Notes under the pieces: model-generated
Database searches by the model: none
Seen by the model: the letters and a program-made list of their open reading frames with translations, nothing else
What the model was told of the DNA's origin: nothing
NCBI RefSeq assembly: GCF_002088975.1
Contig: NZ_NCST01000037.1
Span: 1 to 64,000 of the forward strand
Reading direction: 5' to 3'
DNA from: Henriciella aquimarina
Lineage (GTDB): Bacteria; Pseudomonadota; Alphaproteobacteria; Caulobacterales; Hyphomonadaceae
DNA: 64,000 nucleotides
Program-made: the position numbers and the translations under genes
Shown here: one piece after another, positions 1 through 64,000 of the stretch
Numbering within the stretch: the first letter of the stretch is position 1
Layout of the letters: each line of letters starts with the position of its first letter

Positions 1-21
1 GTAAGCGTCCATTTCTCACAC
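1..21 (+). repeat. IS66 left terminal inverted repeat
   Basis: It matches the reverse complement of 2706-2726 at 19 of 21 positions. It begins at the first base of the window, so one or more outer bases could be missing. Confidence 0.85.
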
Positions 22-86
22 GCTTGTCCGCTAGGAGCGGCATCTGATCTTTCTTCTCACGGTGCAATCCGCACAGATCTGAGGAG

Positions 87-740
87 GTGTTGGTGTCGAA
101 ACGGAAGACGGCGAAACAGATAGAGCTTGAGGCTTTCTGGCGGGCTCATCACGATGCCTGGATGCGTAGCACGCTGAATCAGCGTGAATATTGCGAGGCG
201 CATGGGTTACCGCTGAAGCGGTTCGGTAACTGGCGGGCCATATTCAAAACCGAAAAGTCTCGTGTGAGCGGAAAGGTGCTCTACCGGCGCGGCGGACAGC
301 TTAGTCATATGACTGGTCATATGACGGATAAGGACATTCCGCCGCCTTCGAAATATCTGCCATCGCGCTCTGATGCGCCGAACGGCAAGCGCCAGTTCAG
401 CCCTGAAGACAAGCGCCGCATCGTGGCCGAGACGGAAAAACCGGGCGGGACGGTCAGCGGCGTGGCGCGACGGTACAATATCGCTCAGCGCGTGCTGTTC
501 CGCTGGAAGAATGAGCTATCCCCGTCAGAGGACAGTCCCACATTCCTTTCTGTTGAAGTAGAGAAAGACGCGAGTGGAGGGGGCGCGTCAGCAGGCGCCC
601 CATCGCCGATAATCATAGAACGCGGAGCGCCTGGCATAGAGGTGGAACTTATCGGTGGGCGTCGAATCCGGTTTGACAAGGATGTCGATCCTGACCGTGT
701 CCGGCAGCTTGTCTCTCTGCTTGAGGCAGACCTCTCATGA
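87..740 (+). CDS. tnpA: IS66 accessory protein TnpA-like
   Basis: First gene of the IS66 element, 217 aa, opening with GTG behind a GAGGAGG-like ribosome site. The N-terminus carries a motif (FWRAHHDAWMRSTLNQREYC) seen in IS66 first-frame proteins. A second helix-turn-helix-like stretch, about residues 107-140, runs from RQFSPEDKRRIVAE to YNIAQRVLFRWK. The protein is thought to help transposition, but its biochemical role is poorly known. It overlaps tnpB by four bases, which suggests translational coupling. No damage is visible, so the element may be active. Confidence 0.85.
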   Translation: MLVSKRKTAKQIELEAFWRAHHDAWMRSTLNQREYCEAHGLPLKRFGNWRAIFKTEKSRVSGKVLYRRGGQLSHMTGHMTDKDIPPPSKYLPSRSDAPNGKRQFSPEDKRRIVAETEKPGGTVSGVARRYNIAQRVLFRWKNELSPSEDSPTFLSVEVEKDASGGGASAGAPSPIIIERGAPGIEVELIGGRRIRFDKDVDPDRVRQLVSLLEADLS

Positions 741-1090
741 TGCTGACGACATCAGGTCTGAAGGTGCACCTCGCCGTTGGGGTCACTGACATGCGAAAGG
801 GTATAGATGGGCTCGCCATGCTGGTTCAGGGCGTGCTGGCGCAGGATCCGTTCTCTGGACATCTGTTCGCGTTCCGCGGTCGCAAGGCGAACCTGATCAA
901 GATCCTCTACTGGGATGGGACCGGGCTCTGCCTCTTCTCGAAACGCCTGGAGAAAGGCGGTTTCCTGTGGCCGATGCAGACCGAGCAGGGTGCTGTGGTG
1001 AAGCTCAGCGCCCGGCAGCTCTCTGTCCTGCTTGAAGGCATCGACTGGCGATCCCCGGATGAGCGCTGGCGTCCTGATCGGGCGGGGTGA
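737..1090 (+). CDS. tnpB: IS66 accessory protein TnpB
   Basis: 117 aa with the conserved IS66 Orf2 pattern: VTDMRKGIDGLAMLVQ near residues 17-32, then LFAFRGRKANLIKILYWDG and KRLEKGGFLWP. It matches the usual IS66 Orf2 length of about 115 aa. The family is required for transposition of several IS66 elements, though no enzymatic activity is assigned. It starts inside the end of tnpA (ATGA overlap) and is followed by a 76-bp gap before the transposase. Confidence 0.93.
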   Translation: MMLTTSGLKVHLAVGVTDMRKGIDGLAMLVQGVLAQDPFSGHLFAFRGRKANLIKILYWDGTGLCLFSKRLEKGGFLWPMQTEQGAVVKLSARQLSVLLEGIDWRSPDERWRPDRAG

Positions 1091-1166
1091 GACGCGGATG
1101 CGACCGATTGAATCAGGCCGCAGAAAGCTGTGCGGAACGAGCTGATTCCATCGTAAACTCCGTGCC

Positions 1167-2711
1167 ATGGAGCTTGATCTCGCCGCCCTGCCTGAAGACG
1201 TGGATGTGCTGCATCGCATGATCCGCGAGATGGCTGCGGCGCGTGACAGCGAGCGTGCTGAAACACGGGCCGAGATCGAGCGGCTGCGCCAGATGGTGAA
1301 GACGCTGCAGCGCAGCCAGTTCGGTCGCCGGGCCGAGGGGCTTGATCCCGGCCAGCTCCAGCTTGGCCTGGAGGATCTGGACAGTGATGTGGCGCACCTT
1401 GAAGCCGCATCGCCAGACACACTGGTCGAAACTGGTCCGCGCCCAGCCCGCACCCGCGCGTTCAGTCTGCCAGAGCATCTGCCACGCGAGGATGTCGCGG
1501 TCGACACCGAGACCAGCGCCTGCCCATGTTGCGGCGGTGCGCTGCACTTCATCGGCGAAACCGTCAGCGAGATGCTGGATCATGTTCCAGCGCGACTGCG
1601 TGTCCTGCGGATGAAGCGCCCGCGCTATGGCTGCCGGGGCTGCGGGAAGATCCACCAGGCACCGGCCCCGGAACGCCCGATCGCAAAGGGGCTGGCCACG
1701 CCGGGCCTGCTCGCGCATGTCATCGTTAGCAAGTATTGCGATCACCTGCCGCTCTATCGCCAGTCGCAGATCTTTGCCCGCCAAGGTGTGAAGCTGAACC
1801 GATCAACGCTTGCCAACTGGGTGGGCGGGGCCAGCTGGTGGCTGGAAGCGCTGCATGAGCGGCTCGCAAGCCATGTCTTCAGCTCGAAGATGCTGTTCGC
1901 CGACGACACGCCGCTGCCTGTGCTCGATCCGGGCCGCGGGCGCACCCGAACAGGTCGGCTCTGGGTCTATGCCCGCGATAATCGACCGTGGAATGGGCCG
2001 GGGCCGCCAGCTGCTGTCTATATCTACAGCCCGGATCGGCGCGCCGAACGTCCGGAAACCCATCTCAAGGACTTCAGCGGTGTGCTGCAGGTCGATGGCT
2101 ATGCCGGGTTCGAGCGACTGACCACGGGCGGGGATATCATGCTGGCCGCCTGCTGGGCGCATGCGCGGCGCAAGTTCTACGAGGTGCACCAGGCCACAGG
2201 CTCACCGATCGCGGCCGAAGCGTTGCAGCGGATCGCCGAGCTCTATGCTATCGACGCCACGATCCGTGGGCAGAGCGCGAACAAGCGTCGGATCGTGCGG
2301 GCCCGGAAATCCCGCCCGCTGGTCCGCGCGATGAAAGCCTGGCTGGAAACCGAACTCCAGCGCATCCCGCCGCGCAGCGGACTGGGCGACGCGATCCGCT
2401 ATGCGCTCACCCGCTGGGACCAGCTCAGTCTGTTCCTTGAGGATGGCCGCATCGCCCTCGATACAAATACTGTCGAACGCGCTATCCGCCCGGTCGCGCT
2501 AGGACGCAAGAACCATCTGTTCGCCGGCTCGGAAGGCGGTGCACAGAGATGGGCCGTCATCGCTTCTCTCCTGACGACCGCCAAACTCAACGATGTCGAG
2601 CCCCACGCCTATCTGAGTGACGTTCTCGAGCGCCTAAGCCAAGGCCATCCGATGAGCCAGATCGATGATCTGCTACCCTGGAACTGGGCTGCATTACGCG
2701 CTGATGTGTAA
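1167..2711 (+). CDS. tnpC: IS66 family transposase TnpC
   Basis: 514 aa DDE transposase. An N-terminal coiled-coil-like stretch (residues about 20-50) is followed by a zinc-binding module with the pairs CPCCGG and CRGCGK near residues 117-160. The catalytic core shows Asp in LFADDTPLPV, Asp in LQVDGYAGF and Glu in DTNTVERAIRP, with the family ending KNHLFAGSEGG. Length is normal for IS66. The stop codon lies inside the right inverted repeat. It appears intact. Confidence 0.95.
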   Translation: MELDLAALPEDVDVLHRMIREMAAARDSERAETRAEIERLRQMVKTLQRSQFGRRAEGLDPGQLQLGLEDLDSDVAHLEAASPDTLVETGPRPARTRAFSLPEHLPREDVAVDTETSACPCCGGALHFIGETVSEMLDHVPARLRVLRMKRPRYGCRGCGKIHQAPAPERPIAKGLATPGLLAHVIVSKYCDHLPLYRQSQIFARQGVKLNRSTLANWVGGASWWLEALHERLASHVFSSKMLFADDTPLPVLDPGRGRTRTGRLWVYARDNRPWNGPGPPAAVYIYSPDRRAERPETHLKDFSGVLQVDGYAGFERLTTGGDIMLAACWAHARRKFYEVHQATGSPIAAEALQRIAELYAIDATIRGQSANKRRIVRARKSRPLVRAMKAWLETELQRIPPRSGLGDAIRYALTRWDQLSLFLEDGRIALDTNTVERAIRPVALGRKNHLFAGSEGGAQRWAVIASLLTTAKLNDVEPHAYLSDVLERLSQGHPMSQIDDLLPWNWAALRADV

Positions 2712-2726
2712 GAACTGGACGCTTAC
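2706..2726 (-). repeat. IS66 right terminal inverted repeat
   Basis: Read on the minus strand from 2726 it begins GTAAGCGTCCAGTTCTT, matching the left end at positions 1-21 with two mismatches. It overlaps the stop codon of the tnpC transposase. Confidence 0.85.
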
Positions 2727-2732
2727 ACCTGA

Positions 2733-3468
2733 TCAGGGAAACGAAAATCCAAGCACTTCTGCCTGCCGATCTCAGTCCAGCGGGAGGGCTGTTCGCAGGA
2801 GTTTCGAGGCTCAGGTCAGCCGGCTGGTGCCCCTCAAAAATGGCTCGAACGATCGCCGGTGACAGGAAGGCTAGCTTCAATCTCTAACGCAGCGGCGATG
2901 TCGTCCAGCCGAGCTTTTTGGCAAGGGTTGGAAGGGACACACCAGCCCGCCATTCCGCCATCCAGGCATGCGCGCGAGCCACGGCTTTGATGAGCGCCTC
3001 GTCCCGGTTCGGTGTCTCAGCCCCTAGAATGAGGACGGTTTCGACACCGCGTTTTCGTTCCGTGAAGCTTTTAATATGCACCAGCGACTGGCGGGATGCC
3101 AGCTGCTCGGTGATCCGCGCAAAGGCGGTTTGAACGTTAGTGAAGGATTCAGCGCCCGGATCAGCAAGCAGACGCTCAGCGGTGGTCTCAAGCCAGTTCC
3201 CGATCGCTTTGGAAACGGCCGCCTCAAGTTTTGCAGCCGGTAGCTTCTCACGCTCCCATTCCGACAAGGCAGCACGAAGCGTAAAGGTGAAGCCACCATC
3301 TGGCGTGCTGAGATCATACTCCCCCGACATCGCCTCAAACTGAATGCCGCGCGCGTTTAGGCGCTTCGCCCCAATGGCGAAGAGCGTCAAACCGACAGCA
3401 ACCGCTGCGGGACACGCGTCATTTATTCCTCTTCGTGTACCATCAAAACTAAATCTCGCTGACCTCAA
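2733..3468 (-). pseudogene. Decayed large serine recombinase remnant
   Basis: The open frame 2884-3468 encodes a segment (RGIQFEAMSGEYDLSTPDGG, then a WERE motif) that resembles the end of a resolvase catalytic domain. It then runs straight into the distal C-terminal region of alphaproteobacterial large serine recombinases (VETVLIL, then DEALIKAVARAHAWMAEW). The reading shifts frame at about 2880-2890 and continues as KLAFLSPAIVRAIFEGHQPADLSLE, split here between frames. A second shift gives LPLD-stop and LGF, ending at a stop near 2733. The catalytic serine domain and the recombinase linker are missing. This looks like a 5'-truncated, internally deleted and frameshifted gene, next to IS66. 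Family assignment rests on motif memory. Confidence 0.7.
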
Positions 3469-3556
3469 ATATCCTCACTTGTTATGAGAATATTATGTCA
3501 TATTCATCTGTGTACTGTCAATTTATTCAGCCATAAATATGTGTGTGTTTTGCTTG

Positions 3557-4798
3557 CTACTTATCAGTCACGAGAGGAAGACCAGCGAGATGCTCGTCGA
3601 TGGTGTCTCGTGCATTCGTGTGTATAGGTAAGTGCGGCTTTTCAGATGCCCATTCCTGCATGAAGCGCTCGACGGTTTCACGCGCAGAATCGAGAACTAG
3701 CTTTTCTGGCAAGCGCGCTTTGGCCGCCATGTGGCTAAGCTCATCCAGAGTAAATCCGTCAAACCGCTTGGTTCGACTAAACTTCAATGCAGCGTCTGAG
3801 TCTTCTATATACGCAATCGTGGAAACAAAATCATAGGCTGGGGCAAGGCTGGCATTGCGTTTATCGGGATAGAGAAGCGACCAGTTTTTCAGATGCATAT
3901 CGGCATTGCCGATAAGTGTGTTGAACGTCAGCCGCCGGATAAATTCTGCTATGTCGGCATCGTCAGTTTCGACGCCCAGAACTGTCGCAATGTTTCGATA
4001 GCTGGCCTTCTTGTATTTGTCCGCCGCATAAACACCGAACACCTGGGCGAAATCCTCCATATGGACGGCTTCGCCCGCTTCGGTACGGTCAAAGCGTTTG
4101 ATGGCAAAGGCTTGACCTTGCAGCGACCCTATACCGGTTGGCAGATTGGAGATGGCATCAACGTCGATGAGGGCGTGCTCAGGCACTTCTATGCCGACTT
4201 TGCTTGCCAGCTGCATCATAGAGAATTCATTCTCTGGTACGCCGTCGAATTCGCGCGATGGCAGCTTCACAATCCATGAACCCCCAACACCGCTTGCCGG
4301 GATCGTCAGACCGCCACGCGCCTCATGGATGGCGGAAAATTTGAGCTGCACACCTGCTAGCGAAAACCGTAGCGCGTTTTCACGCGCCTCTTCCCTTTGA
4401 TCATTTTTTCCATCATGTGCATCCGCCGGCCAATCTTCGCCATCGGCATCGGCGGGTTGCACAGTGATCGCGCCTGGAAGATCTCGCCCTAACACCCAAA
4501 GCAGAAAGAATTCACGCTGCCTGTGCACTTTCGCCCGGTCGGCCAGATAGTCACGCATCGACCCTTCCGGCAGCAGGTTTGAGAAGAACGGGGAAAGCCT
4601 GGTTTGTGTAGGTTTGAAGTTCGTGATCAGCTCGCCATAGCTGTCCTTGTAACTCAGGCTGAGCGTCGGACGGCTTTCGCTTTCTATGTACTCATCGGTG
4701 AAAGCAAAGACGACACGGTCTCCTCCAACCCGTGTCAGCGTGCCGATCGGCTCTCCATACAGAAGGACATCGAGGACGGTTACACTACTACTCATCAT
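3557..4798 (-). CDS. hipA: HipA-family serine/threonine kinase toxin
   Basis: 413 aa, close to normal HipA length. An N-terminal couple-like domain includes NLLPEGSMRDYLADR (residues about 74-88). The kinase fold has FSLAGVQLKFS (about 145-155) as the ATP-loop region, the catalytic loop GNADMHLKN (about 297-305) and the metal-binding APAYDF (about 318-323). HipA toxins phosphorylate a translation target, classically glutamyl-tRNA synthetase, and cause growth arrest; the target here is unknown. The start overlaps the end of the antitoxin gene by 11 bases, the standard hipBA arrangement. All kinase motifs are present, so it should be active. Confidence 0.93.
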   Translation of the reverse strand: MMSSSVTVLDVLLYGEPIGTLTRVGGDRVVFAFTDEYIESESRPTLSLSYKDSYGELITNFKPTQTRLSPFFSNLLPEGSMRDYLADRAKVHRQREFFLLWVLGRDLPGAITVQPADADGEDWPADAHDGKNDQREEARENALRFSLAGVQLKFSAIHEARGGLTIPASGVGGSWIVKLPSREFDGVPENEFSMMQLASKVGIEVPEHALIDVDAISNLPTGIGSLQGQAFAIKRFDRTEAGEAVHMEDFAQVFGVYAADKYKKASYRNIATVLGVETDDADIAEFIRRLTFNTLIGNADMHLKNWSLLYPDKRNASLAPAYDFVSTIAYIEDSDAALKFSRTKRFDGFTLDELSHMAAKARLPEKLVLDSARETVERFMQEWASEKPHLPIHTNARDTIDEHLAGLPLVTDK

Positions 4799-5408
4799 CG
4801 TCCTCCTCTAAACTGTATGCTGGCCGTTGATCCTCATACTCAAGCTGAGGTTCATGCACGGCAGCATTGCGTAGATGCTGCAGAGTACGCATCGCGTTCT
4901 GTAAGCGGTTATTTTTAGGCAAATCGGATAGTTGCTTTGCGGCCTCCCGATAAAGCGTCAGGGTTTTCTGCAACTCACCTTGAAAGCTGGGACTTTGAAA
5001 TTCCGTACGAAGAGTTGCTAGCGCTCGCGCCAATTCTTTCAGCTGCGGCAGGTTTGCATTTGAGAAGATTTGCGCGGCACGAGACGCCTCCAGGACAGCC
5101 TTCTGAATTTGCTTATTAGAAACTGCCGGAATGCGCTGGGTATCCCTCACCAGAGAGTCTACAGCGGGAACGAGCTTGCGCGGAACAAGCTCCAATTCCA
5201 AATCAAGAGCGCGGGCCAGAGCAATCAAGCTGGACAGCCTGAGATCAATGGCGCCATTCTCCACCTGAGAAATCTGGGCCTGACGTACTCCGGCTTTGGC
5301 GCTCAGCTCTCTTTGGCTGAAGCCTTTGCGTTCACGCGCTTGCCGAAGCGCTTCTCCGATATCCTCTAGAACATATGTCACGATCTTTTTTTGCGTATCA
5401 ATCAACAA
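4788..5408 (-). CDS. hipB: HipB-like XRE antitoxin and autoregulator
   Basis: 206 aa. The N-terminal XRE helix-turn-helix (residues about 15-70) contains GFSQRELSAKAGVRQAQISQ and SSLIALARALDLEL. A long C-terminal extension, helical and ending in an acidic tail (EEDDDE), makes it much longer than the 88-aa E. coli HipB. It should neutralise the HipA kinase and repress the operon. The apparent start is TTG, preceded on the minus strand by AAAGGGA. Just upstream lies a 15-bp perfect inverted repeat, a likely operator. Confidence 0.9.
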   Translation of the reverse strand: MLIDTQKKIVTYVLEDIGEALRQARERKGFSQRELSAKAGVRQAQISQVENGAIDLRLSSLIALARALDLELELVPRKLVPAVDSLVRDTQRIPAVSNKQIQKAVLEASRAAQIFSNANLPQLKELARALATLRTEFQSPSFQGELQKTLTLYREAAKQLSDLPKNNRLQNAMRTLQHLRNAAVHEPQLEYEDQRPAYSLEEDDDE

Positions 5409-5410
5409 CT

Positions 5411-5468
5411 CCTATCCCTTTAAACGTATCACACAGATAGGAGAAATGCAAGATGTGATACGTTTAAA
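5411..5468 (-). promoter_or_regulatory. hipBA operator/promoter region with nested inverted repeats
   Basis: TTTAAACGTATCACA at 5419-5433 is repeated perfectly inverted as TGTGATACGTTTAAA at 5454-5468, with a 20-bp gap. A second inverted pair, CCTATC at 5411-5416 and GATAGG at 5436-5441, overlaps the first arm. The repeat begins ten bases upstream of the hipB start and covers its ribosome site and probable promoter. Two-site binding of a dimeric HipB is the expected use; the binding itself is inferred. Confidence 0.75.
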
Positions 5469-5654
5469 CATATCGATTTGGCAAATTGATGCGCAAAACC
5501 GTATCAATCGGTTGTTTCAATATTGGGGCAGCCAAGAGCTCTTTCGCCCTTTCCCTGGAAACCAGAATCCGCCCGGCCTTCCCGATGAACCTGCTCTGCC
5601 CCACCGAGGTGGTCCACCTGCTTTGTTAGTCCGGCGGTTTCCACGTAGCGGCGT

Positions 5655-6521
5655 TCATGCCGCTACCTCCCCACAGTAAGGCGGTATGAACGCCGCGGGC
5701 AAGATGGTTTGTGGCGCAGGTGGCCGGTAGCCCAGAGAAGAGTGTGGGCGCGCGGTGTTGTAGTGCCGCCGCCAGATTTCGATCAGGATCTGTGCCTCGC
5801 GCAAATCGAAGAAGATTTCTCTCGCCAGTAACTCATCCCTGAGCTTGGAGTTAAAGCTCTCGCAGTATCCATTCTCCCAAGGCGAGCCCGGTTCGATGTA
5901 GAGCGTCTTCACGCCGATGCGCTGGAGCCACTCGCGCAGGGCGGTGGCGATGAACTCGGGGCCATTGTCAGAACGGATATGCGCCGGCGGGCCATGCAGG
6001 ACGAACAGTTCGCCCAGCGTGTCGAGCACATCACGCGAGTTGAGCTTGCGCTCGACGCGGATGGCGAGGCATTCTCGGGTGAACTCGTCTATCACGCACA
6101 GCATACGGAACACCTTGCCGTCATGGGTGCGATCCTGGACGAAATCGTAAGACCAGACATGGCCCTTATGCGCTGGTCGGAGCCTCACGCACGAACCGTC
6201 ATTCAGCCATAACCGGCCGCGTTTTGGTTGTTTCATCGGAACTTTAAGCCCCTCACGCCGCCAGATGCGATACACACGCTTCTCGTTCACATGCCAGCCA
6301 TCTCGTCTCAACAAGGCCGTGATGCGGCGATAGCCATATCGGCCGAACTGCTCGGCAAGGCGGATGATGGCCGCTGTCAGAACATCCTCATCCTGACGCG
6401 GCACGCCCGGTTTGCGCTGGGAGGAACGATGCTGGCCGATCACACGGCAGGCCCGGCGCTCTGTTGCACCGAGCGTCTCCACCACATGATCGACCGCTTC
6501 GCGTTTGCGTGAAGGGCTCAG
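5655..6521 (-). CDS. IS3-family transposase OrfB (DDE integrase core)
   Basis: The region from EAVDHVVETLGATERRAC onward is a full OrfB. It includes the HTH_21-like segment YGYRRITALLRRDGW. The rve catalytic core has Asp in WSYDFVQDRT, Asp in HIRSDNGPEFIA and Glu in SPWENGYCESFN, and it closes with YNTARPHSSLGYRPP. It lies in the reading frame of the first part of orfA, so it is normally reached by frameshifting from the second part of orfA. The exact start is unclear because OrfB is usually made as a fusion. Confidence 0.88.
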   Translation of the reverse strand: MSPSRKREAVDHVVETLGATERRACRVIGQHRSSQRKPGVPRQDEDVLTAAIIRLAEQFGRYGYRRITALLRRDGWHVNEKRVYRIWRREGLKVPMKQPKRGRLWLNDGSCVRLRPAHKGHVWSYDFVQDRTHDGKVFRMLCVIDEFTRECLAIRVERKLNSRDVLDTLGELFVLHGPPAHIRSDNGPEFIATALREWLQRIGVKTLYIEPGSPWENGYCESFNSKLRDELLAREIFFDLREAQILIEIWRRHYNTARPHSSLGYRPPAPQTILPAAFIPPYCGEVAA

Positions 6522-6791
6522 AACTTTCCCTTGATAACTTCCTGAAGGATCTGGTTGTCCAGCGTGAGATCGGAGATCGCCTTGCGAAGGCGCGCATTCT
6601 CCTTCTCGATCTCCTTCATCCGTTTGGCCTGGCCAACCTGGCCACCATACTCCTTGCGCCACCGATAGTATGTCTGTTCCGTCACCCCCGATCGAACGCG
6701 CGGCCTGTCCCGTCGTCTCACCGCGCGCGAGGCGAACCTCCACCTCCCGCAGCTTCGCTATGATCTCTTCAGGCGTTGATCTCTTGCCCAT
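6518..6791 (-). pseudogene. IS3-family orfA with a one-base frameshift
   Basis: The first part (MGKRSTPEEIIAKLREVEV to GQAARSIG) and the second part (GVTEQTYYRWRKEYGG, then the leucine-zipper stretch NARLRKAISDLTLDNQILQE) are both standard orfA sequence but lie in different frames. The join is a run of five G in GATCGGGGGTGAC; four G would restore one frame. The extra base makes the early frame run on into orfB, giving a 378-aa open frame whose middle is out of register. Either the element is inactive or this is a homopolymer sequencing error. Confidence 0.8.
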
Positions 6792-6857
6792 GTCTCAGCT
6801 CCATATCTGAAGCCGGAACTAACTCAAATAATGGACCACTTTTGCGGGGGCAGACCA

Positions 6858-7048
6858 GTCATGTCCGTCGGATAAGTGGTCCGGAACCTCACCTCGCAGA
6901 AGCCATCAGCCGAGGCACCTTCCTGAACAATGCTCAGTTCAACCCCCTCCTCTACTGGCGCAGCCGCACTGTCGTCCCCCGAAGAGGTCTGGCAGGCAGC
7001 GAGTGCAGCGCTGGCGACAAGCGTTGAGATAAGAGCCGTTCTTTGCAT
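6858..7048 (-). pseudogene. Small lipoprotein gene truncated by the IS3 element
   Basis: The protein starts with a lipoprotein signal (MQRTALISTLVASAALAAC, lipobox LAAC) followed by about 45 residues ending in FRTTYPTDM. Reading then enters the IS terminal repeat and stops at 6824. The start at 7048 is 22 bases after the flavoprotein stop, so it was probably the last gene of that operon. No clear continuation is seen on the left side of the IS (5469-5591). The family is not recognised. Confidence 0.65.
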
Positions 7049-7070
7049 GAGGTATCTCCACAATCTGGGG

Positions 7071-8156
7071 TCAGGATCGACATGTCTGGATGGCCGGGGC
7101 ACGCTCGCCCACCATTGAGGCTGACGGCGTGTCCGCATGGGTCGCGGCATTTCGTGAGAGGCTGCTGGTGCGAAGGAAGCTCGCTACCGTGGCTTGCCGC
7201 ATGCGCGGTTCCGCAAGGGCGTCGAGAGCAGGAACGATGTCAGCAGCAAGCCCCGTGCGGGCCAGCAGCGCTGTCTGCTCGATGGCCTGAGCGAGCCCCC
7301 AGCCAAGGATGGGAGGCGTCGTCAGCAGGCTGTCGCCGAGGGCGAACCAGTTGAACCGTGCCGCTTCGCTTTCTTCCAGCAGAATTCGGTTCGCCCACTG
7401 GCCGCGCCAACGATAGGGGCCGGAAGCAAGATACGCCTCCCGAAAGCTATTCTGCAGACCGTCATTGTCGCTGCTTTGTGCGAGGGTGAGTGGGTCCTCG
7501 ATGGCATGCAGCGCCTCCGGCAAGCCATGCAGGGTCAGTGTGGCGCGGCCGTTTCCGAGAAACTGGCAAAGGATGCCGCACTGTCCGTCCATGACTGTCG
7601 CGCGCACGAGTTTGTCGCCCGAAGAGGGGGCCACGCCCTTCACGCGCCAGCTTTTACAGGCGAAATCGGCTTCGACGTCTTCAAGGCTTACTGCCTGGCC
7701 CGACAGGCTCGAGAGAAACTTGCAGCCCGCGCGGGCAGAGCCGCTGGCGTCGATCAGCCAGTCTGCACGCAGACGTTCCTCGCCCTGGATCCTGAGCAAC
7801 CATTGCCCGCCGGACCGGTCTGCTTCTGACACTCGTGGAACCCGCACAATATCGCTGGCCTGCTCCACACAAGTCTGCATGAGCCTATCGAGCGTGGCAC
7901 GGGAGAGCTGCGCTGGGCCGGTACAGCCGCTGACCCCCAGCCTATCCATCAAGTCCGGAACAAGGACCGACAACTCATCCCAGGCCTTCGGCGAAAGCTG
8001 GTGGACATGCACAGCCTGGCGGACCGGCCGATCTGACATGCCCACAAGGGCCACTCGCGCACCGGCCTGGCGCAGGGTCAGCGCTGCCAGCCTGCCGGCA
8101 AACCCTGCCCCTAAGATAACGGCGTCGAAGCCTGGTGTGCCGTCCACTGCCTTCAT
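7071..8156 (-). CDS. FAD-dependent oxidoreductase (monooxygenase/reductase-like)
   Basis: 361 aa with an N-terminal Rossmann dinucleotide fold: VILGAGFAGRLAALTLRQAG at about residues 13-32 (GxGxxG), and a second FAD-contact region, WFALGDSLLTTPPILGWGL, near residues 270-290. The layout resembles geranylgeranyl-reductase or aromatic hydroxylase flavoproteins, but the substrate cannot be told. The ATG overlaps the stop of the upstream repeat-protein gene by four bases (ATGA), so the two are probably translationally coupled. No signal peptide is visible; it is likely cytoplasmic. Confidence 0.8.
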   Translation of the reverse strand: MKAVDGTPGFDAVILGAGFAGRLAALTLRQAGARVALVGMSDRPVRQAVHVHQLSPKAWDELSVLVPDLMDRLGVSGCTGPAQLSRATLDRLMQTCVEQASDIVRVPRVSEADRSGGQWLLRIQGEERLRADWLIDASGSARAGCKFLSSLSGQAVSLEDVEADFACKSWRVKGVAPSSGDKLVRATVMDGQCGILCQFLGNGRATLTLHGLPEALHAIEDPLTLAQSSDNDGLQNSFREAYLASGPYRWRGQWANRILLEESEAARFNWFALGDSLLTTPPILGWGLAQAIEQTALLARTGLAADIVPALDALAEPRMRQATVASFLRTSSLSRNAATHADTPSASMVGERAPAIQTCRS

Positions 8157-8713
8157 GTCAGCGGGATGAGCGTACCACCGGAACGAACATTCGAGCCCTG
8201 ACTGACGACGATAAAGAACAGGCCGCTTTCGAAACGGGTCTCACGCAAGGCCTCCGTCGCCATGTCGGCAACAACCCGCTTCGCTCCGCGATCCGGGATC
8301 AGCATGTCTCCCGGAATCAGCATGTCACCAGGGATCAACATGTCGCCGGGAATGAGCATGTCCCCCGGAATCAGCATGTCGCCGGGGATATGGCTCTCGC
8401 CGGACCTTGCCTTGAAGGACCGGGAGACGAGAATGTCGGCCACACGCCCCTTCTCCAGACGCACAGCGATCAGTTCGACGGGCGGCATACGGCCTTCCCC
8501 GCGTGCCTCAAGCTGCAGGGAGCGCAGCAAAGCGTTGCTGAGTTCATCTCCCTTCAGACGTGAGAGTTCTTTGACGTTCGGGACATGGACCCGGAAGTGG
8601 AACGTCTCCTTCCCACCCTTGCGGCTGTCGGCAAAGACGACCGGGGCAGCGGCGGCCCCGCCTGCCAGCAGCGCGGTACCAATCATCAGCCTGCGTCTGG
8701 TAAATCGTTTCAT
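8153..8713 (-). CDS. Exported protein with IPGDML hexapeptide repeats
   Basis: 186 aa from the ATG at 8713, chosen because a GAAGGG ribosome site precedes it and because it begins a signal sequence (MKRFTRRRLMIGTALLAGG). The RRRLMIG stretch resembles a Tat motif. The mature part has a mixed N-terminal domain, then near residues 110-140 five tandem (L/H)IPGDM units and a sixth partial unit. It closes with a strand-rich segment (SGLFFIVVSQGS). No family is recognised. It is the first gene of an operon with a flavoprotein and a lipoprotein. The hexapeptide could form a left-handed helix or a flexible linker; this is a guess. Confidence 0.7.
   Translation of the reverse strand: MKRFTRRRLMIGTALLAGGAAAAPVVFADSRKGGKETFHFRVHVPNVKELSRLKGDELSNALLRSLQLEARGEGRMPPVELIAVRLEKGRVADILVSRSFKARSGESHIPGDMLIPGDMLIPGDMLIPGDMLIPGDMLIPDRGAKRVVADMATEALRETRFESGLFFIVVSQGSNVRSGGTLIPLT
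8297..8386 (-). repeat. Five tandem 18-bp coding repeats
   Basis: Five consecutive 18-bp units, with consensus GATCAGCATGTCNCCGGG on the plus strand, encode the IPGDML hexapeptide on the minus strand. Most differences between units are silent (third codon positions), so the protein repeat appears to be kept by selection rather than being a fresh duplication. Confidence 0.95.
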
Positions 8714-8955
8714 GGCGCATGAACCCTTCGGTAAGTGAAACTTACCCATCTAAACGGAGTCCTGCCCCGAACCCCGCCATGCCCATCGCGATTTCCCGCG
8801 ACACGGTGCTAATGCAAAGCGATTGCCGTGCCACAAACGCCTGCCTAGTTTTCTGGGAAAAACCGTGCAGCAGGCCTCAGCGTCTGGCAGTCTGAATCGG
8901 CCTGTTCGCCGGACACCAGAGACGAATCTGTATTTGTCTGATCAAATCGCGCCAG

Positions 8956-10164
8956 TCACTCGGACGCCGGCTTCATTCCCGTGAACACCAGCTTCTGCAC
9001 GCGGCGTCCCGTGCCCACTTCGGAGGTGTAGATATTGCCTTCGGAATCCACGTCCAGCGAATGCAGCCACGTAAACTCGCCCGGATACCGCCCGATCCGA
9101 CCGATCCGGGCGACCGGCTCATGCGTGGACCGGTCCAATACCCAGATCGTCGAATTCATCATGTCGGCAACATAGACAAATGCTCCGTCCGGCGAAAAGG
9201 CGATGTCCGTGACGGTGCGTGTCCCACCCGTCTCGGGAGCAATCACAATGTCGCGCACAAATTCCAGATCGCCTGTGTCGCTGACGCGGAACATCTGGGC
9301 GCGGTTGTTCCGCCTGTCACAGACATAGACATACCCATCATCGGTCCCGACGACACAGTGAACAATGTCCCCGAACGCTTTCGCGTCGGGATCTGCCCCA
9401 CCATCGGTATTGGTGGAGGCCTGGCTCTGGTCAAAACTGCCTTGGCGCGTTCCCCCTGAGGGAACTGTCCCATAGGCGCCCCATGCGCCCTGAAAGCCAA
9501 GCGACTCCTCGTCGAACCCGGCAATGCGCTTGTTGATGTAGCCATCGGCAATGAAGACCTGGCCTAGACCGCGCCAGATGTCGGCCGGGTTGCCCAGCTT
9601 GTCCGGGCTGGCATTGCCGTCTGTCTCGCCGTGCGTACCGACCTGCCGGATAAAGTCTCCATCCTCGGTAAAGTTGTAGACGACATGGTCGCCTTCGCCA
9701 TTGCCGCCGATCCAGACCGTCTGCTCGTCATCCACATGGATGCCATGGACGGTTTCCGGCCACTCCGGATCTCCTGTCCAGCCGCCCAGATACGTCCCGT
9801 CTCCGGAAAACTTCATGACATCGGGCCCCGGACGGCAGCACAGAGCTTGCGGGGGAGACTGGGCAAGGCCGACATCCGAGAAGGTGAGCGATTGCGGCCT
9901 GTGAACCAGCCAGACATTATCGCCCTTGTCGACGGCCAGTCCCGGCACTTGCCCGATGATCATCTCGGCAGGCATATCCGGCCAGGCTGCATCGACCATG
10001 AAATGCGGGATCGCCTGCCCCTCTTCAGCATAGACCTCGATCTCAAGCGGCACGAGGGCAGGTGCAGCGCCGCCAGCCTCATTGGCCTGGGCGGATCCAC
10101 TCATGGCCACAGTGCCAAACATCAAAGAGGAAAGGCAGAAATGTCTGACAGCTGACAGTTTCAT
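8956..10164 (-). CDS. Periplasmic NHL-repeat beta-propeller protein
   Basis: 402 aa with a signal peptide cleaved after SAQA near residue 27. Repeated blade-like units follow, for example GLAVDKGDNVWLVHRP, HGIHVDDEQTVWIGG, DIAFSPDGAFVYVADM and HSLDVDSEGNIYTSEV. These match NHL/six-bladed propellers such as peptidyl-alpha-hydroxyglycine amidating lyase relatives. The catalytic activity, if any, cannot be read from sequence alone. It stands alone on the minus strand, with 206 bases to the repeat-protein gene and 329 bases upstream, so it probably has its own promoter. Confidence 0.85.
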   Translation of the reverse strand: MKLSAVRHFCLSSLMFGTVAMSGSAQANEAGGAAPALVPLEIEVYAEEGQAIPHFMVDAAWPDMPAEMIIGQVPGLAVDKGDNVWLVHRPQSLTFSDVGLAQSPPQALCCRPGPDVMKFSGDGTYLGGWTGDPEWPETVHGIHVDDEQTVWIGGNGEGDHVVYNFTEDGDFIRQVGTHGETDGNASPDKLGNPADIWRGLGQVFIADGYINKRIAGFDEESLGFQGAWGAYGTVPSGGTRQGSFDQSQASTNTDGGADPDAKAFGDIVHCVVGTDDGYVYVCDRRNNRAQMFRVSDTGDLEFVRDIVIAPETGGTRTVTDIAFSPDGAFVYVADMMNSTIWVLDRSTHEPVARIGRIGRYPGEFTWLHSLDVDSEGNIYTSEVGTGRRVQKLVFTGMKPASE

Positions 10165-10493
10165 GGCAGGTTTCCCTGATTAGAGCCGGTTTAGGGGCAC
10201 AACGCTTTCAGCGAGTGGCCGACAAGGCAACTCACATTCATGTCAGCTTGGGCGATGTCAGCGCAAACGCGGCCTGATCCCGATCGGGGCCAGCGGATCT
10301 GTTTTGATGAGGAGGGCCGGCTACCCCACTTCACTGCGCCTTGTCTGGCGACACCGCCAGCGACGCGATTGCACAGAGGCGCTGTATGAGAAGCAGACCG
10401 ACGCCTTAAAGGTCACCGGCTATCGGCGGCATCGGTCTGCTCCAATGCAAGTGCCTGCGAGGCGAAACGCAGACACGGATTGCAATATCTGCT
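10165..10493. other. Intergenic region, no gene seen
   Basis: The region lies between the NHL protein and the FKBP gene. It holds a perfect palindrome CCCGATCGGG at 10279-10288 and a long imperfect hairpin at 10446-10484, but no convincing coding sequence or promoter. Confidence 0.5.
10446..10484 (-). terminator. Possible terminator hairpin after the FKBP gene
   Basis: TGCAA and GTGCCTGCG pair with CGCAGACAC and TTGCA around an 8-base loop, with one mismatch and a 3-base bulge. The hairpin starts ten bases beyond the FKBP stop codon. There is no T-rich tract on the minus side, so termination would be weak or factor-assisted. Confidence 0.35.
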
Positions 10494-10931
10494 TCAGGCG
10501 GCCGGTTTGATCTCAACCAGCTTCACGCCGAAATGCAGGTCCTCACCGGCGAGAGGGTGATTGCCATCGGCCGTGATCGTCTCGTCGTTCACCGCGATGA
10601 TGGTGAGGTTCACCGTCGAGCCATCCTGCTGTTGGGCGGCCAGCGTCATGCCGGGTTCGGGCGTATTGTCATTCGGCAGTTGGGCGCGCGGGATGTCGAT
10701 GACCATTTCTTCGCGGCGAGGGCCGAACGCGTTGTCAGAACTCACGGTCACGGACTGCTCACTACCGACTTCCATGCCGTCCAGGGCGGTTTCGACTTCC
10801 GGGAATATCTCGGCGCTGCCGATCGTAACCGATACGGGCTCGTTTTCTTCGGTCTTCCCGACGACCCGGCCATCGGTTGTCTGAACGGTGTAATCTATAA
10901 GGACGGTGTCGCCCTTTTTTGCGGCTTCCAT
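10494..10931 (-). CDS. FKBP-type peptidyl-prolyl cis-trans isomerase, SlyD-like
   Basis: 145 aa from the ATG at 10931, chosen over an upstream in-frame start because AGGA sits about ten bases before it and the family begins here. The N-terminal strand KKGDTVLIDYTVQTTDGRVV, the motif ALDGMEVGSEQSVTV and the ending HPLAGEDLHFGVKLVEI are the split FKBP domain with an inserted chaperone-like flap. SlyD proteins speed proline isomerisation and act as chaperones. The histidine-rich metal-binding tail of E. coli SlyD is absent. No signal peptide is visible. Confidence 0.9.
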   Translation of the reverse strand: MEAAKKGDTVLIDYTVQTTDGRVVGKTEENEPVSVTIGSAEIFPEVETALDGMEVGSEQSVTVSSDNAFGPRREEMVIDIPRAQLPNDNTPEPGMTLAAQQQDGSTVNLTIIAVNDETITADGNHPLAGEDLHFGVKLVEIKPAA

Positions 10932-11107
10932 AATGATGTTTCCTATCGAGTGTGAAAATTGGTGAGGCGCATCAGAGACCGCGCCAATGGCGCTTTCATG
11001 CGCGCCTGCGATCCGCATTGGTCGCAATCCGGGCGCTGGCTGTCAAATTCGCACCGGCGCGGATGTGTGTTGGGCACAGCCCGCAAGTCATACACAGGGC
11101 TGCAATG

Positions 11108-12163
11108 TCAGTTCATAATCGCGTGCAGCACGACCGTTTCGCAGTGACTGTCCGCCCAGAGGTCAACCACGGACAGCGTGCCAGACCAGCGGTCGATTAT
11201 CTGACGGGCACACGCATCGCGCACCTGTTCCATCGTCATGCGATACGCCAGGTTGCCGTTCTGGAACTCGGTCGTTTCCATGTTGGCCGCAAACCTCTCC
11301 ATGAAGCTCGGCCAGAGCTCGCTCACCGTATCGCGAACGTCGAAGGCATAGTCGCGGGCGGTCTCGACGTCCTGCCGGTTGCCCAGAACAGAGACGTGGC
11401 CGGACAGGAAGTGCTCGAAATCATAGGCAAGGAATGTCTCGAAACTCTCCATGTAGCCATCGAGATTGCTGGTCGCGGCGAAGTTCATGAAGGGGGCTTC
11501 GCCCGGCGTGATTGTATCGACGGCCATAAGGAAGCGCTGTTCGGGCAGGTGGATGATCACGTCGGTTTCGACTGAATGGAAACTCGCTGTGTGCAACTCG
11601 ATCGGAATCCCGCCGATCGAGATCGAATAGCTCTCCTCGAAGGTTTCCGTTGGCACAAGGACACCACGCAGCGGATTGCTCTCGAGGCTGTCGGCATTTG
11701 CCTGTGCGCCGATGACTGTCAGCCCTTCAATATCCGCGAAAGTGTAGCCGCCCCCATTATGGTCGGCATGCTTGTGGCTCTGGATGAAATGGGTGATGGG
11801 CACTCCCGGTGCCGCCATTTCGATGGCCAAGCGCAGACGCTCGCCGAAGCTGGGCGGCGCGTCGAAGACGACAACCCCCGCTTCCGTTACCAGGAAGGCC
11901 GACTGGTAGATCATGTCGGTAGCGAAGAAGAGTCCGGGCTCGATCTCGCTGACATGGAGACCGAACCCGGTATTGATCTCGGGGAGGCGTGCTCGCATCG
12001 AGGGAAGTTCCGGCGCAAAATGACGGAAGCTGTCAGGGTGGTCCTCTTCTATTGTGATGGTGTTCGCCGGGTGGTGCGCCTGGCCTCCATCTGCATAGGC
12101 AAAGAGGCCGCCACAGAGCACAGCAAGACAGGCAATTGAGGAAACAGGGGTCAGGCGTCGCAT
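11108..12163 (-). CDS. Exported metallo-beta-lactamase-fold hydrolase
   Basis: 351 aa from the ATG at 12163, preceded by GGGAG at a spacing of seven; an open frame extends 15 codons further. A signal peptide (MRRLTPVSSIACLAVLCGG, cut near FAYA) is followed by the metal-binding motif SHKHADHNGGG (HxHxDH). Further ligand candidates are His in SFHSVETDVII, Asp in MAVDTITPGE and His in LSGHVSVLG. The family includes lactamases, lactonases and alkylsulfatase-like enzymes, and the substrate is unknown. It lies downstream of an AraC regulator on the same strand. Confidence 0.88.
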   Translation of the reverse strand: MRRLTPVSSIACLAVLCGGLFAYADGGQAHHPANTITIEEDHPDSFRHFAPELPSMRARLPEINTGFGLHVSEIEPGLFFATDMIYQSAFLVTEAGVVVFDAPPSFGERLRLAIEMAAPGVPITHFIQSHKHADHNGGGYTFADIEGLTVIGAQANADSLESNPLRGVLVPTETFEESYSISIGGIPIELHTASFHSVETDVIIHLPEQRFLMAVDTITPGEAPFMNFAATSNLDGYMESFETFLAYDFEHFLSGHVSVLGNRQDVETARDYAFDVRDTVSELWPSFMERFAANMETTEFQNGNLAYRMTMEQVRDACARQIIDRWSGTLSVVDLWADSHCETVVLHAIMN

Positions 12164-12313
12164 CGAATATCTCCCGTAATAGAAGCGATATCCAAGGATA
12201 GCGGACATGCCCCGACACGGTATTGACCCGGGCTGCCAACGGTTTGACCGAGGGTGCCAGAGAGGCTCGAGCCGGTCTCACCTCATCGGGGACACACGAG
12301 CCCCGGCCTTCGA

Positions 12314-13312
12314 TCAGGCGCGCCCCTCGCTCCTGAATGCGCCGGGCGTCTTGCCGACCCAGCGCTTGAACGCGCGGGTAAAGGCGCTCTGCTCTGAAAA
12401 GCCCGTCAGGAAGGCGATCTCCGCCAGCGAATAGCCGGTCTCGCCCATCAGCGACTGCGCCAGTTCCAGCCGGGCCTGCGTGACGAGGGTCTGGTAGGTC
12501 GCCCCATGCTCGGCAAGTCTGCGCTGCAAGGTTCGCGCGCTCATGCCGAGACTTGTGGCCACCAGGGCCAGGGGTGGGACGCCGTCGCTCAGCATATCTG
12601 CGATTTTCAGAACCAGCTGGCGTTCGAACGGGACCTCTTCCTCAGGCAGATTCTCTTCCACGTGCGAGGAAAAGAATTTCCAGATGCTCTGGTCCCCAAC
12701 CAGGTTTGGCTGATCCAGCCGCCCCGCCGGAATGACGATGGCATCGATGTCTGCGCCGAAGATAACGGGGCATCGAAAATGCGCCTCAAGAGCTTTCCTG
12801 CCGCCATGGTCCTGATGGCGAAACTGTACGGACTGCGGCCGGTTTTGCGCCCCGGTCGCTTCCCGGCAGATATTGGCATAGGTGGCGAGAGCCCCTTCAT
12901 TCGAAATATACATGCCCAGGCGGTCGGGCTCTGTCCGCGTATGCGTCCACAGATAGGTGTCGCCCCTGTCGACGAGTTCAAAGCTCGAGGCTGTATTATA
13001 GAGCCGGGAATACCGGTCCATCCGATGGAACGACCTGCGAAGATCGGGCGCGGACTTCCAGGCCAGTCCCACCGCCCCCAGGTCTGCACATGTGATGGAT
13101 TGCGAGACGCGAATGTGAAACCCGATATCGGGCTGTTCCTGTTCGGCGATCATCTCAAGCAGATCGTAATAGGCCGTATCGGAAATCATGACCGTCGGAT
13201 CCAGCGGCGCAGCCTCCTCCAGCCCGAATGACCTGAAAAGCGCCCCACGGTCGACCCCCGGCCCGGCCTGATTGATCATTCTGACGGCAAACAATGCCGA
13301 CATCTGCGCCAT
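12314..13312 (-). CDS. AraC-family transcriptional regulator
   Basis: About 332 aa. The N-terminal region resembles the arabinose-binding-like domain (PF12625 type) with DIGFHIRVSQ and LGAVGLAWKSAPDLRRSF. The C-terminal AraC double helix-turn-helix contains TSLGMSARTLQRRLAEHGAT and IAFLTGFSEQSAFTRAFKRW, then GKTPGAFR. The start is uncertain: ATG at 13312 was chosen, but a GTG at 13354 and an ATG at 13303 are in frame. It may control the downstream hydrolase and the divergent exported isochorismatase-like gene. Confidence 0.88.
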   Translation of the reverse strand: MAQMSALFAVRMINQAGPGVDRGALFRSFGLEEAAPLDPTVMISDTAYYDLLEMIAEQEQPDIGFHIRVSQSITCADLGAVGLAWKSAPDLRRSFHRMDRYSRLYNTASSFELVDRGDTYLWTHTRTEPDRLGMYISNEGALATYANICREATGAQNRPQSVQFRHQDHGGRKALEAHFRCPVIFGADIDAIVIPAGRLDQPNLVGDQSIWKFFSSHVEENLPEEEVPFERQLVLKIADMLSDGVPPLALVATSLGMSARTLQRRLAEHGATYQTLVTQARLELAQSLMGETGYSLAEIAFLTGFSEQSAFTRAFKRWVGKTPGAFRSEGRA

Positions 13313-13571
13313 ATCCAATCGCAGCCTTAGACCGGCCACGCCCCCATTCCCCACGCCTGAGTCTTCATATTAGGCACTTTTTCCTGAGGCTCAAACACTT
13401 CGAGCCTGGAATTGACGCGAGCGGTCAAAAACGTGTCGCCCGGCGTCAATACCCCTGGTTGGGCTCTGGATAGTTTCGACAAACCTTGAGCCGACCAGCG
13501 GACAGGCGGACAAATCAACCGCATGCCGAACCGGTTCGAGACTGTGCCAACTCGATCTGGAGATACCTGTC

Positions 13572-14393
13572 ATGCCGCCCCCTAAAGCCGATCCCGCCCC
13601 GATCCTGACAATCGTCGTATCCGCGACACTTGCCATCTCGCTCCATGCCGGAGCCGCCACCGCCCAGGATGGGAACGCTCGCCCTGTTTCCGCCTCGCAA
13701 CCGCCGGTCAATGACGGGCTACCAATGCCTGGCTTCGACATAGTCGCCGGTGAAACCGCTATCGTGGTGACAGATCCTCAGAACGATTTCCTGTCACCGG
13801 ATGGTGTGACATGGGGCGTCGTTGGCCAGAGCATTACCGAGAACGGCACGATCGAGAACATCGAGGAACTCTTCCGCGTGGCCGGAGAGACCGGCATGCC
13901 GCTCTTCATCTCGCCGCATTACTATTACGAACACGACCATCGCTGGGAATTCGAAGGCACGCTGGAAACGCTGATGCATTCGATCGGCATGTTCGACCGG
14001 CCCAATGCCCTCGACCTTGAAGGCTTCGAGGGGTCTGGCGCCGACTGGCTGGAACAGTACAGGACGTACATCGAGAATGGCGAAACCGTCGTCACCAGTC
14101 CGCACAAGGTCTACGGCCCCGACAGCAATGACCTGGCACTGCAGTTGCGCAAGTCCGGCATCTCGAAAGTGATCCTCGCCGGCATGTCATCGAACCTCTG
14201 CACGGAGTCGCATATGCGCGGCCTGATCGAGCAGGGCTTCGAGGTCATGGTCGTCACCGATGCGACAGCCGGTGCCATCACCGCGCATTACAACGGCTAC
14301 GAGGCCTCTCTCACCAATTTCAGAATGATCGCCAGCAAGGTCGATAACACCGCCAACACGGTAAAAGCGATCAAGGCTGCCTATCACCGGTAA
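13572..14393 (+). CDS. Exported isochorismatase-like cysteine hydrolase
   Basis: 273 aa with a signal peptide (about residues 10-32, ending ATAQ) and a cysteine-hydrolase fold. The catalytic triad candidates are Asp in VVTDPQNDFL (about residue 68), Lys in TSPHKVYG (about 178) and Cys in GMSSNLCTESH (about 214). Members hydrolyse amides or enol ethers (isochorismate, nicotinamide, N-carbamoyl amines). An exported form is less usual. GGAG precedes the ATG by about nine bases. It is divergent from the AraC gene and followed by a strong hairpin. Confidence 0.88.
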   Translation: MPPPKADPAPILTIVVSATLAISLHAGAATAQDGNARPVSASQPPVNDGLPMPGFDIVAGETAIVVTDPQNDFLSPDGVTWGVVGQSITENGTIENIEELFRVAGETGMPLFISPHYYYEHDHRWEFEGTLETLMHSIGMFDRPNALDLEGFEGSGADWLEQYRTYIENGETVVTSPHKVYGPDSNDLALQLRKSGISKVILAGMSSNLCTESHMRGLIEQGFEVMVVTDATAGAITAHYNGYEASLTNFRMIASKVDNTANTVKAIKAAYHR

Positions 14394-14401
14394 CCCGCCC
14401 T

Positions 14402-14448
14402 GAAGCTCATCCGGACGTCCCCAACCCCTTGTGATCCGGATGATCTTC
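14402..14448 (+). terminator. Long hairpin after the isochorismatase-like gene
   Basis: GAAGCTCATCCGGA at 14402-14415 pairs with TCCGGATGATCTTC at 14435-14448, with a single mismatch and a 19-base loop. It lies ten bases beyond the stop. No U-tract follows, so it may be a transcript-end stabiliser as well as a terminator. Confidence 0.5.
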
Positions 14449-14621
14449 ATGCGCCCGGCCGGCGCACCTCACTCTCTCCGGCCGGCCGGGCGCCTCCCCC
14501 AATTCGCCAGCGCCATTCCAACCGATGCCGCTGAACGAAGCCCCGCTGTGCCGGCTCTTGCCCGTCGGTATGGCTCTCTCAAACCGCTGCGCCGCAGCGC
14601 CCAGACCCAAGGAACAGATCC

Positions 14622-15107
14622 ATGACCTTCAAACTTCTCCTGACCGGCACCATGCTGGCCCTCGCTTTCATCCCGGCCCTGCCGAGCTTTGCCGAGGATG
14701 AATATAACGTCTCCACCGGCACGACCCCGGACGGCGTCCCGCTCGGTGTCCATGGCATCGACACGGTCGCGCTCTCGACACTGAATGCCGTGGCCGAAGG
14801 CGACGCAATGCACACGGTCGTGAATGACGGTGTCGCCTATTACTTCGCGTCCAAGGAATCCGCGCGCCGTTTCAAGGCCGATCCGGCGAGCTACAAGCCG
14901 CAATATGGCGGGTTCTGCGCCTTTGCCGTCGCCCTCGGCAAGAAGCTCGATGGTGACCCTCATTATGCCGATATTGTCGATGGCAAGCTCTATCTCTTCG
15001 TCAATGCGGATGTTTTCGAGAAGTACAAGAAGGACTCGAAACGCATCCTCGCCAAGGCCGAGAAGACCTGGCCGAGCATCCAGCACAAGGCCGTCGGCGA
15101 CCTGTAG
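14622..15107 (+). CDS. Exported YHS-domain protein
   Basis: 161 aa with a signal peptide ([20 protein letters not shown], cut near SFAE). The body is a YHS-type domain: [46 protein letters not shown], and [11 protein letters not shown]. This pattern (YHS domain-containing YfiM/YHS family) is common in proteobacterial periplasmic proteins and is thought to bind metal, but no enzyme activity is established. It is flanked by hairpins at 14402-14448 and 15117-15141. Confidence 0.87.
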
Positions 15108-15116
15108 CGCCTGCAT

Positions 15117-15141
15117 GGCGGCCTGGGGCCACCAGGCCGCC
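15117..15141 (+). terminator. GC-rich hairpin after the YHS gene
   Basis: GGCGGCCTGG at 15117-15126 pairs perfectly with CCAGGCCGCC at 15132-15141 across a five-base loop. It is ten bases beyond the stop and has no T-run, so it may end or stabilise the transcript. Confidence 0.5.
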
Positions 15142-15169
15142 GCCTTACCCCAATTTCCGGAGAAGACAG

Positions 15170-15631
15170 ATGCGCAAGCCTGTTCCCCCATTCACCCTGG
15201 AAACCGCCATTGAGAAAGTCCGCCTCGCAGAGGATGGCTGGAACAGCCGGGACCCCGGCAAGGTGGCGATGGCCTATTCGACCGACAGTCTGTGGCGCAA
15301 CCGCCGGATGTTCGTCTCCGGACGCTGCGAGATTGTGCGCTTCCTGGAATGGAAATGGCGCCAGGAGCATGAGTATCGCCTCGTGAAAGAGCTGTTTGCC
15401 TTTCAGGAGAACCGCATCGCGGTGCGCTACGCCTATGAGTTTCACAATGATGAAGGCGCCTGGTTCCGGGCCTATGGCAACGAGAACTGGGAGTTTGACG
15501 CCGACGGCCTCATGACACGCCGCTATGCAAGCATCAACGACCTGCCCCTCCGCGAGGAAGAGCGTCTGCTTTACTGGCCGCTCGGGCGCCGCCCCGACAC
15601 TTATCCCGGCTTGAGTGAGCTGGGATTGTAG
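15170..15631 (+). CDS. DUF1348-family NTF2-like protein
   Basis: 153 aa matching the DUF1348 pattern: [54 protein letters not shown] and the ending [14 protein letters not shown]. The fold is SnoaL/NTF2-like; the molecular function is unknown. GGAGAAG precedes the ATG. There is no signal peptide, in contrast to its exported neighbours. It lies 28 bases after a hairpin and may be cotranscribed with the YHS gene or be separate. Confidence 0.9.
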
Positions 15632-15704
15632 CGATCCGGTTCATGCAGGCTAAGTCCACACGCCCGATCCGCCAGACCTATTGAACAAGTAAAAGAGACA
15701 GAGA

Positions 15705-16994
15705 ATGAGAAGGCTTATCCTGATCGCACTTGTTACGCTTGCCTGCATAATTGGCTGGTCCGGTATAACGCTTGCCGCGGCAAGTGAGGGATGGTGGCGC
15801 AAGCCTCTCACATCCTCAGAGTCGCCTGAGGCGTTCCTGAAAGCCGCCGAGACAGTCATCGAGGACGAAAACACCGGCAACGTTGCCATGATCCTTATCG
15901 AGCAAGGCGACATTGCCGGTTCGCACTATGCCTCCAAGGGCCAGAGGATAGATGGAGACAGCCTCTTCCAGGTCGCCTCCCTCAGCAAATGGCTGTCAGC
16001 CCTGGGGGTGATGCGCCTCGTCGAAAACGGCCGGATCAGCCTGGACGCGCCTGTCTCAACCTATCTGACCCGCTGGTCCTTGCCACCGAGCCCCTACGAC
16101 AATGAAGGCGTTACCGTCAGACGGCTCCTTAGCCATACGGCCGGGCTGGGCGACGGTCTCGGTTACAATGGATTTGCGACCAAAGAGGCCATGCAAACCC
16201 TGGAAGCCTCTCTTACGCGGGCAGCCGATGCATCGCCCGGAGCGGAAGGGAGCGTCCGCCTCGTGCAGGCGCCAGGCGCAAAGTGGACGTATTCGGGGGG
16301 CGGCTACACCCTGCTTCAACTGCTTGTCGAAGAAGTCTCGGGCCAGTCCTTCAGCACGTTCATGGACGAAAACATCTTCGATCCCCTCGGCATGCAGAGG
16401 ACAACATATGACCTCGATGAGGCCCGTGAGATGGGGCTCGCAGAGAATTACCGACCGGATGGGGAGACCGAGCCGCTCAGGTACTACACCGCCCTGGCGG
16501 CGGCCTCGGCCTTCACGTCCGCGAACGACCTCGCCGCCTTGATGAAGGCCCACCTGCCCTCCGCGGCCGGACAGGAAAACGGCGTGCTGACGCAGGAAAC
16601 ACTCAACCAGATGCGGCGCCCCCATGCCTCACAATTGGGGGCGGATATCTGGGGCCTGGGCGTCATGCTGTACGCCCCCAATAATAGCGGCGGCTTCATT
16701 GTCGGTCATGATGGCAACAACGAACCGGCCATCAACACTGCGGTGCGGCTGGATCCGGAGACCGGGGACGCCATCATCATCCTCGAAACCGGGAACAACC
16801 TGCTGGCAACACGGCTGGCCGGAGAGTGGGTCTTCTGGAAGACCGGAAACGTCGATAATCTGATGTTCGTCTCCGAACTTGAAACGACCATCCGCACCGT
16901 GATCATCGGCGCCATTCTGCTGCTCATTGCCGGGATACTCTATGCCGTTCGGGCCTGGCGTTTGTTCGGGCTTGTACGCACCAGGATTCAATAG
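15705..16994 (+). CDS. Membrane-anchored class C serine hydrolase (beta-lactamase/D-peptidase family)
   Basis: 429 aa. An N-terminal signal or anchor (ILIALVTLACIIGWSGI) is followed by the penicillin-binding-like fold. The nucleophile motif SxxK is SLSK in FQVASLSKWLSAL (about residues 93-96), the tyrosine motif is YSG in WTYSGGGYTLLQ (about 196), and LLSHTAGLGDG is the family loop. The KTG-like element is HDGNNEP. A C-terminal hydrophobic helix (VIIGAILLLIAGILYAV) suggests membrane anchoring. Relatives include D-aminopeptidases, esterases and lactamases. It starts the block of peptide-processing genes. Confidence 0.9.
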   Translation: MRRLILIALVTLACIIGWSGITLAAASEGWWRKPLTSSESPEAFLKAAETVIEDENTGNVAMILIEQGDIAGSHYASKGQRIDGDSLFQVASLSKWLSALGVMRLVENGRISLDAPVSTYLTRWSLPPSPYDNEGVTVRRLLSHTAGLGDGLGYNGFATKEAMQTLEASLTRAADASPGAEGSVRLVQAPGAKWTYSGGGYTLLQLLVEEVSGQSFSTFMDENIFDPLGMQRTTYDLDEAREMGLAENYRPDGETEPLRYYTALAAASAFTSANDLAALMKAHLPSAAGQENGVLTQETLNQMRRPHASQLGADIWGLGVMLYAPNNSGGFIVGHDGNNEPAINTAVRLDPETGDAIIILETGNNLLATRLAGEWVFWKTGNVDNLMFVSELETTIRTVIIGAILLLIAGILYAVRAWRLFGLVRTRIQ

Positions 16995-17158
16995 TCCCGA
17001 AAGGACAATTGGCTGCACCTACAAAGATCTGACGCCGGCCATTCGGCACGAACTAAAAAATTCGCATTCGGCGCACAAACAGGATACACACTATGGAATT
17101 TGAGAAACTTTAAGAGAAAATAGCTTTCATTCTGCATTTTTCGAAATAAACTATCCGC

Positions 17159-17641
17159 ATGAGTGAAGAACTGTCGTTATTTGATATCAAGATCCTTGAA
17201 CAGCTCCAGAAGGACTGTTCGGTCTCTACCGTCGAGCTCGCCGAGATTGTCGGCCTGTCCCAGTCGCCGTGCTGGCGCCGCCTGCAGCGGCTCAAGGATG
17301 AGGGCTACATCAAGTCCCAGGTCGCCATTCTCGACCGCGAGAAGCTCGGTTATGGCCTGCACATCTTCGCCTATGTGAAGGTTGCAAAGCTTTCGGAAAA
17401 AGAACGCGACACCTTCATGCGGAAAATCCAGACCACGCCGGAAATCCTCGAATGCTATTCCATTTTCGGCGAGATGGACCTGCTCATGAAGATCCAGGCC
17501 AAATCGATGAAGTGGTATCAAGAATTCCTGATGGATTTTCTGCTCAACCTGCCCGGGGTAGACAGCGTGAACTCGACGGCGACCCTGGGCGAAATCAAGT
17601 CCACCACCGCCATCCCGGTGCGGGGCAATGTGGCGCTCTAG
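17159..17641 (+). CDS. Lrp/AsnC-family transcriptional regulator
   Basis: 160 aa with the N-terminal helix-turn-helix (LAEIVGLSQSPCWRRLQRLK, about residues 27-46) and the C-terminal RAM ligand-binding domain (ILECYSIFGEMDLLMKIQAK, and VNSTATLGEIKSTTAIPV). Lrp proteins sense amino acids and control amino-acid uptake and breakdown. Its place among peptidases, PLP enzymes and an amino-acid permease suggests that it controls this locus. Its stop overlaps that of the convergent amidohydrolase gene (CTAG). Confidence 0.95.
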   Translation: MSEELSLFDIKILEQLQKDCSVSTVELAEIVGLSQSPCWRRLQRLKDEGYIKSQVAILDREKLGYGLHIFAYVKVAKLSEKERDTFMRKIQTTPEILECYSIFGEMDLLMKIQAKSMKWYQEFLMDFLLNLPGVDSVNSTATLGEIKSTTAIPVRGNVAL

Positions 17642-20214
17642 GCCCTCCGGGGCCTGCGCCCGAGCGCGAAGCCCAGGGCACCGGCAAGAATGACGACGAG
17701 CCCGCCGAGCAGCCACGTCCCCCATCCGGCTCTAGCGCTCGCGGCCTTCGCAGTGCCGGGCGCATGCGCCATGCATTCAACCTCGAGCGGCGCACCAAGC
17801 GCCAGACCGTCAGCGCCAAAGGCACTCCGGGCCGGCATCTTTCCCGCCTTGAAATAGGTCTTGTAGACGGTGTTGAAGGCGGGCCACTGGTCCATATCGT
17901 CGATCATGACAGTGCATTTGAAGATGTCCGACATGTCCGCATCCGCACGCGTGACCAGGGCCTTGATGGAGTCCATCGCCTGGCGGGCATCGGCCTCGAA
18001 GCTTTCGCCGCCCCGCCCGATCTGCCCGGAAAGATAGAGCACATCGCCGACGCGGACAGCCGCCGAGAAAGGGAGCGTGTCGGCGTCGACCGGCTCCCCA
18101 TCCATCAGCATAGGGAAGTGCTCGACCGCGCTGTCCGGACGGCCTTCATAACGGATCGGTTCTGCCGTTTCGGGGGCATCGGAGGCGTCCAACACCGCTG
18201 GCGGGGTCGCGAAGGGCTCAATGCTGAGCGCGGCATAGATCTCGGCTGGTAAGTAGACATCGCCATCCTTCGCGACGAGGCGCGGCTTGCGAATTGCCGA
18301 GAGGTTTTCCAGAGGGTTGCCACCGATCAGAATGAAATCGGCAAGCTTGCCGGCCTCAAGCGTGCCGCGGTCCTCGCCATAGCCTAAATAGCGCGCCGGC
18401 CCCAATGTGCCCAGGCGCAGGACATCGGCGGTGGGAATGCCGGCTTTCTCGTAGAGTTCCAGCTCACGATGAACCGTGAAGCCCGTACCGTCATCGGTTC
18501 CGGGCAGGAGCTGGATACTGGAGTCATGCAACAGTTTCAGCGTCTCCAGCACGCGCTCGAAAGCCTCGACATAGGCCTGATCGGTCGCGTCATCCTCAAG
18601 CGTCACGAAACTACGCTTGCGATAGCGCTGATACCCGATGGGCATGTGCGAGAGATAAGGCTTGTCGCCTTCCTGTACCTTACCCGCCCGGCTCAACATC
18701 AACCGCTCCAGGATCACGGCTGTCGGGTCGGTCCCGACCTCATGCGCCTGCATCAGCCCGATGGTCTCGCTGACCTTGTCGGAAGCAAGATCAAGCTCGG
18801 CGGCACGCTGCATACCTGTGAGACGCAACGGGGTGCGCGTATCCTCGTCAGGGTCAAGAAGCCAACCGAGCATGAGCTGATTGAGGTGGGTGATCTCGTC
18901 ATAGCCCGCCCGGATCATTTCATTGGCATTGGTGAAGGCTGGCACGTGGCCGATCACCCGCATGCCATGCGCCTTGGCCCGGTCTGCCATGGCGGGAATC
19001 CAGTCAGGATTCATCGAGTTGTAGATCTTGATGAAGGGGTAATCGCGCGCAGCGTACCAGTCCACGGCATCCACGGCCTCTTCCTCGCTGGCGGCAATAA
19101 TGCCGTGACGTGCCGAATACGGACTACGCCCCTCGATGAAGCCAGCCGGAGTAATGCGCGGACCAACCAGTTGCCCGGTTTCGAGTTTTTCCATCAGCCC
19201 AGTCAGGAAGTCATTGTCATTGCCCATGTCCCGGGTGGAAGTGACGCCCGCAGCGATATAATAGAGCCCGGAGGAGAGCGAGGCATGCGAGTGCACGTCC
19301 CAGAGGCCCGGCATCAACGTCCCGCCCGCCCCGTCATAGACCGTCATCCCGTCTGGATAGTCGGCAGCGGGTAACCAGGCCTCGATTCGTGCAATCCGGT
19401 TGTCTTCGATTACCACAGTAGACGGCTCCCCCAGTTCGCCAGCGACGGGGTCCAGGATACGAACATTGGCAATTGCCCACGGGCCATCGAATGTATGGCG
19501 GATCGTCCCGGCAAGCTCTTCGGCCCACGCAACCTTGAGATCGCGGGCAAGCTCCATGAGATCGCCGGCAAGCGCCTCATATCCCTCACGCACCATGGCC
19601 GAGGATTCCGAGAAGCCGGCAAAGAAAGCGCCCTCAGCATCCAGCGCGATCAGCGATGGGCCAAGATCGATTCCGGAAAGTCGGTATATGTCGAGAGAGA
19701 CCGTCTCACCTCCAACGGAGAGTTCGGTTTCATCGGCCTGTGCGAGGGACAGCGTCCCGGCCGGCAGGACCGGCATGGCCGTGCGGTCATTCTCCAGCAT
19801 GGCGCGGGCATAGACATAGTTCGCCCACGGACTTCCGTCATTGACGGCATAGAGGGCTGGCTCGGAGACGACCTTCTCGCCGCTATCGGCCTGACTTTTC
19901 CAGGTCGCGACACCGTCCTCAAGATGGAAGACCTCTTCGACCGGGCTGCCCATCAGCGAGGTGCCTTCTATCTGCCACTCGACCGGGATGTCCGCCTCAT
20001 CAAGGATGATGCGCTCATCATGTTTCGGGCCACGGCCATTGCTGTCGACATAATATTCGACGGTCTCGGTCCGGTCATCCTGGTCGATCTTCAGGTGGCC
20101 GACATTCTCACCATTCCGGATAAGGCTGTAGGCATAGTCCTGAGCGTTCGCGCCCTGCGCGACCAACAGGCCCGAGCAGAGCGTCGCCGCAAGCTTCTGG
20201 AGTGTGCATCTCAT
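17638..20214 (-). CDS. Exported amidohydrolase-RidA fusion with C-terminal membrane anchor
   Basis: 858 aa. A signal peptide (cut after ANAQ, residue 24) leads to an N-terminal beta-rich domain (to about 235). A metal-dependent amidohydrolase follows: PGLWDVHSHASL (HxH, about residues 312-323), Lys in PFIKIYNSM, RVIGHVPAF, DEITHLNQ and Asp in LLPGTDDGTG. Residues about 710-825 form a RidA/YjgF domain: VLYLSGQIGRGG, TRADADMSDIFKCTVMIDDM and PARSAFGADGLALGAPLEVE. A closing helix (LLGGLVVILAGALGFALG) with a basic tail would anchor it. RidA enzymes hydrolyse enamines/imines. The ATG overlaps the upstream S10 gene by four bases. Confidence 0.9.
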   Translation of the reverse strand: MRCTLQKLAATLCSGLLVAQGANAQDYAYSLIRNGENVGHLKIDQDDRTETVEYYVDSNGRGPKHDERIILDEADIPVEWQIEGTSLMGSPVEEVFHLEDGVATWKSQADSGEKVVSEPALYAVNDGSPWANYVYARAMLENDRTAMPVLPAGTLSLAQADETELSVGGETVSLDIYRLSGIDLGPSLIALDAEGAFFAGFSESSAMVREGYEALAGDLMELARDLKVAWAEELAGTIRHTFDGPWAIANVRILDPVAGELGEPSTVVIEDNRIARIEAWLPAADYPDGMTVYDGAGGTLMPGLWDVHSHASLSSGLYYIAAGVTSTRDMGNDNDFLTGLMEKLETGQLVGPRITPAGFIEGRSPYSARHGIIAASEEEAVDAVDWYAARDYPFIKIYNSMNPDWIPAMADRAKAHGMRVIGHVPAFTNANEMIRAGYDEITHLNQLMLGWLLDPDEDTRTPLRLTGMQRAAELDLASDKVSETIGLMQAHEVGTDPTAVILERLMLSRAGKVQEGDKPYLSHMPIGYQRYRKRSFVTLEDDATDQAYVEAFERVLETLKLLHDSSIQLLPGTDDGTGFTVHRELELYEKAGIPTADVLRLGTLGPARYLGYGEDRGTLEAGKLADFILIGGNPLENLSAIRKPRLVAKDGDVYLPAEIYAALSIEPFATPPAVLDASDAPETAEPIRYEGRPDSAVEHFPMLMDGEPVDADTLPFSAAVRVGDVLYLSGQIGRGGESFEADARQAMDSIKALVTRADADMSDIFKCTVMIDDMDQWPAFNTVYKTYFKAGKMPARSAFGADGLALGAPLEVECMAHAPGTAKAASARAGWGTWLLGGLVVILAGALGFALGRRPRRA

Positions 20215-21728
20215 TCTGGGTTTTCTCCTGTCTCATCGGCGAGCCCTGCCGCGATGAAATCGTATATCCGGTCTGCGAAAGGCGTTCTGAGAGCGTCCTC
20301 GTCGAAAGGCGAATGCCCGGAGGCCATACGCACAAGCGACACACGCGCCTGCGGCAGGCCGGCATGAGTGAGTGCATATTGCGTTTCCAGCACCGGCACG
20401 GCGAGGTCACGATAGCCGCCGAAAACGAGCAGATGGACATTTTCATTCTCGCTCATGAAGGCATCGACCATCGGCATGGCGTTGACGCTGAAGACCGGAG
20501 CCTTGTCCTGCGGCCGCCAGTCCCAGGCAAAATTGGCATCGAGATTGAGCGAGCGATAGCCATCCTCCCGCTCAAGCCCGGTCATCCTCTCGAGATAAGT
20601 GCCGATGTCCGCGGCTATGATCTTGTTGGACTTGCCGAGCCCCAGCGACGGATCGTTGGCGCCATCCGGGCGGTCGGGATTGGCCGGCGGGCGCTTCTCC
20701 TGTGTCACGGCCGTGTTCAGCCGGCTGACCAGGCGGTTTTCGTCCGCCAGCACGCCCTCCAGGAAATCCTGGATATTCACGCGCAGATCGGACGCCTCGA
20801 CAAGATCCTTGTCCAGCCCTGTCATCGCAGCGATCTTCCCGGCAAGTCGTTCGCGAACCGTCTCGTCGAGACGGTCACCCCGCTGCAGAGCGACGAGATA
20901 GTCGCTCTCTGCGAAGGCGCGCGCAGTCTCCCAGGCTTCGGCTTCGGTGTCGGCCTCGATCGAAGACTGGCCGAAGCGCCAGGCGGTCGCGGCCATGGTC
21001 GGCAGGGCGAAGACATGGCCCATATCGCCTGCCCGGGCCCCGGCATTCAGCATGGGCGAGACCATGACCAGGCCCTCGACCTCAAGGTCGCCCAGGGCCG
21101 GCAGAAGATTGGCCAGACGAAAGCCCCCATAGCTCTGGCCTGTCACAAAGACCGGCGCACCCTCCCGGTCATGGGCCTTGAGCCAGTCATGGATGAAGGC
21201 GCCTACAGCCTCGGCATCGCCATGCACGCTCAGATACGGACTGTCGCCTGCCGTCGAGGCCGCACGGCTGAAGCCGGTCTCGACCGGATCCACGAGGACA
21301 AGGTCGGCTGCTCGTAAGATCGTGTCCGGATTATCCGGAAAGCTTGCCGCTCCATCGGTCTTCTCACGCGCGTGCGGGCCGAGCGCGAAATGCAGCGGCG
21401 ACGAGGAGGCGCCAGGCCCGCCATTGAACAGGAACATGACGGGCCGCTCATCCGGGGGACATTCGCATTCGCGAATATAGGCCGTTCCCGAGATGGTCGA
21501 GGCAGCCCCCGCGCCATCGCGATCCAGCACGAGGCTGTCCCAATGGGTATGATAGCGGATCGTATCGTCGGCATGGCGGTCACTGACAGAGAAGACCTGA
21601 CCATTCTCGACATGCGTCCAGTCAGGAGCGGCTTCTTGCCCGATAGCCAGATGAGCGGTGCTCAGAAAAGTGCAGGCCATGCCAGCAGCGATGGCCGGAC
21701 GCGTCAGGGCAAGAGGCGAAATCTTCAT
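20211..21728 (-). CDS. S10-family serine carboxypeptidase-like peptidase (copy 1)
   Basis: 505 aa with a signal peptide (to about residue 30) and the S10 alpha/beta hydrolase core. RPVMFLFNGGPGASSSPLHF is the oxyanion region, VLVDPVETGFSRA follows, and FVTGQSYGGFR carries the nucleophile serine (about residue 203). Asp in LLVFGGYRDLAVP and His in MASGHSPFDEDALR complete the triad. S10 enzymes release C-terminal residues from peptides. It is upstream of, and overlaps, the amidohydrolase-RidA gene by four bases. Two paralogues lie nearby. Confidence 0.93.
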   Translation of the reverse strand: MKISPLALTRPAIAAGMACTFLSTAHLAIGQEAAPDWTHVENGQVFSVSDRHADDTIRYHTHWDSLVLDRDGAGAASTISGTAYIRECECPPDERPVMFLFNGGPGASSSPLHFALGPHAREKTDGAASFPDNPDTILRAADLVLVDPVETGFSRAASTAGDSPYLSVHGDAEAVGAFIHDWLKAHDREGAPVFVTGQSYGGFRLANLLPALGDLEVEGLVMVSPMLNAGARAGDMGHVFALPTMAATAWRFGQSSIEADTEAEAWETARAFAESDYLVALQRGDRLDETVRERLAGKIAAMTGLDKDLVEASDLRVNIQDFLEGVLADENRLVSRLNTAVTQEKRPPANPDRPDGANDPSLGLGKSNKIIAADIGTYLERMTGLEREDGYRSLNLDANFAWDWRPQDKAPVFSVNAMPMVDAFMSENENVHLLVFGGYRDLAVPVLETQYALTHAGLPQARVSLVRMASGHSPFDEDALRTPFADRIYDFIAAGLADETGENPE

Positions 21729-21929
21729 GCCATCAAATTCAGCCGAATTGCGACACGATTCCTATGCCTATTGAGCAGACCGCCCCAAGCATACGGGAAA
21801 ATCCATTCCGCCTGCCCCTTCTCAGCGAATTGATCATTCCCCTGCATGTGAAATCGGCCAAAGTTCGAAGATCATTGGCCAGTCTGTCCTTCTACACTGA
21901 AGGCAGAAGCAGATTCGAGAAGCCTTTCC

Positions 21930-23192
21930 ATGAAGCTCACACGACGCGATGCCCTTGGCCTGACAGCAGCAGCCCTTGCAGGATCAACGGCCTGCCGCGG
22001 GGCCGGAACAGCGGCGGCCATGCCGGCAGGCCCGCAGACAGGATCGGCATCGGCCGCCCTGCCCGACCTGCAGAATTTTTCTCTTGGCCGCACGGTCTAT
22101 CTGAATGCCGGCTCGCAGCATCCGATCAGCAAGCCGGCCCGCGCCTCGATCGAAGCCTATCTGGATCACCGCGCCCACATGGCCCCGAACGACGCGTATG
22201 ATCTCGGCAGCGATGCAGCGATCGAGAAGTTCGCTCGACTCGTCAACGCGGACCCGGACGAAGTGACATGGGTGCAAAGCACCACGGCAGGCGAGCAGAT
22301 GATCGTTCGCTCCCTCGGCCTGCCCGAACAGGGAGCAAAGGTGGTCACCGATACGCTGCACTTCTTCGGTTCCTTCCCCCTCTATGGCGAGCTTGAGCGC
22401 CAGGGTTGCGAGGTCGCTTGGGTGGAAGCGAAGGATGGACGGATTTCCCTTGAAGACATGGATCGCGCGATCACGCCGGGGACCAGGCTTGTCTCCCTGT
22501 CGCTGGTCTCCACCATCAACGGCTTCGAGCATGACCTGAAGGCCGTGTGTGACCTGGCGCATTCCCGCGGAGCGCTTGTCTATGCCGACATCATCCACGC
22601 CGCCGGCTGCGTGCCTGTGGATCTGCACGCCAGCGGCGTCGATTTCGCCGCGACAGCCAGCTATAAATGGCTGATGGGCGACTTCGGCCTCGGCTTCCTC
22701 TATGTCCGCAAGGGCGTGATGGATCAGCTGAGGCGGACCAATTACGGCTATTACGGCATCAGCCAGTTCGCCACGCATATGTACCCACACGATGCGCCGG
22801 GCGATGAGCTGGTGGAATACAGCTTCGCCGACAATGCTTCAGGCTGGTTCGCGCTCGGCACACATTCCCACACCGTCATCGCCCAGCTGAACGCTTCGCT
22901 CGATTACATCCTCGACCTCGGCGTGGAGACGATACAGGCGCATGCCCAGGCGCTGACCTCACGGCTGAAGGAAGGGTTGAAATCTCAAGGCTTCGACCTG
23001 CTCACGGGGGATGACTTCCAGACCCCGATCGTCACTGCCATTTATGAAGATGCCTACAAGCGGCTCGGCCCGGTGATGAAGGAGCGGGGCATCGTTACCA
23101 CGCTCTCACGCAACCGCTTCCGTCCGACGGTGTCGGTCTTCAACACGATGGATGATGTCGACGCCTTCCTGGAGGCTGTCGGCACTGCCTAG
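21930..23192 (+). CDS. Exported class V aminotransferase-fold PLP enzyme
   Basis: 420 aa. A twin-arginine-like signal begins MKLTRRDALGLTAAALAGS. The fold is that of NifS/isopenicillin N epimerase relatives: VYLNAGSQHPISKPAR, WVQSTTAGEQMIVRSLGLP, VYADIIHAAGCVPVDL (PLP-binding Asp region) and the Schiff-base lysine in TASYKWLMGDFGLGFLYVRK. Relatives include desulfurases, epimerases and lyases; the reaction is not known. A Tat signal fits a PLP protein exported folded. It is the only plus-strand gene inside the run of minus-strand peptidase genes, and is divergent from S10 copy 1. Confidence 0.88.
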   Translation: MKLTRRDALGLTAAALAGSTACRGAGTAAAMPAGPQTGSASAALPDLQNFSLGRTVYLNAGSQHPISKPARASIEAYLDHRAHMAPNDAYDLGSDAAIEKFARLVNADPDEVTWVQSTTAGEQMIVRSLGLPEQGAKVVTDTLHFFGSFPLYGELERQGCEVAWVEAKDGRISLEDMDRAITPGTRLVSLSLVSTINGFEHDLKAVCDLAHSRGALVYADIIHAAGCVPVDLHASGVDFAATASYKWLMGDFGLGFLYVRKGVMDQLRRTNYGYYGISQFATHMYPHDAPGDELVEYSFADNASGWFALGTHSHTVIAQLNASLDYILDLGVETIQAHAQALTSRLKEGLKSQGFDLLTGDDFQTPIVTAIYEDAYKRLGPVMKERGIVTTLSRNRFRPTVSVFNTMDDVDAFLEAVGTA

Positions 23193-24778
23193 TCGGCTGT
23201 CAGGAAAGCACGGAGGTCATCGGCAAAGGCCTCCGCCGTCCCGCCCAGATAAAGCATGTGGCCGGAGGTATAGTCCTCGAAGCGGACACGCTCCCGGGGG
23301 ATATCCGCGCTTTCGATCTGTGCCTTGGCCTCGGCGGGCGTCGTGACGAGGTCATAATAGCCCGAGGCCACGAAGAGGCGCAGGTCCGGATTGCGCCGCA
23401 TGGCAATGGCAAGGTCGACAGCGAAGCTCTGCCCCGGCGGGATCGCGCGGCGTTGCCAGTTCCAGCTCTGCAGGAGGTCCTTCCAGTAAATCGCCTTGTA
23501 GGGCCGCGGAAGCCGCACCTCGAGATCGTCACGCAGCATCTCGTTGAAGGCGGCGACAAAGCCCGGCACGTAGCGGGTCATGGCTGGATCGTCAGCCACC
23601 GGATCGTTTCCGGAATTGGCGAGGGGCAGTGTGTAGCGGCTGTCATACATGCCGACTTCAAGGCCCTGCCCGTCCAGGACAAGCTTTGCGAATTCCCGCT
23701 CGCTTATGTGGAGATCTTCACCAATCTTATCAGCAGAAAGCCCGATCATGCGGGTGAGTTCCGACATCACGGACTGGCGCTCTGCCTCGTCCAGCATGCC
23801 CTGCTGCCGCTTCAGAAGCGCAGCCTTGTAAGGGCCATAGGCATAGGCCGATGCCTGACTGTAGATCTCGTCTGCATCCCCCTCGAGCGCAGACTGGCCA
23901 TGATACGCCGCCGTCACAGCGAGCCCAGGCAAAGTGCGCGCCTGCCGGGCCGCAATATCGCCGGCGGGCTTCTCCGCGCCTTCTTCCGCGCGCGCGCCCA
24001 GGGTCGTGCCAAGCAGGACGATCCCGTCCAGCGTAATCCCGCGCATGACCCCGTTATAGATCGGGCTGCCCATCAGGAAGCGCGGCAGGACCGCGGCCCG
24101 CATCGTGCCATAGCTTTCGCCGAGCACGTATTTCGGCGAATTCCAGCGCCCGTGTTCGCTCAGCCAGAGCTCGATAAACTGGGACATGGCTTCGGCATCT
24201 TCATCCACACCCCAGAACCGCTCCGGGTCCACTCCTTCTGCGGGACGGCTGAAGCCCGTCCCCACAGGATCGATGAAAACGAGATCGGCCACATCGAGAA
24301 CCGTGGCCGTATTATCCTGAAGCCCGAATGGCGGGACATTGGACGGGTTCACTTCCGCATCCAGCACCACCTGCTTCGGCCCGATCGCCCCCATGTGAAT
24401 CCACAGCGAGGCCGAGCCCGGCCCACCATTGAAGATGAAAAGGACGGGACGGTCCGGGTCGTCCACATCGGTACGCAAATAGGTAAAGGTGAAAATCCGG
24501 GCCGTAGGATCGCCGGAAAGATCCGTCAGCAGGGTCTCACCCGCGATGGCATCATAGGCAATGCGCTCGCCATTCGCGACCAGCGTGTGATGGGTCACCT
24601 TGCGGTAAGCCGTCTCCACGTCGCGGGCGGGCGCTACCCTTTCGTCGGCGGCCTTGCTCTGGGCCTCCTGGGGCGAAGACGTCGCGAGATCGTAATCCTG
24701 CGCGTTCGCACAGCCCGCCAGCGTCATGAGGCCCAACGCCAGGAAACGGCCAGTTTTCAACCGGTCACGGATGCTCAT
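23189..24778 (-). CDS. S10-family peptidase lipoprotein (copy 2)
   Basis: 529 aa with a lipoprotein signal (lipobox LAGC near residue 23). Core motifs are RPVLFIFNGGPGSASLWIHM, VFIDPVGTGFSRPAEG, nucleophile serine in YVLGESYGTMRAAV (about residue 222), Asp in FVASGYYDLVTTPAE and His in YTSGHMLYLGG. It should be a periplasm- or surface-facing carboxypeptidase. It shares GESYGTMRAA with copy 3 and differs more from copy 1. Its ATG overlaps the stop of the upstream cyclodeaminase-like gene by four bases, and its stop overlaps that of the convergent PLP enzyme. Confidence 0.93.
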   Translation of the reverse strand: MSIRDRLKTGRFLALGLMTLAGCANAQDYDLATSSPQEAQSKAADERVAPARDVETAYRKVTHHTLVANGERIAYDAIAGETLLTDLSGDPTARIFTFTYLRTDVDDPDRPVLFIFNGGPGSASLWIHMGAIGPKQVVLDAEVNPSNVPPFGLQDNTATVLDVADLVFIDPVGTGFSRPAEGVDPERFWGVDEDAEAMSQFIELWLSEHGRWNSPKYVLGESYGTMRAAVLPRFLMGSPIYNGVMRGITLDGIVLLGTTLGARAEEGAEKPAGDIAARQARTLPGLAVTAAYHGQSALEGDADEIYSQASAYAYGPYKAALLKRQQGMLDEAERQSVMSELTRMIGLSADKIGEDLHISEREFAKLVLDGQGLEVGMYDSRYTLPLANSGNDPVADDPAMTRYVPGFVAAFNEMLRDDLEVRLPRPYKAIYWKDLLQSWNWQRRAIPPGQSFAVDLAIAMRRNPDLRLFVASGYYDLVTTPAEAKAQIESADIPRERVRFEDYTSGHMLYLGGTAEAFADDLRAFLTAD

Positions 24779-25728
24779 ATCCCCACCCTCGCCTTTTCAA
24801 AGATGAATGCTGCGGCTGCGATATCCTGTACGATATGGCCGAGCGAATTGTAGATGGTGATGCCGTCGTCCCTGAGGCGTCCTTCGACGTTGCCAAGCAG
24901 GACCTCGCCGATCTCGCCCACGAGATGGCTTTCGTCGACGATCCCTGTCTTGATGGCGTGGCGCAACTCCGCGCCCTGGGCAAGAACGGACTCCCGTGAA
25001 TCCGCAAAGAAGCGGCTGCCGGCGACAAGGGCATCGTCGATCTCGCGCGGACCGTCAAAGCTGGAGCCGACCAGATTTATATGCGCGCCGGGTTTCACAC
25101 AGGCTGCCGGCAGGACAGGCTCCTGCGCAGCGGTAACCGTGCAGATGATATCCGCGCCGACCACCGCCTGTTGCACCGACGTGCAGGCCAGGACGTCGAT
25201 ACCGGTTTCGGCAACCAGCCGGTCCGCCAGTTTTTCCGCGTTCTCATGGGTACGCCCCCAAAGGCGTATTTCACCGATGTCGCGCACTTCCAACATGGCG
25301 AGAGCATGGTGGTAGGCCTGCTCTCCCGTGCCGAGGATGGCAAGGTCCCGGGCGTCCGTGCGGGCGAGGACGTCCGTGGCCATGGCGCTGGCACTTGCGG
25401 TCCGGATCGCTGTAATGGCTCCGGCCTCGGCCTGACAGGCCGGCGCGCCGGTGTCCGGATCAAACAGGATCACAACACCCTGATGCGATGGAATGGCGGG
25501 GTCGGTGCGTTCCGGAGTGACGCTGACCAGTTTCGAACCCCAGGCGCCGCCGGGCCCCATCGTGCCAGCCATGACCCCGAACATGCGGCCATGATCAAGC
25601 GGCAGGATATTCCGCAACATCTGCTTTGTTTCGCCAGCCGATAGCTTAGCCATCGCCTCGCGCATGACCGTGATGCCATCACGATAGGACAGCAGGTCTC
25701 GGATACGGTCCGGGTCGATCAGGATCAT
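24775..25728 (-). CDS. Ornithine cyclodeaminase/mu-crystallin family protein
   Basis: 317 aa from the ATG at 25728, preceded by AGG at about eight bases; an in-frame TTG lies two codons upstream. Motifs include HQGVVILFDPDTGAP, EAGAITAIRTASASAMATDV, the Rossmann loop LAILGTGEQAYHHALAM (about residue 132) and ADIICTVTAA. The family includes ornithine cyclodeaminase, alanine dehydrogenase and ketimine reductases, all acting on amino acids or cyclic imines. It has no signal peptide. Its place beside peptidases suggests it handles imported amino acids. Confidence 0.92.
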   Translation of the reverse strand: MILIDPDRIRDLLSYRDGITVMREAMAKLSAGETKQMLRNILPLDHGRMFGVMAGTMGPGGAWGSKLVSVTPERTDPAIPSHQGVVILFDPDTGAPACQAEAGAITAIRTASASAMATDVLARTDARDLAILGTGEQAYHHALAMLEVRDIGEIRLWGRTHENAEKLADRLVAETGIDVLACTSVQQAVVGADIICTVTAAQEPVLPAACVKPGAHINLVGSSFDGPREIDDALVAGSRFFADSRESVLAQGAELRHAIKTGIVDESHLVGEIGEVLLGNVEGRLRDDGITIYNSLGHIVQDIAAAAFIFEKARVGI

Positions 25729-25745
25729 CGGCAAGCCTCGCGCTG

Positions 25746-27298
25746 CTAGTCGTCAGCGCCCCAATTGTCAGCACCTTCGATCCAGGCGCGAATGTCGTTT
25801 CCGAATGCCACCGCCGACTCATCGATCGAATAGGCCATGTGGCCCCCCGGATAGAAGCTGAGCTTCACCCTGTCCTTCGGCCAGTCGGCCTGGGCGGCCA
25901 GATAGGTTGCAGCTCCGACCGTCGTCATTGTGTCGTGATAGCCATTCCCGATCAGCAGGCGGAAATCCGGATTGGCGGAGAAGGCGCCGTCGAGACGGTC
26001 GCTGTAATCATAGTGGCCAAACGGCGAAGACGCACCCCAGCCCCAGGCATTGAGGCCGCCGACATCGGCAATCGTCTTGTAGCGGTCGTCGATTTCCAGG
26101 CCGAACACATCCGAGACGTAAGCCTTGAAGGCCGAAAGATACGCCTCCTGGAGCACGCCGGAGGCGTCGCGCTTCGGATCCTGGCCGACATAGCGCCCGT
26201 CACTGCGGCCGAGCACCTTTCCCTCATCCTTGAGGAGTTCCACGCGATAGGCCTGCTTGGTGATGCGTAGGCGGTTGTCGAGATAATAGTCAGCCGAAAT
26301 GCCCGTATACTCTTCCAGCTTGGCCGCGACGCGGCGGCGTTCGTCCTCGCCCAGCCGGTTGCCCTGAAAGAGAGCGAGCAGATAGTCGGTCTCTCCAAAC
26401 GCCGTTGCATCCGCCATGAAGGCGTCGAAACTGCGCCCTTTGGCTTCAACCTTGCCCTGCTCCCAGCCCATCGCCGCCAGCGTTGGTACTGACACGGCAT
26501 AGCTGATGATGTTCTGCGGACGTTGGGAATATTCGATGATGTTGACGGCCTGCCCCATCAGGAAGACGCCCTCTGCCGGCGGCGGCCCGCCCTCTTCGGC
26601 CATCTGGCCGGCGGCTTCCGCCGCACGCATCGTGCCGTAGCTTTCCCCGAGGATGAAGACCGGAGCGTCATCGCGCTCATGGCGCTCCAGCCAGGCATCG
26701 ACGAAGGCCACGAATTGCGCAGCATCGGACTGGATCGAGAAATAATCGGCCGGAGCGCCCCCCTCGTCCACACGGCTGAAACCGGTCGATGCCGGATCGA
26801 AGAATACAAGGTCGGCCACATCCAGCGGTGAAGCGACATTATCGACCAGCTCGAATTCCTCCGCCGGGGCGGTCAGGTTGTCAGGCGCCGACACCCGTTT
26901 TGGGCCCACCGCGCCAATATGCAGCCAGAGAGACGCGCTGATGGGACCGCCATTGAAGACGAAGAGACCGGGCGGTTCTTCTCTTCGGTTTCCGCAACAT
27001 AGGAAAAGGCCGCCAGATCGACATCCGCCAGGTCATCCTTGCCGGGGATATCGAACGTTTCCAGACGCGCCACGTAATCCACGGCCTGACCACCGAAGAC
27101 GCCATGGCGGGTGAGCTCGCGCTCAAGCCCCTCGGGCTCTTCAGCCGTGGCCGGCCCGGAGGGATCGGCGTGCATAGGCTGCGCCGCACAGGCGCCGATT
27201 GCCAACATGCCGGCAAGACAAGCGGCCAGCCGGCCGGAGACCTTGCTCCGAACCGGCCAGCCCTGCGAGGGACGCTCTGTCATCAATGCCCGTTTCAT
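25746..27298 (-). pseudogene. S10-family peptidase (copy 3), broken by a one-base deletion
   Basis: The upstream part (26873-27298) has a lipoprotein signal (lipobox IGAC) and runs to VAETEEKNRPV, then goes out of frame. The rest continues in another frame with AVGPKRVSAPDN, LVFFDPASTGFSRVDEG, the nucleophile serine in FILGESYGTMRAAEAA and His in YPGGHMAYSIDE. In the minus-strand sequence CCGGTCTCTTCGTCTTC one C appears lost: CCGGTCCTCTTC would restore PVLFVFNGGP. All catalytic residues survive, so this is a recent mutation or an assembly error. Its start overlaps the TonB-receptor stop by one base (TGATG). Confidence 0.85.
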
Positions 27299-30200
27299 CA
27301 GAAGCGGATATTCATACCTGCGAAGTAACGCCGACCGAGAATATCGCCATGGGTCAGCGTTGGATAGGACGGTAGCTCATCGGTGAAATTGGTCACGCCA
27401 GCCCGGAAAGTCACACCATTCTCGAAAGAATAGAGCGCCGAGATTGAGTGGGTGATGTTGGAGTCGATGACAGGATTGGGATTGTTTTCGATCGTCGCGC
27501 CTTCTTCGGCCTTCACGCCATCGAGATAATCCAGCTGATAGGTCAGCCGCAGCGGACCGTTGGAATAGACCGCATCAAAACGTGCCGTCCAGTCCGGTTG
27601 CTCGACCGTGTTGTCGGTCCGGTTGAAGGTCGTGCCGGTTACCGAGGTCGACAGCTTCGAAGTATGGGTGGCCTCGACACCAAGCGAGAGATTGCCGGCG
27701 TCGGTGCCCGTCAGGTCCGCGATATCGAACGCGTAGTTCAGATAGTAAACCTCGCCCCGGAAGACGATTTCCCCGGCATTGAAGGTTGTCTCGCGACCAG
27801 TAACGACCGTGCCCGGCGGGTTGGAGCCGTCGGCCGTCTGCAGCCGCGTGAAGACGGAGCAGATATCGGCCGGTTGCGGCTCGCTGTCATAGCAGGTCGC
27901 CATGAAGTCGCCATTGGTGAAGGCCGAGAGCCCGTTCTCGAGATCGATTTCGATCCGGTCGGCAGAGAAGGTCAGGCCCGGCACAAAGAGCCGATCAATG
28001 ACGAGACCATACGTCGTCGTATCGGAGACCTCGTTCTCCAGGTCCGGGTTACCGCCCGAGGTCACTGCCGTAAGCGAGAAGTTCTCAGCCGGATCCTGGA
28101 AGGTGGCGAGATCACCATATTGCGGGTTGGCTGCCCATTCGGCCTCACAATTCGCGCGGCGGATCGCCGGATTTGGCCCCGCATTGATACGGTCGGCATC
28201 GCACGGGTCGATCCCGGCATTGGTGACGGTCACGGTCGTCGGCGCGAAGAGCTGTGTCAGTGTCGGTGCGCGGAAGTTGCGGCTGCGCGTTGCCCGCAGG
28301 GTCACACCGTCGAAGGGCTCCCACCGTGTGCCGACGCTCCAAACAGATTCCTCGCCTGCGATGGAATTGTCGACATAGCGGTACGTCCCGTCGAATTCGA
28401 GCGTCTTCACGCCAGGAAGCGTGAAGTCACCTCCAAGGACCGGAACGAGCAGCTCGACCGAGACTTCGTTCGTATTATAATCCCCGGATGTCGGCACTTC
28501 CTGAGTACCGGTGCCGAACAGGCCCTGCTGGTTGGCCGGCAAGGGAGTGAAGCTCGCTTCCTCCCGGCGGTGCTCATAGGCGAAGACCGCATCGACACCG
28601 CCCGCAGGCAGCTGGAACAGCTCTGTGCCCATCGTTGCTAGGATATCGATCTGCTCATTCGTATAGTCGCTGCCCGCGCGAACCGAGACATAATCGGTGG
28701 CCGCCTGGCTTATATTGCCCGCCCCAAACGGGTTGAGCGGCGCACAGTTTGGATCGTCGTTCGACGGATCAGCATCGACATTGATTGCGCAAACGATATT
28801 GCCACTGCCGTCATTGACGGCATTGAGCGCCTGGTTGAACAGCGTGGTGTTCGCTTCCCAGCGGCGCTGCTGGCCTTCGACTTCCGCATAGCTGCCGGAA
28901 ACCGTCCAGTAGAAATTGCGCCCGGCTGCGTCGAAATCCCCTTCGAGACCGGCAAGCGCACGCCAGGTCCGGGTATCGTTTTCCTGATAATTGCTCGGGA
29001 AAAGATCATTGTAGAAATTGCGCGACAGCCAGAGCGGTGCCCCAGCGGCAAACCCCGGATTGGCCTGGCTCAGCGTATCGATGGCATCCTGGCTGAGGAA
29101 GGGATTGTTGCTGGTGAACATGATCGCGCCGAGGGCAGGATCGGTCTGGTTCAACACGCTGCGTGCGGTGCCCTGCGGCACGCTTTCACCCTTGGTATCG
29201 GCGAAGGTAAACTCACCCTTCAAGCGCAGATTGGGCGAAAGGTCATAGTGGCCGACAACATTGCCGACGAGCCGCTCAACCCCGGTTCGAAGACCGGCGA
29301 GATCACTGTAACGTGTGCCATCCCCACCTTCGGCAAACGGAATGCCGAGGATATTGCCCGGATTGTAGGGCACGACCGAGCCGTCCGGCGAGAATTGCAG
29401 CGGCGTGCCATTCGCCCTGGCGAGGAAGTTTGGCGGCGGGGCCGGCGCAGTGAAGACCACCCCATTGCCGTTGAAGTTCCAGAAATAGGCCGGGATCACC
29501 TCCTGAAGAGACGGGATGCCGTCATCCGGTCCGGTATCGGCCGGATTGCCCTGGGTGATGCGGGACCGGTTCGACGCTTCGAAATCAGAGAACCGCACGA
29601 CCGGCGTCTTCGAGGTCTCGACATTGACGGCGATATTGCCGCGGCCACTGTCGAAATTCCGGCCCGCGGTAATGCGGGCAGAATGGGTCGGGTATTCGCC
29701 ATTTTCGGCGTTGCCCACCTGGGCGTCGACCTCAAGTCCTTCGAAATCGTCCTTGAGGATGTAGTTGATCACGCCGGCAATCGCGTCCGAGCCGTAGACG
29801 GCCGCGCCACCCGCCTGAACGACCTCGATCCGATCGATCAGCCCCGTCGGGATGACATTGGCATCGACCTGCGCATCACCGAGGCCATTGGACGTCGTCA
29901 CGAAACGGCGACCGTTGACGAGGGTGAGTGTGCGCCCTGTTCCGAGGCCGAAGAGTTCCGGAAATTGCTGGCCCGAGCCTGAATCCGAGCCGTCGCCCGC
30001 CGCCTGATTGAATTTCGGGCGCAGCGAAGTGATTTCGTTGAGCGCGTCTGCGGCATTGAGCAGACCCCGGTCAGCGAAGTCCTGCTGGCCGAATGTCGTG
30101 ACGGGGGCCGCTGTCGAGGCCACTTCGCGGCGGATACGCGAACCGGTGATGACGACGGTATCCATCGTCGCCGTCTCATCCTCATCGCCAGCTTCAGCCG

Positions 30201-30321
30201 GCAGCGTCTCGATCTCGTCTGCCTGCTCCTGCGCATGGGCTGCCTGCAAGCCCATAGCCGGAACCAGCGCCACCATGGCGCAGCTGCCCAAAAGACCTTT
30301 GAAAATCGCTTCCCGTTTCAT
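27298..30321 (-). CDS. TonB-dependent outer membrane receptor
   Basis: 1007 aa. Signal peptide to about residue 30 (ending AHAQ). A TonB box (DTVVITGSRIRR) is followed by the plug domain with TLVNGRRFVT, DRIEVVQAGGAAVYGSDAIA and GVINYILKDDFEG. A large beta-barrel closes with GDILGRRYFAGMNIRF. This architecture (oar/CirA-like, long loops) often imports peptides or oligosaccharide fragments. It heads the operon with S10 copy 3, the cyclodeaminase-like gene and S10 copy 2, so peptides are the likely cargo. AAGGGG precedes the ATG. Confidence 0.95.
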   Translation of the reverse strand: MKREAIFKGLLGSCAMVALVPAMGLQAAHAQEQADEIETLPAEAGDEDETATMDTVVITGSRIRREVASTAAPVTTFGQQDFADRGLLNAADALNEITSLRPKFNQAAGDGSDSGSGQQFPELFGLGTGRTLTLVNGRRFVTTSNGLGDAQVDANVIPTGLIDRIEVVQAGGAAVYGSDAIAGVINYILKDDFEGLEVDAQVGNAENGEYPTHSARITAGRNFDSGRGNIAVNVETSKTPVVRFSDFEASNRSRITQGNPADTGPDDGIPSLQEVIPAYFWNFNGNGVVFTAPAPPPNFLARANGTPLQFSPDGSVVPYNPGNILGIPFAEGGDGTRYSDLAGLRTGVERLVGNVVGHYDLSPNLRLKGEFTFADTKGESVPQGTARSVLNQTDPALGAIMFTSNNPFLSQDAIDTLSQANPGFAAGAPLWLSRNFYNDLFPSNYQENDTRTWRALAGLEGDFDAAGRNFYWTVSGSYAEVEGQQRRWEANTTLFNQALNAVNDGSGNIVCAINVDADPSNDDPNCAPLNPFGAGNISQAATDYVSVRAGSDYTNEQIDILATMGTELFQLPAGGVDAVFAYEHRREEASFTPLPANQQGLFGTGTQEVPTSGDYNTNEVSVELLVPVLGGDFTLPGVKTLEFDGTYRYVDNSIAGEESVWSVGTRWEPFDGVTLRATRSRNFRAPTLTQLFAPTTVTVTNAGIDPCDADRINAGPNPAIRRANCEAEWAANPQYGDLATFQDPAENFSLTAVTSGGNPDLENEVSDTTTYGLVIDRLFVPGLTFSADRIEIDLENGLSAFTNGDFMATCYDSEPQPADICSVFTRLQTADGSNPPGTVVTGRETTFNAGEIVFRGEVYYLNYAFDIADLTGTDAGNLSLGVEATHTSKLSTSVTGTTFNRTDNTVEQPDWTARFDAVYSNGPLRLTYQLDYLDGVKAEEGATIENNPNPVIDSNITHSISALYSFENGVTFRAGVTNFTDELPSYPTLTHGDILGRRYFAGMNIRF

Positions 30322-30481
30322 CGGCTACCCCTTCCACATCTGGCTGAACTGCCGGCCCTTGCCGGAGCAGACGCCCTCTCTGACCACTCACCACGCTAGG
30401 AAGCGCATGACGGATTTTTTATACTATTTGGCGGAGAGCACCTTCGGCTTCGGCAACAATTATTCACCACACCCGGCCTCG

Positions 30482-30495
30482 GGAATATTTATTCC
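30482..30495. promoter_or_regulatory. 14-bp palindrome upstream of the TonB receptor
   Basis: GGAATATTTATTCC is a 6-2-6 inverted repeat that overlaps the permease stop codon and lies about 160 bases upstream of the TonB-receptor start. AT-rich palindromes of this type can bind Lrp-family or other dimeric regulators. A related GGAAAATCCATTCC is at 21796-21809, between the divergent S10 copy 1 and PLP-enzyme genes. Function is inferred. Confidence 0.3.
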
Positions 30496-31847
30496 GTACC
30501 CGCTTTTGTTTCCCCTGCGGCGCCCTGTTCCGACAATGCCGGCTGCCCGAACCTCCGCGCGAAGCCATAGTAAAGAACGCCCAGGAGCGCCCAGCCGGCG
30601 AGCAGGAGATAGGGCCGCCAGTCAGCCGACCAGCCAAGCACGATGATCAGCCCGCCCAGCAGGATCCCGGCCACGGCGAAGCCTTGCAGGACGTGGCGCG
30701 ACGGCCTGAAGGCCGAAGCGGCGTGCAAGTCGGGCTGCCGCTTCAACAGCATGATTGAGGACAGGCACGTGGCCGCGTATTTCAGGATGGTCGGAATGTT
30801 CACTGCCAGAAACAGGAAGACGAGATTGTCCGGCATGAAGAGGCCGAGACAGCAAAGCAGGAAGGCGACCAAAACGGCCGGACGCGGCACACCGCTATTC
30901 TCGTGCACGCGCGCAAGAGCGCCTGGCAGCATGCCAGCCCGCGCCATCGCATAGAGAAAGCGCGACATGATGATGAAGGTCGCATTGATCGAGCTGCCGA
31001 TTGCCACGGTTGCGCTTATCAGGATAAGCCAGCGTCCCGGTTCGCCGAGAGAGACAATCGCGGCATCCAGCAGAGGCGCCTCGGAGGCCGCCAGCCCCTC
31101 GCCCCCAAGCACGCCTATGGCGGCAAATGCCACGATAAAATAAACCGCTGCCGTCAGCAGGACGGAAATGGTTATGCCGAGCGGGATGGTGCGTCCCGGA
31201 CGGGTTACTTCTCCGCCCACCTCTGTCGCGCTTTCTATGCCAAGGAAGAGAGAGATCATCAGCGGAATCGCCGCAAGCACCCCCGCGGTGCCGTGGCTGG
31301 CGAAAGGCTCGAAACGCTCCATGGAAATCGACGGCACGCTGCCGAAGGCGAAAACGGCACACGTCGCCAACAGGATGAACAGCATGATGGACTGGCTGAT
31401 CGTCGCCGCCGAAACCCCGATCAGGTTGACCGCAAGCACGAAGACCAGAATGGCCAGCATGGTCGGCTTCAGGGGAACATCGATCGCGGTCCCGAGATAG
31501 GAGACCAGAACCATGGTCAGGACAATGACCGCCGCCGTACTGCCCGCAATCCTGAGCCAGCTTATAAGGAAGCCGAGGAAGGGGTGCACGAAGCGGCGTG
31601 GCCACTCAAAAGAGGCCCCCGTGACAGGCACGGCCGCCCCCATGAAAGCATAGACGACGCCAAAAACAATCATCGGCACCATGGCAAACAGCATGGAAAC
31701 CAGCATGGCCGGCCCGGCGAGGGCAGCGGCCGGCGCCAGGATAGAAAAGACCGAGACCCCGATTGCTGTTCCCAGGCCAAGCGCCACCACCCCTGTCACG
31801 CCGACGGTGCGCTTCAGGTCACTGGCTGTTTCGGGCAATCTTGCCAT
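30489..31847 (-). CDS. APC-family amino acid permease
   Basis: 452 aa with about 12 hydrophobic segments. The N-terminus has the APC pattern VTGVVALGLGTAIGVSVFSI, and FLGIESATEVGGEVTRPGRT is the conserved cytoplasmic loop with P-G-R-T. Such carriers import amino acids by proton or sodium symport. The start overlaps the stop of the aminotransferase gene by one base (TGATG), so uptake and transamination are likely coupled. It lies upstream of the TonB receptor on the same strand. Confidence 0.93.
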   Translation of the reverse strand: MARLPETASDLKRTVGVTGVVALGLGTAIGVSVFSILAPAAALAGPAMLVSMLFAMVPMIVFGVVYAFMGAAVPVTGASFEWPRRFVHPFLGFLISWLRIAGSTAAVIVLTMVLVSYLGTAIDVPLKPTMLAILVFVLAVNLIGVSAATISQSIMLFILLATCAVFAFGSVPSISMERFEPFASHGTAGVLAAIPLMISLFLGIESATEVGGEVTRPGRTIPLGITISVLLTAAVYFIVAFAAIGVLGGEGLAASEAPLLDAAIVSLGEPGRWLILISATVAIGSSINATFIIMSRFLYAMARAGMLPGALARVHENSGVPRPAVLVAFLLCCLGLFMPDNLVFLFLAVNIPTILKYAATCLSSIMLLKRQPDLHAASAFRPSRHVLQGFAVAGILLGGLIIVLGWSADWRPYLLLAGWALLGVLYYGFARRFGQPALSEQGAAGETKAGTE

Positions 31848-33067
31848 CAGGCGATCCGCTGGCTTTCGGCATATTTCTGCTGATACTCGCTAAGCCCGGC
31901 AGCCAGCCGCTCAAGCCCCTTGCGCAGCTCTGCCTCTTCCAGTGCATAGCCAATGCGGACATGACCGGCCATGCCAAAACATTCTCCCGGCACGACCACC
32001 ACGCCGTGCCGCGCAATCAGCCAGCGCGACAGCGCCATTGTGTCGCCGATTCCGACGACTTTCGGGAAACAGGTGCAACCCTCCACCGGAAGCGCAATTT
32101 CGATCAGCTTCCGGGCGGCCATGTCCTCGAACGCTGCTTCGGCAATCGGGCGGGCTGTCTCCATATGCCCCACCCGCCAGGCATCATAGGCCGGCGCACG
32201 GGCCAGAACTTCGGCCGCGACGGAATGGGAAAATTTCGAGACCGAGAAATCCACCCGGTCGCAATGCGCCTTGAGCCGCGCCATTGTCTCGCCCGCCGCG
32301 AACAGCCAGCCACAGCGCAACGTGCTCAACCCGAAGATCTTCGTCATGCTGCCGATACGGACGACGTTCGGATACTGTTCGGGATCCAGGCCCGGCACCG
32401 CTCTTTCATGATAGTCGCGATAGACCTCGTCCACCAGCAGGTAGACATCCCGCTTTCGCAGCGCCTCGGCGAGGCGGGCGAGCTCGTCGTCGGGAACGAG
32501 CGCGCCGCTTGGGTTGTGCAGATTGCTCACCACAACCATGCGCGTGCGGGATGTCAGTTGCTGCAACACCATGTCGGTGGAAAGGGAAAAATGCGGGGCC
32601 TTGCGCTCGAAAAACGCGGTCTCCATTCCGGCATCGTCAGCATAATTCGCGAAGATGTCGAAGCCCGGACGCTCGACCAGAACCTGATCACCCCGGTTCA
32701 GAAGGGCTGGATAGGCAAGCTGTACGGCAGAAGTTGCGCCGGTGGTGCAATGGATATTGCGGACCGGCATGGCGTAACGCTCTGACAATCGCACCGCCAG
32801 GTCCGGATTGCTGCGCATGAAGACGCTCTGATAGCTTGCCGGCACGCCATGCCTGAAAGCCTGCGAGACGGTGTCGGCCAGCATCGCGGTTGGCTCGCGG
32901 ACAGAACTTTCAAAGAGCCCGATCTTGCCCGGAGCGCCACTGCGTATCAGGCCGAGCGCATCGCGCACCCAATGGGCATAGCTGACCCAGCTTACCTCAT
33001 CCGTTTTCAAACCCGGTGCATCCACTTGTGCTGATCCCATTTCTGCCATCCGGCCTGGACCGGACAT
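31847..33067 (-). CDS. Class I/II PLP-dependent aminotransferase
   Basis: 406 aa from the ATG at 33067. Starts at 33049 and 33040 are also possible, and a longer open frame to 33241 is rejected because it would run into the next gene. Fold-type I motifs are CTTGATSAVQLAYPALL (cofactor phosphate site), VVVSNLHNPSGALVPDDEL (NPxG), VYLLVDEVYRDYH (Asp-x-x-Tyr) and Lys in RIGSMTKIFGLSTLRCGW. The C-terminus has GHVRIGYALEE. It would transaminate an imported amino acid; the substrate is unknown. There is no signal peptide. Confidence 0.9.
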   Translation of the reverse strand: MSGPGRMAEMGSAQVDAPGLKTDEVSWVSYAHWVRDALGLIRSGAPGKIGLFESSVREPTAMLADTVSQAFRHGVPASYQSVFMRSNPDLAVRLSERYAMPVRNIHCTTGATSAVQLAYPALLNRGDQVLVERPGFDIFANYADDAGMETAFFERKAPHFSLSTDMVLQQLTSRTRMVVVSNLHNPSGALVPDDELARLAEALRKRDVYLLVDEVYRDYHERAVPGLDPEQYPNVVRIGSMTKIFGLSTLRCGWLFAAGETMARLKAHCDRVDFSVSKFSHSVAAEVLARAPAYDAWRVGHMETARPIAEAAFEDMAARKLIEIALPVEGCTCFPKVVGIGDTMALSRWLIARHGVVVVPGECFGMAGHVRIGYALEEAELRKGLERLAAGLSEYQQKYAESQRIA

Positions 33068-33194
33068 CTCAACCCGGACGACATTACGCCCGACCGGGAG
33101 ATTTTTTATGCAAAGGCCCCAAGGCGGAGCCGCCAACGCGCATAAATGTTCTGCATCGGCGTCTGGCGTATACAGGCCTTTCCCCGCGTGTTTC

Positions 33195-34817
33195 CTACTC
33201 GCTCCCGCCGCTGACGAAGCAATCCGACGGCGCGACATCACCGGCCGGCTCCCACTGCATGGCCGGATAGGTTTCCCCGTCTTTCTCGATGCTGGTGCGC
33301 ACCCCCTTCACACAACGCCCGAAGCTGTCAGAAGCCGGGAAGAGAACCTTGCCCTCGACGTGAACCGCGTTGTGAAAGGCCGTTTCATCCTCGCCTGTCG
33401 CCGCACTGACGAGAGCGCGCCATTTGTCGGGCGTCAGCGAAATCTCGCCGGACTCGCGCTGCCGGAAGACCTTGCTCATGAAATCGTGGAGACCATGCGC
33501 CCCGCCGCTTGCGGCCCGCAGCCGGGAGTCGAGATCGGCAAAGTAGAGCGCACCGCGCTGATAGGGAACGTGACGGATCTCACCATCCCCGAAGCCCACT
33601 TCCTTGATCTCGCTGATTGACCAGTCGCGGGCCTTGTTTGTGTAGAAGTTCCGGCTGAGGCGGTTGAGCCCCTCGAGATAGTCGTCAAACGAAATCTCTC
33701 CGGCACGAAATGGAAGGGTATACTGGTAATAGGTCGTCAGCCCCTCCGAGAACCAGTTCTCGTCAATCGATCCGCCCTCGACGAACCCGACCCACTGGTG
33801 CAGGAGTTCGTGCACGAACACGGACCGGATATCCCTGTAATCACTGTCCTCCTCTGGCGTGACCGGCCCCCGCGAGAGCATGAAGGAATTGGCCAGTGCC
33901 GTACCGCCGCCATAGGGCGGAGTCTGCAGCAGACGCATAAAGACACGGTATTCCGGGGCGGGATCTAGATGATCGAAATAGGTCTCGAAATAGTCGTACA
34001 TCTTGGCGGTAAACGCCATTTCTTCATATTCATCAAAAGGAAAATCCCCCAGCCAGTAGGCATGGAAGTCGCCCTGCGTGATGTCTTCGGGATAATGCCC
34101 GGTCGGACCGGCCATGTACCAGCCCTGCATGATATTGGCCGGCGGACCATCAACGCGTGATTTGCCTTCTCCAAAGGTGGTCACGCCCACTGACGGGGCA
34201 TCGAATTCCGAGAGATCCCACGCCAGCACCGATTGCGTGGACGCGGCATTGGACGGCACGATCATGAAGCCTGCCCCTGCCCCGCTTATCCCTCCGGCCG
34301 AGGGCCGAATCCCGAAAGCCGGACCACCGGGGCTGCCTTCCGGCTGGATAAGTGCGCGGTAGCTGATCTCGACCGGAAACGTTACCTCACGGGTCGCCGT
34401 CCAGTGCCGGAAATAGGGATAGCCGCCGGGGACCGGCTCATCATCCTCGGTCGCGAAGGTGACAGGGCCATTGGCATCGCTCACCTCAAGGCCGGTGATC
34501 CGGTCGGCTATGCCAGTGACGTTCACATAGACGATTGGCGCCATCAGCTGGAGCGTCTCTTCCCCCTCGGCCAAGCCGCCCGTAAGCCTGGACGACACCT
34601 CAATCGCCTCAACAGTGCCATCGCTGGTGACGTCCGGCTTGAGTGTGAGGTTATATTGCGCAGTCGTCTCAGGCTGTATTTGTGCGGTGGCCGGCCGGGC
34701 AAGCTGGCAAGCCGCCAGGGCAAGCCCGGGCACAATCATCAGGGCGATTTCAAAAAGCTGGCCCGTCCATCCGGACGTCGTCGCTGCGGTCTCTGTCCTT
34801 CGCATATCGCTCATCAT
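33195..34817 (-). CDS. Lipoprotein M61/M1-like zinc metallopeptidase
   Basis: 540 aa. Lipoprotein signal with lipobox LAAC near residue 37. An N-terminal beta-rich region leads to the zinc site HELLHQW (about residues 335-341) with the third ligand Glu in NWFSEGLTTYYQY (about 355), the gluzincin arrangement. The best guess is an M61 (glycyl aminopeptidase-like) or M1-type family, although no PDZ domain is present. GGAGG precedes the ATG. It is upstream of the aminotransferase and divergent from a related gene at 35117. Confidence 0.85.
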   Translation of the reverse strand: MMSDMRRTETAATTSGWTGQLFEIALMIVPGLALAACQLARPATAQIQPETTAQYNLTLKPDVTSDGTVEAIEVSSRLTGGLAEGEETLQLMAPIVYVNVTGIADRITGLEVSDANGPVTFATEDDEPVPGGYPYFRHWTATREVTFPVEISYRALIQPEGSPGGPAFGIRPSAGGISGAGAGFMIVPSNAASTQSVLAWDLSEFDAPSVGVTTFGEGKSRVDGPPANIMQGWYMAGPTGHYPEDITQGDFHAYWLGDFPFDEYEEMAFTAKMYDYFETYFDHLDPAPEYRVFMRLLQTPPYGGGTALANSFMLSRGPVTPEEDSDYRDIRSVFVHELLHQWVGFVEGGSIDENWFSEGLTTYYQYTLPFRAGEISFDDYLEGLNRLSRNFYTNKARDWSISEIKEVGFGDGEIRHVPYQRGALYFADLDSRLRAASGGAHGLHDFMSKVFRQRESGEISLTPDKWRALVSAATGEDETAFHNAVHVEGKVLFPASDSFGRCVKGVRTSIEKDGETYPAMQWEPAGDVAPSDCFVSGGSE

Positions 34818-35116
34818 GATCAGCCTCCGGCGGTCCTGGGTCGAGAGTTTCTTGTCCCATTGCGCCGGAACAAGAGCTATTCGAACCGTTCGAAGGGAAG
34901 ACCGTGTTCGGCATGAAATTCAGCTCAACCACAGCATGGCGGCATAGCTGTTGCGCAGCAGCGTCTACTCCGGCAGAGCCATGCAGGATGCAAAGGTCTC
35001 ATGCATAAAATTTGTCTGCCATCGCAGTCTGCAGGCGCGATACGCTTAAACAATCCCGGCCGGCTGCCTAGGCTGGAAAGTCAAAGCCGACACGTCCAGA
35101 TCATGGAGACCGCCTG
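34818..35116. other. Divergent intergenic region between the two metallopeptidase genes
   Basis: It must hold promoters for both genes. TTCGAACCGTTCGAA near 34878-34892 is a symmetric repeat that could be an operator. No gene is seen. Confidence 0.4.
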
Positions 35117-36886
35117 ATGTGCCCTCGCCTCTTCCGCAAATGCTCCCTCCAACTGTCTGCAGCGGCCAGCGGGCTCGGCCTGCTCGGCCTGTCAGCCTGC
35201 GAAACGCATGAGCCGGCGGTTGCTCCGGTGGCAGACAAGACTGACACAATGGAGATCCGTCTGTCGCCGCAGCTCAAGGGAAGCGATGAGGTCCAGTCCA
35301 TCGCAATGGCCATCGACCTGTCGGCCCCGGATCTAGAGGCCGGCGAGACCTTCCTCACCATGGCCATTGTCCGTGTCATGGCACCAACCGCCCTCACCGA
35401 TCCGGAAAGCCTGACCGTCACGGATGATTTGGGCTCCGTCCCGCTGACTATTGAGGAAGATCCCGAAGATCCATCCGATTTCCGGCAGGACCGGCGCTGG
35501 CTGGTCGACCGCGACACGGCAGGCGATGTTGAAATCCGCTATACGATCGAGCCGCGCATCATCACCGCCGACACCCGCCCCGGCCCGCTGATCGATACCC
35601 GCACAGAGCTCTGGGGCATCTACGGCTCCGGCAATACCATGCTCGCCCTGCCGGAAGACGGCTGGCCACGCGACGTGCGTGTCGAGTGGGATCTCTCCGA
35701 CATGCCGGAGGGCGCCCGGGCCGCCTCCAGTCTGGGCCTCGGCACGGCCGAAGCCCTGGTCACGCAGGAAAATCTCAACAACACCTTCTTCATGGCAGGG
35801 CCACTCAAGAGCCAGCCAGAAAGCGGCACCGGCGATTTTGTCGTCTACTGGATGACGCCGGCCGCGTTCGATCTCAAGGGCGCCGCAACGTGGACGGAAC
35901 AGGCCTATGACTACTTCTCGAACTTCTTCGGACAGGACGCCGATGCCTTCCGCGTCTTCATGCGTACGACAGAGCGTTTCCAGGGCGGTGGCGGAGGCGG
36001 CTACAACTCCTTCATCTTCGGCACCGTCGAGGGCGAGGACCGTGATCCCGACGAGGTTCGCTCGTTGCTCGCCCATGAGGCCCTCCACCATTTCGTCGGC
36101 AGTTATGGCGATGGTGGCGGAGCGGGCGGCCAGCAATGGTATTCCGAGGGCGCGACCTCGTACTACACGATCGTCCTGCCCCATCGTGCCAGCTTGACCA
36201 GCCTCGACCAGTTCATCGACGCCTTCAACGCGCATGCGCTCAACTACTACACCAACCCGCAAAGCGGTCTTTCCAATGAGGAGGTAACCGCACGGTTCTT
36301 CTCCGATTCCAATGCGCAGGTCGTGCCCTATAATCGCGGCCCCCTCTACTTTGCACTGACAGACTACCGCATGCGCCAGGCAAGCCATGGCGAGAAGCGT
36401 GTGGACGACCTGATCTTCCGCTTCATCGCAGAGCGCGGCGAGGCCGAGGCTCCGGTCGCCTTCTGGCGGGAGGTCGTGACCGATGCGCTGGGCGAGGCCG
36501 GTGGCGAGGAATTCGACGCAATGATGCGCGGCGCGCCGCTGGACCTGCCCAAGGATCTGTTCGGCCCTTGCTTCGACGGCAGGAGCAAAACCTTGCAGGA
36601 TTTCGCGCGTGGCTTCCGCCCGTATGAAGACAAGGCGGGTCGCACACGCATCGGCCCCGTCACACCTGGTTCTCCGGCCGGCCAGGCTGGCCTGAGGCGC
36701 TATGACATCATCACCAATCCGGAAACACTCGAAGCGGCAGAACAAGCTGAGCCGGGCACCAGTGTCACGCTCGATATCCGTCGTGAGGGCGCCCCGCTCA
36801 CCGTGACATACACCCCCTGGACGCAGCCAGTCGAAGGCCTGCAATGGCAACTGGCCGACGAAACGCCATCAGAGTGTCATCTGTAG
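35117..36886 (+). CDS. Lipoprotein M61-like zinc metallopeptidase with PDZ domain
   Basis: 589 aa with a lipoprotein signal (lipobox LSAC near residue 32). The zinc motif is HEALHHF (about residues 318-324) with Glu in WYSEGATSYY (about 344). The C-terminus (about 505-575) has a PDZ-like fold with IGPVTPGSPAGQAGLRRYDI. Zinc site plus PDZ is the M61 layout. It is a divergent homologue of the gene at 33195-34817, which lacks the PDZ. GGAG precedes the ATG at about eight bases. It may trim peptides at the cell surface. Confidence 0.85.
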   Translation: MCPRLFRKCSLQLSAAASGLGLLGLSACETHEPAVAPVADKTDTMEIRLSPQLKGSDEVQSIAMAIDLSAPDLEAGETFLTMAIVRVMAPTALTDPESLTVTDDLGSVPLTIEEDPEDPSDFRQDRRWLVDRDTAGDVEIRYTIEPRIITADTRPGPLIDTRTELWGIYGSGNTMLALPEDGWPRDVRVEWDLSDMPEGARAASSLGLGTAEALVTQENLNNTFFMAGPLKSQPESGTGDFVVYWMTPAAFDLKGAATWTEQAYDYFSNFFGQDADAFRVFMRTTERFQGGGGGGYNSFIFGTVEGEDRDPDEVRSLLAHEALHHFVGSYGDGGGAGGQQWYSEGATSYYTIVLPHRASLTSLDQFIDAFNAHALNYYTNPQSGLSNEEVTARFFSDSNAQVVPYNRGPLYFALTDYRMRQASHGEKRVDDLIFRFIAERGEAEAPVAFWREVVTDALGEAGGEEFDAMMRGAPLDLPKDLFGPCFDGRSKTLQDFARGFRPYEDKAGRTRIGPVTPGSPAGQAGLRRYDIITNPETLEAAEQAEPGTSVTLDIRREGAPLTVTYTPWTQPVEGLQWQLADETPSECHL

Positions 36887-37076
36887 GCTCGGGCAAGCCC
36901 TTGCCAGGACCGGTAAGGGCTCACCGCCCCTGCTCCACCCCAAGCCGGAATCCTGGAAAACCACAATCCGGAAAAGCGGGGGGCGGCGATCGGGAAAACA
37001 AGTCGGGCCTTCGCTGGATTTGCCCGTTGACCTAATCACGCGAGCGCCGTATCACCCCGCCTTCCGAACCCTGAAT

Positions 37077-37161
37077 GCCCAGGTGGCGGAATTGGTAGAC
37101 GCGCACGGTTCAGGTCCGTGTGTCTCACGACGTGGAGGTTCGAGTCCTCTCCTGGGCACCA
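37077..37161 (+). tRNA. tRNA-Leu (anticodon CAG)
   Basis: The acceptor stem GCCCAGG pairs with CCTGGGC, the discriminator is A and CCA is encoded. The anticodon arm CACGG-TTCAGGT-CCGTG gives CAG. A long variable arm and the T-arm GGTTCGAGTCC are present, as expected for a class II leucine tRNA. The 3' end is the attachment site of an integrative island. Confidence 0.97.
37146..37161 (+). repeat. Island attachment site at tRNA-Leu 3' end
   Basis: CCTCTCCTGGGCACCA is the T-arm/acceptor 3' end of the tRNA. Beyond it, the sequences next to both copies keep partial similarity (TTTTTCCGAGACA here, ATTTTCCAAGACA at the other end). Confidence 0.75.
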
Positions 37162-37346
37162 TTGCTTTTTCCGAGACAGTCCGAAAAGCTCCACAATCCC
37201 TTCTAAAATAGGCATATTTAGACGAAATCTCGGCGGATAGTGTCCGGCGAGGCGCGGGTATGTCCGTTGGCATGCGGGTATTTTGTGGGTAGATTTGAGG
37301 GTATCCGGGGTTTTGCTACCCGCTCTGCTGCTCACGATACCCGCAC

Positions 37347-38546
37347 ATGCCGCTTACAGATATCCAGCTTCGCCAACTCAAGCCGCGTGAAAAGGACTAC
37401 AAGACGGCCGATGGCGGCGGGCTTTATGTCCATGTCAGCAAGACTGGCTCCCGACTCTGGCGGTTTCGGTATCGCTTCGACGGCAAGCAGAAGCTTCTGG
37501 CCTTCGGCGCCTATCCGGCGATCAGCCTGGCGCGGGCGCGCGAATTGCGGGCCGAAGCAAAGACGCTGCTGGCAGAGGGGATAGATCCTGCTGCGCATGC
37601 CAAAGCCGAGAAGGCGCAACAGGCCGCGCTGACGGAACATACGTTCGAAAAGATCGCCGCCGAGCTTGTCGAGAAGCTCCGCAAGGAAGGCAAGGCTGAC
37701 GTGACGCTGACCAAGAAGCAGTGGCTTCTGGATATGGCGAACGCTGATTTTGGCGATCGGCCGATTACCGCGATCACGGCGGCCGACATTCTGACAACGC
37801 TGCGCAAGGTCGAGGCCAAGGGCAACTATGAGACTGCCAAGCGGCTTCGCTCCACGATCGGGCAGGTGTTCCGCTATGCGATCGCCACGGCGCGGGCTGA
37901 AAACGACCCGACATATGGGCTACGTGGCGCACTGGTCGCGCCCAAGGTTTCGCATATGGCGGCAATCACGGATTGGGATGGCTTTGGCGACCTGATCCGC
38001 GCGATCTGGGATTATGAAGGCGGCTCGCCCTCGACGCGGGCGGCGCTGAAGCTAATGGCGCTTTTGTACACGCGACCCGGCGAATTGCGCCTCGCGCTTT
38101 GGGATGAGTTCGATTTGGAGAAGAGCACTTGGACCATCCCGGCGGCGCGAACGAAGATGCGGCGCGAGCATACAAAGCCATTGCCGTCTCTGGCGGTTGA
38201 TATCCTGAAGACCCTGCGAGCCGAGACGGGCAGCAATTACCGCGTCTTCCCGTCATCCATCGCACGCGACAAGCCGATCAGTGAGAACACGCTTAATCAG
38301 GCGCTCCGCCGCATGGGTTTTGATAAGCACGAGCACACTTCGCACGGCTTCAGGGCCACCGCCTCAAGCCTTCTGAATGAAAGCGGTCTCTGGAACGCGG
38401 ACGCGATTGAAGCCGAGCTCGGGCATGTCGGCGCAGACGAAGTACGCCGCGCTTATCATCGCGCCCGCTATTGGGATGAACGCGTGAGGATGGCGGATTG
38501 GTGGGCAAACCAAATCACGAAAACGATTTCCACAGCGCGACTCTGA
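37347..38546 (+). CDS. int: P4-type tyrosine integrase
   Basis: 399 aa. An N-terminal DUF4102 arm-binding domain (MPLTDIQLRQLKPREKDYKT, and RYRFDGKQKLLAFGAYPAIS) is followed by a SAM-like core-binding domain and the catalytic domain. The catalytic residues are Arg in LYTRPGELRLALWDEF, the pair HxxR in HTSHGFRATASS, His in ELGHVGADEVRRAY, and the nucleophile Tyr in HRARYWDERV. P4-type integrases insert islands into tRNA 3' ends, in line with its position 185 bases after tRNA-Leu. Confidence 0.95.
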   Translation: MPLTDIQLRQLKPREKDYKTADGGGLYVHVSKTGSRLWRFRYRFDGKQKLLAFGAYPAISLARARELRAEAKTLLAEGIDPAAHAKAEKAQQAALTEHTFEKIAAELVEKLRKEGKADVTLTKKQWLLDMANADFGDRPITAITAADILTTLRKVEAKGNYETAKRLRSTIGQVFRYAIATARAENDPTYGLRGALVAPKVSHMAAITDWDGFGDLIRAIWDYEGGSPSTRAALKLMALLYTRPGELRLALWDEFDLEKSTWTIPAARTKMRREHTKPLPSLAVDILKTLRAETGSNYRVFPSSIARDKPISENTLNQALRRMGFDKHEHTSHGFRATASSLLNESGLWNADAIEAELGHVGADEVRRAYHRARYWDERVRMADWWANQITKTISTARL

Positions 38547-38649
38547 TTTGTGGAGGACAGAACAAACGCAGAAAATTTGCGGAAATCAACCCTTCCACGC
38601 CTTTGCTGCACCCTATAGATTGTACTCGGATTGTATAGGAGCACCAGAT

Positions 38650-38955
38650 ATGGGCGCCAAGCGATGTTTAGAAGATTTTGAAAGCCCTGACCCTGATTGG
38701 GACCCAGTATTCGATAAGGCGCCGCCGGATGCGTGGTCGCGATATAGGAACGTCTCAAAGTTCTGGCTGCTGTGCGATGAGTTGAAAGTGCAAGACGCAG
38801 CGCTCCTGGTCCTTGGGCTGGAGCCACACCGGCGCGATCTGCGGCACCCGCTACGCGCAAACGGCTCGGACTTCCACCAGCGCAAATGCCCGCACTGCCA
38901 GGGCGGCATGCCGGGACTGGATATTTCGGAGTGGCTCAAAACCTTCAAATCTTGA
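38650..38955 (+). CDS. Small hypothetical island protein
   Basis: 101 aa from the ATG at 38650, preceded by AGGAG at about eight bases; an upstream in-frame start is less likely. The N-terminus has an acidic/proline stretch (FESPDPDWDPVFDK), then a helical segment with FWLLCDELKVQDAALLVLGL and a single C-x-x-C (CPHC) near the end. No family is recognised. It lies directly upstream of the prlF promoter; its last bases overlap the -35 box. Confidence 0.6.
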   Translation: MGAKRCLEDFESPDPDWDPVFDKAPPDAWSRYRNVSKFWLLCDELKVQDAALLVLGLEPHRRDLRHPLRANGSDFHQRKCPHCQGGMPGLDISEWLKTFKS

Positions 38956-38980
38956 CATGACAATGCAAATGCATTACCTG
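38952..38980 (+). promoter_or_regulatory. Promoter and operator of prlF-yhaV
   Basis: TTGACA at 38952-38957 is a consensus -35 box, with a weak -10 (TTACCT or TACCTG) about 16-17 bases on. In the spacer AATGCAAATGCATT (38962-38975) is a perfect 6-2-6 palindrome, well placed for autorepression by PrlF. Confidence 0.65.
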
Positions 38981-39006
38981 TCGTGATGTCGAAAGGATCA
39001 AATCTC

Positions 39007-39333
39007 ATGCCCGCCGCCATTCAGACCCGCTCCAAGCTGACAGACCGCTATCAGACCACGGTTCCCGCCGAGGTGCGCAAGGCGCTGAAGCTCGGAAAAA
39101 AAGACCAGCTGAAGTATAGCATTTCAGCTGAGGGAGCCGTGCAGATCGAAAAAGAGACTGGCGAGACCGAAGACCCGGCTATGATAGCGTTTCTTGGATT
39201 TCTCGCGCGCGATATGGAAGCCAATCCGGGCCGCATCGAGCCGCTTGGCGCCGACTTCATGGCGCGCGTAGCATCGCTGACGCAGGATGTCGACATCGAT
39301 CTGGATGCGCCGCTGTCGCCAGACGATGAATGA
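39007..39333 (+). CDS. prlF: PrlF-type antitoxin (SpoVT/AbrB domain)
   Basis: 108 aa from the ATG at 39007, preceded by AAAGGA at nine bases; GTG/ATG starts eight codons earlier are in frame. The N-terminal swapped-hairpin domain (SKLTDRYQTTVPAEVRKALK) is the AbrB/MazE-type DNA-binding module, and the rest (AFLGFLARDMEANPGRIEPL) is PrlF-like. It should bind YhaV and repress the operon. It overlaps yhaV by four bases (ATGA). Confidence 0.92.
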   Translation: MPAAIQTRSKLTDRYQTTVPAEVRKALKLGKKDQLKYSISAEGAVQIEKETGETEDPAMIAFLGFLARDMEANPGRIEPLGADFMARVASLTQDVDIDLDAPLSPDDE

Positions 39334-39830
39334 CAAAACCCAAGCAGACACCCTTAGTGATCGGGGGATGGACGATATTCGCTCATCCCCTTTTTCTTGA
39401 TCAGCTGTCCGAGTTGACCGCGAAGGTCGAGAAGCAGAAGGCGAAAGATTCGGGGGGCTATCACAAGAAGAACAGCGCTAAGCGCCTTGCCGCGATCGAG
39501 AAGATTGTCACTGAGGTTATTCCGGCTGCCCCCGGCTCACCAGATCATATGCAGGGCGACACGCTTGGCGCGGAAAACAAGCACTGGTTTCGCGTCAAAT
39601 TCTTCCAGCAATACAGACTCTTTTATCGTTTCAACTCTAAGGCTAAAGTTATTGTTCTTGGATGGGTGAATGATGAAGGAACCAAGCGCGCCTATGACAG
39701 CAAGACAGACGCCTACCGCGTTTTCGCGCGCATGCTTGATTCAGGAAACCCGCCAGGAAACTGGGAAGACTTGCTTGGCGAGGCTGAGCAAGCAGAGGCC
39801 GGGCTTGGGGCGGCAATGAAGCGTGTCTGA
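39330..39830 (+). CDS. yhaV: YhaV-family ribonuclease toxin
   Basis: 166 aa. Motifs include GWTIFAHPLFLDQLSEL, YHKKNSAKRLAAIEKIV, HWFRVKFFQQYRLFYRFNSK and VIVLGWVNDEGTKRAYDSK, the RelE-like fold typical of YhaV. YhaV cleaves mRNA on the ribosome. Length is normal. It follows its antitoxin with a four-base overlap and runs eight bases into the hsdR-like gene, so toxin and restriction genes are probably translated together. Confidence 0.94.
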   Translation: MTKPKQTPLVIGGWTIFAHPLFLDQLSELTAKVEKQKAKDSGGYHKKNSAKRLAAIEKIVTEVIPAAPGSPDHMQGDTLGAENKHWFRVKFFQQYRLFYRFNSKAKVIVLGWVNDEGTKRAYDSKTDAYRVFARMLDSGNPPGNWEDLLGEAEQAEAGLGAAMKRV

Positions 39831-42190
39831 AGAAACCGAAGCCGACACGCGCGCAAACCGGATCGACCCGGTACTCGCCGCCGCTGGCTGGACAACAACG
39901 CCGGGCGCACGGGTGCGCCGGGAGCTGATCTGTCCCGGCCGCATCATGAGCGGCGGGCGGCGCGGGAAATCCAAGACCGCCGATTATGTCTTCGAATATC
40001 GCGGCCAGAAGCTCGCTGTCATGGAAGCGAAAAAGGCAGGTGTCGGCCATAGCGTCGGCATGGGCCAGGCCAAGGACTATGCCGGGCGGCTGAAGGTCCG
40101 CTTCGGCTTTTCCAGCAACGGGATCGGCTGGCGCGAAGTCGATATGGTGGCGGGCGCCGAACGGGATATCGCCCTGCCATTCCCGACACCTGATGAACTC
40201 TGGAACCGCATCTTCTCCGAAGACAATCGCTGGCGGGACCGCTTCGGCGATGTGTCCTTCGAGACGGGCGGCGGCAAATGGGAAGCGCGCTATTACCAGC
40301 ACAATGCGATCAATGCGGTTCTGGAAGCCGTGGCGAAGGGTAGAAAGCGGATTCTGCTGACCCTGGCGACCGGGACGGGCAAGACCAGTATCGCGTTCCA
40401 GATCGCCTGGAAGCTGTTTCACGCCAGCTGGAATCTGTCGGGTGAGCCAGTGCGCCGCCCACGAGTCCTGTTTTTGGCAGACCGCAACATCCTCGCCGAT
40501 CAGGCTTTCAATTCATTTTCCGCCTTCGAGGCGGGGGCTCTGTCACGGGTGAACCCCAAGGAGATCAAGAAGCGCGACGGCAACATGCCGAAGAACGCCA
40601 GCGTCTTCTTCTCCATCTTCCAGACCATGATGACGAGCGGGGCAGCCGAAGAAGGCGAGGATGAGACGGGCGAGATCGTGTCCAATGGCCCCCCCCAACT
40701 ACCTCCAATATCCGCCGGACTTCTTTGATTTCATCGTGATCGATGAATGCCACAGGGGCGGTGCGAATGATGAAAGCACTTGGCGGGCCATTCTGGAGCA
40801 CTTCTCGCCTGCCGTGCAGCTTGGCCTGACAGCCACACCGAAACGGACGATCAATGTCGACACTTACGACTATTTCGGCGAGCCCGTTTACACCTATGCC
40901 CTGAAGGAGGGGATCGAGGATGGCTTTCTCACGCCGTTCAAGGTGCGCCAGATGGCGAGTACGATCGATGAGTATGTCTTCGGGGCGGGCGATACCGTGA
41001 TCGACGGCGAGATCGAGGAAGACCGCAAATATACGGAAGGCGACTTCAACACGAAGATCGTGATCGAGGAGCGCGAACGCAGCCGCGTCCGGGAGTTCAT
41101 GAAACAGATCGACCCGCGCCAGAAGACCTTGGTTTTCTGCGCCACGCAGGACCATGCGGCCCGCGTGCGCGACTATATCAATGAAATGAAAGTGGTGCCT
41201 GATCCTCATTATTGTGAGCGGGTGACGGCTGAAGACGGTGAGATCGGCGAAGCGCACCTGCGCACCTTCCAGGACAATGAGAAAACCATCCCGACCATCC
41301 TCACGACGTCCCAGAAGCTCTCGACCGGCGTCGATGCGCGCAACATCCGCAATATCGTTCTGATGCGGCCCGTCCGCTCCATGATCGAGTTCAAACAGAT
41401 CATTGGGCGCGGCACCCGCACCTTCGAGGGCAAGGACTATTTCACGATATACGACTTCGTGAAGGCCTATGAGCACTTCAACGATCCCGAATGGGACGGC
41501 GAACCTCTGGAGCCGGACCGGCCCGCTGTGATTGACGGAGAAGGACAGACGGCCGGTGGCATGGAAGACCCGGGCGAAGATTATGTGGACGATAGCCCTG
41601 GTGAACCGCGCCCGGCGAGGATCCGCGTCCAGCTTGCCGACGGGAAAGAACGGCGCATTCAGTACATGGCATCTACAAGCTACTGGGTGGATGGGAAACC
41701 GATCGGCGCTGAAGAGTTCATGAAGCGCCTCTTTGGCGACCTTTCCGACATTGTGTCCGGCGAGGACGAGCTGCGCGAGAAATGGAGCGATCCGGAATTA
41801 CGGGCAAAGCTCTTCACCGTGCTGGAAGAGCGTGGGTACGATCTTGAGCGCCTGGAAGACATGAGCACACTGATTGATGCGCGGGACAGCGATATTTTTG
41901 ACGTGCTTGCCTATGTCCGCTTCTCACTGGACCCGAAGACAAGGCGGGACCGAGCTGACAGCGCACGAGAACATGGCCTGGAAGGATTCGAACTGGAGAT
42001 GCGCGACTTCCTCAAGGATGTGCTGCATGCTTATGAAAGAGATGGCGTTACCGAGCTGGGCTACAACAAGCTCGGCGATCTTTTGCGTGTGCGTTATGGG
42101 TCCACTGGCGATGCGAAACGCAGACTAGGTGAAATCGGTGAAATACGCAGCGCCTTCTCGGCGGTGCAAAGATATCTATATGCAACGTAG
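39823..42190 (+). pseudogene. hsdR: Type I restriction R subunit (HsdR-like), frameshifted at a C8 tract
   Basis: The first part (39823-40728, GTG start) has the nuclease pattern KTADYVFEYRGQKLAVMEAK (D...ExK) and Walker A LATGTGKTS. The second part, in another frame, has VIDECHRGG (DEAD-like), LGLTATPKR and QIIGRGTRTF (helicase motif VI), then a C-terminal domain that ends normally. The shift is at eight C (40689-40696); with seven C the reading is SNGPPNYLQYPPDFFDF without a break. No hsdM or hsdS is present in the window. It is either inactive, a homopolymer read error, or a phase-variable gene in the off state. Confidence 0.88.
40689..40696 (+). repeat. Eight-C tract inside hsdR-like gene
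   Basis: Loss of one C joins the two halves of the gene. Such tracts slip easily and are used for phase variation in other bacteria. Confidence 0.8.
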
Positions 42191-42469
42191 CCGCGCAAAA
42201 TGCGGGTACATTTGCGGGTATATCCATATTTCTCGATTTAAAAAAACAATAAAAACAGACGACTAATTCATTGATTTGATGCCTCTCCTGGCACCAGGCT
42301 CTATTTTCCAAGACAAATTAACAAAGCTCTGGAGATGCTCCCGCGTGGCGTGAAAGGGATGTATTCTGACAACAAAAGCGCTGCTTATCCGGACAGGAAT
42401 TGGCGTGATGAACAATTGCGGCGCGGTTGTCGGTTGCACCGTCAAACCCGGTCCCGAGGAGGTGCCGCG
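42191..42469. other. Island right end and flank, no gene seen
   Basis: The stretch is AT-richer than its surroundings at 42220-42275 and carries the distal attachment repeat at 42282-42296. No coding sequence is convincing. Confidence 0.5.
42282..42296 (+). repeat. Island distal attachment site
   Basis: CCTCTCCTGGCACCA is an imperfect copy of the tRNA-Leu 3' end, missing one G. It ends the island 92 bases beyond the hsdR-like stop. Confidence 0.75.
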
Positions 42470-42754
42470 TCATGAAGCTCTCTCCTCGGAACCTGGCGGC
42501 ATCCACGGATGAATGATGTCTTTCAGGTTTCTGAGCTCCTCGATCTGGCGGTGGAGGATCATCCGCAGGCCGCTCACTTTCGGATCTTCAAGCTCGCTCC
42601 CGGCAACCGCGTCGGAGACGACGAAAAGCTCTGCCATGACAGTGTAAAGCCGGTCGGCAACATCGACGGTGTCAAACGCACCGCGTTCCCTTCTGGTCTC
42701 TCGCGCGAGCCGGCTGCGGTTTCGCGACGAAGCGGATTTCCGGCGTTTGCTCAT
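42470..42754 (-). CDS. Small hypothetical protein, helical
   Basis: 94 aa from the ATG at 42754, with GGGAG about ten bases upstream. A very basic N-terminus (KRRKSASSRNRSRLARETRR) leads into helices (VADRLYTVMAELFVVSDAVA; LRMILHRQIEELRNLKDII). No family is recognised. An open frame on the other strand begins at the same CATG, so the assignment of strand is not certain. Confidence 0.45.
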   Translation of the reverse strand: MSKRRKSASSRNRSRLARETRRERGAFDTVDVADRLYTVMAELFVVSDAVAGSELEDPKVSGLRMILHRQIEELRNLKDIIHPWMPPGSEERAS

Positions 42755-42985
42755 GAGCGCCGCTCCCAAAAACAAGAGACCGCGCAAGACACCGGGAGAT
42801 CGGGCGAAGGCTGGCCGGCCCAGCGAATCAGTTCCCTCTGTGGCACTGTTGGCTCCTTTGATCTGCTCGTATGCCGTAACAATTTTCTCTGTTTTTCGAA
42901 ACTAATATTCTAAAATCCGAGATAATTGTCAATCGCTTTCCGAGGCTTTATTGCGTTTAAAAGAGCCTGCCTTCAGTTTTCGAGC

Positions 42986-43231
42986 ATGATCACGCCCGAA
43001 CAATGCCGTGCGGCCCGCGCGCTCCTGGACTGGACCCAACTGCACTTGGCAAATGAGGCTAAAGTCAGCGATTTCACCATTCGCAATTTTGAGCGGGGAA
43101 GGACCGCTCTGAAAGCAAGTACAGCCCAGCTGGTTCGCATGATTTTCGAAGCCAATGGCCTTGTTTTTATCGACGAGAATGGCGGCGGGCCAGGCGTCCG
43201 ACTGGAAAAGCCGGTCAAGGGCAAGGCCTAG
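42986..43231 (+). CDS. Small XRE-family DNA-binding protein
   Basis: 81 aa from the ATG at 42986, which starts the family pattern MITPEQCRAARALLDWTQ. The helix-turn-helix is LHLANEAKVSDFTIRNFERG, and LVRMIFEANGLVFIDENGGG is the typical ending of this short class. It is probably a regulator of unknown target and has no obvious toxin partner. It lies outside the island repeat. Confidence 0.88.
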   Translation: MITPEQCRAARALLDWTQLHLANEAKVSDFTIRNFERGRTALKASTAQLVRMIFEANGLVFIDENGGGPGVRLEKPVKGKA

Positions 43232-43434
43232 CCCCTAATTGCACTGCCGCTCCGTCTTCGGCTGGTGTTGTATGCTGATAGCTTATTGGTCTGAAACATC
43301 TCCATACTCGGGAAGATCTCAAAGTTGACTAAGATATGCTCTTGCTCAACTTTCCCGCCGCCGCTGTCTGCCTGAGCGATGGGAATACGAGGCCGAAGCC
43401 CAGAAGGGCTTTGTACGCGTTTCTCAAAACCTGA

Positions 43435-44280
43435 TCAGTCTTGCGATTGGAGAAACGTCTCCCTCGCCTTCTGGAGTGTGGCGACGAGGTTATGGGGGTC
43501 CCCGGCTGTCACGCCGCCATCAACAGCAAGGATTTGCCCTGTCACGTGCAGGGAGCGGTCACTTCCAAGAAAAAGGGCCGCATTTGCCACATCGCTCGGA
43601 GAGGCCCGCCGCCTGAGTGGCTGGGTCGCCATCCAGACCTCGTCGAGGCGTGCCTTCAGCTCCGCCTGAGCCTGCTCCGACAGGCCGGGTTCGGCGAAAG
43701 CGCTCATCCCGGTGGGAATGCGGCCGGGCGCCAGCCCGTTCACCCGGATGCCGTATTCGCCAAGATCAATTGCCAGGGATCTGGTGAGGTTGATGACGCC
43801 GGCCTTGGCGGCGCGATAGGCGGAAAGCGAATAGCCGGCTGTGACACCCCCCGTTGAAGTGGTGTTGATGATCGAGCCCCCGCCGGCCTTTACCATCTCG
43901 CGCGCCGTGATCTGGCTGCCATACATGACGCCAGCGAGATTAATACGCATGACCTTGTCGAAGTCATCGAGGGGGTCGTCCAGAAACCGGTCGTGGAACG
44001 CACCGGGAAAGCCGGCATTGTTGACCATGATGTCCAGGCCCTGAAACGCCGAGACGGCGTCATCCACAAGCGCTTCAAGGTCAGCGCGCACACTGACATC
44101 GGTGCGCAGGAAACGCGCGCTTCCCCCCAGATGCGAGGCCAGGGCCGCGCCATTCTGCGCATCCAGGTCTGCAATGACGACCTTTGCCCCTTCGGCCACG
44201 AACAGTTCTGCGGTGGCCCTGCCAATCCCTTTCGCCCCACCTGTGACGATCGCCACCTTGCCTGAAAGCTCATCGGCCAT
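43435..44280 (-). CDS. SDR-family NAD(P)-dependent oxidoreductase
   Basis: 281 aa from the ATG at 44280, preceded by GGGAGG. The cofactor loop is VAIVTGGAKGIGRA (TGxxxGxG), followed by NNAG in DIMVNNAGFPG, catalytic Ser in INTTSTGGVTAGYS and YxxxK in LSAYRAAKAGVIN. It has the length of classical SDRs. It is downstream of the MFS transporter and probably shares its transcript. The substrate is unknown. Confidence 0.93.
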   Translation of the reverse strand: MADELSGKVAIVTGGAKGIGRATAELFVAEGAKVVIADLDAQNGAALASHLGGSARFLRTDVSVRADLEALVDDAVSAFQGLDIMVNNAGFPGAFHDRFLDDPLDDFDKVMRINLAGVMYGSQITAREMVKAGGGSIINTTSTGGVTAGYSLSAYRAAKAGVINLTRSLAIDLGEYGIRVNGLAPGRIPTGMSAFAEPGLSEQAQAELKARLDEVWMATQPLRRRASPSDVANAALFLGSDRSLHVTGQILAVDGGVTAGDPHNLVATLQKARETFLQSQD

Positions 44281-44335
44281 TGTGGCCTCCCTTGTTTCTG
44301 GTTTGTGGACACGGCCTTGCCCGGGCACCAGGCAG

Positions 44336-45601
44336 CTACTGTGCCTCCCGCCGGGCCCGGTTACTCAGGAAAACGCCGACACTGCCAATCAGGCCGAGCA
44401 CAGCCATCACGGCGAACAGCGCCATGGGCGTCAATCCGGCGCTGGACATGAAACCGATCGAGAGCGGTCCAATACCGGCGCCGATGCGAGACGAAATCAT
44501 CGCCGTGCCAAAGGCAGCGACGCGGTATTGTGTGGGGACGAGGTCGCCCACGATATAGGTGATGGTTACCTGCGACCCCACACCGAAAAAGCCGGCAAGA
44601 AAGCAAAGCACCATTGTCGTCGTCTGATCCCCTGACAGCACACCGAGACAGAGGATGGACAAGGCTGCCCCAGCATAGGCGGGAATAGCCACCTTGAACG
44701 GGCCCAGACGGTCGACCAGAAAGCCCAGGATGAGGAACGCGACCATTGCCCCGCCCATGAGAAGGCCGCCGGAAAGGGCCGCTGTTGCCTTGGAAAACCC
44801 GGTGTAGACAAGCAAGGTCGGTGTCCAGCTCATCAGGATATAGCCGAGCCCGGCGCTGAAGATGTTGGTTACGAAAATGATGGCGAACGCGATGCCGCCA
44901 GCTTTCAGAAGCGAGCGGATAACACCCCCTTCAGCCTTCTCCTGTGCCGTCTCAGACACCGGTGCATCCGCCGCTGCAGGACGCCTTTCACGCGGGATAG
45001 CGGCAAAAAGGGACGGCAATAGCAGGATCGGCAGTACACAGCCGATCCAGAAAAGCGGTCGCCACCCATACTGGGAGGAAATCGTCGCCGAGAGAAGCCC
45101 GCCACACAGGCCGCCCGCCGGTATGGCGCACATGACGAGCGAGAGCGATCTTGCACGCACCTTTCGCGGGACGGAATCCATCATCGCACCGAACAGCAAG
45201 GGCATGGCCATGCCGAGCCCGATCCCGGCAAAGAAGCGTATAACGACCAGCACAGGCCCTGTACTGATCAGGGAGGTGATGATGGAGCCGATGGAGATCC
45301 AGAACAGGCAGAGCATGAGAACGGCCCGCCGGCCGAATTTCATTTCCAGATGGGCGGCCGGTACGGCGCCGAACATGCCGCCGATCAGCCCCGCGCTGAA
45401 AACCCAGCCCAGAATACTGGACGACAGGGTCAGCTCTTCCTGCATATAGGGCGCCGCAAAGGCAATCACTTGCGAGTCATAGCCATCGACCAGCCCCGCT
45501 GCGACGCAGAAACAGATGAGGAAGATGTCCTTCCTGTTCAACGCACGATCGGCCTCTGTATCTTCCGGGGCCTGGTCAGAAGCGGGAGCCACACTACGCA
45601 T
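44336..45601 (-). CDS. MFS transporter, aromatic-acid symporter-like (AAHS)
   Basis: 421 aa from the ATG at 45601, with AAAGG nine bases upstream. Twelve hydrophobic segments are seen. FCVAAGLVDGYDSQVIAFAA is the AAHS-type TM1 with the DGYD motif, and AAHLEMKFGRRAVL is the MFS loop 2-3 signature. Such carriers import aromatic or related acids by proton symport. It is separated from the upstream TonB receptor by a terminator, so it probably has its own promoter. Confidence 0.9.
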   Translation of the reverse strand: MRSVAPASDQAPEDTEADRALNRKDIFLICFCVAAGLVDGYDSQVIAFAAPYMQEELTLSSSILGWVFSAGLIGGMFGAVPAAHLEMKFGRRAVLMLCLFWISIGSIITSLISTGPVLVVIRFFAGIGLGMAMPLLFGAMMDSVPRKVRARSLSLVMCAIPAGGLCGGLLSATISSQYGWRPLFWIGCVLPILLLPSLFAAIPRERRPAAADAPVSETAQEKAEGGVIRSLLKAGGIAFAIIFVTNIFSAGLGYILMSWTPTLLVYTGFSKATAALSGGLLMGGAMVAFLILGFLVDRLGPFKVAIPAYAGAALSILCLGVLSGDQTTTMVLCFLAGFFGVGSQVTITYIVGDLVPTQYRVAAFGTAMISSRIGAGIGPLSIGFMSSAGLTPMALFAVMAVLGLIGSVGVFLSNRARREAQ

Positions 45602-45765
45602 ATTCGAAACACCTTTAAAAAATTGCGGCCTTTGCACCTAATAAAAAGAATTGGTCTCAGGAAAACATATCTGGTCGATCATCTTTGATGGGTGTGTCGC
45701 CGGCTGGCCTCCCCTGCCCCGCCTTAAGCCTGCAGAACACAAGGATGCCGCCGGCGCACAAACGC

Positions 45766-45799
45766 AAAGCCCCGCACGCCGTGGGACGTACGGGGCTTT
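45766..45799 (-). terminator. Intrinsic terminator after the STN TonB receptor
   Basis: AAAGCCCCG at 45766-45774 pairs perfectly with CGGGGCTTT at 45791-45799 across a 16-base loop. On the minus strand it starts four bases after the receptor stop and continues TTTGCGTTTG. It is a good candidate for a terminator. Confidence 0.8.
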
Positions 45800-45802
45800 C
45801 CA

Positions 45803-48325
45803 TCAGAAGCTTTTTACCCCGAAGGTGATCCCGAAGGTCCGCGGCGCCCCGGGCGAGAAGACGTCATTATCGTCCTGGATCACGACATTCCGGATCCGCT
45901 CATCGGCGAGATTGGCGCCCCACAGACGGACAAAGTATCCGCCATCGAAATTCAGCGTCGCAGAGGCTGAGATCGAATGGTAAGGGTCCTGCTCGACCCG
46001 GCCGTCCGGCTCCCAGATGAAGCCGCTATTATAGTTCTCGTTCACGGCAAGCATGAGCTCCTTACCCTCGAGCGGCACCCGGTATTGCAGGCTGAGATTG
46101 CCGGTGAAATCCGGCGCTCTCTGCATGCTCTGTCCAGAGAGATCACAGGTCACGCTGACATTCCCGCCACCGGGGACAGGCTGGGTACACACAGCACCGG
46201 GGAAGCTCGCATATTCGGCATCCATGGCCGAGAACCCGCCAGAGACCTGAAACCGGTCGGTGACCCGGCCCTGAAAATCGACTTCCAGACCTTTGACCTC
46301 GCCTTCCGCGGCGTTGAACTGGATGGGCACTGCCTGGTCGGACGGCGTCGAGCGCAGCTGAAGATCGTAATAATTCGCATAATAGGCGGCGACGTTGAGC
46401 TGCAGCCTGTTGTCGAACCAATTGGTTTTTGCGCCGACCTCATAGGAATCGACCTTCTCCGGATTGACCGGCGGATTGGTCAAGCTGGAGAGGTTGTAGA
46501 CGCCGCCTTTCACGCCCCGATTATAGGAGCCGTACAGCATGAGATTGTTGGTCGGCTCATATTGTAGCACCGCCTTGTAGGTCGGCATTTTCCAGGTTCT
46601 CTCGAGTGGAAAGCCACCGGCCGCAGCTGCCTGCTGTGCTGTCAGCAACACGTCGCCATCAGGCGAGACCTGCCGGCCACCGAACTCCTTCTCGTCCTGA
46701 GTGTAGCGCGCGCCCAGCGTCAGCGTGAGATCGGAGGTCAGTTCGGCACTCACCTCGCCATAGACCGCATGGCTGACAAGCTCCTGGAATGAAAACAGCC
46801 GGAAGAGCGTCGTCTCGTCGACATTCACGAAGAGGTCGGAATCGGTATCGGTATTGATGTAGAAGTAGCCGACGATCCAGCGCAGCCAGCTATCGTCATC
46901 CGACTTCAGCTGGAGTTCGCCCATCTCGCTGGTGCTCTCATTCGCGTTGGGCAGTGTCACGGCCAGGCCTGAGCCGAACGGAATGGGGCCGGGCGTGATA
47001 TTGGTGGCGTCGGAGGAGTGGTGATGCGCGCCCATGACCATGAGTTCGGCAAAGCCGAAATCATGCGTCAGGGTCACCGCTTCGAGATTCTGCTCGATGT
47101 CGACCTTCGGATCGACCGGAGACGTCCCGATATATTCGCCCAGATAGGTCGTCTCGCCATCGACAGCCACCGTGCCGTCCAGAATGGCCGGGGCGTTGCC
47201 GGCGTCATCCGTCGCATCGGAATAGAGGAAATTGAAGGTGAGCTCCGTGTTCGGGCCCAGCTCCGCAATGGTCTTGCTCTGCGCGACGAAGCTCTCACGC
47301 GTGTAGAGATCGGTATTGCGGGTTGCGTTTCGGCCCCATCCGTCATTCTGGCGCAGCCTGTAGAGGGCAAGCCCGGTGCTCACGGAATCGGTAATGGGCG
47401 CTTCAATATAGCCCTTGGCCCGGAACGTATCATAGTTCGCATAGCCAAGTTCGGCACTGTAGGCGAGTTCGTCGCCGGGGTCTCTCGTATTGATCTGGAC
47501 CACACCACCTGTCGTGTTGCGGCCGAACAATGTGCCCTGCGGCCCCTTCAGGACCGCAATCTGGTCGACATTGTTCAGGGAAAGCACCGTCGCCGCCGAT
47601 GCGGGCAGATAGACATTGTCGAGATAGGTCGCGACAGGCGGCTCAAGCCCGGCCGCAGCGGCCGTCTGGCCGAGCCCCCGCAGGAAGGGCTGGCCGGATG
47701 GCCCCGTCTTTGTGAACACCAGCCCCGGCACCAGATTCGAAAGACCGCTGGTCGTGTCGATAGAGGCGGCATCCAGTGCACTGTCGTCCACCGCCGTGAT
47801 GCTGATCGGCACATCCTGGATGCTCTCGGCCCGACGCTGGGCGGTCACTTTGACGACATCGTAGACACGCGCCTCCGACGTCTCGTCCTCCTGGACCGGC
47901 GGCTCAGCCGGACGCCGCTCTACAGGCCCAGAATCCGCCTGATCCACCTGAGCCATGCGAAAGGATTTTTCCTCCTCGCCGGCCGCCTCCTTCGTTTCTG
48001 CCAGGACCAGTACAATGGAGCCGTCCTTTTGCGCCTTGTAGGAAAGGGACTCGTCCTCGATGAGACGACTGAGCGCCTCCGTCGGTGTCATTTCACCGGA
48101 AACCGGTCTGGAAATGCGTCCGCGCGTAATCGAGGACGGCGCGATCACGTTCACTTCCGACTGGCGGGAGTATTCAAGCAGGGCTTCCGAAAGCTGCTGG
48201 GCTTCAATATCGTATTTTTGAAGCTTTTCCCCTTCGGCATGGCCGGGCATTGCAAGGGCCAGGACCAGCGCGGAAACGGCGGCCAGCCTTTTTGCTGGAA
48301 AGCCCGTCTTGTTCTTATGGATCAT
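45803..48325 (-). CDS. TonB-dependent receptor with STN signalling domain
   Basis: 840 aa. Signal peptide (to about residue 30), then an STN domain: YDIEAQQLSEALLEYSRQSE and the loop TPTEALSRLIEDESLSYKA (residues about 36-105). A TonB-box region (VYDVVKVTAQRR) is followed by the plug (GLGQTAAAAG; VLKGPQGTLFGRNTTGG) and a barrel ending in FGVKSF. The STN domain signals to a FecR-like anti-sigma factor; the neighbours are fecR and fecI genes on the same strand. The plug pattern GPQGTLFGRNTTGG is frequent in iron/organic-ligand receptors. The ligand is unknown. Confidence 0.95.
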   Translation of the reverse strand: MIHKNKTGFPAKRLAAVSALVLALAMPGHAEGEKLQKYDIEAQQLSEALLEYSRQSEVNVIAPSSITRGRISRPVSGEMTPTEALSRLIEDESLSYKAQKDGSIVLVLAETKEAAGEEEKSFRMAQVDQADSGPVERRPAEPPVQEDETSEARVYDVVKVTAQRRAESIQDVPISITAVDDSALDAASIDTTSGLSNLVPGLVFTKTGPSGQPFLRGLGQTAAAAGLEPPVATYLDNVYLPASAATVLSLNNVDQIAVLKGPQGTLFGRNTTGGVVQINTRDPGDELAYSAELGYANYDTFRAKGYIEAPITDSVSTGLALYRLRQNDGWGRNATRNTDLYTRESFVAQSKTIAELGPNTELTFNFLYSDATDDAGNAPAILDGTVAVDGETTYLGEYIGTSPVDPKVDIEQNLEAVTLTHDFGFAELMVMGAHHHSSDATNITPGPIPFGSGLAVTLPNANESTSEMGELQLKSDDDSWLRWIVGYFYINTDTDSDLFVNVDETTLFRLFSFQELVSHAVYGEVSAELTSDLTLTLGARYTQDEKEFGGRQVSPDGDVLLTAQQAAAAGGFPLERTWKMPTYKAVLQYEPTNNLMLYGSYNRGVKGGVYNLSSLTNPPVNPEKVDSYEVGAKTNWFDNRLQLNVAAYYANYYDLQLRSTPSDQAVPIQFNAAEGEVKGLEVDFQGRVTDRFQVSGGFSAMDAEYASFPGAVCTQPVPGGGNVSVTCDLSGQSMQRAPDFTGNLSLQYRVPLEGKELMLAVNENYNSGFIWEPDGRVEQDPYHSISASATLNFDGGYFVRLWGANLADERIRNVVIQDDNDVFSPGAPRTFGITFGVKSF

Positions 48326-48512
48326 GATGTCTCCCTCGATTTTTTATCAATTGTGATTTTGAGGCCTGCCGGAGCGATTACCTCCCCGCCTTGAAAGCCT
48401 TCAGCATGTCCGACGAACGAGCCCGTCCAATTCGTCGCAAAATGTGCAAAACGATCTTCCGGGCAGGATATTTTCAGGGAAGGGTGCAGCGGCGCTGTCT
48501 GGAAAGAGCGCC

Positions 48513-49556
48513 CTAGCGGAGAACGACCACGCCGCCGTCTTTCTCTTCGATCTGAAGATCGAGAGACGCTGCGATCAGGTCGAGCGCGGCCGGCAAATCG
48601 TCAGCCTGGACAGCCAGCGTATATTCCAGATCGGCAACATCGCTCGCCTGTAATTCGATATCCTCTTCCAGATAGCGGTCGAGGTCGGCGATGATGTCCT
48701 TGATCGGCGTGTCGACCCAGGTGAGGTCCCCCCGGCGCCAGGAAGCGACATCCTCAGCCTTGATCGGGCGTACCGGCTGGACCTGCCCGGTCTTTGGCGC
48801 AGACACTTGCTGTCCGGCGAGCAGCACATGCTTGATGTCCTTGTCGCGAATGGCACCTTTCACCGCTTCGGGCTGGATCACCTCGACCCGGCCCTCGGAG
48901 ACGGCAATGCTGACAGCCTCCGTTTCCAGAGACACATCGAACTTTGTCCCCCGGACGCGCACAACCGTATTGTTCGCGACCACGATAAAAGGCCGGTCGG
49001 GATTGCTCTTCACATCGAAATAGGCTTCGCCTTCCGACAGGCTGACCCGTCTCTCATGGGCCGTGTAATCGACAGAGAGTGAGGAAGCCGCGCCAATGGT
49101 CACGACAGAACCGTCAGGAAGCGTCACATCCCTGACCTCGGCAATCTCCGTGACGAGATCCGGCGTGTCGACGGGTGCGGACGAAGAGAGAAAGATCGCC
49201 AGCATGGCGACGGCCAGAGACGCTACTGCCAGCCCGCCCCCGATGGCCCGCAGACCACCCCGCCCCCGGAACGGCGCCATCAGAGCCTTGGCGAACACCA
49301 TAACGCGCGCCATCGCCCATTCATGGAAAGGTGGCTTCAGCCAGTCGCTGTACTGGTCGAGATGGCGCAGATGCGGCAATTCCTTGCGCAGGGCCTGGGC
49401 GGCCTGGAACTCAGCCTCGTGGGCCGGGTCAGCCGACACCCATTGATTGAAGGCGCGTGCTTCTTCAGCGGTCAGCGACCCGGACGCCATGCGTTGCGCC
49501 CAGGAATCAGCAGCCTCGCCGATATCATCCCTCGACTGGATCGTTTCCGCAGACAT
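48513..49556 (-). CDS. fecR: FecR-family anti-sigma factor
   Basis: 347 aa from the ATG at 49556. An in-frame ATG at 49580 and GTG at 49583 would overlap fecI. An N-terminal cytoplasmic DUF4880-like part (WAQRMASGSLTAEEARAFNQ) is followed by a single transmembrane helix (VASLAVAMLAIFL, about residues 115-130). The FecR domain includes TLPDGSVVTIGAASSLSV, VSLSEGEAYFDV and VVRVRGTKFDVSL. A STN-like C-terminal segment closes it. It relays the receptor signal to the sigma factor. Confidence 0.93.
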   Translation of the reverse strand: MSAETIQSRDDIGEAADSWAQRMASGSLTAEEARAFNQWVSADPAHEAEFQAAQALRKELPHLRHLDQYSDWLKPPFHEWAMARVMVFAKALMAPFRGRGGLRAIGGGLAVASLAVAMLAIFLSSSAPVDTPDLVTEIAEVRDVTLPDGSVVTIGAASSLSVDYTAHERRVSLSEGEAYFDVKSNPDRPFIVVANNTVVRVRGTKFDVSLETEAVSIAVSEGRVEVIQPEAVKGAIRDKDIKHVLLAGQQVSAPKTGQVQPVRPIKAEDVASWRRGDLTWVDTPIKDIIADLDRYLEEDIELQASDVADLEYTLAVQADDLPAALDLIAASLDLQIEEKDGGVVVLR

Positions 49557-49566
49557 GTGTTTGCGC

Positions 49567-50139
49567 TCAGCTATCCTCATCACCCATCAACTTCGCAAGC
49601 GCACGCCGGCACGTGGCGACACCCGCCTTGACCTCTTTCCGAACCGTCGACTCGCTCGTGCCACTCATACGTGCAATCTCAACATAGCTCATGCCTTCAA
49701 GCCTGTTCAGCAGGACGAACCTCCGGCGACGGCGGGGCAGCTCCTTCAAGGCCGCAACGACACATTGAAAACGTTCTCTCCCTAATAAGACGATCTCCGG
49801 GCTCAAATCGTCATGATTAGACGCAACAAAATCGAGTTCTGCGCCATTTACGCTGACATTGAAGCGGGTCGACGACTTGCGCGCGTGATCCTTGATCAGG
49901 TTTCCGGCCGTCCTGATGAGGAAGGCCGTGGGATTTCCGATAGCGGACCGGTCAGCCAACGCTGCATATTTTGCGAAAGCCTGCTGGACGATATCGTCCG
50001 GATCAGGTGGCCCGGCCCCGACCTTGCCCCTGACGAAGGCGAATATTTCCCGATAGCTTTCTTCGAAAACTCCCTGAAGGCTATGCGGATTCGTCGGCGC
50101 GTCGCCCGCATGCCCGACTGAATTCTTCTGTCTATGCAC
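49567..50139 (-). CDS. fecI: FecI-like ECF sigma factor (GTG start)
   Basis: 190 aa from the GTG at 50139, chosen because GGGAGGA lies eight bases upstream; ATG at 50172 has no ribosome site. Sigma region 2 is FEESYREIFAFVRGKVGAG to PDDIVQQAFAKYA and IRTAGNLIKDHAR. Sigma region 4 is LPRRRRRFVLLNRLEGMSYV to IARMSGTSESTVRKEVKAG. It would direct RNA polymerase to the receptor promoter. It ends ten bases before the fecR start. Confidence 0.92.
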   Translation of the reverse strand: MHRQKNSVGHAGDAPTNPHSLQGVFEESYREIFAFVRGKVGAGPPDPDDIVQQAFAKYAALADRSAIGNPTAFLIRTAGNLIKDHARKSSTRFNVSVNGAELDFVASNHDDLSPEIVLLGRERFQCVVAALKELPRRRRRFVLLNRLEGMSYVEIARMSGTSESTVRKEVKAGVATCRRALAKLMGDEDS

Positions 50140-50318
50140 CGCAATATTCCTCCCAATTATATATTTTCTCATGGGGGTATAAAAATAAATCGCTCGCTTC
50201 GACAAGCGCCGATTATCGACGTCACGCGCACGACATCCATGGCAGACAAGATCACCTCGCCCTGCAACAGGCGATATCTGCGCTCGTGCGGCGTCACCAT
50301 TTTTATGAATCTGCCGGC

Positions 50319-51764
50319 TCAAAAAGCTGCCGGTTGCATCCCGACAAGCTGCGAGGCTGTGGCGGCGTAGAGTTCGGCGATATCGGCCCTCAGTTGCGCC
50401 TTTGCCTCTACCGCGCCGAGCCGGACACGCTGGGCCTGGCGCTGTGCATCCAGCAGCGACAAAAGGGACCCCGCCCCGTTCTCATAGGCAAGCGAAGAGA
50501 GCCGCGCGTTTTCCTCCGCCGCCCGGATCGCGTCCGTTTGCGCGGCAATCAGCGCCTTGTCCTGGGTCAGGCCCTCAAGGACATCGGCAATCTGCACGAA
50601 GGCCTCAAGCACTGTCTGGCGATACCTGGCGTCGGCTTCTTCCGCAGCGGCCCGGGCGGCGATTTCATTGGCTTTCAGGCTGCCCCCATCGAGCAAGGGC
50701 GCGGTCACCGACGGACCAACCGCCCAGCCGAGGCTTTCATAGTTGAAGACCTCCCCGGGTTTGAGCGCGGCGAAGGCGAAAGACGCATCCAGGGAGATGT
50801 TCGGATACTGCCGGGCCATGGTCACGCCGATCCGGGCCACAGCCGCATGCAACTCAGCCTCAGCCGCCAGGATGTCCGGACGGTTGTGGACGAGGCTGGA
50901 TGGCAGGCTGAGCGGAATGTCTTCTGGCAAAGCAAAGTCATCAATGGTGAACTCGGGTGCCGCCCATTCCCCCGGCAGATGCCCTGTCAGCAGAGCCAAT
51001 GCATGGCGCGCTGCAGCCCGGCGCTTGCGCAACCTTGGCAGCTTTGCCTGGTCCTCGGCGAGCTGGGCCTGCGCGGTGACACGCGCGGCTTCCGGCTCCC
51101 CGCCGGCGGCAATTGCGCGCCCGATCATGTCGAGCGTCTGCCGGTCAGCCTCGATAATGGCCTGCAGTTCATTGATCTGCGAATTGAGCGAGGCAAGCTT
51201 CATGGCTTTCAACGTCAGCGCCCCGGTGAGGCTCAGATAGGCTGCATCCCGGCGCAGGCGCTGCGCCTCGGTCTGCGCCGACAGGTTCTCGATCTGGCGG
51301 GCCTTGCCGCCAAACAGGTCGAGATCGTAGCTGACATTCGCGCCGATCGAGTAAAGATTGATGGTCGGGCTTGGAAAGCCTTCTATGCCAAATGAAGCGG
51401 TATTGACCCGCTGCCGCTCGGCCATGGCCTGAAGGGACGCCTGGGCCTCCTGCGTACCGCGTTCAGACAGCTCGTACGCCCGCGCCTGCGCAAGCGAGGC
51501 GTCAGCGGCGGCAAGGGTCGGATTGTTGGCAAGCCCCTGCTCGATGAGCGTGTCCAGCGCCGGGGAACCAAAGACCGTCCACCACTCGGCCGGCACGGTC
51601 TCGTCGGCCACCAGGCGCACTTCCTCCGGCAGGGGGCTGTCGCCGCTCATCGAATAGCCCTTTGCGGCAGGGGCGTCCGGCGCACGGAAATCCGGGCCGA
51701 CCGTCGTGCAGGCCGCAAGGCCAGCTGCCAGCGTGGCGAAAAGAAGAGGTCTCAAGTCAGGCAT
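50319..51764 (-). CDS. TolC-type outer membrane efflux lipoprotein (NodT family)
   Basis: 481 aa. Lipobox LAAC at about residue 19 followed by TTVGPDFRAP, the NodT/OprM start. The repeated outer membrane efflux domain is visible in WWTVFGSPALDTLIEQGLAN, LGWAVGPSVTAPLLDGGSLK and QRQAQRVRLGAVEAKAQL. It overlaps the EmrB-like gene by eight bases, so it is the exit channel for the tripartite pump. Confidence 0.94.
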   Translation of the reverse strand: MPDLRPLLFATLAAGLAACTTVGPDFRAPDAPAAKGYSMSGDSPLPEEVRLVADETVPAEWWTVFGSPALDTLIEQGLANNPTLAAADASLAQARAYELSERGTQEAQASLQAMAERQRVNTASFGIEGFPSPTINLYSIGANVSYDLDLFGGKARQIENLSAQTEAQRLRRDAAYLSLTGALTLKAMKLASLNSQINELQAIIEADRQTLDMIGRAIAAGGEPEAARVTAQAQLAEDQAKLPRLRKRRAAARHALALLTGHLPGEWAAPEFTIDDFALPEDIPLSLPSSLVHNRPDILAAEAELHAAVARIGVTMARQYPNISLDASFAFAALKPGEVFNYESLGWAVGPSVTAPLLDGGSLKANEIAARAAAEEADARYRQTVLEAFVQIADVLEGLTQDKALIAAQTDAIRAAEENARLSSLAYENGAGSLLSLLDAQRQAQRVRLGAVEAKAQLRADIAELYAATASQLVGMQPAAF

Positions 51765-53295
51765 TCTTTGCCTCCGTCGAGCGCAGGAAGAAGAGAAGCG
51801 GCAGGATCACCATCGAGATGATGAAGAGCAGATGGAAGCTGTCGACATAGGCCACCATCGCCGCCTGTCGGCCAACCATGCCTTCCGCGATGGCCTGGCC
51901 TCTGGCCGTATGAAGATCGAGCGTCTGGGGCAGCATGGCACGAACCGTCGGGTCGTCGGGCGTCAGCCCCGCAGCCAACCGGTCGCTGACGATCCGCGTA
52001 TTGTAGATCTGCAGCACCCCCACGATGGAAATGCCGACGCTGCTGCCGACATTGCGGATCAGGCCGAAGAAGGATGCCGCCTCCGTGCGCAGCGCCTGCG
52101 GGATGGTCGCGAAGGCCATGGTCATCAGCGGAATGAAGATGAGGCCAATGCCCAGACCCTGGAAAAAGCCAGAGACAACAATCGGGTCCTGGCTCATCTG
52201 CAGGGAGAAGCCGGACATCATGTAGTAGGACACCGCCACCAGGGCGATGCCGGTCAGCACAATCAGCCGGTTGTCGAACCGCCCGACCAGCCAGCCGACG
52301 AGGAACATAGAAATGAAACTGCCCACCCCGCGCGAGGCCTGGGTCATCCCGGCGGTAATCACCGGATAATCGAGCAAATTCTGCATCATGGTCGGCAGCA
52401 CGGCCATGCCCGCGAACATCAGCACACCGATACAGAGGACCATGAGCGCCGCGATCAGGAAATTTGCATCCGCCAGGATGGAGGGGTGGATGATCGGCCG
52501 CCGCGTCGTGAAGATATGGACGAAGAAAAGATACAAGCCGAGCAGCAGGACGGCGAGGTAGACCCAGATCTCGGTCGAGGCGAACCACTCCTTCGTTGGC
52601 CCCCGGTCGAGCAATAATTGCAGGGCGATCAGGGCGGCGATCAGCGTGACATAGCCAAAGCCGTCAAAGCGCTCGCGGACCTGTTCGGTATGCTTCGACA
52701 GCGTCGATGAAAGAATGAGAAAGCCGACAACAGACAGCGGGACATTGATGAAGAAGACCCAGCGCCAGCTCAGATGCTCGGTCAGGACACCGCCCAGGAT
52801 CGGTCCCATGATCGGGCCCAGAACAGCCCCCATCCCCCAGATCGACATGGCCCGGGCATGTTTTTCGGGCGGGGTGATATCCAGCAGGATCGCCTGCGAC
52901 ATCGGCATGAAGAGCGCCGCCGAGGCCCCCTGGACAAGCCGGAAGCCGACCATCTCGTAGATATTGGTCGAGATCCCGCACAGGAAGGATGCGACGGTAA
53001 AGGCCACAAGGTTGAACAGGAGCAGGAAGCGGCGGCCGAACCGCTGCTCCAGCCAGCCAATGGCCGGCATTACCACGGTGCGGGCGAGGATGAAGGAGGT
53101 CAGCACCCACAGGATCTCGTCCTGCGAGGCCCCGAGGCTCGCGCGGATTTGGGGCAGCACCGTATTAGCGATCGTGGCGTCGATCGTCGTCATCAGTGTC
53201 ATCAGGATCAGCCCGGTCGTGATCAGGGTACGTTGCGCAGGCGCGGGATAGTCTCCTTCTCCCGGCACGGCCTGGCTGACTGTGCTATCGCTCAT
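51757..53295 (-). CDS. emrB: EmrB-type MFS multidrug transporter (DHA2, 14 TM)
   Basis: 512 aa with about 14 hydrophobic segments. Family motifs: TTIDATIANTVLPQIRASLG (motif D1), PAIGWLEQRFGRRFLLLF (motif A), GAVLGPIMGPILGGVLTEHL (motif C) and WRWVFFINVPLSVVGF. It exports drugs by proton antiport. It overlaps the membrane-fusion gene by four bases upstream and the TolC-like gene by eight bases downstream. Confidence 0.95.
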   Translation of the reverse strand: MSDSTVSQAVPGEGDYPAPAQRTLITTGLILMTLMTTIDATIANTVLPQIRASLGASQDEILWVLTSFILARTVVMPAIGWLEQRFGRRFLLLFNLVAFTVASFLCGISTNIYEMVGFRLVQGASAALFMPMSQAILLDITPPEKHARAMSIWGMGAVLGPIMGPILGGVLTEHLSWRWVFFINVPLSVVGFLILSSTLSKHTEQVRERFDGFGYVTLIAALIALQLLLDRGPTKEWFASTEIWVYLAVLLLGLYLFFVHIFTTRRPIIHPSILADANFLIAALMVLCIGVLMFAGMAVLPTMMQNLLDYPVITAGMTQASRGVGSFISMFLVGWLVGRFDNRLIVLTGIALVAVSYYMMSGFSLQMSQDPIVVSGFFQGLGIGLIFIPLMTMAFATIPQALRTEAASFFGLIRNVGSSVGISIVGVLQIYNTRIVSDRLAAGLTPDDPTVRAMLPQTLDLHTARGQAIAEGMVGRQAAMVAYVDSFHLLFIISMVILPLLFFLRSTEAKNA

Positions 53296-54389
53296 GACCC
53301 GGAGGGGCCCTCAGGCCTGGTGTTTACATCCACCTCGGCACTCAGCCCGACGGCAAGGTCCGTCGCAGGCGGTTCGTCGAACTCGATGCGGACATTCAGA
53401 CGCTGGACGACGTGAACCCAGTTTCCGGTGGCGTTCTCGGCCGGAAGCACCGAGAAGCTCGAGCCTGTGCCCGGCGAGAAACTCACCACGTGGCCCTCGA
53501 AAACGATATCGGGATAGGCGTCGACACGGATTTCTGCAGGTTGGCCGGGTTTGAGGTGCTCCAGCTGGTTTTCCTTGAAGGCGGCATCGACCCAGGGATT
53601 GCCTGAAATCAGCCAGAACAGTGTCTGGGCCGGCTGGACATAGGCGCCAGGCTGGATCTGGTCGACGCGTGCAACTGTGCCGCTGGAGGGCGCGACAATG
53701 ACAGTATCCTCAAGATCGCTGCGGGCCTGCTCCAACGCGGCCTGCGCTTCCAGCACGAGCGGGTGCCGGTCGGTCTCGACATCGGCAGAGCCCCCCAAAT
53801 TGGCCAGCGCATTGGCGCGCGCCTCAAGCGCAGCCGTCTCGGCGCGCCTTGCGACATCGGCCGCATTCTGGGCCTCGTCCAGTTTCTGCTGGGAACTCAC
53901 ACCGGCTTCGACCAGGTTCTTCTGGCGCTTGAGCTCGCTCCCGGCATAGTCCGCCCGGCTGCGCGCGGTGGAAAGGTCGGCCATGGCCTGACGGTAGGAC
54001 GCGCGAAGTGCCGAGACCCGCAGCCGCGCCGATGCCAGCCTCGCTTCGGCGCTCGCGACAGCCGTGCGATAATCGGAATCATCGAGCCGGAACAATACGT
54101 CGCCAGCCTCCACTTGGTGGTTTTGTTCCACCAGCACATCCGTCACCCGGCCACCTATGCTGGCACTGATCGGTGCGCGCGCGGCGGCGACCACAGCATT
54201 ATCGGTCGAGACATGCCCACGGACGCTGATGAGGTAGGCGGCCACGCCCAAGGCCACCAGGACCGGGGGCACGACCATGAGGATAAACCGCGGGCCACGA
54301 TACCATTTGGGCTTCTTGCGTTCAGGCTGTGGTGCCAATGCTGTGTCGGCCGATGCTTCCTCGATCGGCCCTGCGGACGAACCGTCCAT
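53292..54389 (-). CDS. emrA: EmrA/HlyD-type membrane fusion protein
   Basis: 365 aa. An N-terminal inner-membrane helix (ILMVVPPVLVALGVAAYLI, about residues 33-51) is followed by the biotinyl-lipoyl half-motif (STDNAVVAAARAPISASIGG) and a coiled-coil hairpin. The second lipoyl half and beta-barrel include VIVAPSSGTVARVDQIQPG and AEIRVDAYPDIVFEG. It links the MFS pump to the outer membrane channel. It is the first gene of the efflux operon and is divergent from lysR. Confidence 0.95.
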   Translation of the reverse strand: MDGSSAGPIEEASADTALAPQPERKKPKWYRGPRFILMVVPPVLVALGVAAYLISVRGHVSTDNAVVAAARAPISASIGGRVTDVLVEQNHQVEAGDVLFRLDDSDYRTAVASAEARLASARLRVSALRASYRQAMADLSTARSRADYAGSELKRQKNLVEAGVSSQQKLDEAQNAADVARRAETAALEARANALANLGGSADVETDRHPLVLEAQAALEQARSDLEDTVIVAPSSGTVARVDQIQPGAYVQPAQTLFWLISGNPWVDAAFKENQLEHLKPGQPAEIRVDAYPDIVFEGHVVSFSPGTGSSFSVLPAENATGNWVHVVQRLNVRIEFDEPPATDLAVGLSAEVDVNTRPEGPSGS

Positions 54390-54462
54390 AATGTTCTACC
54401 TGTCTGAAGATCCGCCGGAGGGCGGACATTATTCCCCAGCGGGTACATAAGGGGATCGACTT

Positions 54463-54484
54463 CATGAACAAAATGATGTTTATG
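54463..54484. promoter_or_regulatory. LysR-type operator candidate
   Basis: CATGAACA at 54463-54470 is mirrored by TGTTTATG at 54477-54484, with seven of eight arm positions pairing and a six-base spacer. It sits in the 105-bp gap between divergent emrA-like and lysR genes, where a LysR regulator normally binds. It contains an internal T-N11-A pattern. Confidence 0.5.
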
Positions 54485-54494
54485 CACAGGCATA

Positions 54495-55490
54495 ATGAAT
54501 CAAATTCAATTTCGGTCGATCGACCTCAACCTGTTCCGGGTCCTGCTGACCTTGCTGGAACATCGCAGCGTCACGCGGGCGGCCGAAGACCTGGCCCTCA
54601 CGCCATCGGCTGTCAGCCACGCCCTTGCCAGGCTGCGCGCCTCTCTCGACGACCCTCTCTTCGAGCGAAAGGGCGGCCAACTCGTTCCGACCACTTATGC
54701 CCTCGAACTTGGCCGCCAAGTCCGCCCAGCCCTCAGCCAGCTGCGCCGTGCCGTCGACCGCAGTGAGTTCGACCCGGCAACCGCCGAACGCGACTTCACG
54801 ATTGCCGGGGGCACCTATGTCTCATCGGTCCTGCTGCCCCAGCTGATCCAGACGCTCGGCGAGACCGCACCCGGCATCCGTATCAACCTCGAGCGGATCG
54901 AGGGCAGCTATCTCGACGATGTCGAACACGGCCGGCTGGATCTCGCGATCGGTGTGCCACAAGCGGCCACAGGGCGGCTGGCCTGGGCACCACTCGCCGA
55001 GGAAGACATGGTTTGGGCGGCCCGGACAGGCCACCCGTTCATCAAAGCACCGCTGACCCTCGACATGCTGGCCAAAGCCCAACACGTCGTTATCGAACGA
55101 CTAAGTACCCTGATCGAACCGGACTATACCGAAGCCCGGCGCTTTTTCGACGAAACGCCTGACTTGCAGAACACTGCCAGAAATATCCCGGCCACCAGCA
55201 AGGTCCGCTCGACTGTCCGGGTGCGAGATCCCTCCCACGCGCTCGCAATCGTCAGCCGCTCCGACCTTGTGACCCTGACGCTGCGAGGCCTTGCCGAAAC
55301 ATGGCAAGCTAGAACCCTGCAGATCCTTGAGCCGCCACACCCCTGCCCCACGATGCGCATCGGCGCTATCTACCGACCGTCCCAGACCCAGGATCCGGCC
55401 CTGGCCTGGCTGCTCGAAATGATGGGCCGTATCAAGGACGCTCAGCCATCGGAGAGTAACTCCGCCTCGGACCAGCGGGCGCCAGACTGA
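54495..55490 (+). CDS. LysR-family transcriptional regulator of the efflux operon
   Basis: 331 aa. The N-terminal winged HTH is LNLFRVLLTLLEHRSVTRAA to LTPSAVSHALARLRASLDDP. The C-terminal substrate-binding domain follows (RDFTIAGGTYVSSVLLPQLI; LDLAIGVPQAATGRLAWAPL). It is divergent from the EmrAB-TolC-like operon and likely activates or represses it in response to a pump substrate. Confidence 0.94.
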   Translation: MNQIQFRSIDLNLFRVLLTLLEHRSVTRAAEDLALTPSAVSHALARLRASLDDPLFERKGGQLVPTTYALELGRQVRPALSQLRRAVDRSEFDPATAERDFTIAGGTYVSSVLLPQLIQTLGETAPGIRINLERIEGSYLDDVEHGRLDLAIGVPQAATGRLAWAPLAEEDMVWAARTGHPFIKAPLTLDMLAKAQHVVIERLSTLIEPDYTEARRFFDETPDLQNTARNIPATSKVRSTVRVRDPSHALAIVSRSDLVTLTLRGLAETWQARTLQILEPPHPCPTMRIGAIYRPSQTQDPALAWLLEMMGRIKDAQPSESNSASDQRAPD

Positions 55491-55514
55491 CGGGCCCGGC
55501 AATCGCTGGAGAGT

Positions 55515-56996
55515 TCAGTCTGCCGTCCTCGGCGCAAGGTGGGGCGACCGTGACCTGAACCTTGACGGCGGGACCAGGGTGAACACCGCCAGCAGCAGGA
55601 GGCAGGCCGATGTCACCCATGTATAGGGGTTGTCATAATGGCCAAGGTAAACGGCAACATGGATCAGCACGGCCGCGCCAAGGGCAACGCCGAGGCCCGC
55701 CCGCATGAGCTGTCCCGTCCTGATCGGATCCGACAGACAATAGCCAAGCGCACCGACAGCGAGCGTGCCACCCCAGAAAACGGCGGTGAGCCAGCCACTG
55801 CCCAAGCCTATCAGGCTTGCAAGAAGCGTCACCGCAAGCAGGGCCGAAGTTCCCCAGACCAGGCCGGACCAGGCCGAAGCGAGGCGCGGCAGGGCACGCC
55901 CGGCCTCCGCGCGCTTCAGGAAATAGATGTTCATGCCCGCCGCGATGATGATGCAGAGCGCAATGCCGAAGACGGCATAGGCCACCTTCACGGCAAGGCC
56001 GCCGAAATCCCCGAAATGGAGATAGTAGGTCGACATGGTGATCTGCTTGCCGGCTTCGCCATCGGAATAGCCGCCCTTGCCGGTATAGGTGCCGGCGCCG
56101 TCGAATTCATAGGTTTCGCCATAGATCAGCCGGTCATGGTGTTCGCCGTAAATGGTGATGTGCTGCCCGGCCGTACCGGGGTCATGCGCGATGACGAGAA
56201 ACGGATCGGCCTCGGGCGCGATCTCCGACAGGCTGGCCAGCGCCGCCTCCACATTGGGGAGATCGGCCGGCGTCTCGTCAGGCGCCGGCTCCGCCCCGAA
56301 GACGGCTTCCGACAGGGCCCGTGTGTCGCCATCGAAACTCGTCTGCGCCAGCACCAGGGCAACAATGGAGAAGAGGCCGATAATCGCGCCGGTGGCGGCC
56401 ACGATGATGGTAAATGGCGCGGTCCAGACACTCAGCCGATTGTGCAGATCAGCCTGGACGAGCCGGGCCTGCCCCGTGCGTCGAAAGCGGAAGGCATCGC
56501 GGAAGATACGCGGATGGGCAAGGAAGCCGGAGATTACCATGGCGACCAGCATGACCCCGAAGATGGCGACCACGATCATGCCGAAACTGGTCGGCAGGTT
56601 GAGATAATAGTGAAGGTGGATGAGGAAGTCGTTCCAAGGCGTCTCATACTCGCCGGTCAGTTCGCCGGAGGGATTGGCCGTCTGCAGGCCGTCATCGCCG
56701 CCAGCGACATAGCGCGGCCAGTTGTTGCGCGGCAGGTAGAGGTAGAGGTGCGTGGTGTCTGGCTGGGCGGCGGCAACGCTTTCCACGGTCGCCTGCGCGG
56801 CTTCCGGCGAGACGGACTGGATCGGGTCGGAGACGGGGTTTTCCCACCAGCCAAGCTCATCCTCGAAGACCGCGACCGCACCACTCAGGCAGACGATGAA
56901 GAGAATAGCGCTGATCACCAGCCCCATGACGGAATGGGCAGAAAGCGACCGGTCGACCCGGGCCTTGCTCGATTTCGGCCAGATGGAAGACGCCAT
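55515..56996 (-). CDS. PepSY-associated transmembrane protein
   Basis: 493 aa from the ATG at 56996, with GAGGAG about seven bases upstream. The N-terminal helix (HSVMGLVISAILFIVCLSGA, PiuB/PepSY_TM type) is followed by a periplasmic PepSY-like region and further helices (HNRLSVWTAPFTIIVAATGA; YAVFGIALCIIIAAGMNIYF). These proteins often sit beside siderophore receptors and are thought to reduce or release iron at the inner membrane. It is the last gene in the operon led by the receptor at 59770. Confidence 0.88.
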   Translation of the reverse strand: MASSIWPKSSKARVDRSLSAHSVMGLVISAILFIVCLSGAVAVFEDELGWWENPVSDPIQSVSPEAAQATVESVAAAQPDTTHLYLYLPRNNWPRYVAGGDDGLQTANPSGELTGEYETPWNDFLIHLHYYLNLPTSFGMIVVAIFGVMLVAMVISGFLAHPRIFRDAFRFRRTGQARLVQADLHNRLSVWTAPFTIIVAATGAIIGLFSIVALVLAQTSFDGDTRALSEAVFGAEPAPDETPADLPNVEAALASLSEIAPEADPFLVIAHDPGTAGQHITIYGEHHDRLIYGETYEFDGAGTYTGKGGYSDGEAGKQITMSTYYLHFGDFGGLAVKVAYAVFGIALCIIIAAGMNIYFLKRAEAGRALPRLASAWSGLVWGTSALLAVTLLASLIGLGSGWLTAVFWGGTLAVGALGYCLSDPIRTGQLMRAGLGVALGAAVLIHVAVYLGHYDNPYTWVTSACLLLLAVFTLVPPSRFRSRSPHLAPRTAD

Positions 56997-57006
56997 ATTC
57001 CGCTCC

Positions 57007-57585
57007 TCAGATGAAAGCCATGGCGGCTGTCGCGGCAAGCGCAACACCGGCATAGATTGACCGGCGCCCGGCCCGGGGCTCGATGAGCAGCAGAACCGAG
57101 ACGAGCGCCCAGATCAAGACGGCAGCGATGATGGCGATGGTGCCTGCCGTGGCCGCGCTGCCTTCAGCCGGGCGGATGAGCTTGAAGAGCCCCGCCGCAG
57201 CCAGGAAGGCGATAACCCCGGCGACCGGTGCGGCGACGAGAAAGGTCCAGACGCCCAACAACCCGGTGCGCAGCGGATGACCGGCCGGCGCTTCAGCCTC
57301 ATTGCGCGTTCTTCTGCGGGCGCCTGCGACGGGAGGCGCAAGCCCTTTCAGGACCGGCATAGCAAAGAACGCTGTCGCCCCGGCCATGGCGATAACGCTG
57401 GCCTGGGCGACGCCGCGGTCCCCATTAGCGAAGAAGGCGAGGACGAGCGCGCCTGCGAGCAAGGCCCAGCCCCCGGTCAGCGCCTTCACATTACCCGGAC
57501 GCTTCCAGGAGAGGAAAAGCAGGGCGAGCGCGGCCAGACACATCAGGCCCGAGGCTGTCATCATGCTCCAGTCAAATGCCGTCAT
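57007..57585 (-). CDS. Small polytopic membrane protein in siderophore operon
   Basis: 192 aa from the ATG at 57585. Five or more hydrophobic helices are visible: GLMCLAALALLFLSWKRPGN, GWALLAGALVLAFFA, LLGVWTFLVAAPVAGVIAFL, GTIAIIAAVLIWALVSVLLL and SIYAGVALAATAAMAFI. It is not recognised as a named family. It is 10 bases upstream of the PepSY gene and 19 bases after the receptor stop, so the three are one operon. A role in iron uptake is inferred from context only. Confidence 0.7.
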   Translation of the reverse strand: MTAFDWSMMTASGLMCLAALALLFLSWKRPGNVKALTGGWALLAGALVLAFFANGDRGVAQASVIAMAGATAFFAMPVLKGLAPPVAGARRRTRNEAEAPAGHPLRTGLLGVWTFLVAAPVAGVIAFLAAAGLFKLIRPAEGSAATAGTIAIIAAVLIWALVSVLLLIEPRAGRRSIYAGVALAATAAMAFI

Positions 57586-57604
57586 GCGCCTCGCCCTACC
57601 CCGA

Positions 57605-59770
57605 TCAGAACTTGTAGCGCAGGTTCGCCACAACGGTCCGGCGCAGGCCCGGGAAGCAGTCCCCGCGGGTCAGGCAGCCGGTGAGATATTTCTCATCGGT
57701 GACGTTACGCGCATTGATCGCAAAGTCCCACTGATCCCATTCATACCCGACCATCAGGTCGCCCAGCGTGTAATCAGGCGTCACATAACGGATCGTGCCG
57801 TTTTCCGAGACGGTCTCGCCAACATAGCGCAGACCGGCCCCGGCCTTGAAGCCTTCCAGCATCCCGTCCGGGCGCCATGTCGTCCAGAAGGAGGCTTGGG
57901 TTTCGGGGATGGCCGCCAGTTCAAAGCCGTTCGGATCTTCCGCATCGATGGTGGAGGCGGCGGCCTGCACATAGATTTCGTCGAACTGCAGCCGGCCTTC
58001 CAGCTCGAAGCCTTTCAGCTTGGATATGCCCTGCTGCTGGGCTGCATCGCCCGGCAGGCTGTTCGGGTTCGGCAGATTGGAAATCTCGATATCGTAATAG
58101 GCCAGCGTGATCAGGCCCGGGATGCCGCGCGGCTCGTATTTGAAGCCGGCTTCATATTGGCGGGCTTCCTGCGGATCGAGCTGGTTGCCCTGAACATCGC
58201 TGCCGACGACGGTCTCGAAGGATTCCGAATAGCTGACATAGGGCGCAAGGCCGTTATCGAAGCGGTAGAGCGCACCGATGCTGGTAGAGACCGCATCGTC
58301 TTCCTGCGTGGTCGTGCCATTATCGTTTTCAACACGATCGGCGCGAACCCCAGCGGTAAAGCGCCAATTGCCGACCGAGATCTGGTCGGAGACGTAGACG
58401 CCCGTGTCCTCGACGGTTTCGGCGGGCGTATTGTTCAGGACAGCATCAAAGGCACTCTCATCGGGATAATTGCCATAGGTCGGATTCTTCAGATCCAGCA
58501 CATAGCGGAAATCACCGGCGAGCGCGCCGCCGCCATAAATATTGGCCGTATCGCTGTCGGTCTCCACATCCTGATACTGGATGCCTGCGAGGATGTCGTG
58601 CTCCAGGACACCCGTCGTAAAGCTGCCGCGCAGACGGATGTCGCCGGCGATCTGGTCAAAGGTATTGTCTCCCCGATAGAAGGTGCGCGGCACGGTGGTA
58701 TCGCTGAAGGTCAGTCCCTGTGCGTCAGCGGCCGCCTGCAGGGCAGGATTCTCAGCCAGAATATCGTTCAGATACCGGCTCTGGCCCGCCCCCGTGAAGG
58801 CCGGCCATGCCTGATGGTAATCGGCTTCGCCGGAGCGCCAGAGCGCGGTGCCCTCGATCATCAGATTGTCATTGAAACGGTGCTCACCGAGCAAAGTCAC
58901 CTGTTGGGATTCGGTATCATAGCGATTGAAGCCCGGCTCGCCGGCATAGACCTCATAGTCGAGATAACCGCCGCCATCGAGCGGGTTGAGCGTGCCTTCG
59001 ACCGGGATGAATTGAGCCGCCGTGTCGCTGTCGGTCTCCTGCACGAGGCCGATCAGGGTGAACTTCGTGTCCGGAGTCGGCAGCCAGGAAAGCGACGGCA
59101 TGAACACGCTCGTCTTCTCGTCGACCTGATCGATCTGCGTGCCCGTGTCGCGGTAGAGGCCAACGAGCCGGTAGAGCAGCTTGCCGTCACTGCCCGCCAC
59201 CGGGCCCGTGACATCGCCGGCCACCTGATAGCGGTCGTAATTGCCGACATCTGCCTGGAGCTCGCCGCCAAAATCTTCCTTCGGCGTCTTGGAGACATAG
59301 TTCACGATGCCGCCGGGCGAACCCTGGCCGTAGAGCACCGAGGCCGGCCCTTTCAGCACCTCGACCTGCTCAACCGTGTAAACGTCGGCGCGGGTGGAGT
59401 TGTAGCTGCCGAACAGCTCCTGAATGGAGTCGCGGTAGCGCGGCAGATCGAGACCGCGCGACTGGGGGAAATCGCCACGCGTGGAGAACCCGTAAGGCTC
59501 CGCTGTAACACCGGCGACATAGGTCAGGACCTGGGAGAGGTTCAGCGCCCCCTTGTCCTCGAACATCTCGTCAGTCTCGACCGAGAGCGAGCGGGCCGTC
59601 TCGACGATCGGGGTCTGCGATTTGGTCGCTCCGAAGGCCGTCGTGCCCGTGACAATAACCGTTTCCTGGCGATTTTCCTTGTCCGCCTCCGTCCTGGACT
59701 CCTGCGCTGTCGCAAGCGCGGTTGTGCTTACAGATACCAGAAATGCTGCGGCCAGTCGGCTGACTTGCAT
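57605..59770 (-). CDS. TonB-dependent siderophore receptor
   Basis: 721 aa. Signal peptide to ATAQ (about residue 23); TonB box (ETVIVTGTTAFGATKSQTPI); plug domain with RGLDLPRYRDSIQELFGSYN, VEQVEVLKGPASVLYGQGSP and GGIVNYVSKTP; barrel ending FPGLRRTVVANLRYKF. The plug motifs are those of ferric-siderophore receptors. A Fur-like box lies 29 bases upstream of the start. It leads the operon with two membrane proteins. Confidence 0.95.
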   Translation of the reverse strand: MQVSRLAAAFLVSVSTTALATAQESRTEADKENRQETVIVTGTTAFGATKSQTPIVETARSLSVETDEMFEDKGALNLSQVLTYVAGVTAEPYGFSTRGDFPQSRGLDLPRYRDSIQELFGSYNSTRADVYTVEQVEVLKGPASVLYGQGSPGGIVNYVSKTPKEDFGGELQADVGNYDRYQVAGDVTGPVAGSDGKLLYRLVGLYRDTGTQIDQVDEKTSVFMPSLSWLPTPDTKFTLIGLVQETDSDTAAQFIPVEGTLNPLDGGGYLDYEVYAGEPGFNRYDTESQQVTLLGEHRFNDNLMIEGTALWRSGEADYHQAWPAFTGAGQSRYLNDILAENPALQAAADAQGLTFSDTTVPRTFYRGDNTFDQIAGDIRLRGSFTTGVLEHDILAGIQYQDVETDSDTANIYGGGALAGDFRYVLDLKNPTYGNYPDESAFDAVLNNTPAETVEDTGVYVSDQISVGNWRFTAGVRADRVENDNGTTTQEDDAVSTSIGALYRFDNGLAPYVSYSESFETVVGSDVQGNQLDPQEARQYEAGFKYEPRGIPGLITLAYYDIEISNLPNPNSLPGDAAQQQGISKLKGFELEGRLQFDEIYVQAAASTIDAEDPNGFELAAIPETQASFWTTWRPDGMLEGFKAGAGLRYVGETVSENGTIRYVTPDYTLGDLMVGYEWDQWDFAINARNVTDEKYLTGCLTRGDCFPGLRRTVVANLRYKF

Positions 59771-59798
59771 GTTGCCCTCGCGATCACATTTTGCGTGT

Positions 59799-59817
59799 GA
59801 GAATGATTTTCAATTTC
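59799..59817 (-). promoter_or_regulatory. Fur box candidate
   Basis: GAGAATGATTTTCAATTTC matches the classical 19-bp Fur consensus GATAATGATAATCATTATC at 14 of 19 positions. It lies 29 bases upstream of the siderophore receptor start, where an iron-responsive repressor would block the promoter. Confidence 0.7.
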
Positions 59818-60122
59818 GCCCGCGGGTAATCTTGCAGGTATCGCGAGTCAATCTCATTCGCAGGAATACTGCACGTGCCCGCGCCTTCATTCCACCGCCG
59901 TCATCGATCCGAAAAGGACGGTGGCTGTCAGGGCATTTTCATGCGCTCCAGACAACCAAAGTGGTCAAAAACCTCCGCCTTCTGATGTCTGGAAGGTCGC
60001 TACCGCTCGATTTTGAGGCAGACTGCAATGAATCCATAGCCATGCATTATCGTGGACTTTGAGTCGGAAGAAATTCTGTATTTCATGGCTGAAATAATAT
60101 CCATGTTCGGAGTCGCGACTGA
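59818..60122. other. Divergent intergenic region, no gene seen
   Basis: It lies between the siderophore receptor and the ANTAR regulator. A perfect palindrome AGTCGCGACT at 60111-60120 ends just before the ANTAR start codon and may fold over or flank its ribosome site. No other feature is convincing. Confidence 0.4.
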
Positions 60123-60755
60123 GTGCAGACCAGGATCATGCCGAATAAGCTATCGCACGGGCTCGCCGTAACTGTGGCGGGGGCCAATTCCTCGCAAGCG
60201 ACGCTGATCGCTGCGGCGATCGCTGATTGCGCAAGACTTGCCTTCCTTCAGGACCTCCAGACCGATGCTGTCATAGACGCTGTTCAGGGCGGCGGGTCGA
60301 ACCTTGTCCTGCTGTTGGCCGGTGAGGCGGATGACGCATTGCTGGAGACATGCGGCGAAGTGGCCATGCAAACCCAGCTGCCTGTTGTGATCTTCGTGGA
60401 AACCGCCCCCGCCAATGCGGCCGCACAGTTCGTACGGCGCGGGGCAAGCAGCTTTATCGTGAAAGGGCTCGCCGAAGACCGGCTCTCTCCGATCATCGAG
60501 ACGGCCATGGAGCGTCACCGCCTGGTGAGCGCCCTGCAGAATGAGTTGCTCAATTCGAAAAGTGAGCTTACCGCGCGCAAGACGATCGAGCGAGCCAAGG
60601 GCCTTCTGATGCAGCAGCAATCCCTTTCGGAGGCGGAAGCCTACGACTCCATGAGACGCGTTGCCATGGAAAGAGGCCTTAAGCTCGTCAAGGTGGCCCA
60701 GACCATTATCGGCCTTTCAGACCTTGCGCCGAGTGCCGGCGTCCGCGGCAAATAA
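60123..60755 (+). CDS. ANTAR-domain response regulator, NasT-like
   Basis: 210 aa from the GTG at 60123 (GGAG ten bases upstream; an ATG at 60138 is also in frame). Residues about 15-130 form a receiver-like domain lacking the usual phosphorylation Asp pattern (LVLLLAGEADDALLE where ...D is expected), ending in RRGASSFIVKGLAEDRLSPI. The C-terminal ANTAR domain (about 145-200) has RKTIERAKGLLMQQQ, LSEAEAYDSMRRVAMERGLK and LVKVAQTIIG. ANTAR proteins bind RNA hairpins and prevent terminator formation. A hairpin-rich leader follows directly. Confidence 0.88.
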   Translation: MQTRIMPNKLSHGLAVTVAGANSSQATLIAAAIADCARLAFLQDLQTDAVIDAVQGGGSNLVLLLAGEADDALLETCGEVAMQTQLPVVIFVETAPANAAAQFVRRGASSFIVKGLAEDRLSPIIETAMERHRLVSALQNELLNSKSELTARKTIERAKGLLMQQQSLSEAEAYDSMRRVAMERGLKLVKVAQTIIGLSDLAPSAGVRGK

Positions 60756-61090
60756 TTCCCAGATGATGAAATTCTTGTCGCATTAATGTTGCAGTGCATC
60801 AAAATGAGGCGGTCGCCAAACTTGTACCAAACGACGGACGAAACGCTGTTTACACACCAGCAAGAAGTTTAGTCGTCTGCATATATCGGGCTGTCTCAAC
60901 GGCGAGCGGCCCTGCTGTCCAATGTCGGACCGGCTACCCCGCTCCTGCCTAGCGGAGATGGGGCACGATTAAGCCAAACCAAATCAACGATTTATTGCGG
61001 ACCTTGTTCGTCCGCACACAGCTTCGTGCGCCCTGAAAAAAGGGATGGGGCGCCGTTGGATCAGGGGCAACTAGATATGAGGGAAATCTA
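60756..61090 (+). promoter_or_regulatory. Leader of the downstream TonB receptor with overlapping hairpins
   Basis: No gene is seen in this stretch. GTCC-AATGTC-GGAC (60917-60930) has a six-base loop with A1 and G4, as in ANTAR target hairpins. CCGCT/AGCGG follows (60939-60955). Then three overlapping stems: TGCGGAC/GTCCGCA (60996-61016), CGCAC/GTGCG (61013-61030) and GCGCCC/GGGCGC (61028-61053), each sharing bases with the next. No U-tract follows the last stem. The ribosome site (GAGGG, 61079-61083) is free. Confidence 0.4.
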
Positions 61091-63733
61091 ATGAACAGAT
61101 CACTAAAGGGGCTACTTCTGGGAAGCGTTATCGCTGTCGGCATGTCTGGCGCGGCCTATGCCCAGGAAACCGAAACAACCGGCGATGATGACGCCGTTCA
61201 GGAAACCGTCGTTGTGACTGGTGCGCGCGGCATGCCACGCTCGGTCGCCGACAGCCCGGTGCCGATCGACGTGTTTGACGAAGAGCAGATCACCGACATT
61301 TCCTTTGTCGACACCAATGACGTCCTGAAGACGCTCGTGCCGTCCTACTCGCTGTCTCGCCAGCCGATCTCGGACGGCGGGACATTCATCCGCCCGGCAC
61401 AGCTGCGCGGCATGCCGACCGACAAGACGCTTGTTCTTGTGAACTCCAAGCGCCGCCACCGCGCAGCGCTGGTTTCGATCGGCGGGTCGGGCACCCAGGG
61501 TCCGGATATTTCGACCATTCCGTCTTCGGCCCTGAAAAGCGTCGAAGTCCTGCGCGATGGTGCAGCCGCCCAATACGGGTCTGACGCGATCGCCGGCGTT
61601 ATCAACTTCATCCTGAAGGACAATGCCGAGGGCGTTTCACTGACCGCACAGACGGGCCAGTATTATGAAGGCGACGGCACGCAATATCTGCTGACCGGCA
61701 ATATCGGCCTCCCGCTTGGCGACAACGGGTTCATCAGCATTTCGGGCGAATATTCCGATAGCGAATCGACGGTGCGTGCCGATCCCTATTGTGAAGCCTG
61801 GGCTTGTACGGACCCCGACAGCCCACTTTTCCCGAGCTTCAACACTGACATCGCCTTCTACGACGAAGAAGCGTTCATCGCAGGCCTGCCGGACGCCAAC
61901 ATTAATGACGGCGATGTCGTTCAGCCATGGGGACAACCGGAAAGCGAAGCCTTCCGCATGTTCTACAATGCCGGCTATGATTTCGGGTTCGGTGAATTCT
62001 ACAGCTTCGGTAACTATTCCAGCTCCGAAGCTTCCGGCGGTTTCTTCTACCGCTATCCGGGCAATGGCACGATCGAGAACCTCCGCCTTGAGGACGGCTC
62101 GGTCTGGTCGCCGCTGGCCTTCTTCCCGGGCGGCTTCACGCCGCGTTTCTCCGGTGACGTGACCGACTATTCCGTTGTGGGCGGCGTCAAGGGTGAAACC
62201 GATACCGGCTTCACCTGGGACCTCTCTGGCCGTTTCGGTCACAACGAGATCGAGTACACCCTTGAAAACACGGTGAACCCGTCGCTTGGCGAACAATCGC
62301 CGACCAGCTTCCATCCCGGGGACCTGATCAACGAAGAGACGCAGCTCCAGGCGGACTTCAGCCAGAGCTTCGATACCGGGCTCGCCAGCCCGCTGCTCTT
62401 CGCCTTCGGCCTGAGCTATATGGATGAGTCCTATGAGCTGAAAGGCGGCGATCCGCAGTCCTACGCAGCCGGGCCCTATGCCGGTGCCGACCCGTATGGC
62501 TTCTGTAACGCCGATGGCACGCCGACAGCAGAAGGTCTGGGCGTGATTGCCACCGGCTCAACGCTCGACTGTGCCGACGACTCCGATCCGGTCTACACTG
62601 TTGTCGGTGTCGGCTCGAACGGCTTTCCGGGCTATTCGCCGGAATTCTCCGGGGAATATACCCGCGATTCCTATGCCGCCTATGCCGACCTGAGCGCGGA
62701 CGTAACCGATGCGCTCTTCCTGCAAGGCGCCCTTCGCTTCGAGGACTATTCGGACTTCGATTCCGAACTCGTCTGGAAGCTGGCAGGCCGCTATGAGTTC
62801 ACGCCAGCCTTCGCCATGCGCGCCTCTGTCGGTACCGGCTTCCGGGCACCGACACCGGGCCAGCAGGGCACGACCAACGTTTCAACCCGGCTGCCCAACG
62901 GCTTCCCGGTTGCGACAGGCCTCTTCCCGGCCGGCGGGCCGGTGGCCCAGGCTCTCGGGGCAGAACCTCTCAAGCCTGAAAAATCGACCAACTACACGCT
63001 TGGTTTCACCAGCAACTGGGACAATTTCGGCCTGACCGTCGACTTCTACCAGATCGATCTGGAAGACCGCGTGAACGCCGTCTCCACTCAGGATGTGTCC
63101 ACGGACCCGACATCGGGCGGGGCGTATGACAACTATCTGGCGCTTGTCGATGCCGGGGTTGTCGGGGCTGAATCGATCGGGGGCGTGTTCTACTTCACCA
63201 ACGCCTTCGACACGACGACCCAAGGTGTTGATATCGTCGGCACCTATGCCAAGAGCTGGGCGAACGGCCAGTCCACGGACTTCACAGCGTCCGTGAACTA
63301 CAACAAGACCGAGTTCGATGGCGACATTCCCGTGGTCAACGGAACGCCGATCTTCAACGCCGAAGACCAGTACGACTTCGAGAATGCCGATCCTGAATGG
63401 CGGGGCGTGTTCAGCGTGACCCACCGTATCGGTGACTTCTCGATTGTCGGGCGTGCGAACTATTACGGCTCGTACAAGAACTCCGACAGCGGTGGCGCCG
63501 ACGGCAACATCCAGGAGTTCGGCAAAGAGGTGCTCTTCGACCTCGAAGGCAGCTATCAGGTCAACGAGAACGTCCGGCTGAGCGTCGGGGCCCGCAACAT
63601 CTTCGACGAGTACCCGGACGAGGCCGACTACGCCCTTATCGGGGACTCCTGCTGCGGCCGGATCTACCGTTCCGACAGCATCGTCGACTGGCAGGGTGGC
63701 TTCTACTACGCGAGGGTCGCCGCTGAATTCTAA
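61091..63733 (+). CDS. TonB-dependent outer membrane receptor
   Basis: 880 aa. Signal peptide to AYAQ (about residue 25); TonB box (QETVVVTGARGMPRS); plug with RGMPTDKTLVLVNSKRRHRA, LKSVEVLRDGAAAQYGSDAI and GVINFILKDNAEGVSLTAQT. The barrel contains ALRFEDYSDFDSELVWKLAG and ends in AEF. The VLVNGKRRH-like plug variant is common in alphaproteobacterial receptors for organic ligands. Its leader contains alternative hairpins downstream of an ANTAR gene. A strong terminator follows. Confidence 0.95.
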   Translation: MNRSLKGLLLGSVIAVGMSGAAYAQETETTGDDDAVQETVVVTGARGMPRSVADSPVPIDVFDEEQITDISFVDTNDVLKTLVPSYSLSRQPISDGGTFIRPAQLRGMPTDKTLVLVNSKRRHRAALVSIGGSGTQGPDISTIPSSALKSVEVLRDGAAAQYGSDAIAGVINFILKDNAEGVSLTAQTGQYYEGDGTQYLLTGNIGLPLGDNGFISISGEYSDSESTVRADPYCEAWACTDPDSPLFPSFNTDIAFYDEEAFIAGLPDANINDGDVVQPWGQPESEAFRMFYNAGYDFGFGEFYSFGNYSSSEASGGFFYRYPGNGTIENLRLEDGSVWSPLAFFPGGFTPRFSGDVTDYSVVGGVKGETDTGFTWDLSGRFGHNEIEYTLENTVNPSLGEQSPTSFHPGDLINEETQLQADFSQSFDTGLASPLLFAFGLSYMDESYELKGGDPQSYAAGPYAGADPYGFCNADGTPTAEGLGVIATGSTLDCADDSDPVYTVVGVGSNGFPGYSPEFSGEYTRDSYAAYADLSADVTDALFLQGALRFEDYSDFDSELVWKLAGRYEFTPAFAMRASVGTGFRAPTPGQQGTTNVSTRLPNGFPVATGLFPAGGPVAQALGAEPLKPEKSTNYTLGFTSNWDNFGLTVDFYQIDLEDRVNAVSTQDVSTDPTSGGAYDNYLALVDAGVVGAESIGGVFYFTNAFDTTTQGVDIVGTYAKSWANGQSTDFTASVNYNKTEFDGDIPVVNGTPIFNAEDQYDFENADPEWRGVFSVTHRIGDFSIVGRANYYGSYKNSDSGGADGNIQEFGKEVLFDLEGSYQVNENVRLSVGARNIFDEYPDEADYALIGDSCCGRIYRSDSIVDWQGGFYYARVAAEF

Positions 63734-63772
63734 GCATACACTGTATGCGGGACCTCCTCCGCATGCGGCTGG

Positions 63773-63808
63773 AAGGGAGTGGCGCTCGCCACTCCCTTTC
63801 ATTTCTTC
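63773..63808 (+). terminator. Rho-independent terminator after the TonB receptor
   Basis: AAGGGAGTGGC pairs perfectly with GCCACTCCCTT around a GCTC loop (63773-63798), followed by the T-rich stretch TCATTTCTTC. It is 40 bases beyond the receptor stop. Smaller symmetric elements, GCATAC/GTATGC and CCGCATGCGG, precede it. Confidence 0.9.
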
Positions 63809-63850
63809 AAATCTTCATTTTCAAATTTATCATCGGGAGTCGCGTCGCTT

Positions 63851-64000
63851 ATGCTGGGCATGGAAGCTGACCTCACACAAATTCTTCAACTCATCGGCGT
63901 GATGCTTGCAGCCGGCCTTCTGGCCGGCTTTGTTGCAGGCCTGTTCGGTATTGGCGGCGGGTTCGTCATCGTGCCCGCGCTGCTGCTGGTCTTCCACGTC
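63851..64000 (+). CDS. TauE/SafE-family permease (partial, cut by window end)
   Basis: The first 50 residues are present: a helix beginning ILQLIGVMLAAGLLAGFVAG followed by LFGIGGGFVIVPALLLVF, the TauE/SafE signature (GxGGGF-PALLL). The family exports sulfite, sulfoacetate or related anions, or imports them. It is the first gene after a strong terminator, so it begins a new transcript. Confidence 0.85.
   Translation, partial: MLGMEADLTQILQLIGVMLAAGLLAGFVAGLFGIGGGFVIVPALLLVFHV

Follow-up and report, generated by a model that had tools for sequence, protein, structure and literature searches.

The window analysed here, a 64,000-nucleotide stretch of Henriciella aquimarina, encodes on its minus strand a single unbroken open reading frame (ORF) of 858 amino acids (P0001) in which an amidohydrolase is fused to a RidA domain (Table 1). 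The protein matched the Pfam models Amidohydro_1 (PF01979; residues 320–644, 58.1 bits against a cut-off of 25) and Ribonuc_L-PSP (PF01042; 80.9 bits against a cut-off of 27.3), the latter match lying at residues 715–817, within the span of about 710–825 that a preliminary description of this DNA had given for the RidA domain. The architecture proposed in that description, an amidohydrolase with a signal peptide followed by RidA and a hydrophobic helix, is borne out by the ORF, the Pfam matches and a signal peptide judged by eye. The fusion gene sits in a conserved cluster that encodes a TonB receptor, S10 peptidases, a Tat-exported class V PLP enzyme (PLPV), a ketimine-reductase-like protein (OCD) and an Lrp-type regulator. 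The PLP enzyme had been described as the immediate neighbor of the fusion; a Tat-type PLPV is indeed in the cluster, but the S10a gene lies in between. The OCD protein resembles mu-crystallin and ketimine reductase (4bv8, 2i99), with a score of 176 bits to 4bv8. A promoter scan returned 2 sites compared with 3.5 in shuffles.

Table 1. Features of the fusion gene and its cluster in the window, followed by the related clusters L177 (Stenotrophomonas family) and L164 (Streptomyces megaplasmid), each in its own numbering
Feature	Position	Strand	Remarks
Lrp/AsnC-type regulator	17159..17641	+	converges on fusion gene
Fusion ORF P0001, amidohydrolase-RidA	17638..20214	-	ORF list and Pfam
C-terminal hydrophobic helix, residues 834–852	17659..17715	-	followed by RRPRRA
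RidA domain PF01042, residues 715–817	17764..18072	-	F716, S729, N781, R796, A798, E811
Variable linker, residues 677–714	18073..18186	-	low model confidence
Amidohydrolase domain, residues 246–660	18235..19479	-	H308, H310, K396, H423, H443, D574 kept
N-terminal mostly-beta domain, residues 26–240	19495..20139	-	without Pfam match
Signal peptide, residues 1–25, predicted	20140..20214	-	by eye
S10-type serine carboxypeptidase S10a	20211..21728	-	signal peptide by eye; 4-base overlap with fusion gene
Class V PLP enzyme PLPV	21930..23192	+	Tat-type leader; conserved in cluster
S10-type peptidase S10b	23189..24778	-	lipoprotein-like leader by eye
Ornithine cyclodeaminase/mu-crystallin family protein (OCD)	24775..25734	-	ketimine-reductase-like; 0/18 rows pass signal-peptide rule
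Third S10-type peptidase S10c	25746..27298	-	in two frames in this assembly
TonB-dependent receptor	27298..30321	-	
Amino-acid permease	30489..31847	-	
Class I/II aminotransferase	31847..33241	-	
M61-like peptidase	33195..34817	-	
Second M61-like peptidase	35117..36886	+	
L177 S10a	7294..8796		
L177 amidohydrolase	8793..10823		
L177 PF14588-like Rid	10820..11347		
L177 Tat-PLPV	11371..12648		
L177 RidA	12645..13085		with signal peptide
L177 M61	13082..14785		
L164 PLPV	12483..13577		
L164 RidA	13588..13974		
L164 amidohydrolase	13971..15959		
L164 S10	15956..17410		

Export was assessed by applying a home-made signal-peptide rule to the homologue rows of each cluster gene family. The rule was passed by 38 of 39 distinct amidohydrolase rows, 35 of 47 S10b-like rows, 38 of 53 S10a-like rows and 7 of 10 TonB-receptor rows, and by none of 13 Lrp rows. 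It performs poorly on Tat-type leaders, as seen in the PLPV rows (4 of 15). With Rid rows, it wrongly placed a signal peptide inside the domain three times (L126, L128 and L129) and missed L022 and L079, both of which were called by eye.

In the amidohydrolase part, the six residues listed in Table 1, which we take to be the metal-ligand set of the HxH, Lys, His, His and Asp positions, are kept in 35 of 35 rows. Residues ~242–673 of the structure model matched 9kov_D (Z 34.9, rmsd 2.6, 326 aligned) and 3mtw (Z 33.2). In fold and metal-ligand set the domain is thus like the L-Lys/L-Arg carboxypeptidase Cc2672 (3mtw), a Thermonema amidohydrolase (9kov), the ochratoxin hydrolase ADH3 (8ihq) and prolidases; unlike these, the window protein adds an N-terminal beta domain (7 of 7 rows), and in nine proteins a RidA domain is appended. 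The score to the Caulobacter-type Xaa-Pro dipeptidase model (NF051886) was 87 bits, below the curated cut-off of 500 bits. The RidA part of the full-length model has block means of 43–76 in confidence, and RidA structures are absent among the 50 fold matches listed, all of them taken up by the larger domain.

The fusion is carried by nine genomes, all from Hyphomonadaceae, the family of the window. The preliminary description had proposed a search for the same architecture elsewhere, and the same fusion ORF was found in eight further genomes (best tblastn segments 54–71% identical), so the fusion in the window is not a chance event. Three of 12 Hyphomonadaceae clusters lack it; duplicate loci were left out of the accompanying tree. 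A membrane anchor had also been proposed, and the hydrophobic helix is present in the window protein, but only four of the nine fusions have one, all in the window's own genus group, and C-terminal anchoring is not a general property of the fusions. When 398 genomes were searched at E ≤ 1e-180, four matches were obtained, and only the window's own protein was fused. Other large RidA fusions were sought in 120 genomes of the phylum; among the matches listed were two long frames, G338 (1422 aa) and G400 (564 aa), which were rejected as read-through over other genes. A phrase search of an open-licence library for exported RidA, a RidA-amidohydrolase fusion or the gene set gave no match; a periplasmic algal RidA is reported, in wording other than the phrases searched, in a passage of PMC5053998. 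In the part of PMC12502724 available to us, the row for Endoribonuclease L-PSP gives 'No' and 'N/A' after the accession.

The active-site arginine of the RidA domain, whose retention had been put forward as a check, is kept: R796 (in MPARSAF) is present in 9 of 9 fusions, as are the other pocket residues Ser729, Asn781 and Glu811. Arg796 corresponds to Arg105 in TdcF numbering, and a passage of PMC4433059 reports that loss of Arg105 nearly abolishes activity. Two positions differ in all nine fusions, with Phe (F716) at the Tyr17 position and Ala at the Cys107 position, and these changes, which may alter specificity, would fit a RidA domain that no longer hydrolyses imines and has become a trimerisation or ligand-binding module for the amidohydrolase. 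This reading we consider quite improbable given the retained Arg, Ser, Asn and Glu of the pocket and the PAR motif shared with stand-alone exported relatives that have no partner domain. Moreover, Phe is a conservative replacement for Tyr17 according to section 5 of PMC4433059, and in Salmonella RidA the replacement of Tyr17 or Glu120 had little effect, as stated in the same source. By the rule that Rid family members have Tyr or Phe at position 17, the domain belongs to the family in all nine fusions; its score to TIGR00004 (Rid family detoxifying hydrolase), 74.7 bits, is below the curated cut-off of 106.25 bits, and the domain is therefore not placed in that subfamily. Identity to the window protein was 63–81% for the RidA domain, 59–80% for the amidohydrolase and 7–57% for the linker, with RidA at least as conserved as the amidohydrolase in seven of eight comparisons and lower in L058. 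Values of pN/pS for the RidA domain (0.06–0.21, four pairs) indicate, at the level of sequence, that it is under purifying selection.

Judged by eye, a Tat-type leader (twin arginine plus a hydrophobic stretch) is present on the window's PLPV and in 21 of the 22 clusters whose PLP homologue is whole. Loci that have the amidohydrolase but no cluster genes (L029–L041, L166 and L183), as well as the short L023, were excluded from the cluster count, and the PLPV count left out L060 (contig ends), L028 (PLPV cut) and L063–L066 and L176 (PLPV not found in the region). The window's PLPV scored 36.8 bits to PvdN (NF051467), far below the curated cut-off of 650 bits, and its structure model was poor (mean pLDDT 55). 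In five Stenotrophomonas-family genomes (L177–L181, close relatives of one another), a RidA with its own signal peptide is encoded by a gene that overlaps the Tat-PLP gene by four bases in 5 of 5 cases; four of the five junctions in L177 overlap by four bases, and the gene order is identical in L178–L181. In a tree that left out 27 PF14588-like Rid rows (a label checked against Pfam for L021 only), the fused RidAs and the exported ones linked to a cluster group together in a single clade of 16, with 36 other rows for comparison (99/95). Together, the overlap and the clade strengthen the link to an exported PLP enzyme that the preliminary description had drawn.

These gene arrangements also bear on another reading, in which RidA acts on its own partner's product: the amidohydrolase would cleave an N-acyl-enamine or dehydroamino-acid bond, RidA would hydrolyse the released enamine, and the PLP step would be separate. 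The physical fusion to an amidohydrolase in nine genomes speaks for it, as do the four-base overlap of the RidA and amidohydrolase genes in Streptomyces and the ong-type cluster of aminoacylase, deaminase and RidA described in a passage of PMC9537276. We regard it as unlikely, since in L177–L181 the gene that RidA overlaps is that of the PLP enzyme rather than that of the amidohydrolase, and since the nearest solved folds are amino-acid-releasing amidohydrolases, even if these leave other substrates possible. The Streptomyces megaplasmid L164 holds the single cluster with a leaderless PLP enzyme. Signal peptides are absent from its PLPV, RidA, amidohydrolase and S10; its RidA falls outside the clade of fused and cluster-linked RidAs, and the PLP homologue there is a distant one, with 29% over 190 residues.

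Most work on RidA treats it as a cytosolic protein that guards against reactive enamines. The preliminary description had taken this location as the norm, a premise that fails here because related genomes often encode exported Rid proteins: stand-alone exported forms were found in 15 of 20 distinct genomes surveyed, one of them at another site in the window's own genome (L001). Outside the cytoplasm, RidA has already been reported as the partner of an amino-acid oxidase. Of the 21 clusters with a Tat-type PLP enzyme, 15 have an exported RidA; the one cluster whose PLP enzyme is not of this type has none. The six Tat-PLP clusters without an exported RidA in the fetched region (L021, L061, L062, L067, L165 and L182) indicate that RidA is not obligatory. 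A genome-wide Rid survey of four of these found no exported Rid anywhere in the genomes of L062 (G138), L067 (G116) and L021 (G689), and a RidA lipoprotein away from the cluster in that of L061 (G098). The Roseateles PLP enzymes (L021) had been taken to lack a Tat leader, which would have meant that RidA goes with the PLP enzyme rather than with the amidohydrolase; this was rejected when the first of the two genes, once completed, proved to have a Tat-type leader; L021 is therefore a Tat-PLP cluster without an exported RidA. A Tat-type RidA in G053 was set aside as support, as it is without the arginine and lies on the opposite strand, ~4 kb from the nearest cluster gene. The frequency of exported stand-alone Rid proteins, together with the 6 of 21 clusters that have no exported RidA nearby, could mean that exported Rid offers general envelope protection against stray enamines, with no dedicated pathway role. 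That is quite unlikely in our judgment, as the 19 remaining exported Rid rows lie outside the fused and cluster-linked clade and the RidA and PLP genes overlap in five genomes.

The reading we favor, to which we assign a probability of roughly 0.57, is a peptide-catabolic module in the periplasm whose PLP enzyme makes an imine or enamine for RidA to hydrolyse. The sequences themselves show the architecture, the retained residues, the purifying selection, the linkage of the genes, the membership of the clade and the export signals; from them we infer the periplasmic location, the substrate and every catalytic step. The fusion protein would be a periplasmic two-enzyme chain in a peptide-catabolic cluster. 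The TonB receptor would import an oligopeptide or amide, from which an amino acid would be freed by the exported peptidases of the S10 and M61 types and by the amidohydrolase, putatively of the prolidase, Arg/Lys carboxypeptidase or ochratoxin-hydrolase type. The class V PLP enzyme, exported by Tat, would turn this amino acid into an enamine or imine, at a guess by a beta-lyase or kynureninase-type reaction, and the RidA domain would hydrolyse that compound, yielding a 2-oxo acid and ammonium. Whatever enters the cell would be handled by the permease and the ketimine-reductase-like enzyme. The fusion partner of RidA is the amidohydrolase and not the PLP enzyme, an observation that counts against a PLP-RidA pairing. 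Of the preliminary description as a whole, the architecture, the arginine, the predicted export and the PLP link stand; the anchor is not shared by all fusions, and the cytosolic premise does not hold here.

The fusion would then be one lineage's route for exporting RidA, other lineages using RidA's own signal peptide. More tentatively, and at somewhat less than even odds, a pathway-dedicated periplasmic Rid clade would be coupled to the Tat-exported class V PLP enzyme such that the whole PLP-enamine-Rid step takes place outside the cytoplasm. In Streptomyces the arrangement would be a cytosolic operon, in the Stenotrophomonas family an exported one, and in Hyphomonadaceae an amidohydrolase-RidA fusion, which may also channel intermediates. 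If true, the bacterial envelope is a place where PLP-derived enamines arise and are dealt with; the exported RidA-PLP pairing would offer a direct test of the chemistry of exported PLP enzymes and a marker for finding similar pathways.

The window domain shares the pocket Arg, Ser, Asn and Glu with the Rid family (PF01042), but differs in its predicted export and in its fusion to an amidohydrolase. The fusions in section 5 of PMC4433059 are tandem Rid domains; the methods of that study also sought fusions to other families, and in the portions available we found none described. Other related systems, as presented in parts of PMC5053998, are the lao-cccA-ridA operon of Gluconacetobacter diazotrophicus, which encodes a Tat-type amino-acid oxidase with ridA, and the periplasmic L-amino-acid oxidase-RidA complex of Chlamydomonas (citing Vallon 1993); in those parts we found no statement on the export of the Gluconacetobacter RidA. 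Both systems likewise pair an exported imine-making enzyme with RidA, but they use a flavin oxidase and a separate RidA gene, whereas the window has a PLP enzyme and peptidases. The pyoverdine-tailoring enzymes PvdN and PtaA are, from an excerpt of PMC6206403, periplasmic PLP enzymes exported folded by Tat; PLPV is alike in its Tat export, and its cluster instead holds peptidases and RidA. Finally, the part of PMC9537276 on the Pseudoalteromonas ong cluster describes OngB, OngC and OngD as deacylase, deaminase and RidA, the deacylase being a putative D-aminoacylase and the deaminase one for D-amino acids; growth requires all three. Unlike the window system, that of the ong cluster is cytoplasmic, consists of separate genes and has oxidised chitin as its substrate.

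The fusion is encoded by a single open reading frame, and its parts and coordinates are listed in the table. These bear out the preliminary description of a signal peptide, an amidohydrolase, a RidA domain and a hydrophobic helix in one protein, the domains resting on Pfam matches and the signal peptide and location on prediction. An AlphaFold2 model made from seven sequences (mean pLDDT 78) was confident for a mostly-beta N-terminal domain and the amidohydrolase; in the RidA part the order of strands and helices is RidA-like at lower confidence, and residues 678-716 and 822-858 are of low confidence. Structural matches to the amidohydrolase part were 9kov_D (Z 34.9, rmsd 2.6, 326 aligned), 3be7 (Z 33.5), 3mtw (Z 33.2) and 8ihq (Z 31.6), and going by this model its nearest structures are enzymes that release amino acids.

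Parts of the fusion (window coordinates, residues) and the Streptomyces gene set (coordinates in locus L164)
Feature	Position	Strand	Details
Amidohydrolase-RidA fusion ORF	17638-20214	minus	858 residues
N-terminus of fusion			signal peptide, then domain without Pfam match
Amidohydro_1 domain of fusion	residues 320-644		Pfam
RidA domain of fusion	residues 715-817		PF01042, 80.9 bits
Hydrophobic helix of fusion	residues 834-852		C-terminal tail RRPRRA after helix
L164 class V-like PLP enzyme	12483-13577		29% over 190 residues versus the window's
L164 RidA	13588-13974		
L164 amidohydrolase	13971-15959		49%
L164 S10 peptidase	15956-17410		M20-like and M61-like ORFs next

Matches to the fusion at E<=1e-190 were identified in 18 of 299 genomes of the order, including Henriciella sp. 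and Hyphomonas oceanitis. The RidA domain is read through in one frame in nine of the 18, the window's included, so that the proposed search for the same architecture elsewhere succeeded, and as read from these frames the fusion is real. All nine genomes belong to the Hyphomonadaceae. The proposed C-terminal anchor helix is present in the window protein but in only four of the nine fusions, each from the window's genus; the other five stop just past RidA. In a phylum sample, 4 of 398 genomes matched, the window's being the only fused one. A quick tree of 35 amidohydrolases placed the nine fusions within a clade of 12 (SH-aLRT 99) and required two changes of fusion state, which would fit a single gain together with a loss affecting three genomes, although the change count cannot separate gain from loss.

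Residues H308, H310, K396, H423, H443 and D574 of the amidohydrolase are retained in all 35 rows. The RidA active-site arginine (Arg796), which the preliminary description had singled out for checking, is kept in 9/9 fusions, as are Ser729, Asn781 and Glu811, with Phe716 at Tyr17 and Ala798 at Cys107 (Ser30, Asn88 and Cys107 being RidA reference numbers). Identity to the window protein across eight comparisons was 63-81% for RidA, 59-80% for the amidohydrolase and 7-57% for the linker; RidA at least equalled the amidohydrolase in seven, and its pN/pS was 0.06-0.21 (four pairs). According to PMC4433059, which supplies the pocket numbers Arg105, Tyr17 and Glu120, replacing the arginine with alanine almost abolished Rid activity, and replacing Tyr17 or Glu120 had little effect. 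Both domains of the fusion thus look active at the sequence level.

The fusion is surrounded by three S10-type peptidases, an Lrp-type regulator, a TonB receptor, a class V PLP enzyme whose leader is of the Tat type and an OCD/mu-crystallin-type enzyme whose closest matches are ketimine reductases; four of six gene junctions checked are 4-base overlaps. Genes next to this cluster encode two M61-like peptidases, a class I/II aminotransferase and a permease, and homologues of these neighbours recur in several clusters. Cluster homologues in the fused genomes share 46-94% identity (38-39% for the short S10c fragment), and parts of the gene set also turn up outside the family, both within the order and in Novosphingobium PP1Y (L165), Roseateles (L021) and Stenotrophomonas (L022). 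The third S10 peptidase (25746-27298, minus) is split into two reading frames, with the break at 26873-26909, by a frameshift or an assembly error; its Henriciella homologue (L019 2752-4395) is a single frame. In the PLP enzymes of the Hyphomonadaceae (window 21930-23192 and orthologues) the Tat leader is closely followed by a recurring cysteine; these enzymes are perhaps Tat lipoproteins, though a typical lipobox is absent. YheO-like PAS/HTH regulators adjoin the Stenotrophomonas (L022 6388-7374) and Roseateles (L021 3851-4717) clusters, the Pfam check covering L022. The window also encodes an isochorismatase-family protein whose leader reads as a signal peptide (13572-14393) and a beta-lactamase-family protein with a hydrophobic C-terminal stretch (15705-16994).

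A search of 297 genomes from the family of Stenotrophomonas sp. MMGLT7 found a close amidohydrolase in nine, MMGLT7 included, and the other eight regions (L176-L183) were examined. Five (L177-L181) share the order S10, amidohydrolase (signal peptide), PF14588-like Rid (no signal peptide), PLP enzyme (Tat leader), RidA (signal peptide) and M61. The RidA and PLP genes overlap by 4 bases in all five, as do the RidA and M61 genes in L177. A similar exported RidA lies about 4 kb from the amidohydrolase in L176, where no PLP homologue was found in the region, and L022 has one 3.8 kb from its amidohydrolase; L182 holds the Tat PLP enzyme and PF14588-like gene, with no exported RidA found in the region, and L183 the amidohydrolase alone. 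Compared with the window's RidA domain, those of L176-L181 show 55-57% identity. A tree of 52 Rid domains groups the nine fused and seven cluster-linked exported RidAs in a single clade (99/95), outside of which fall the 36 other rows, the Streptomyces RidA and 19 exported Rids from elsewhere among them. Judged from sequence, RidA probably belongs to the PLP/peptidase pathway.

A whole PLP homologue is present in 22 clusters (11 Hyphomonadaceae, L067, L021, L022, L164, L165 and L177-L182), with a Tat-type leader, by eye, in all but L164. An exported RidA is in the region of 15 of the 21 Tat-PLP clusters (nine fused, L022, L177-L181), was not found in that of six (L021, L061, L062, L067, L165, L182), and is in that of 0/1 cluster lacking the leader. 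Roseateles (L021), considered as a case of RidA following the PLP enzyme, was rejected and counts as a miss. Because the 15 include many close relatives, the independent evidence amounts to three arrangements: one exported in the Hyphomonadaceae, one exported in the Stenotrophomonas family, and one cytosolic. The cytosolic one, from the Streptomyces sp. NBC_01445 megaplasmid NZ_CP109486.1 (L164 10925-20285), is a consecutive set starting with a permease, in which the RidA gene separates those of the PLP enzyme and the amidohydrolase. No signal peptide was seen on its PLP enzyme, RidA, amidohydrolase or S10, so the set is apparently cytosolic, and such a set can be wholly so.

Rid proteins were surveyed in 1 + 4 + 17 genomes, of which G690 (= G018) and G691 (= G262) were left out, giving 20 distinct. 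Of these, 15 encode one or more stand-alone Rids that carry a signal peptide or lipobox, which is not a general rate since the genomes were picked for their amidohydrolase; inspection of all matches found none in G018, G033, G138, G116 or G689. At another site, the window's genome encodes a second stand-alone RidA with a signal peptide (L001 1276-1845 = L042 7152-7721), outside the fused-RidA clade. Hyphomonas-like and related genomes encode lipoprotein-like RidA-domain proteins (L100-L103, L084, L069, L115, L118), and near the G053 cluster lies a RidA-domain protein of Tat type (L028 1403-2032) that lacks the pocket arginine. The terms "signal peptide" and "periplasm" are absent from the main text of PMC4433059. 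Extracytoplasmic RidA partners are not entirely new, as PMC5053998 describes a Tat-type amino-acid oxidase whose operon also contains ridA, and cites a complex of oxidase and RidA in the periplasm of Chlamydomonas.

The fusion finding is genuine: the Rid-family domain stands in a new architecture, is predicted to be periplasmic, and is encoded inside a conserved PLP/peptidase cluster. Most likely, the peptidases and amidohydrolase would release an amino acid, the exported PLP enzyme would turn it into an enamine or imine, and RidA would then hydrolyse this PLP-derived product in the periplasm. Alternatively, RidA may act on the product of the amidohydrolase itself. The earlier suggestion of imine chemistry outside the cytoplasm is strengthened, though unproven, by the exported RidA genes overlapping Tat-PLP genes in L177-L181. 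For the favoured PLP-to-RidA route, the PLP reaction might, as a guess, be of the beta-lyase or kynureninase type, because the best matches of the enzyme are cysteine desulfurases and kynureninase. Folded PLP enzymes exported by Tat have a precedent in PvdN and PtaA, according to PMC6206403, and in the ong cluster, as described in PMC9537276, a putative D-aminoacylase, a deaminase and RidA are each required for growth.
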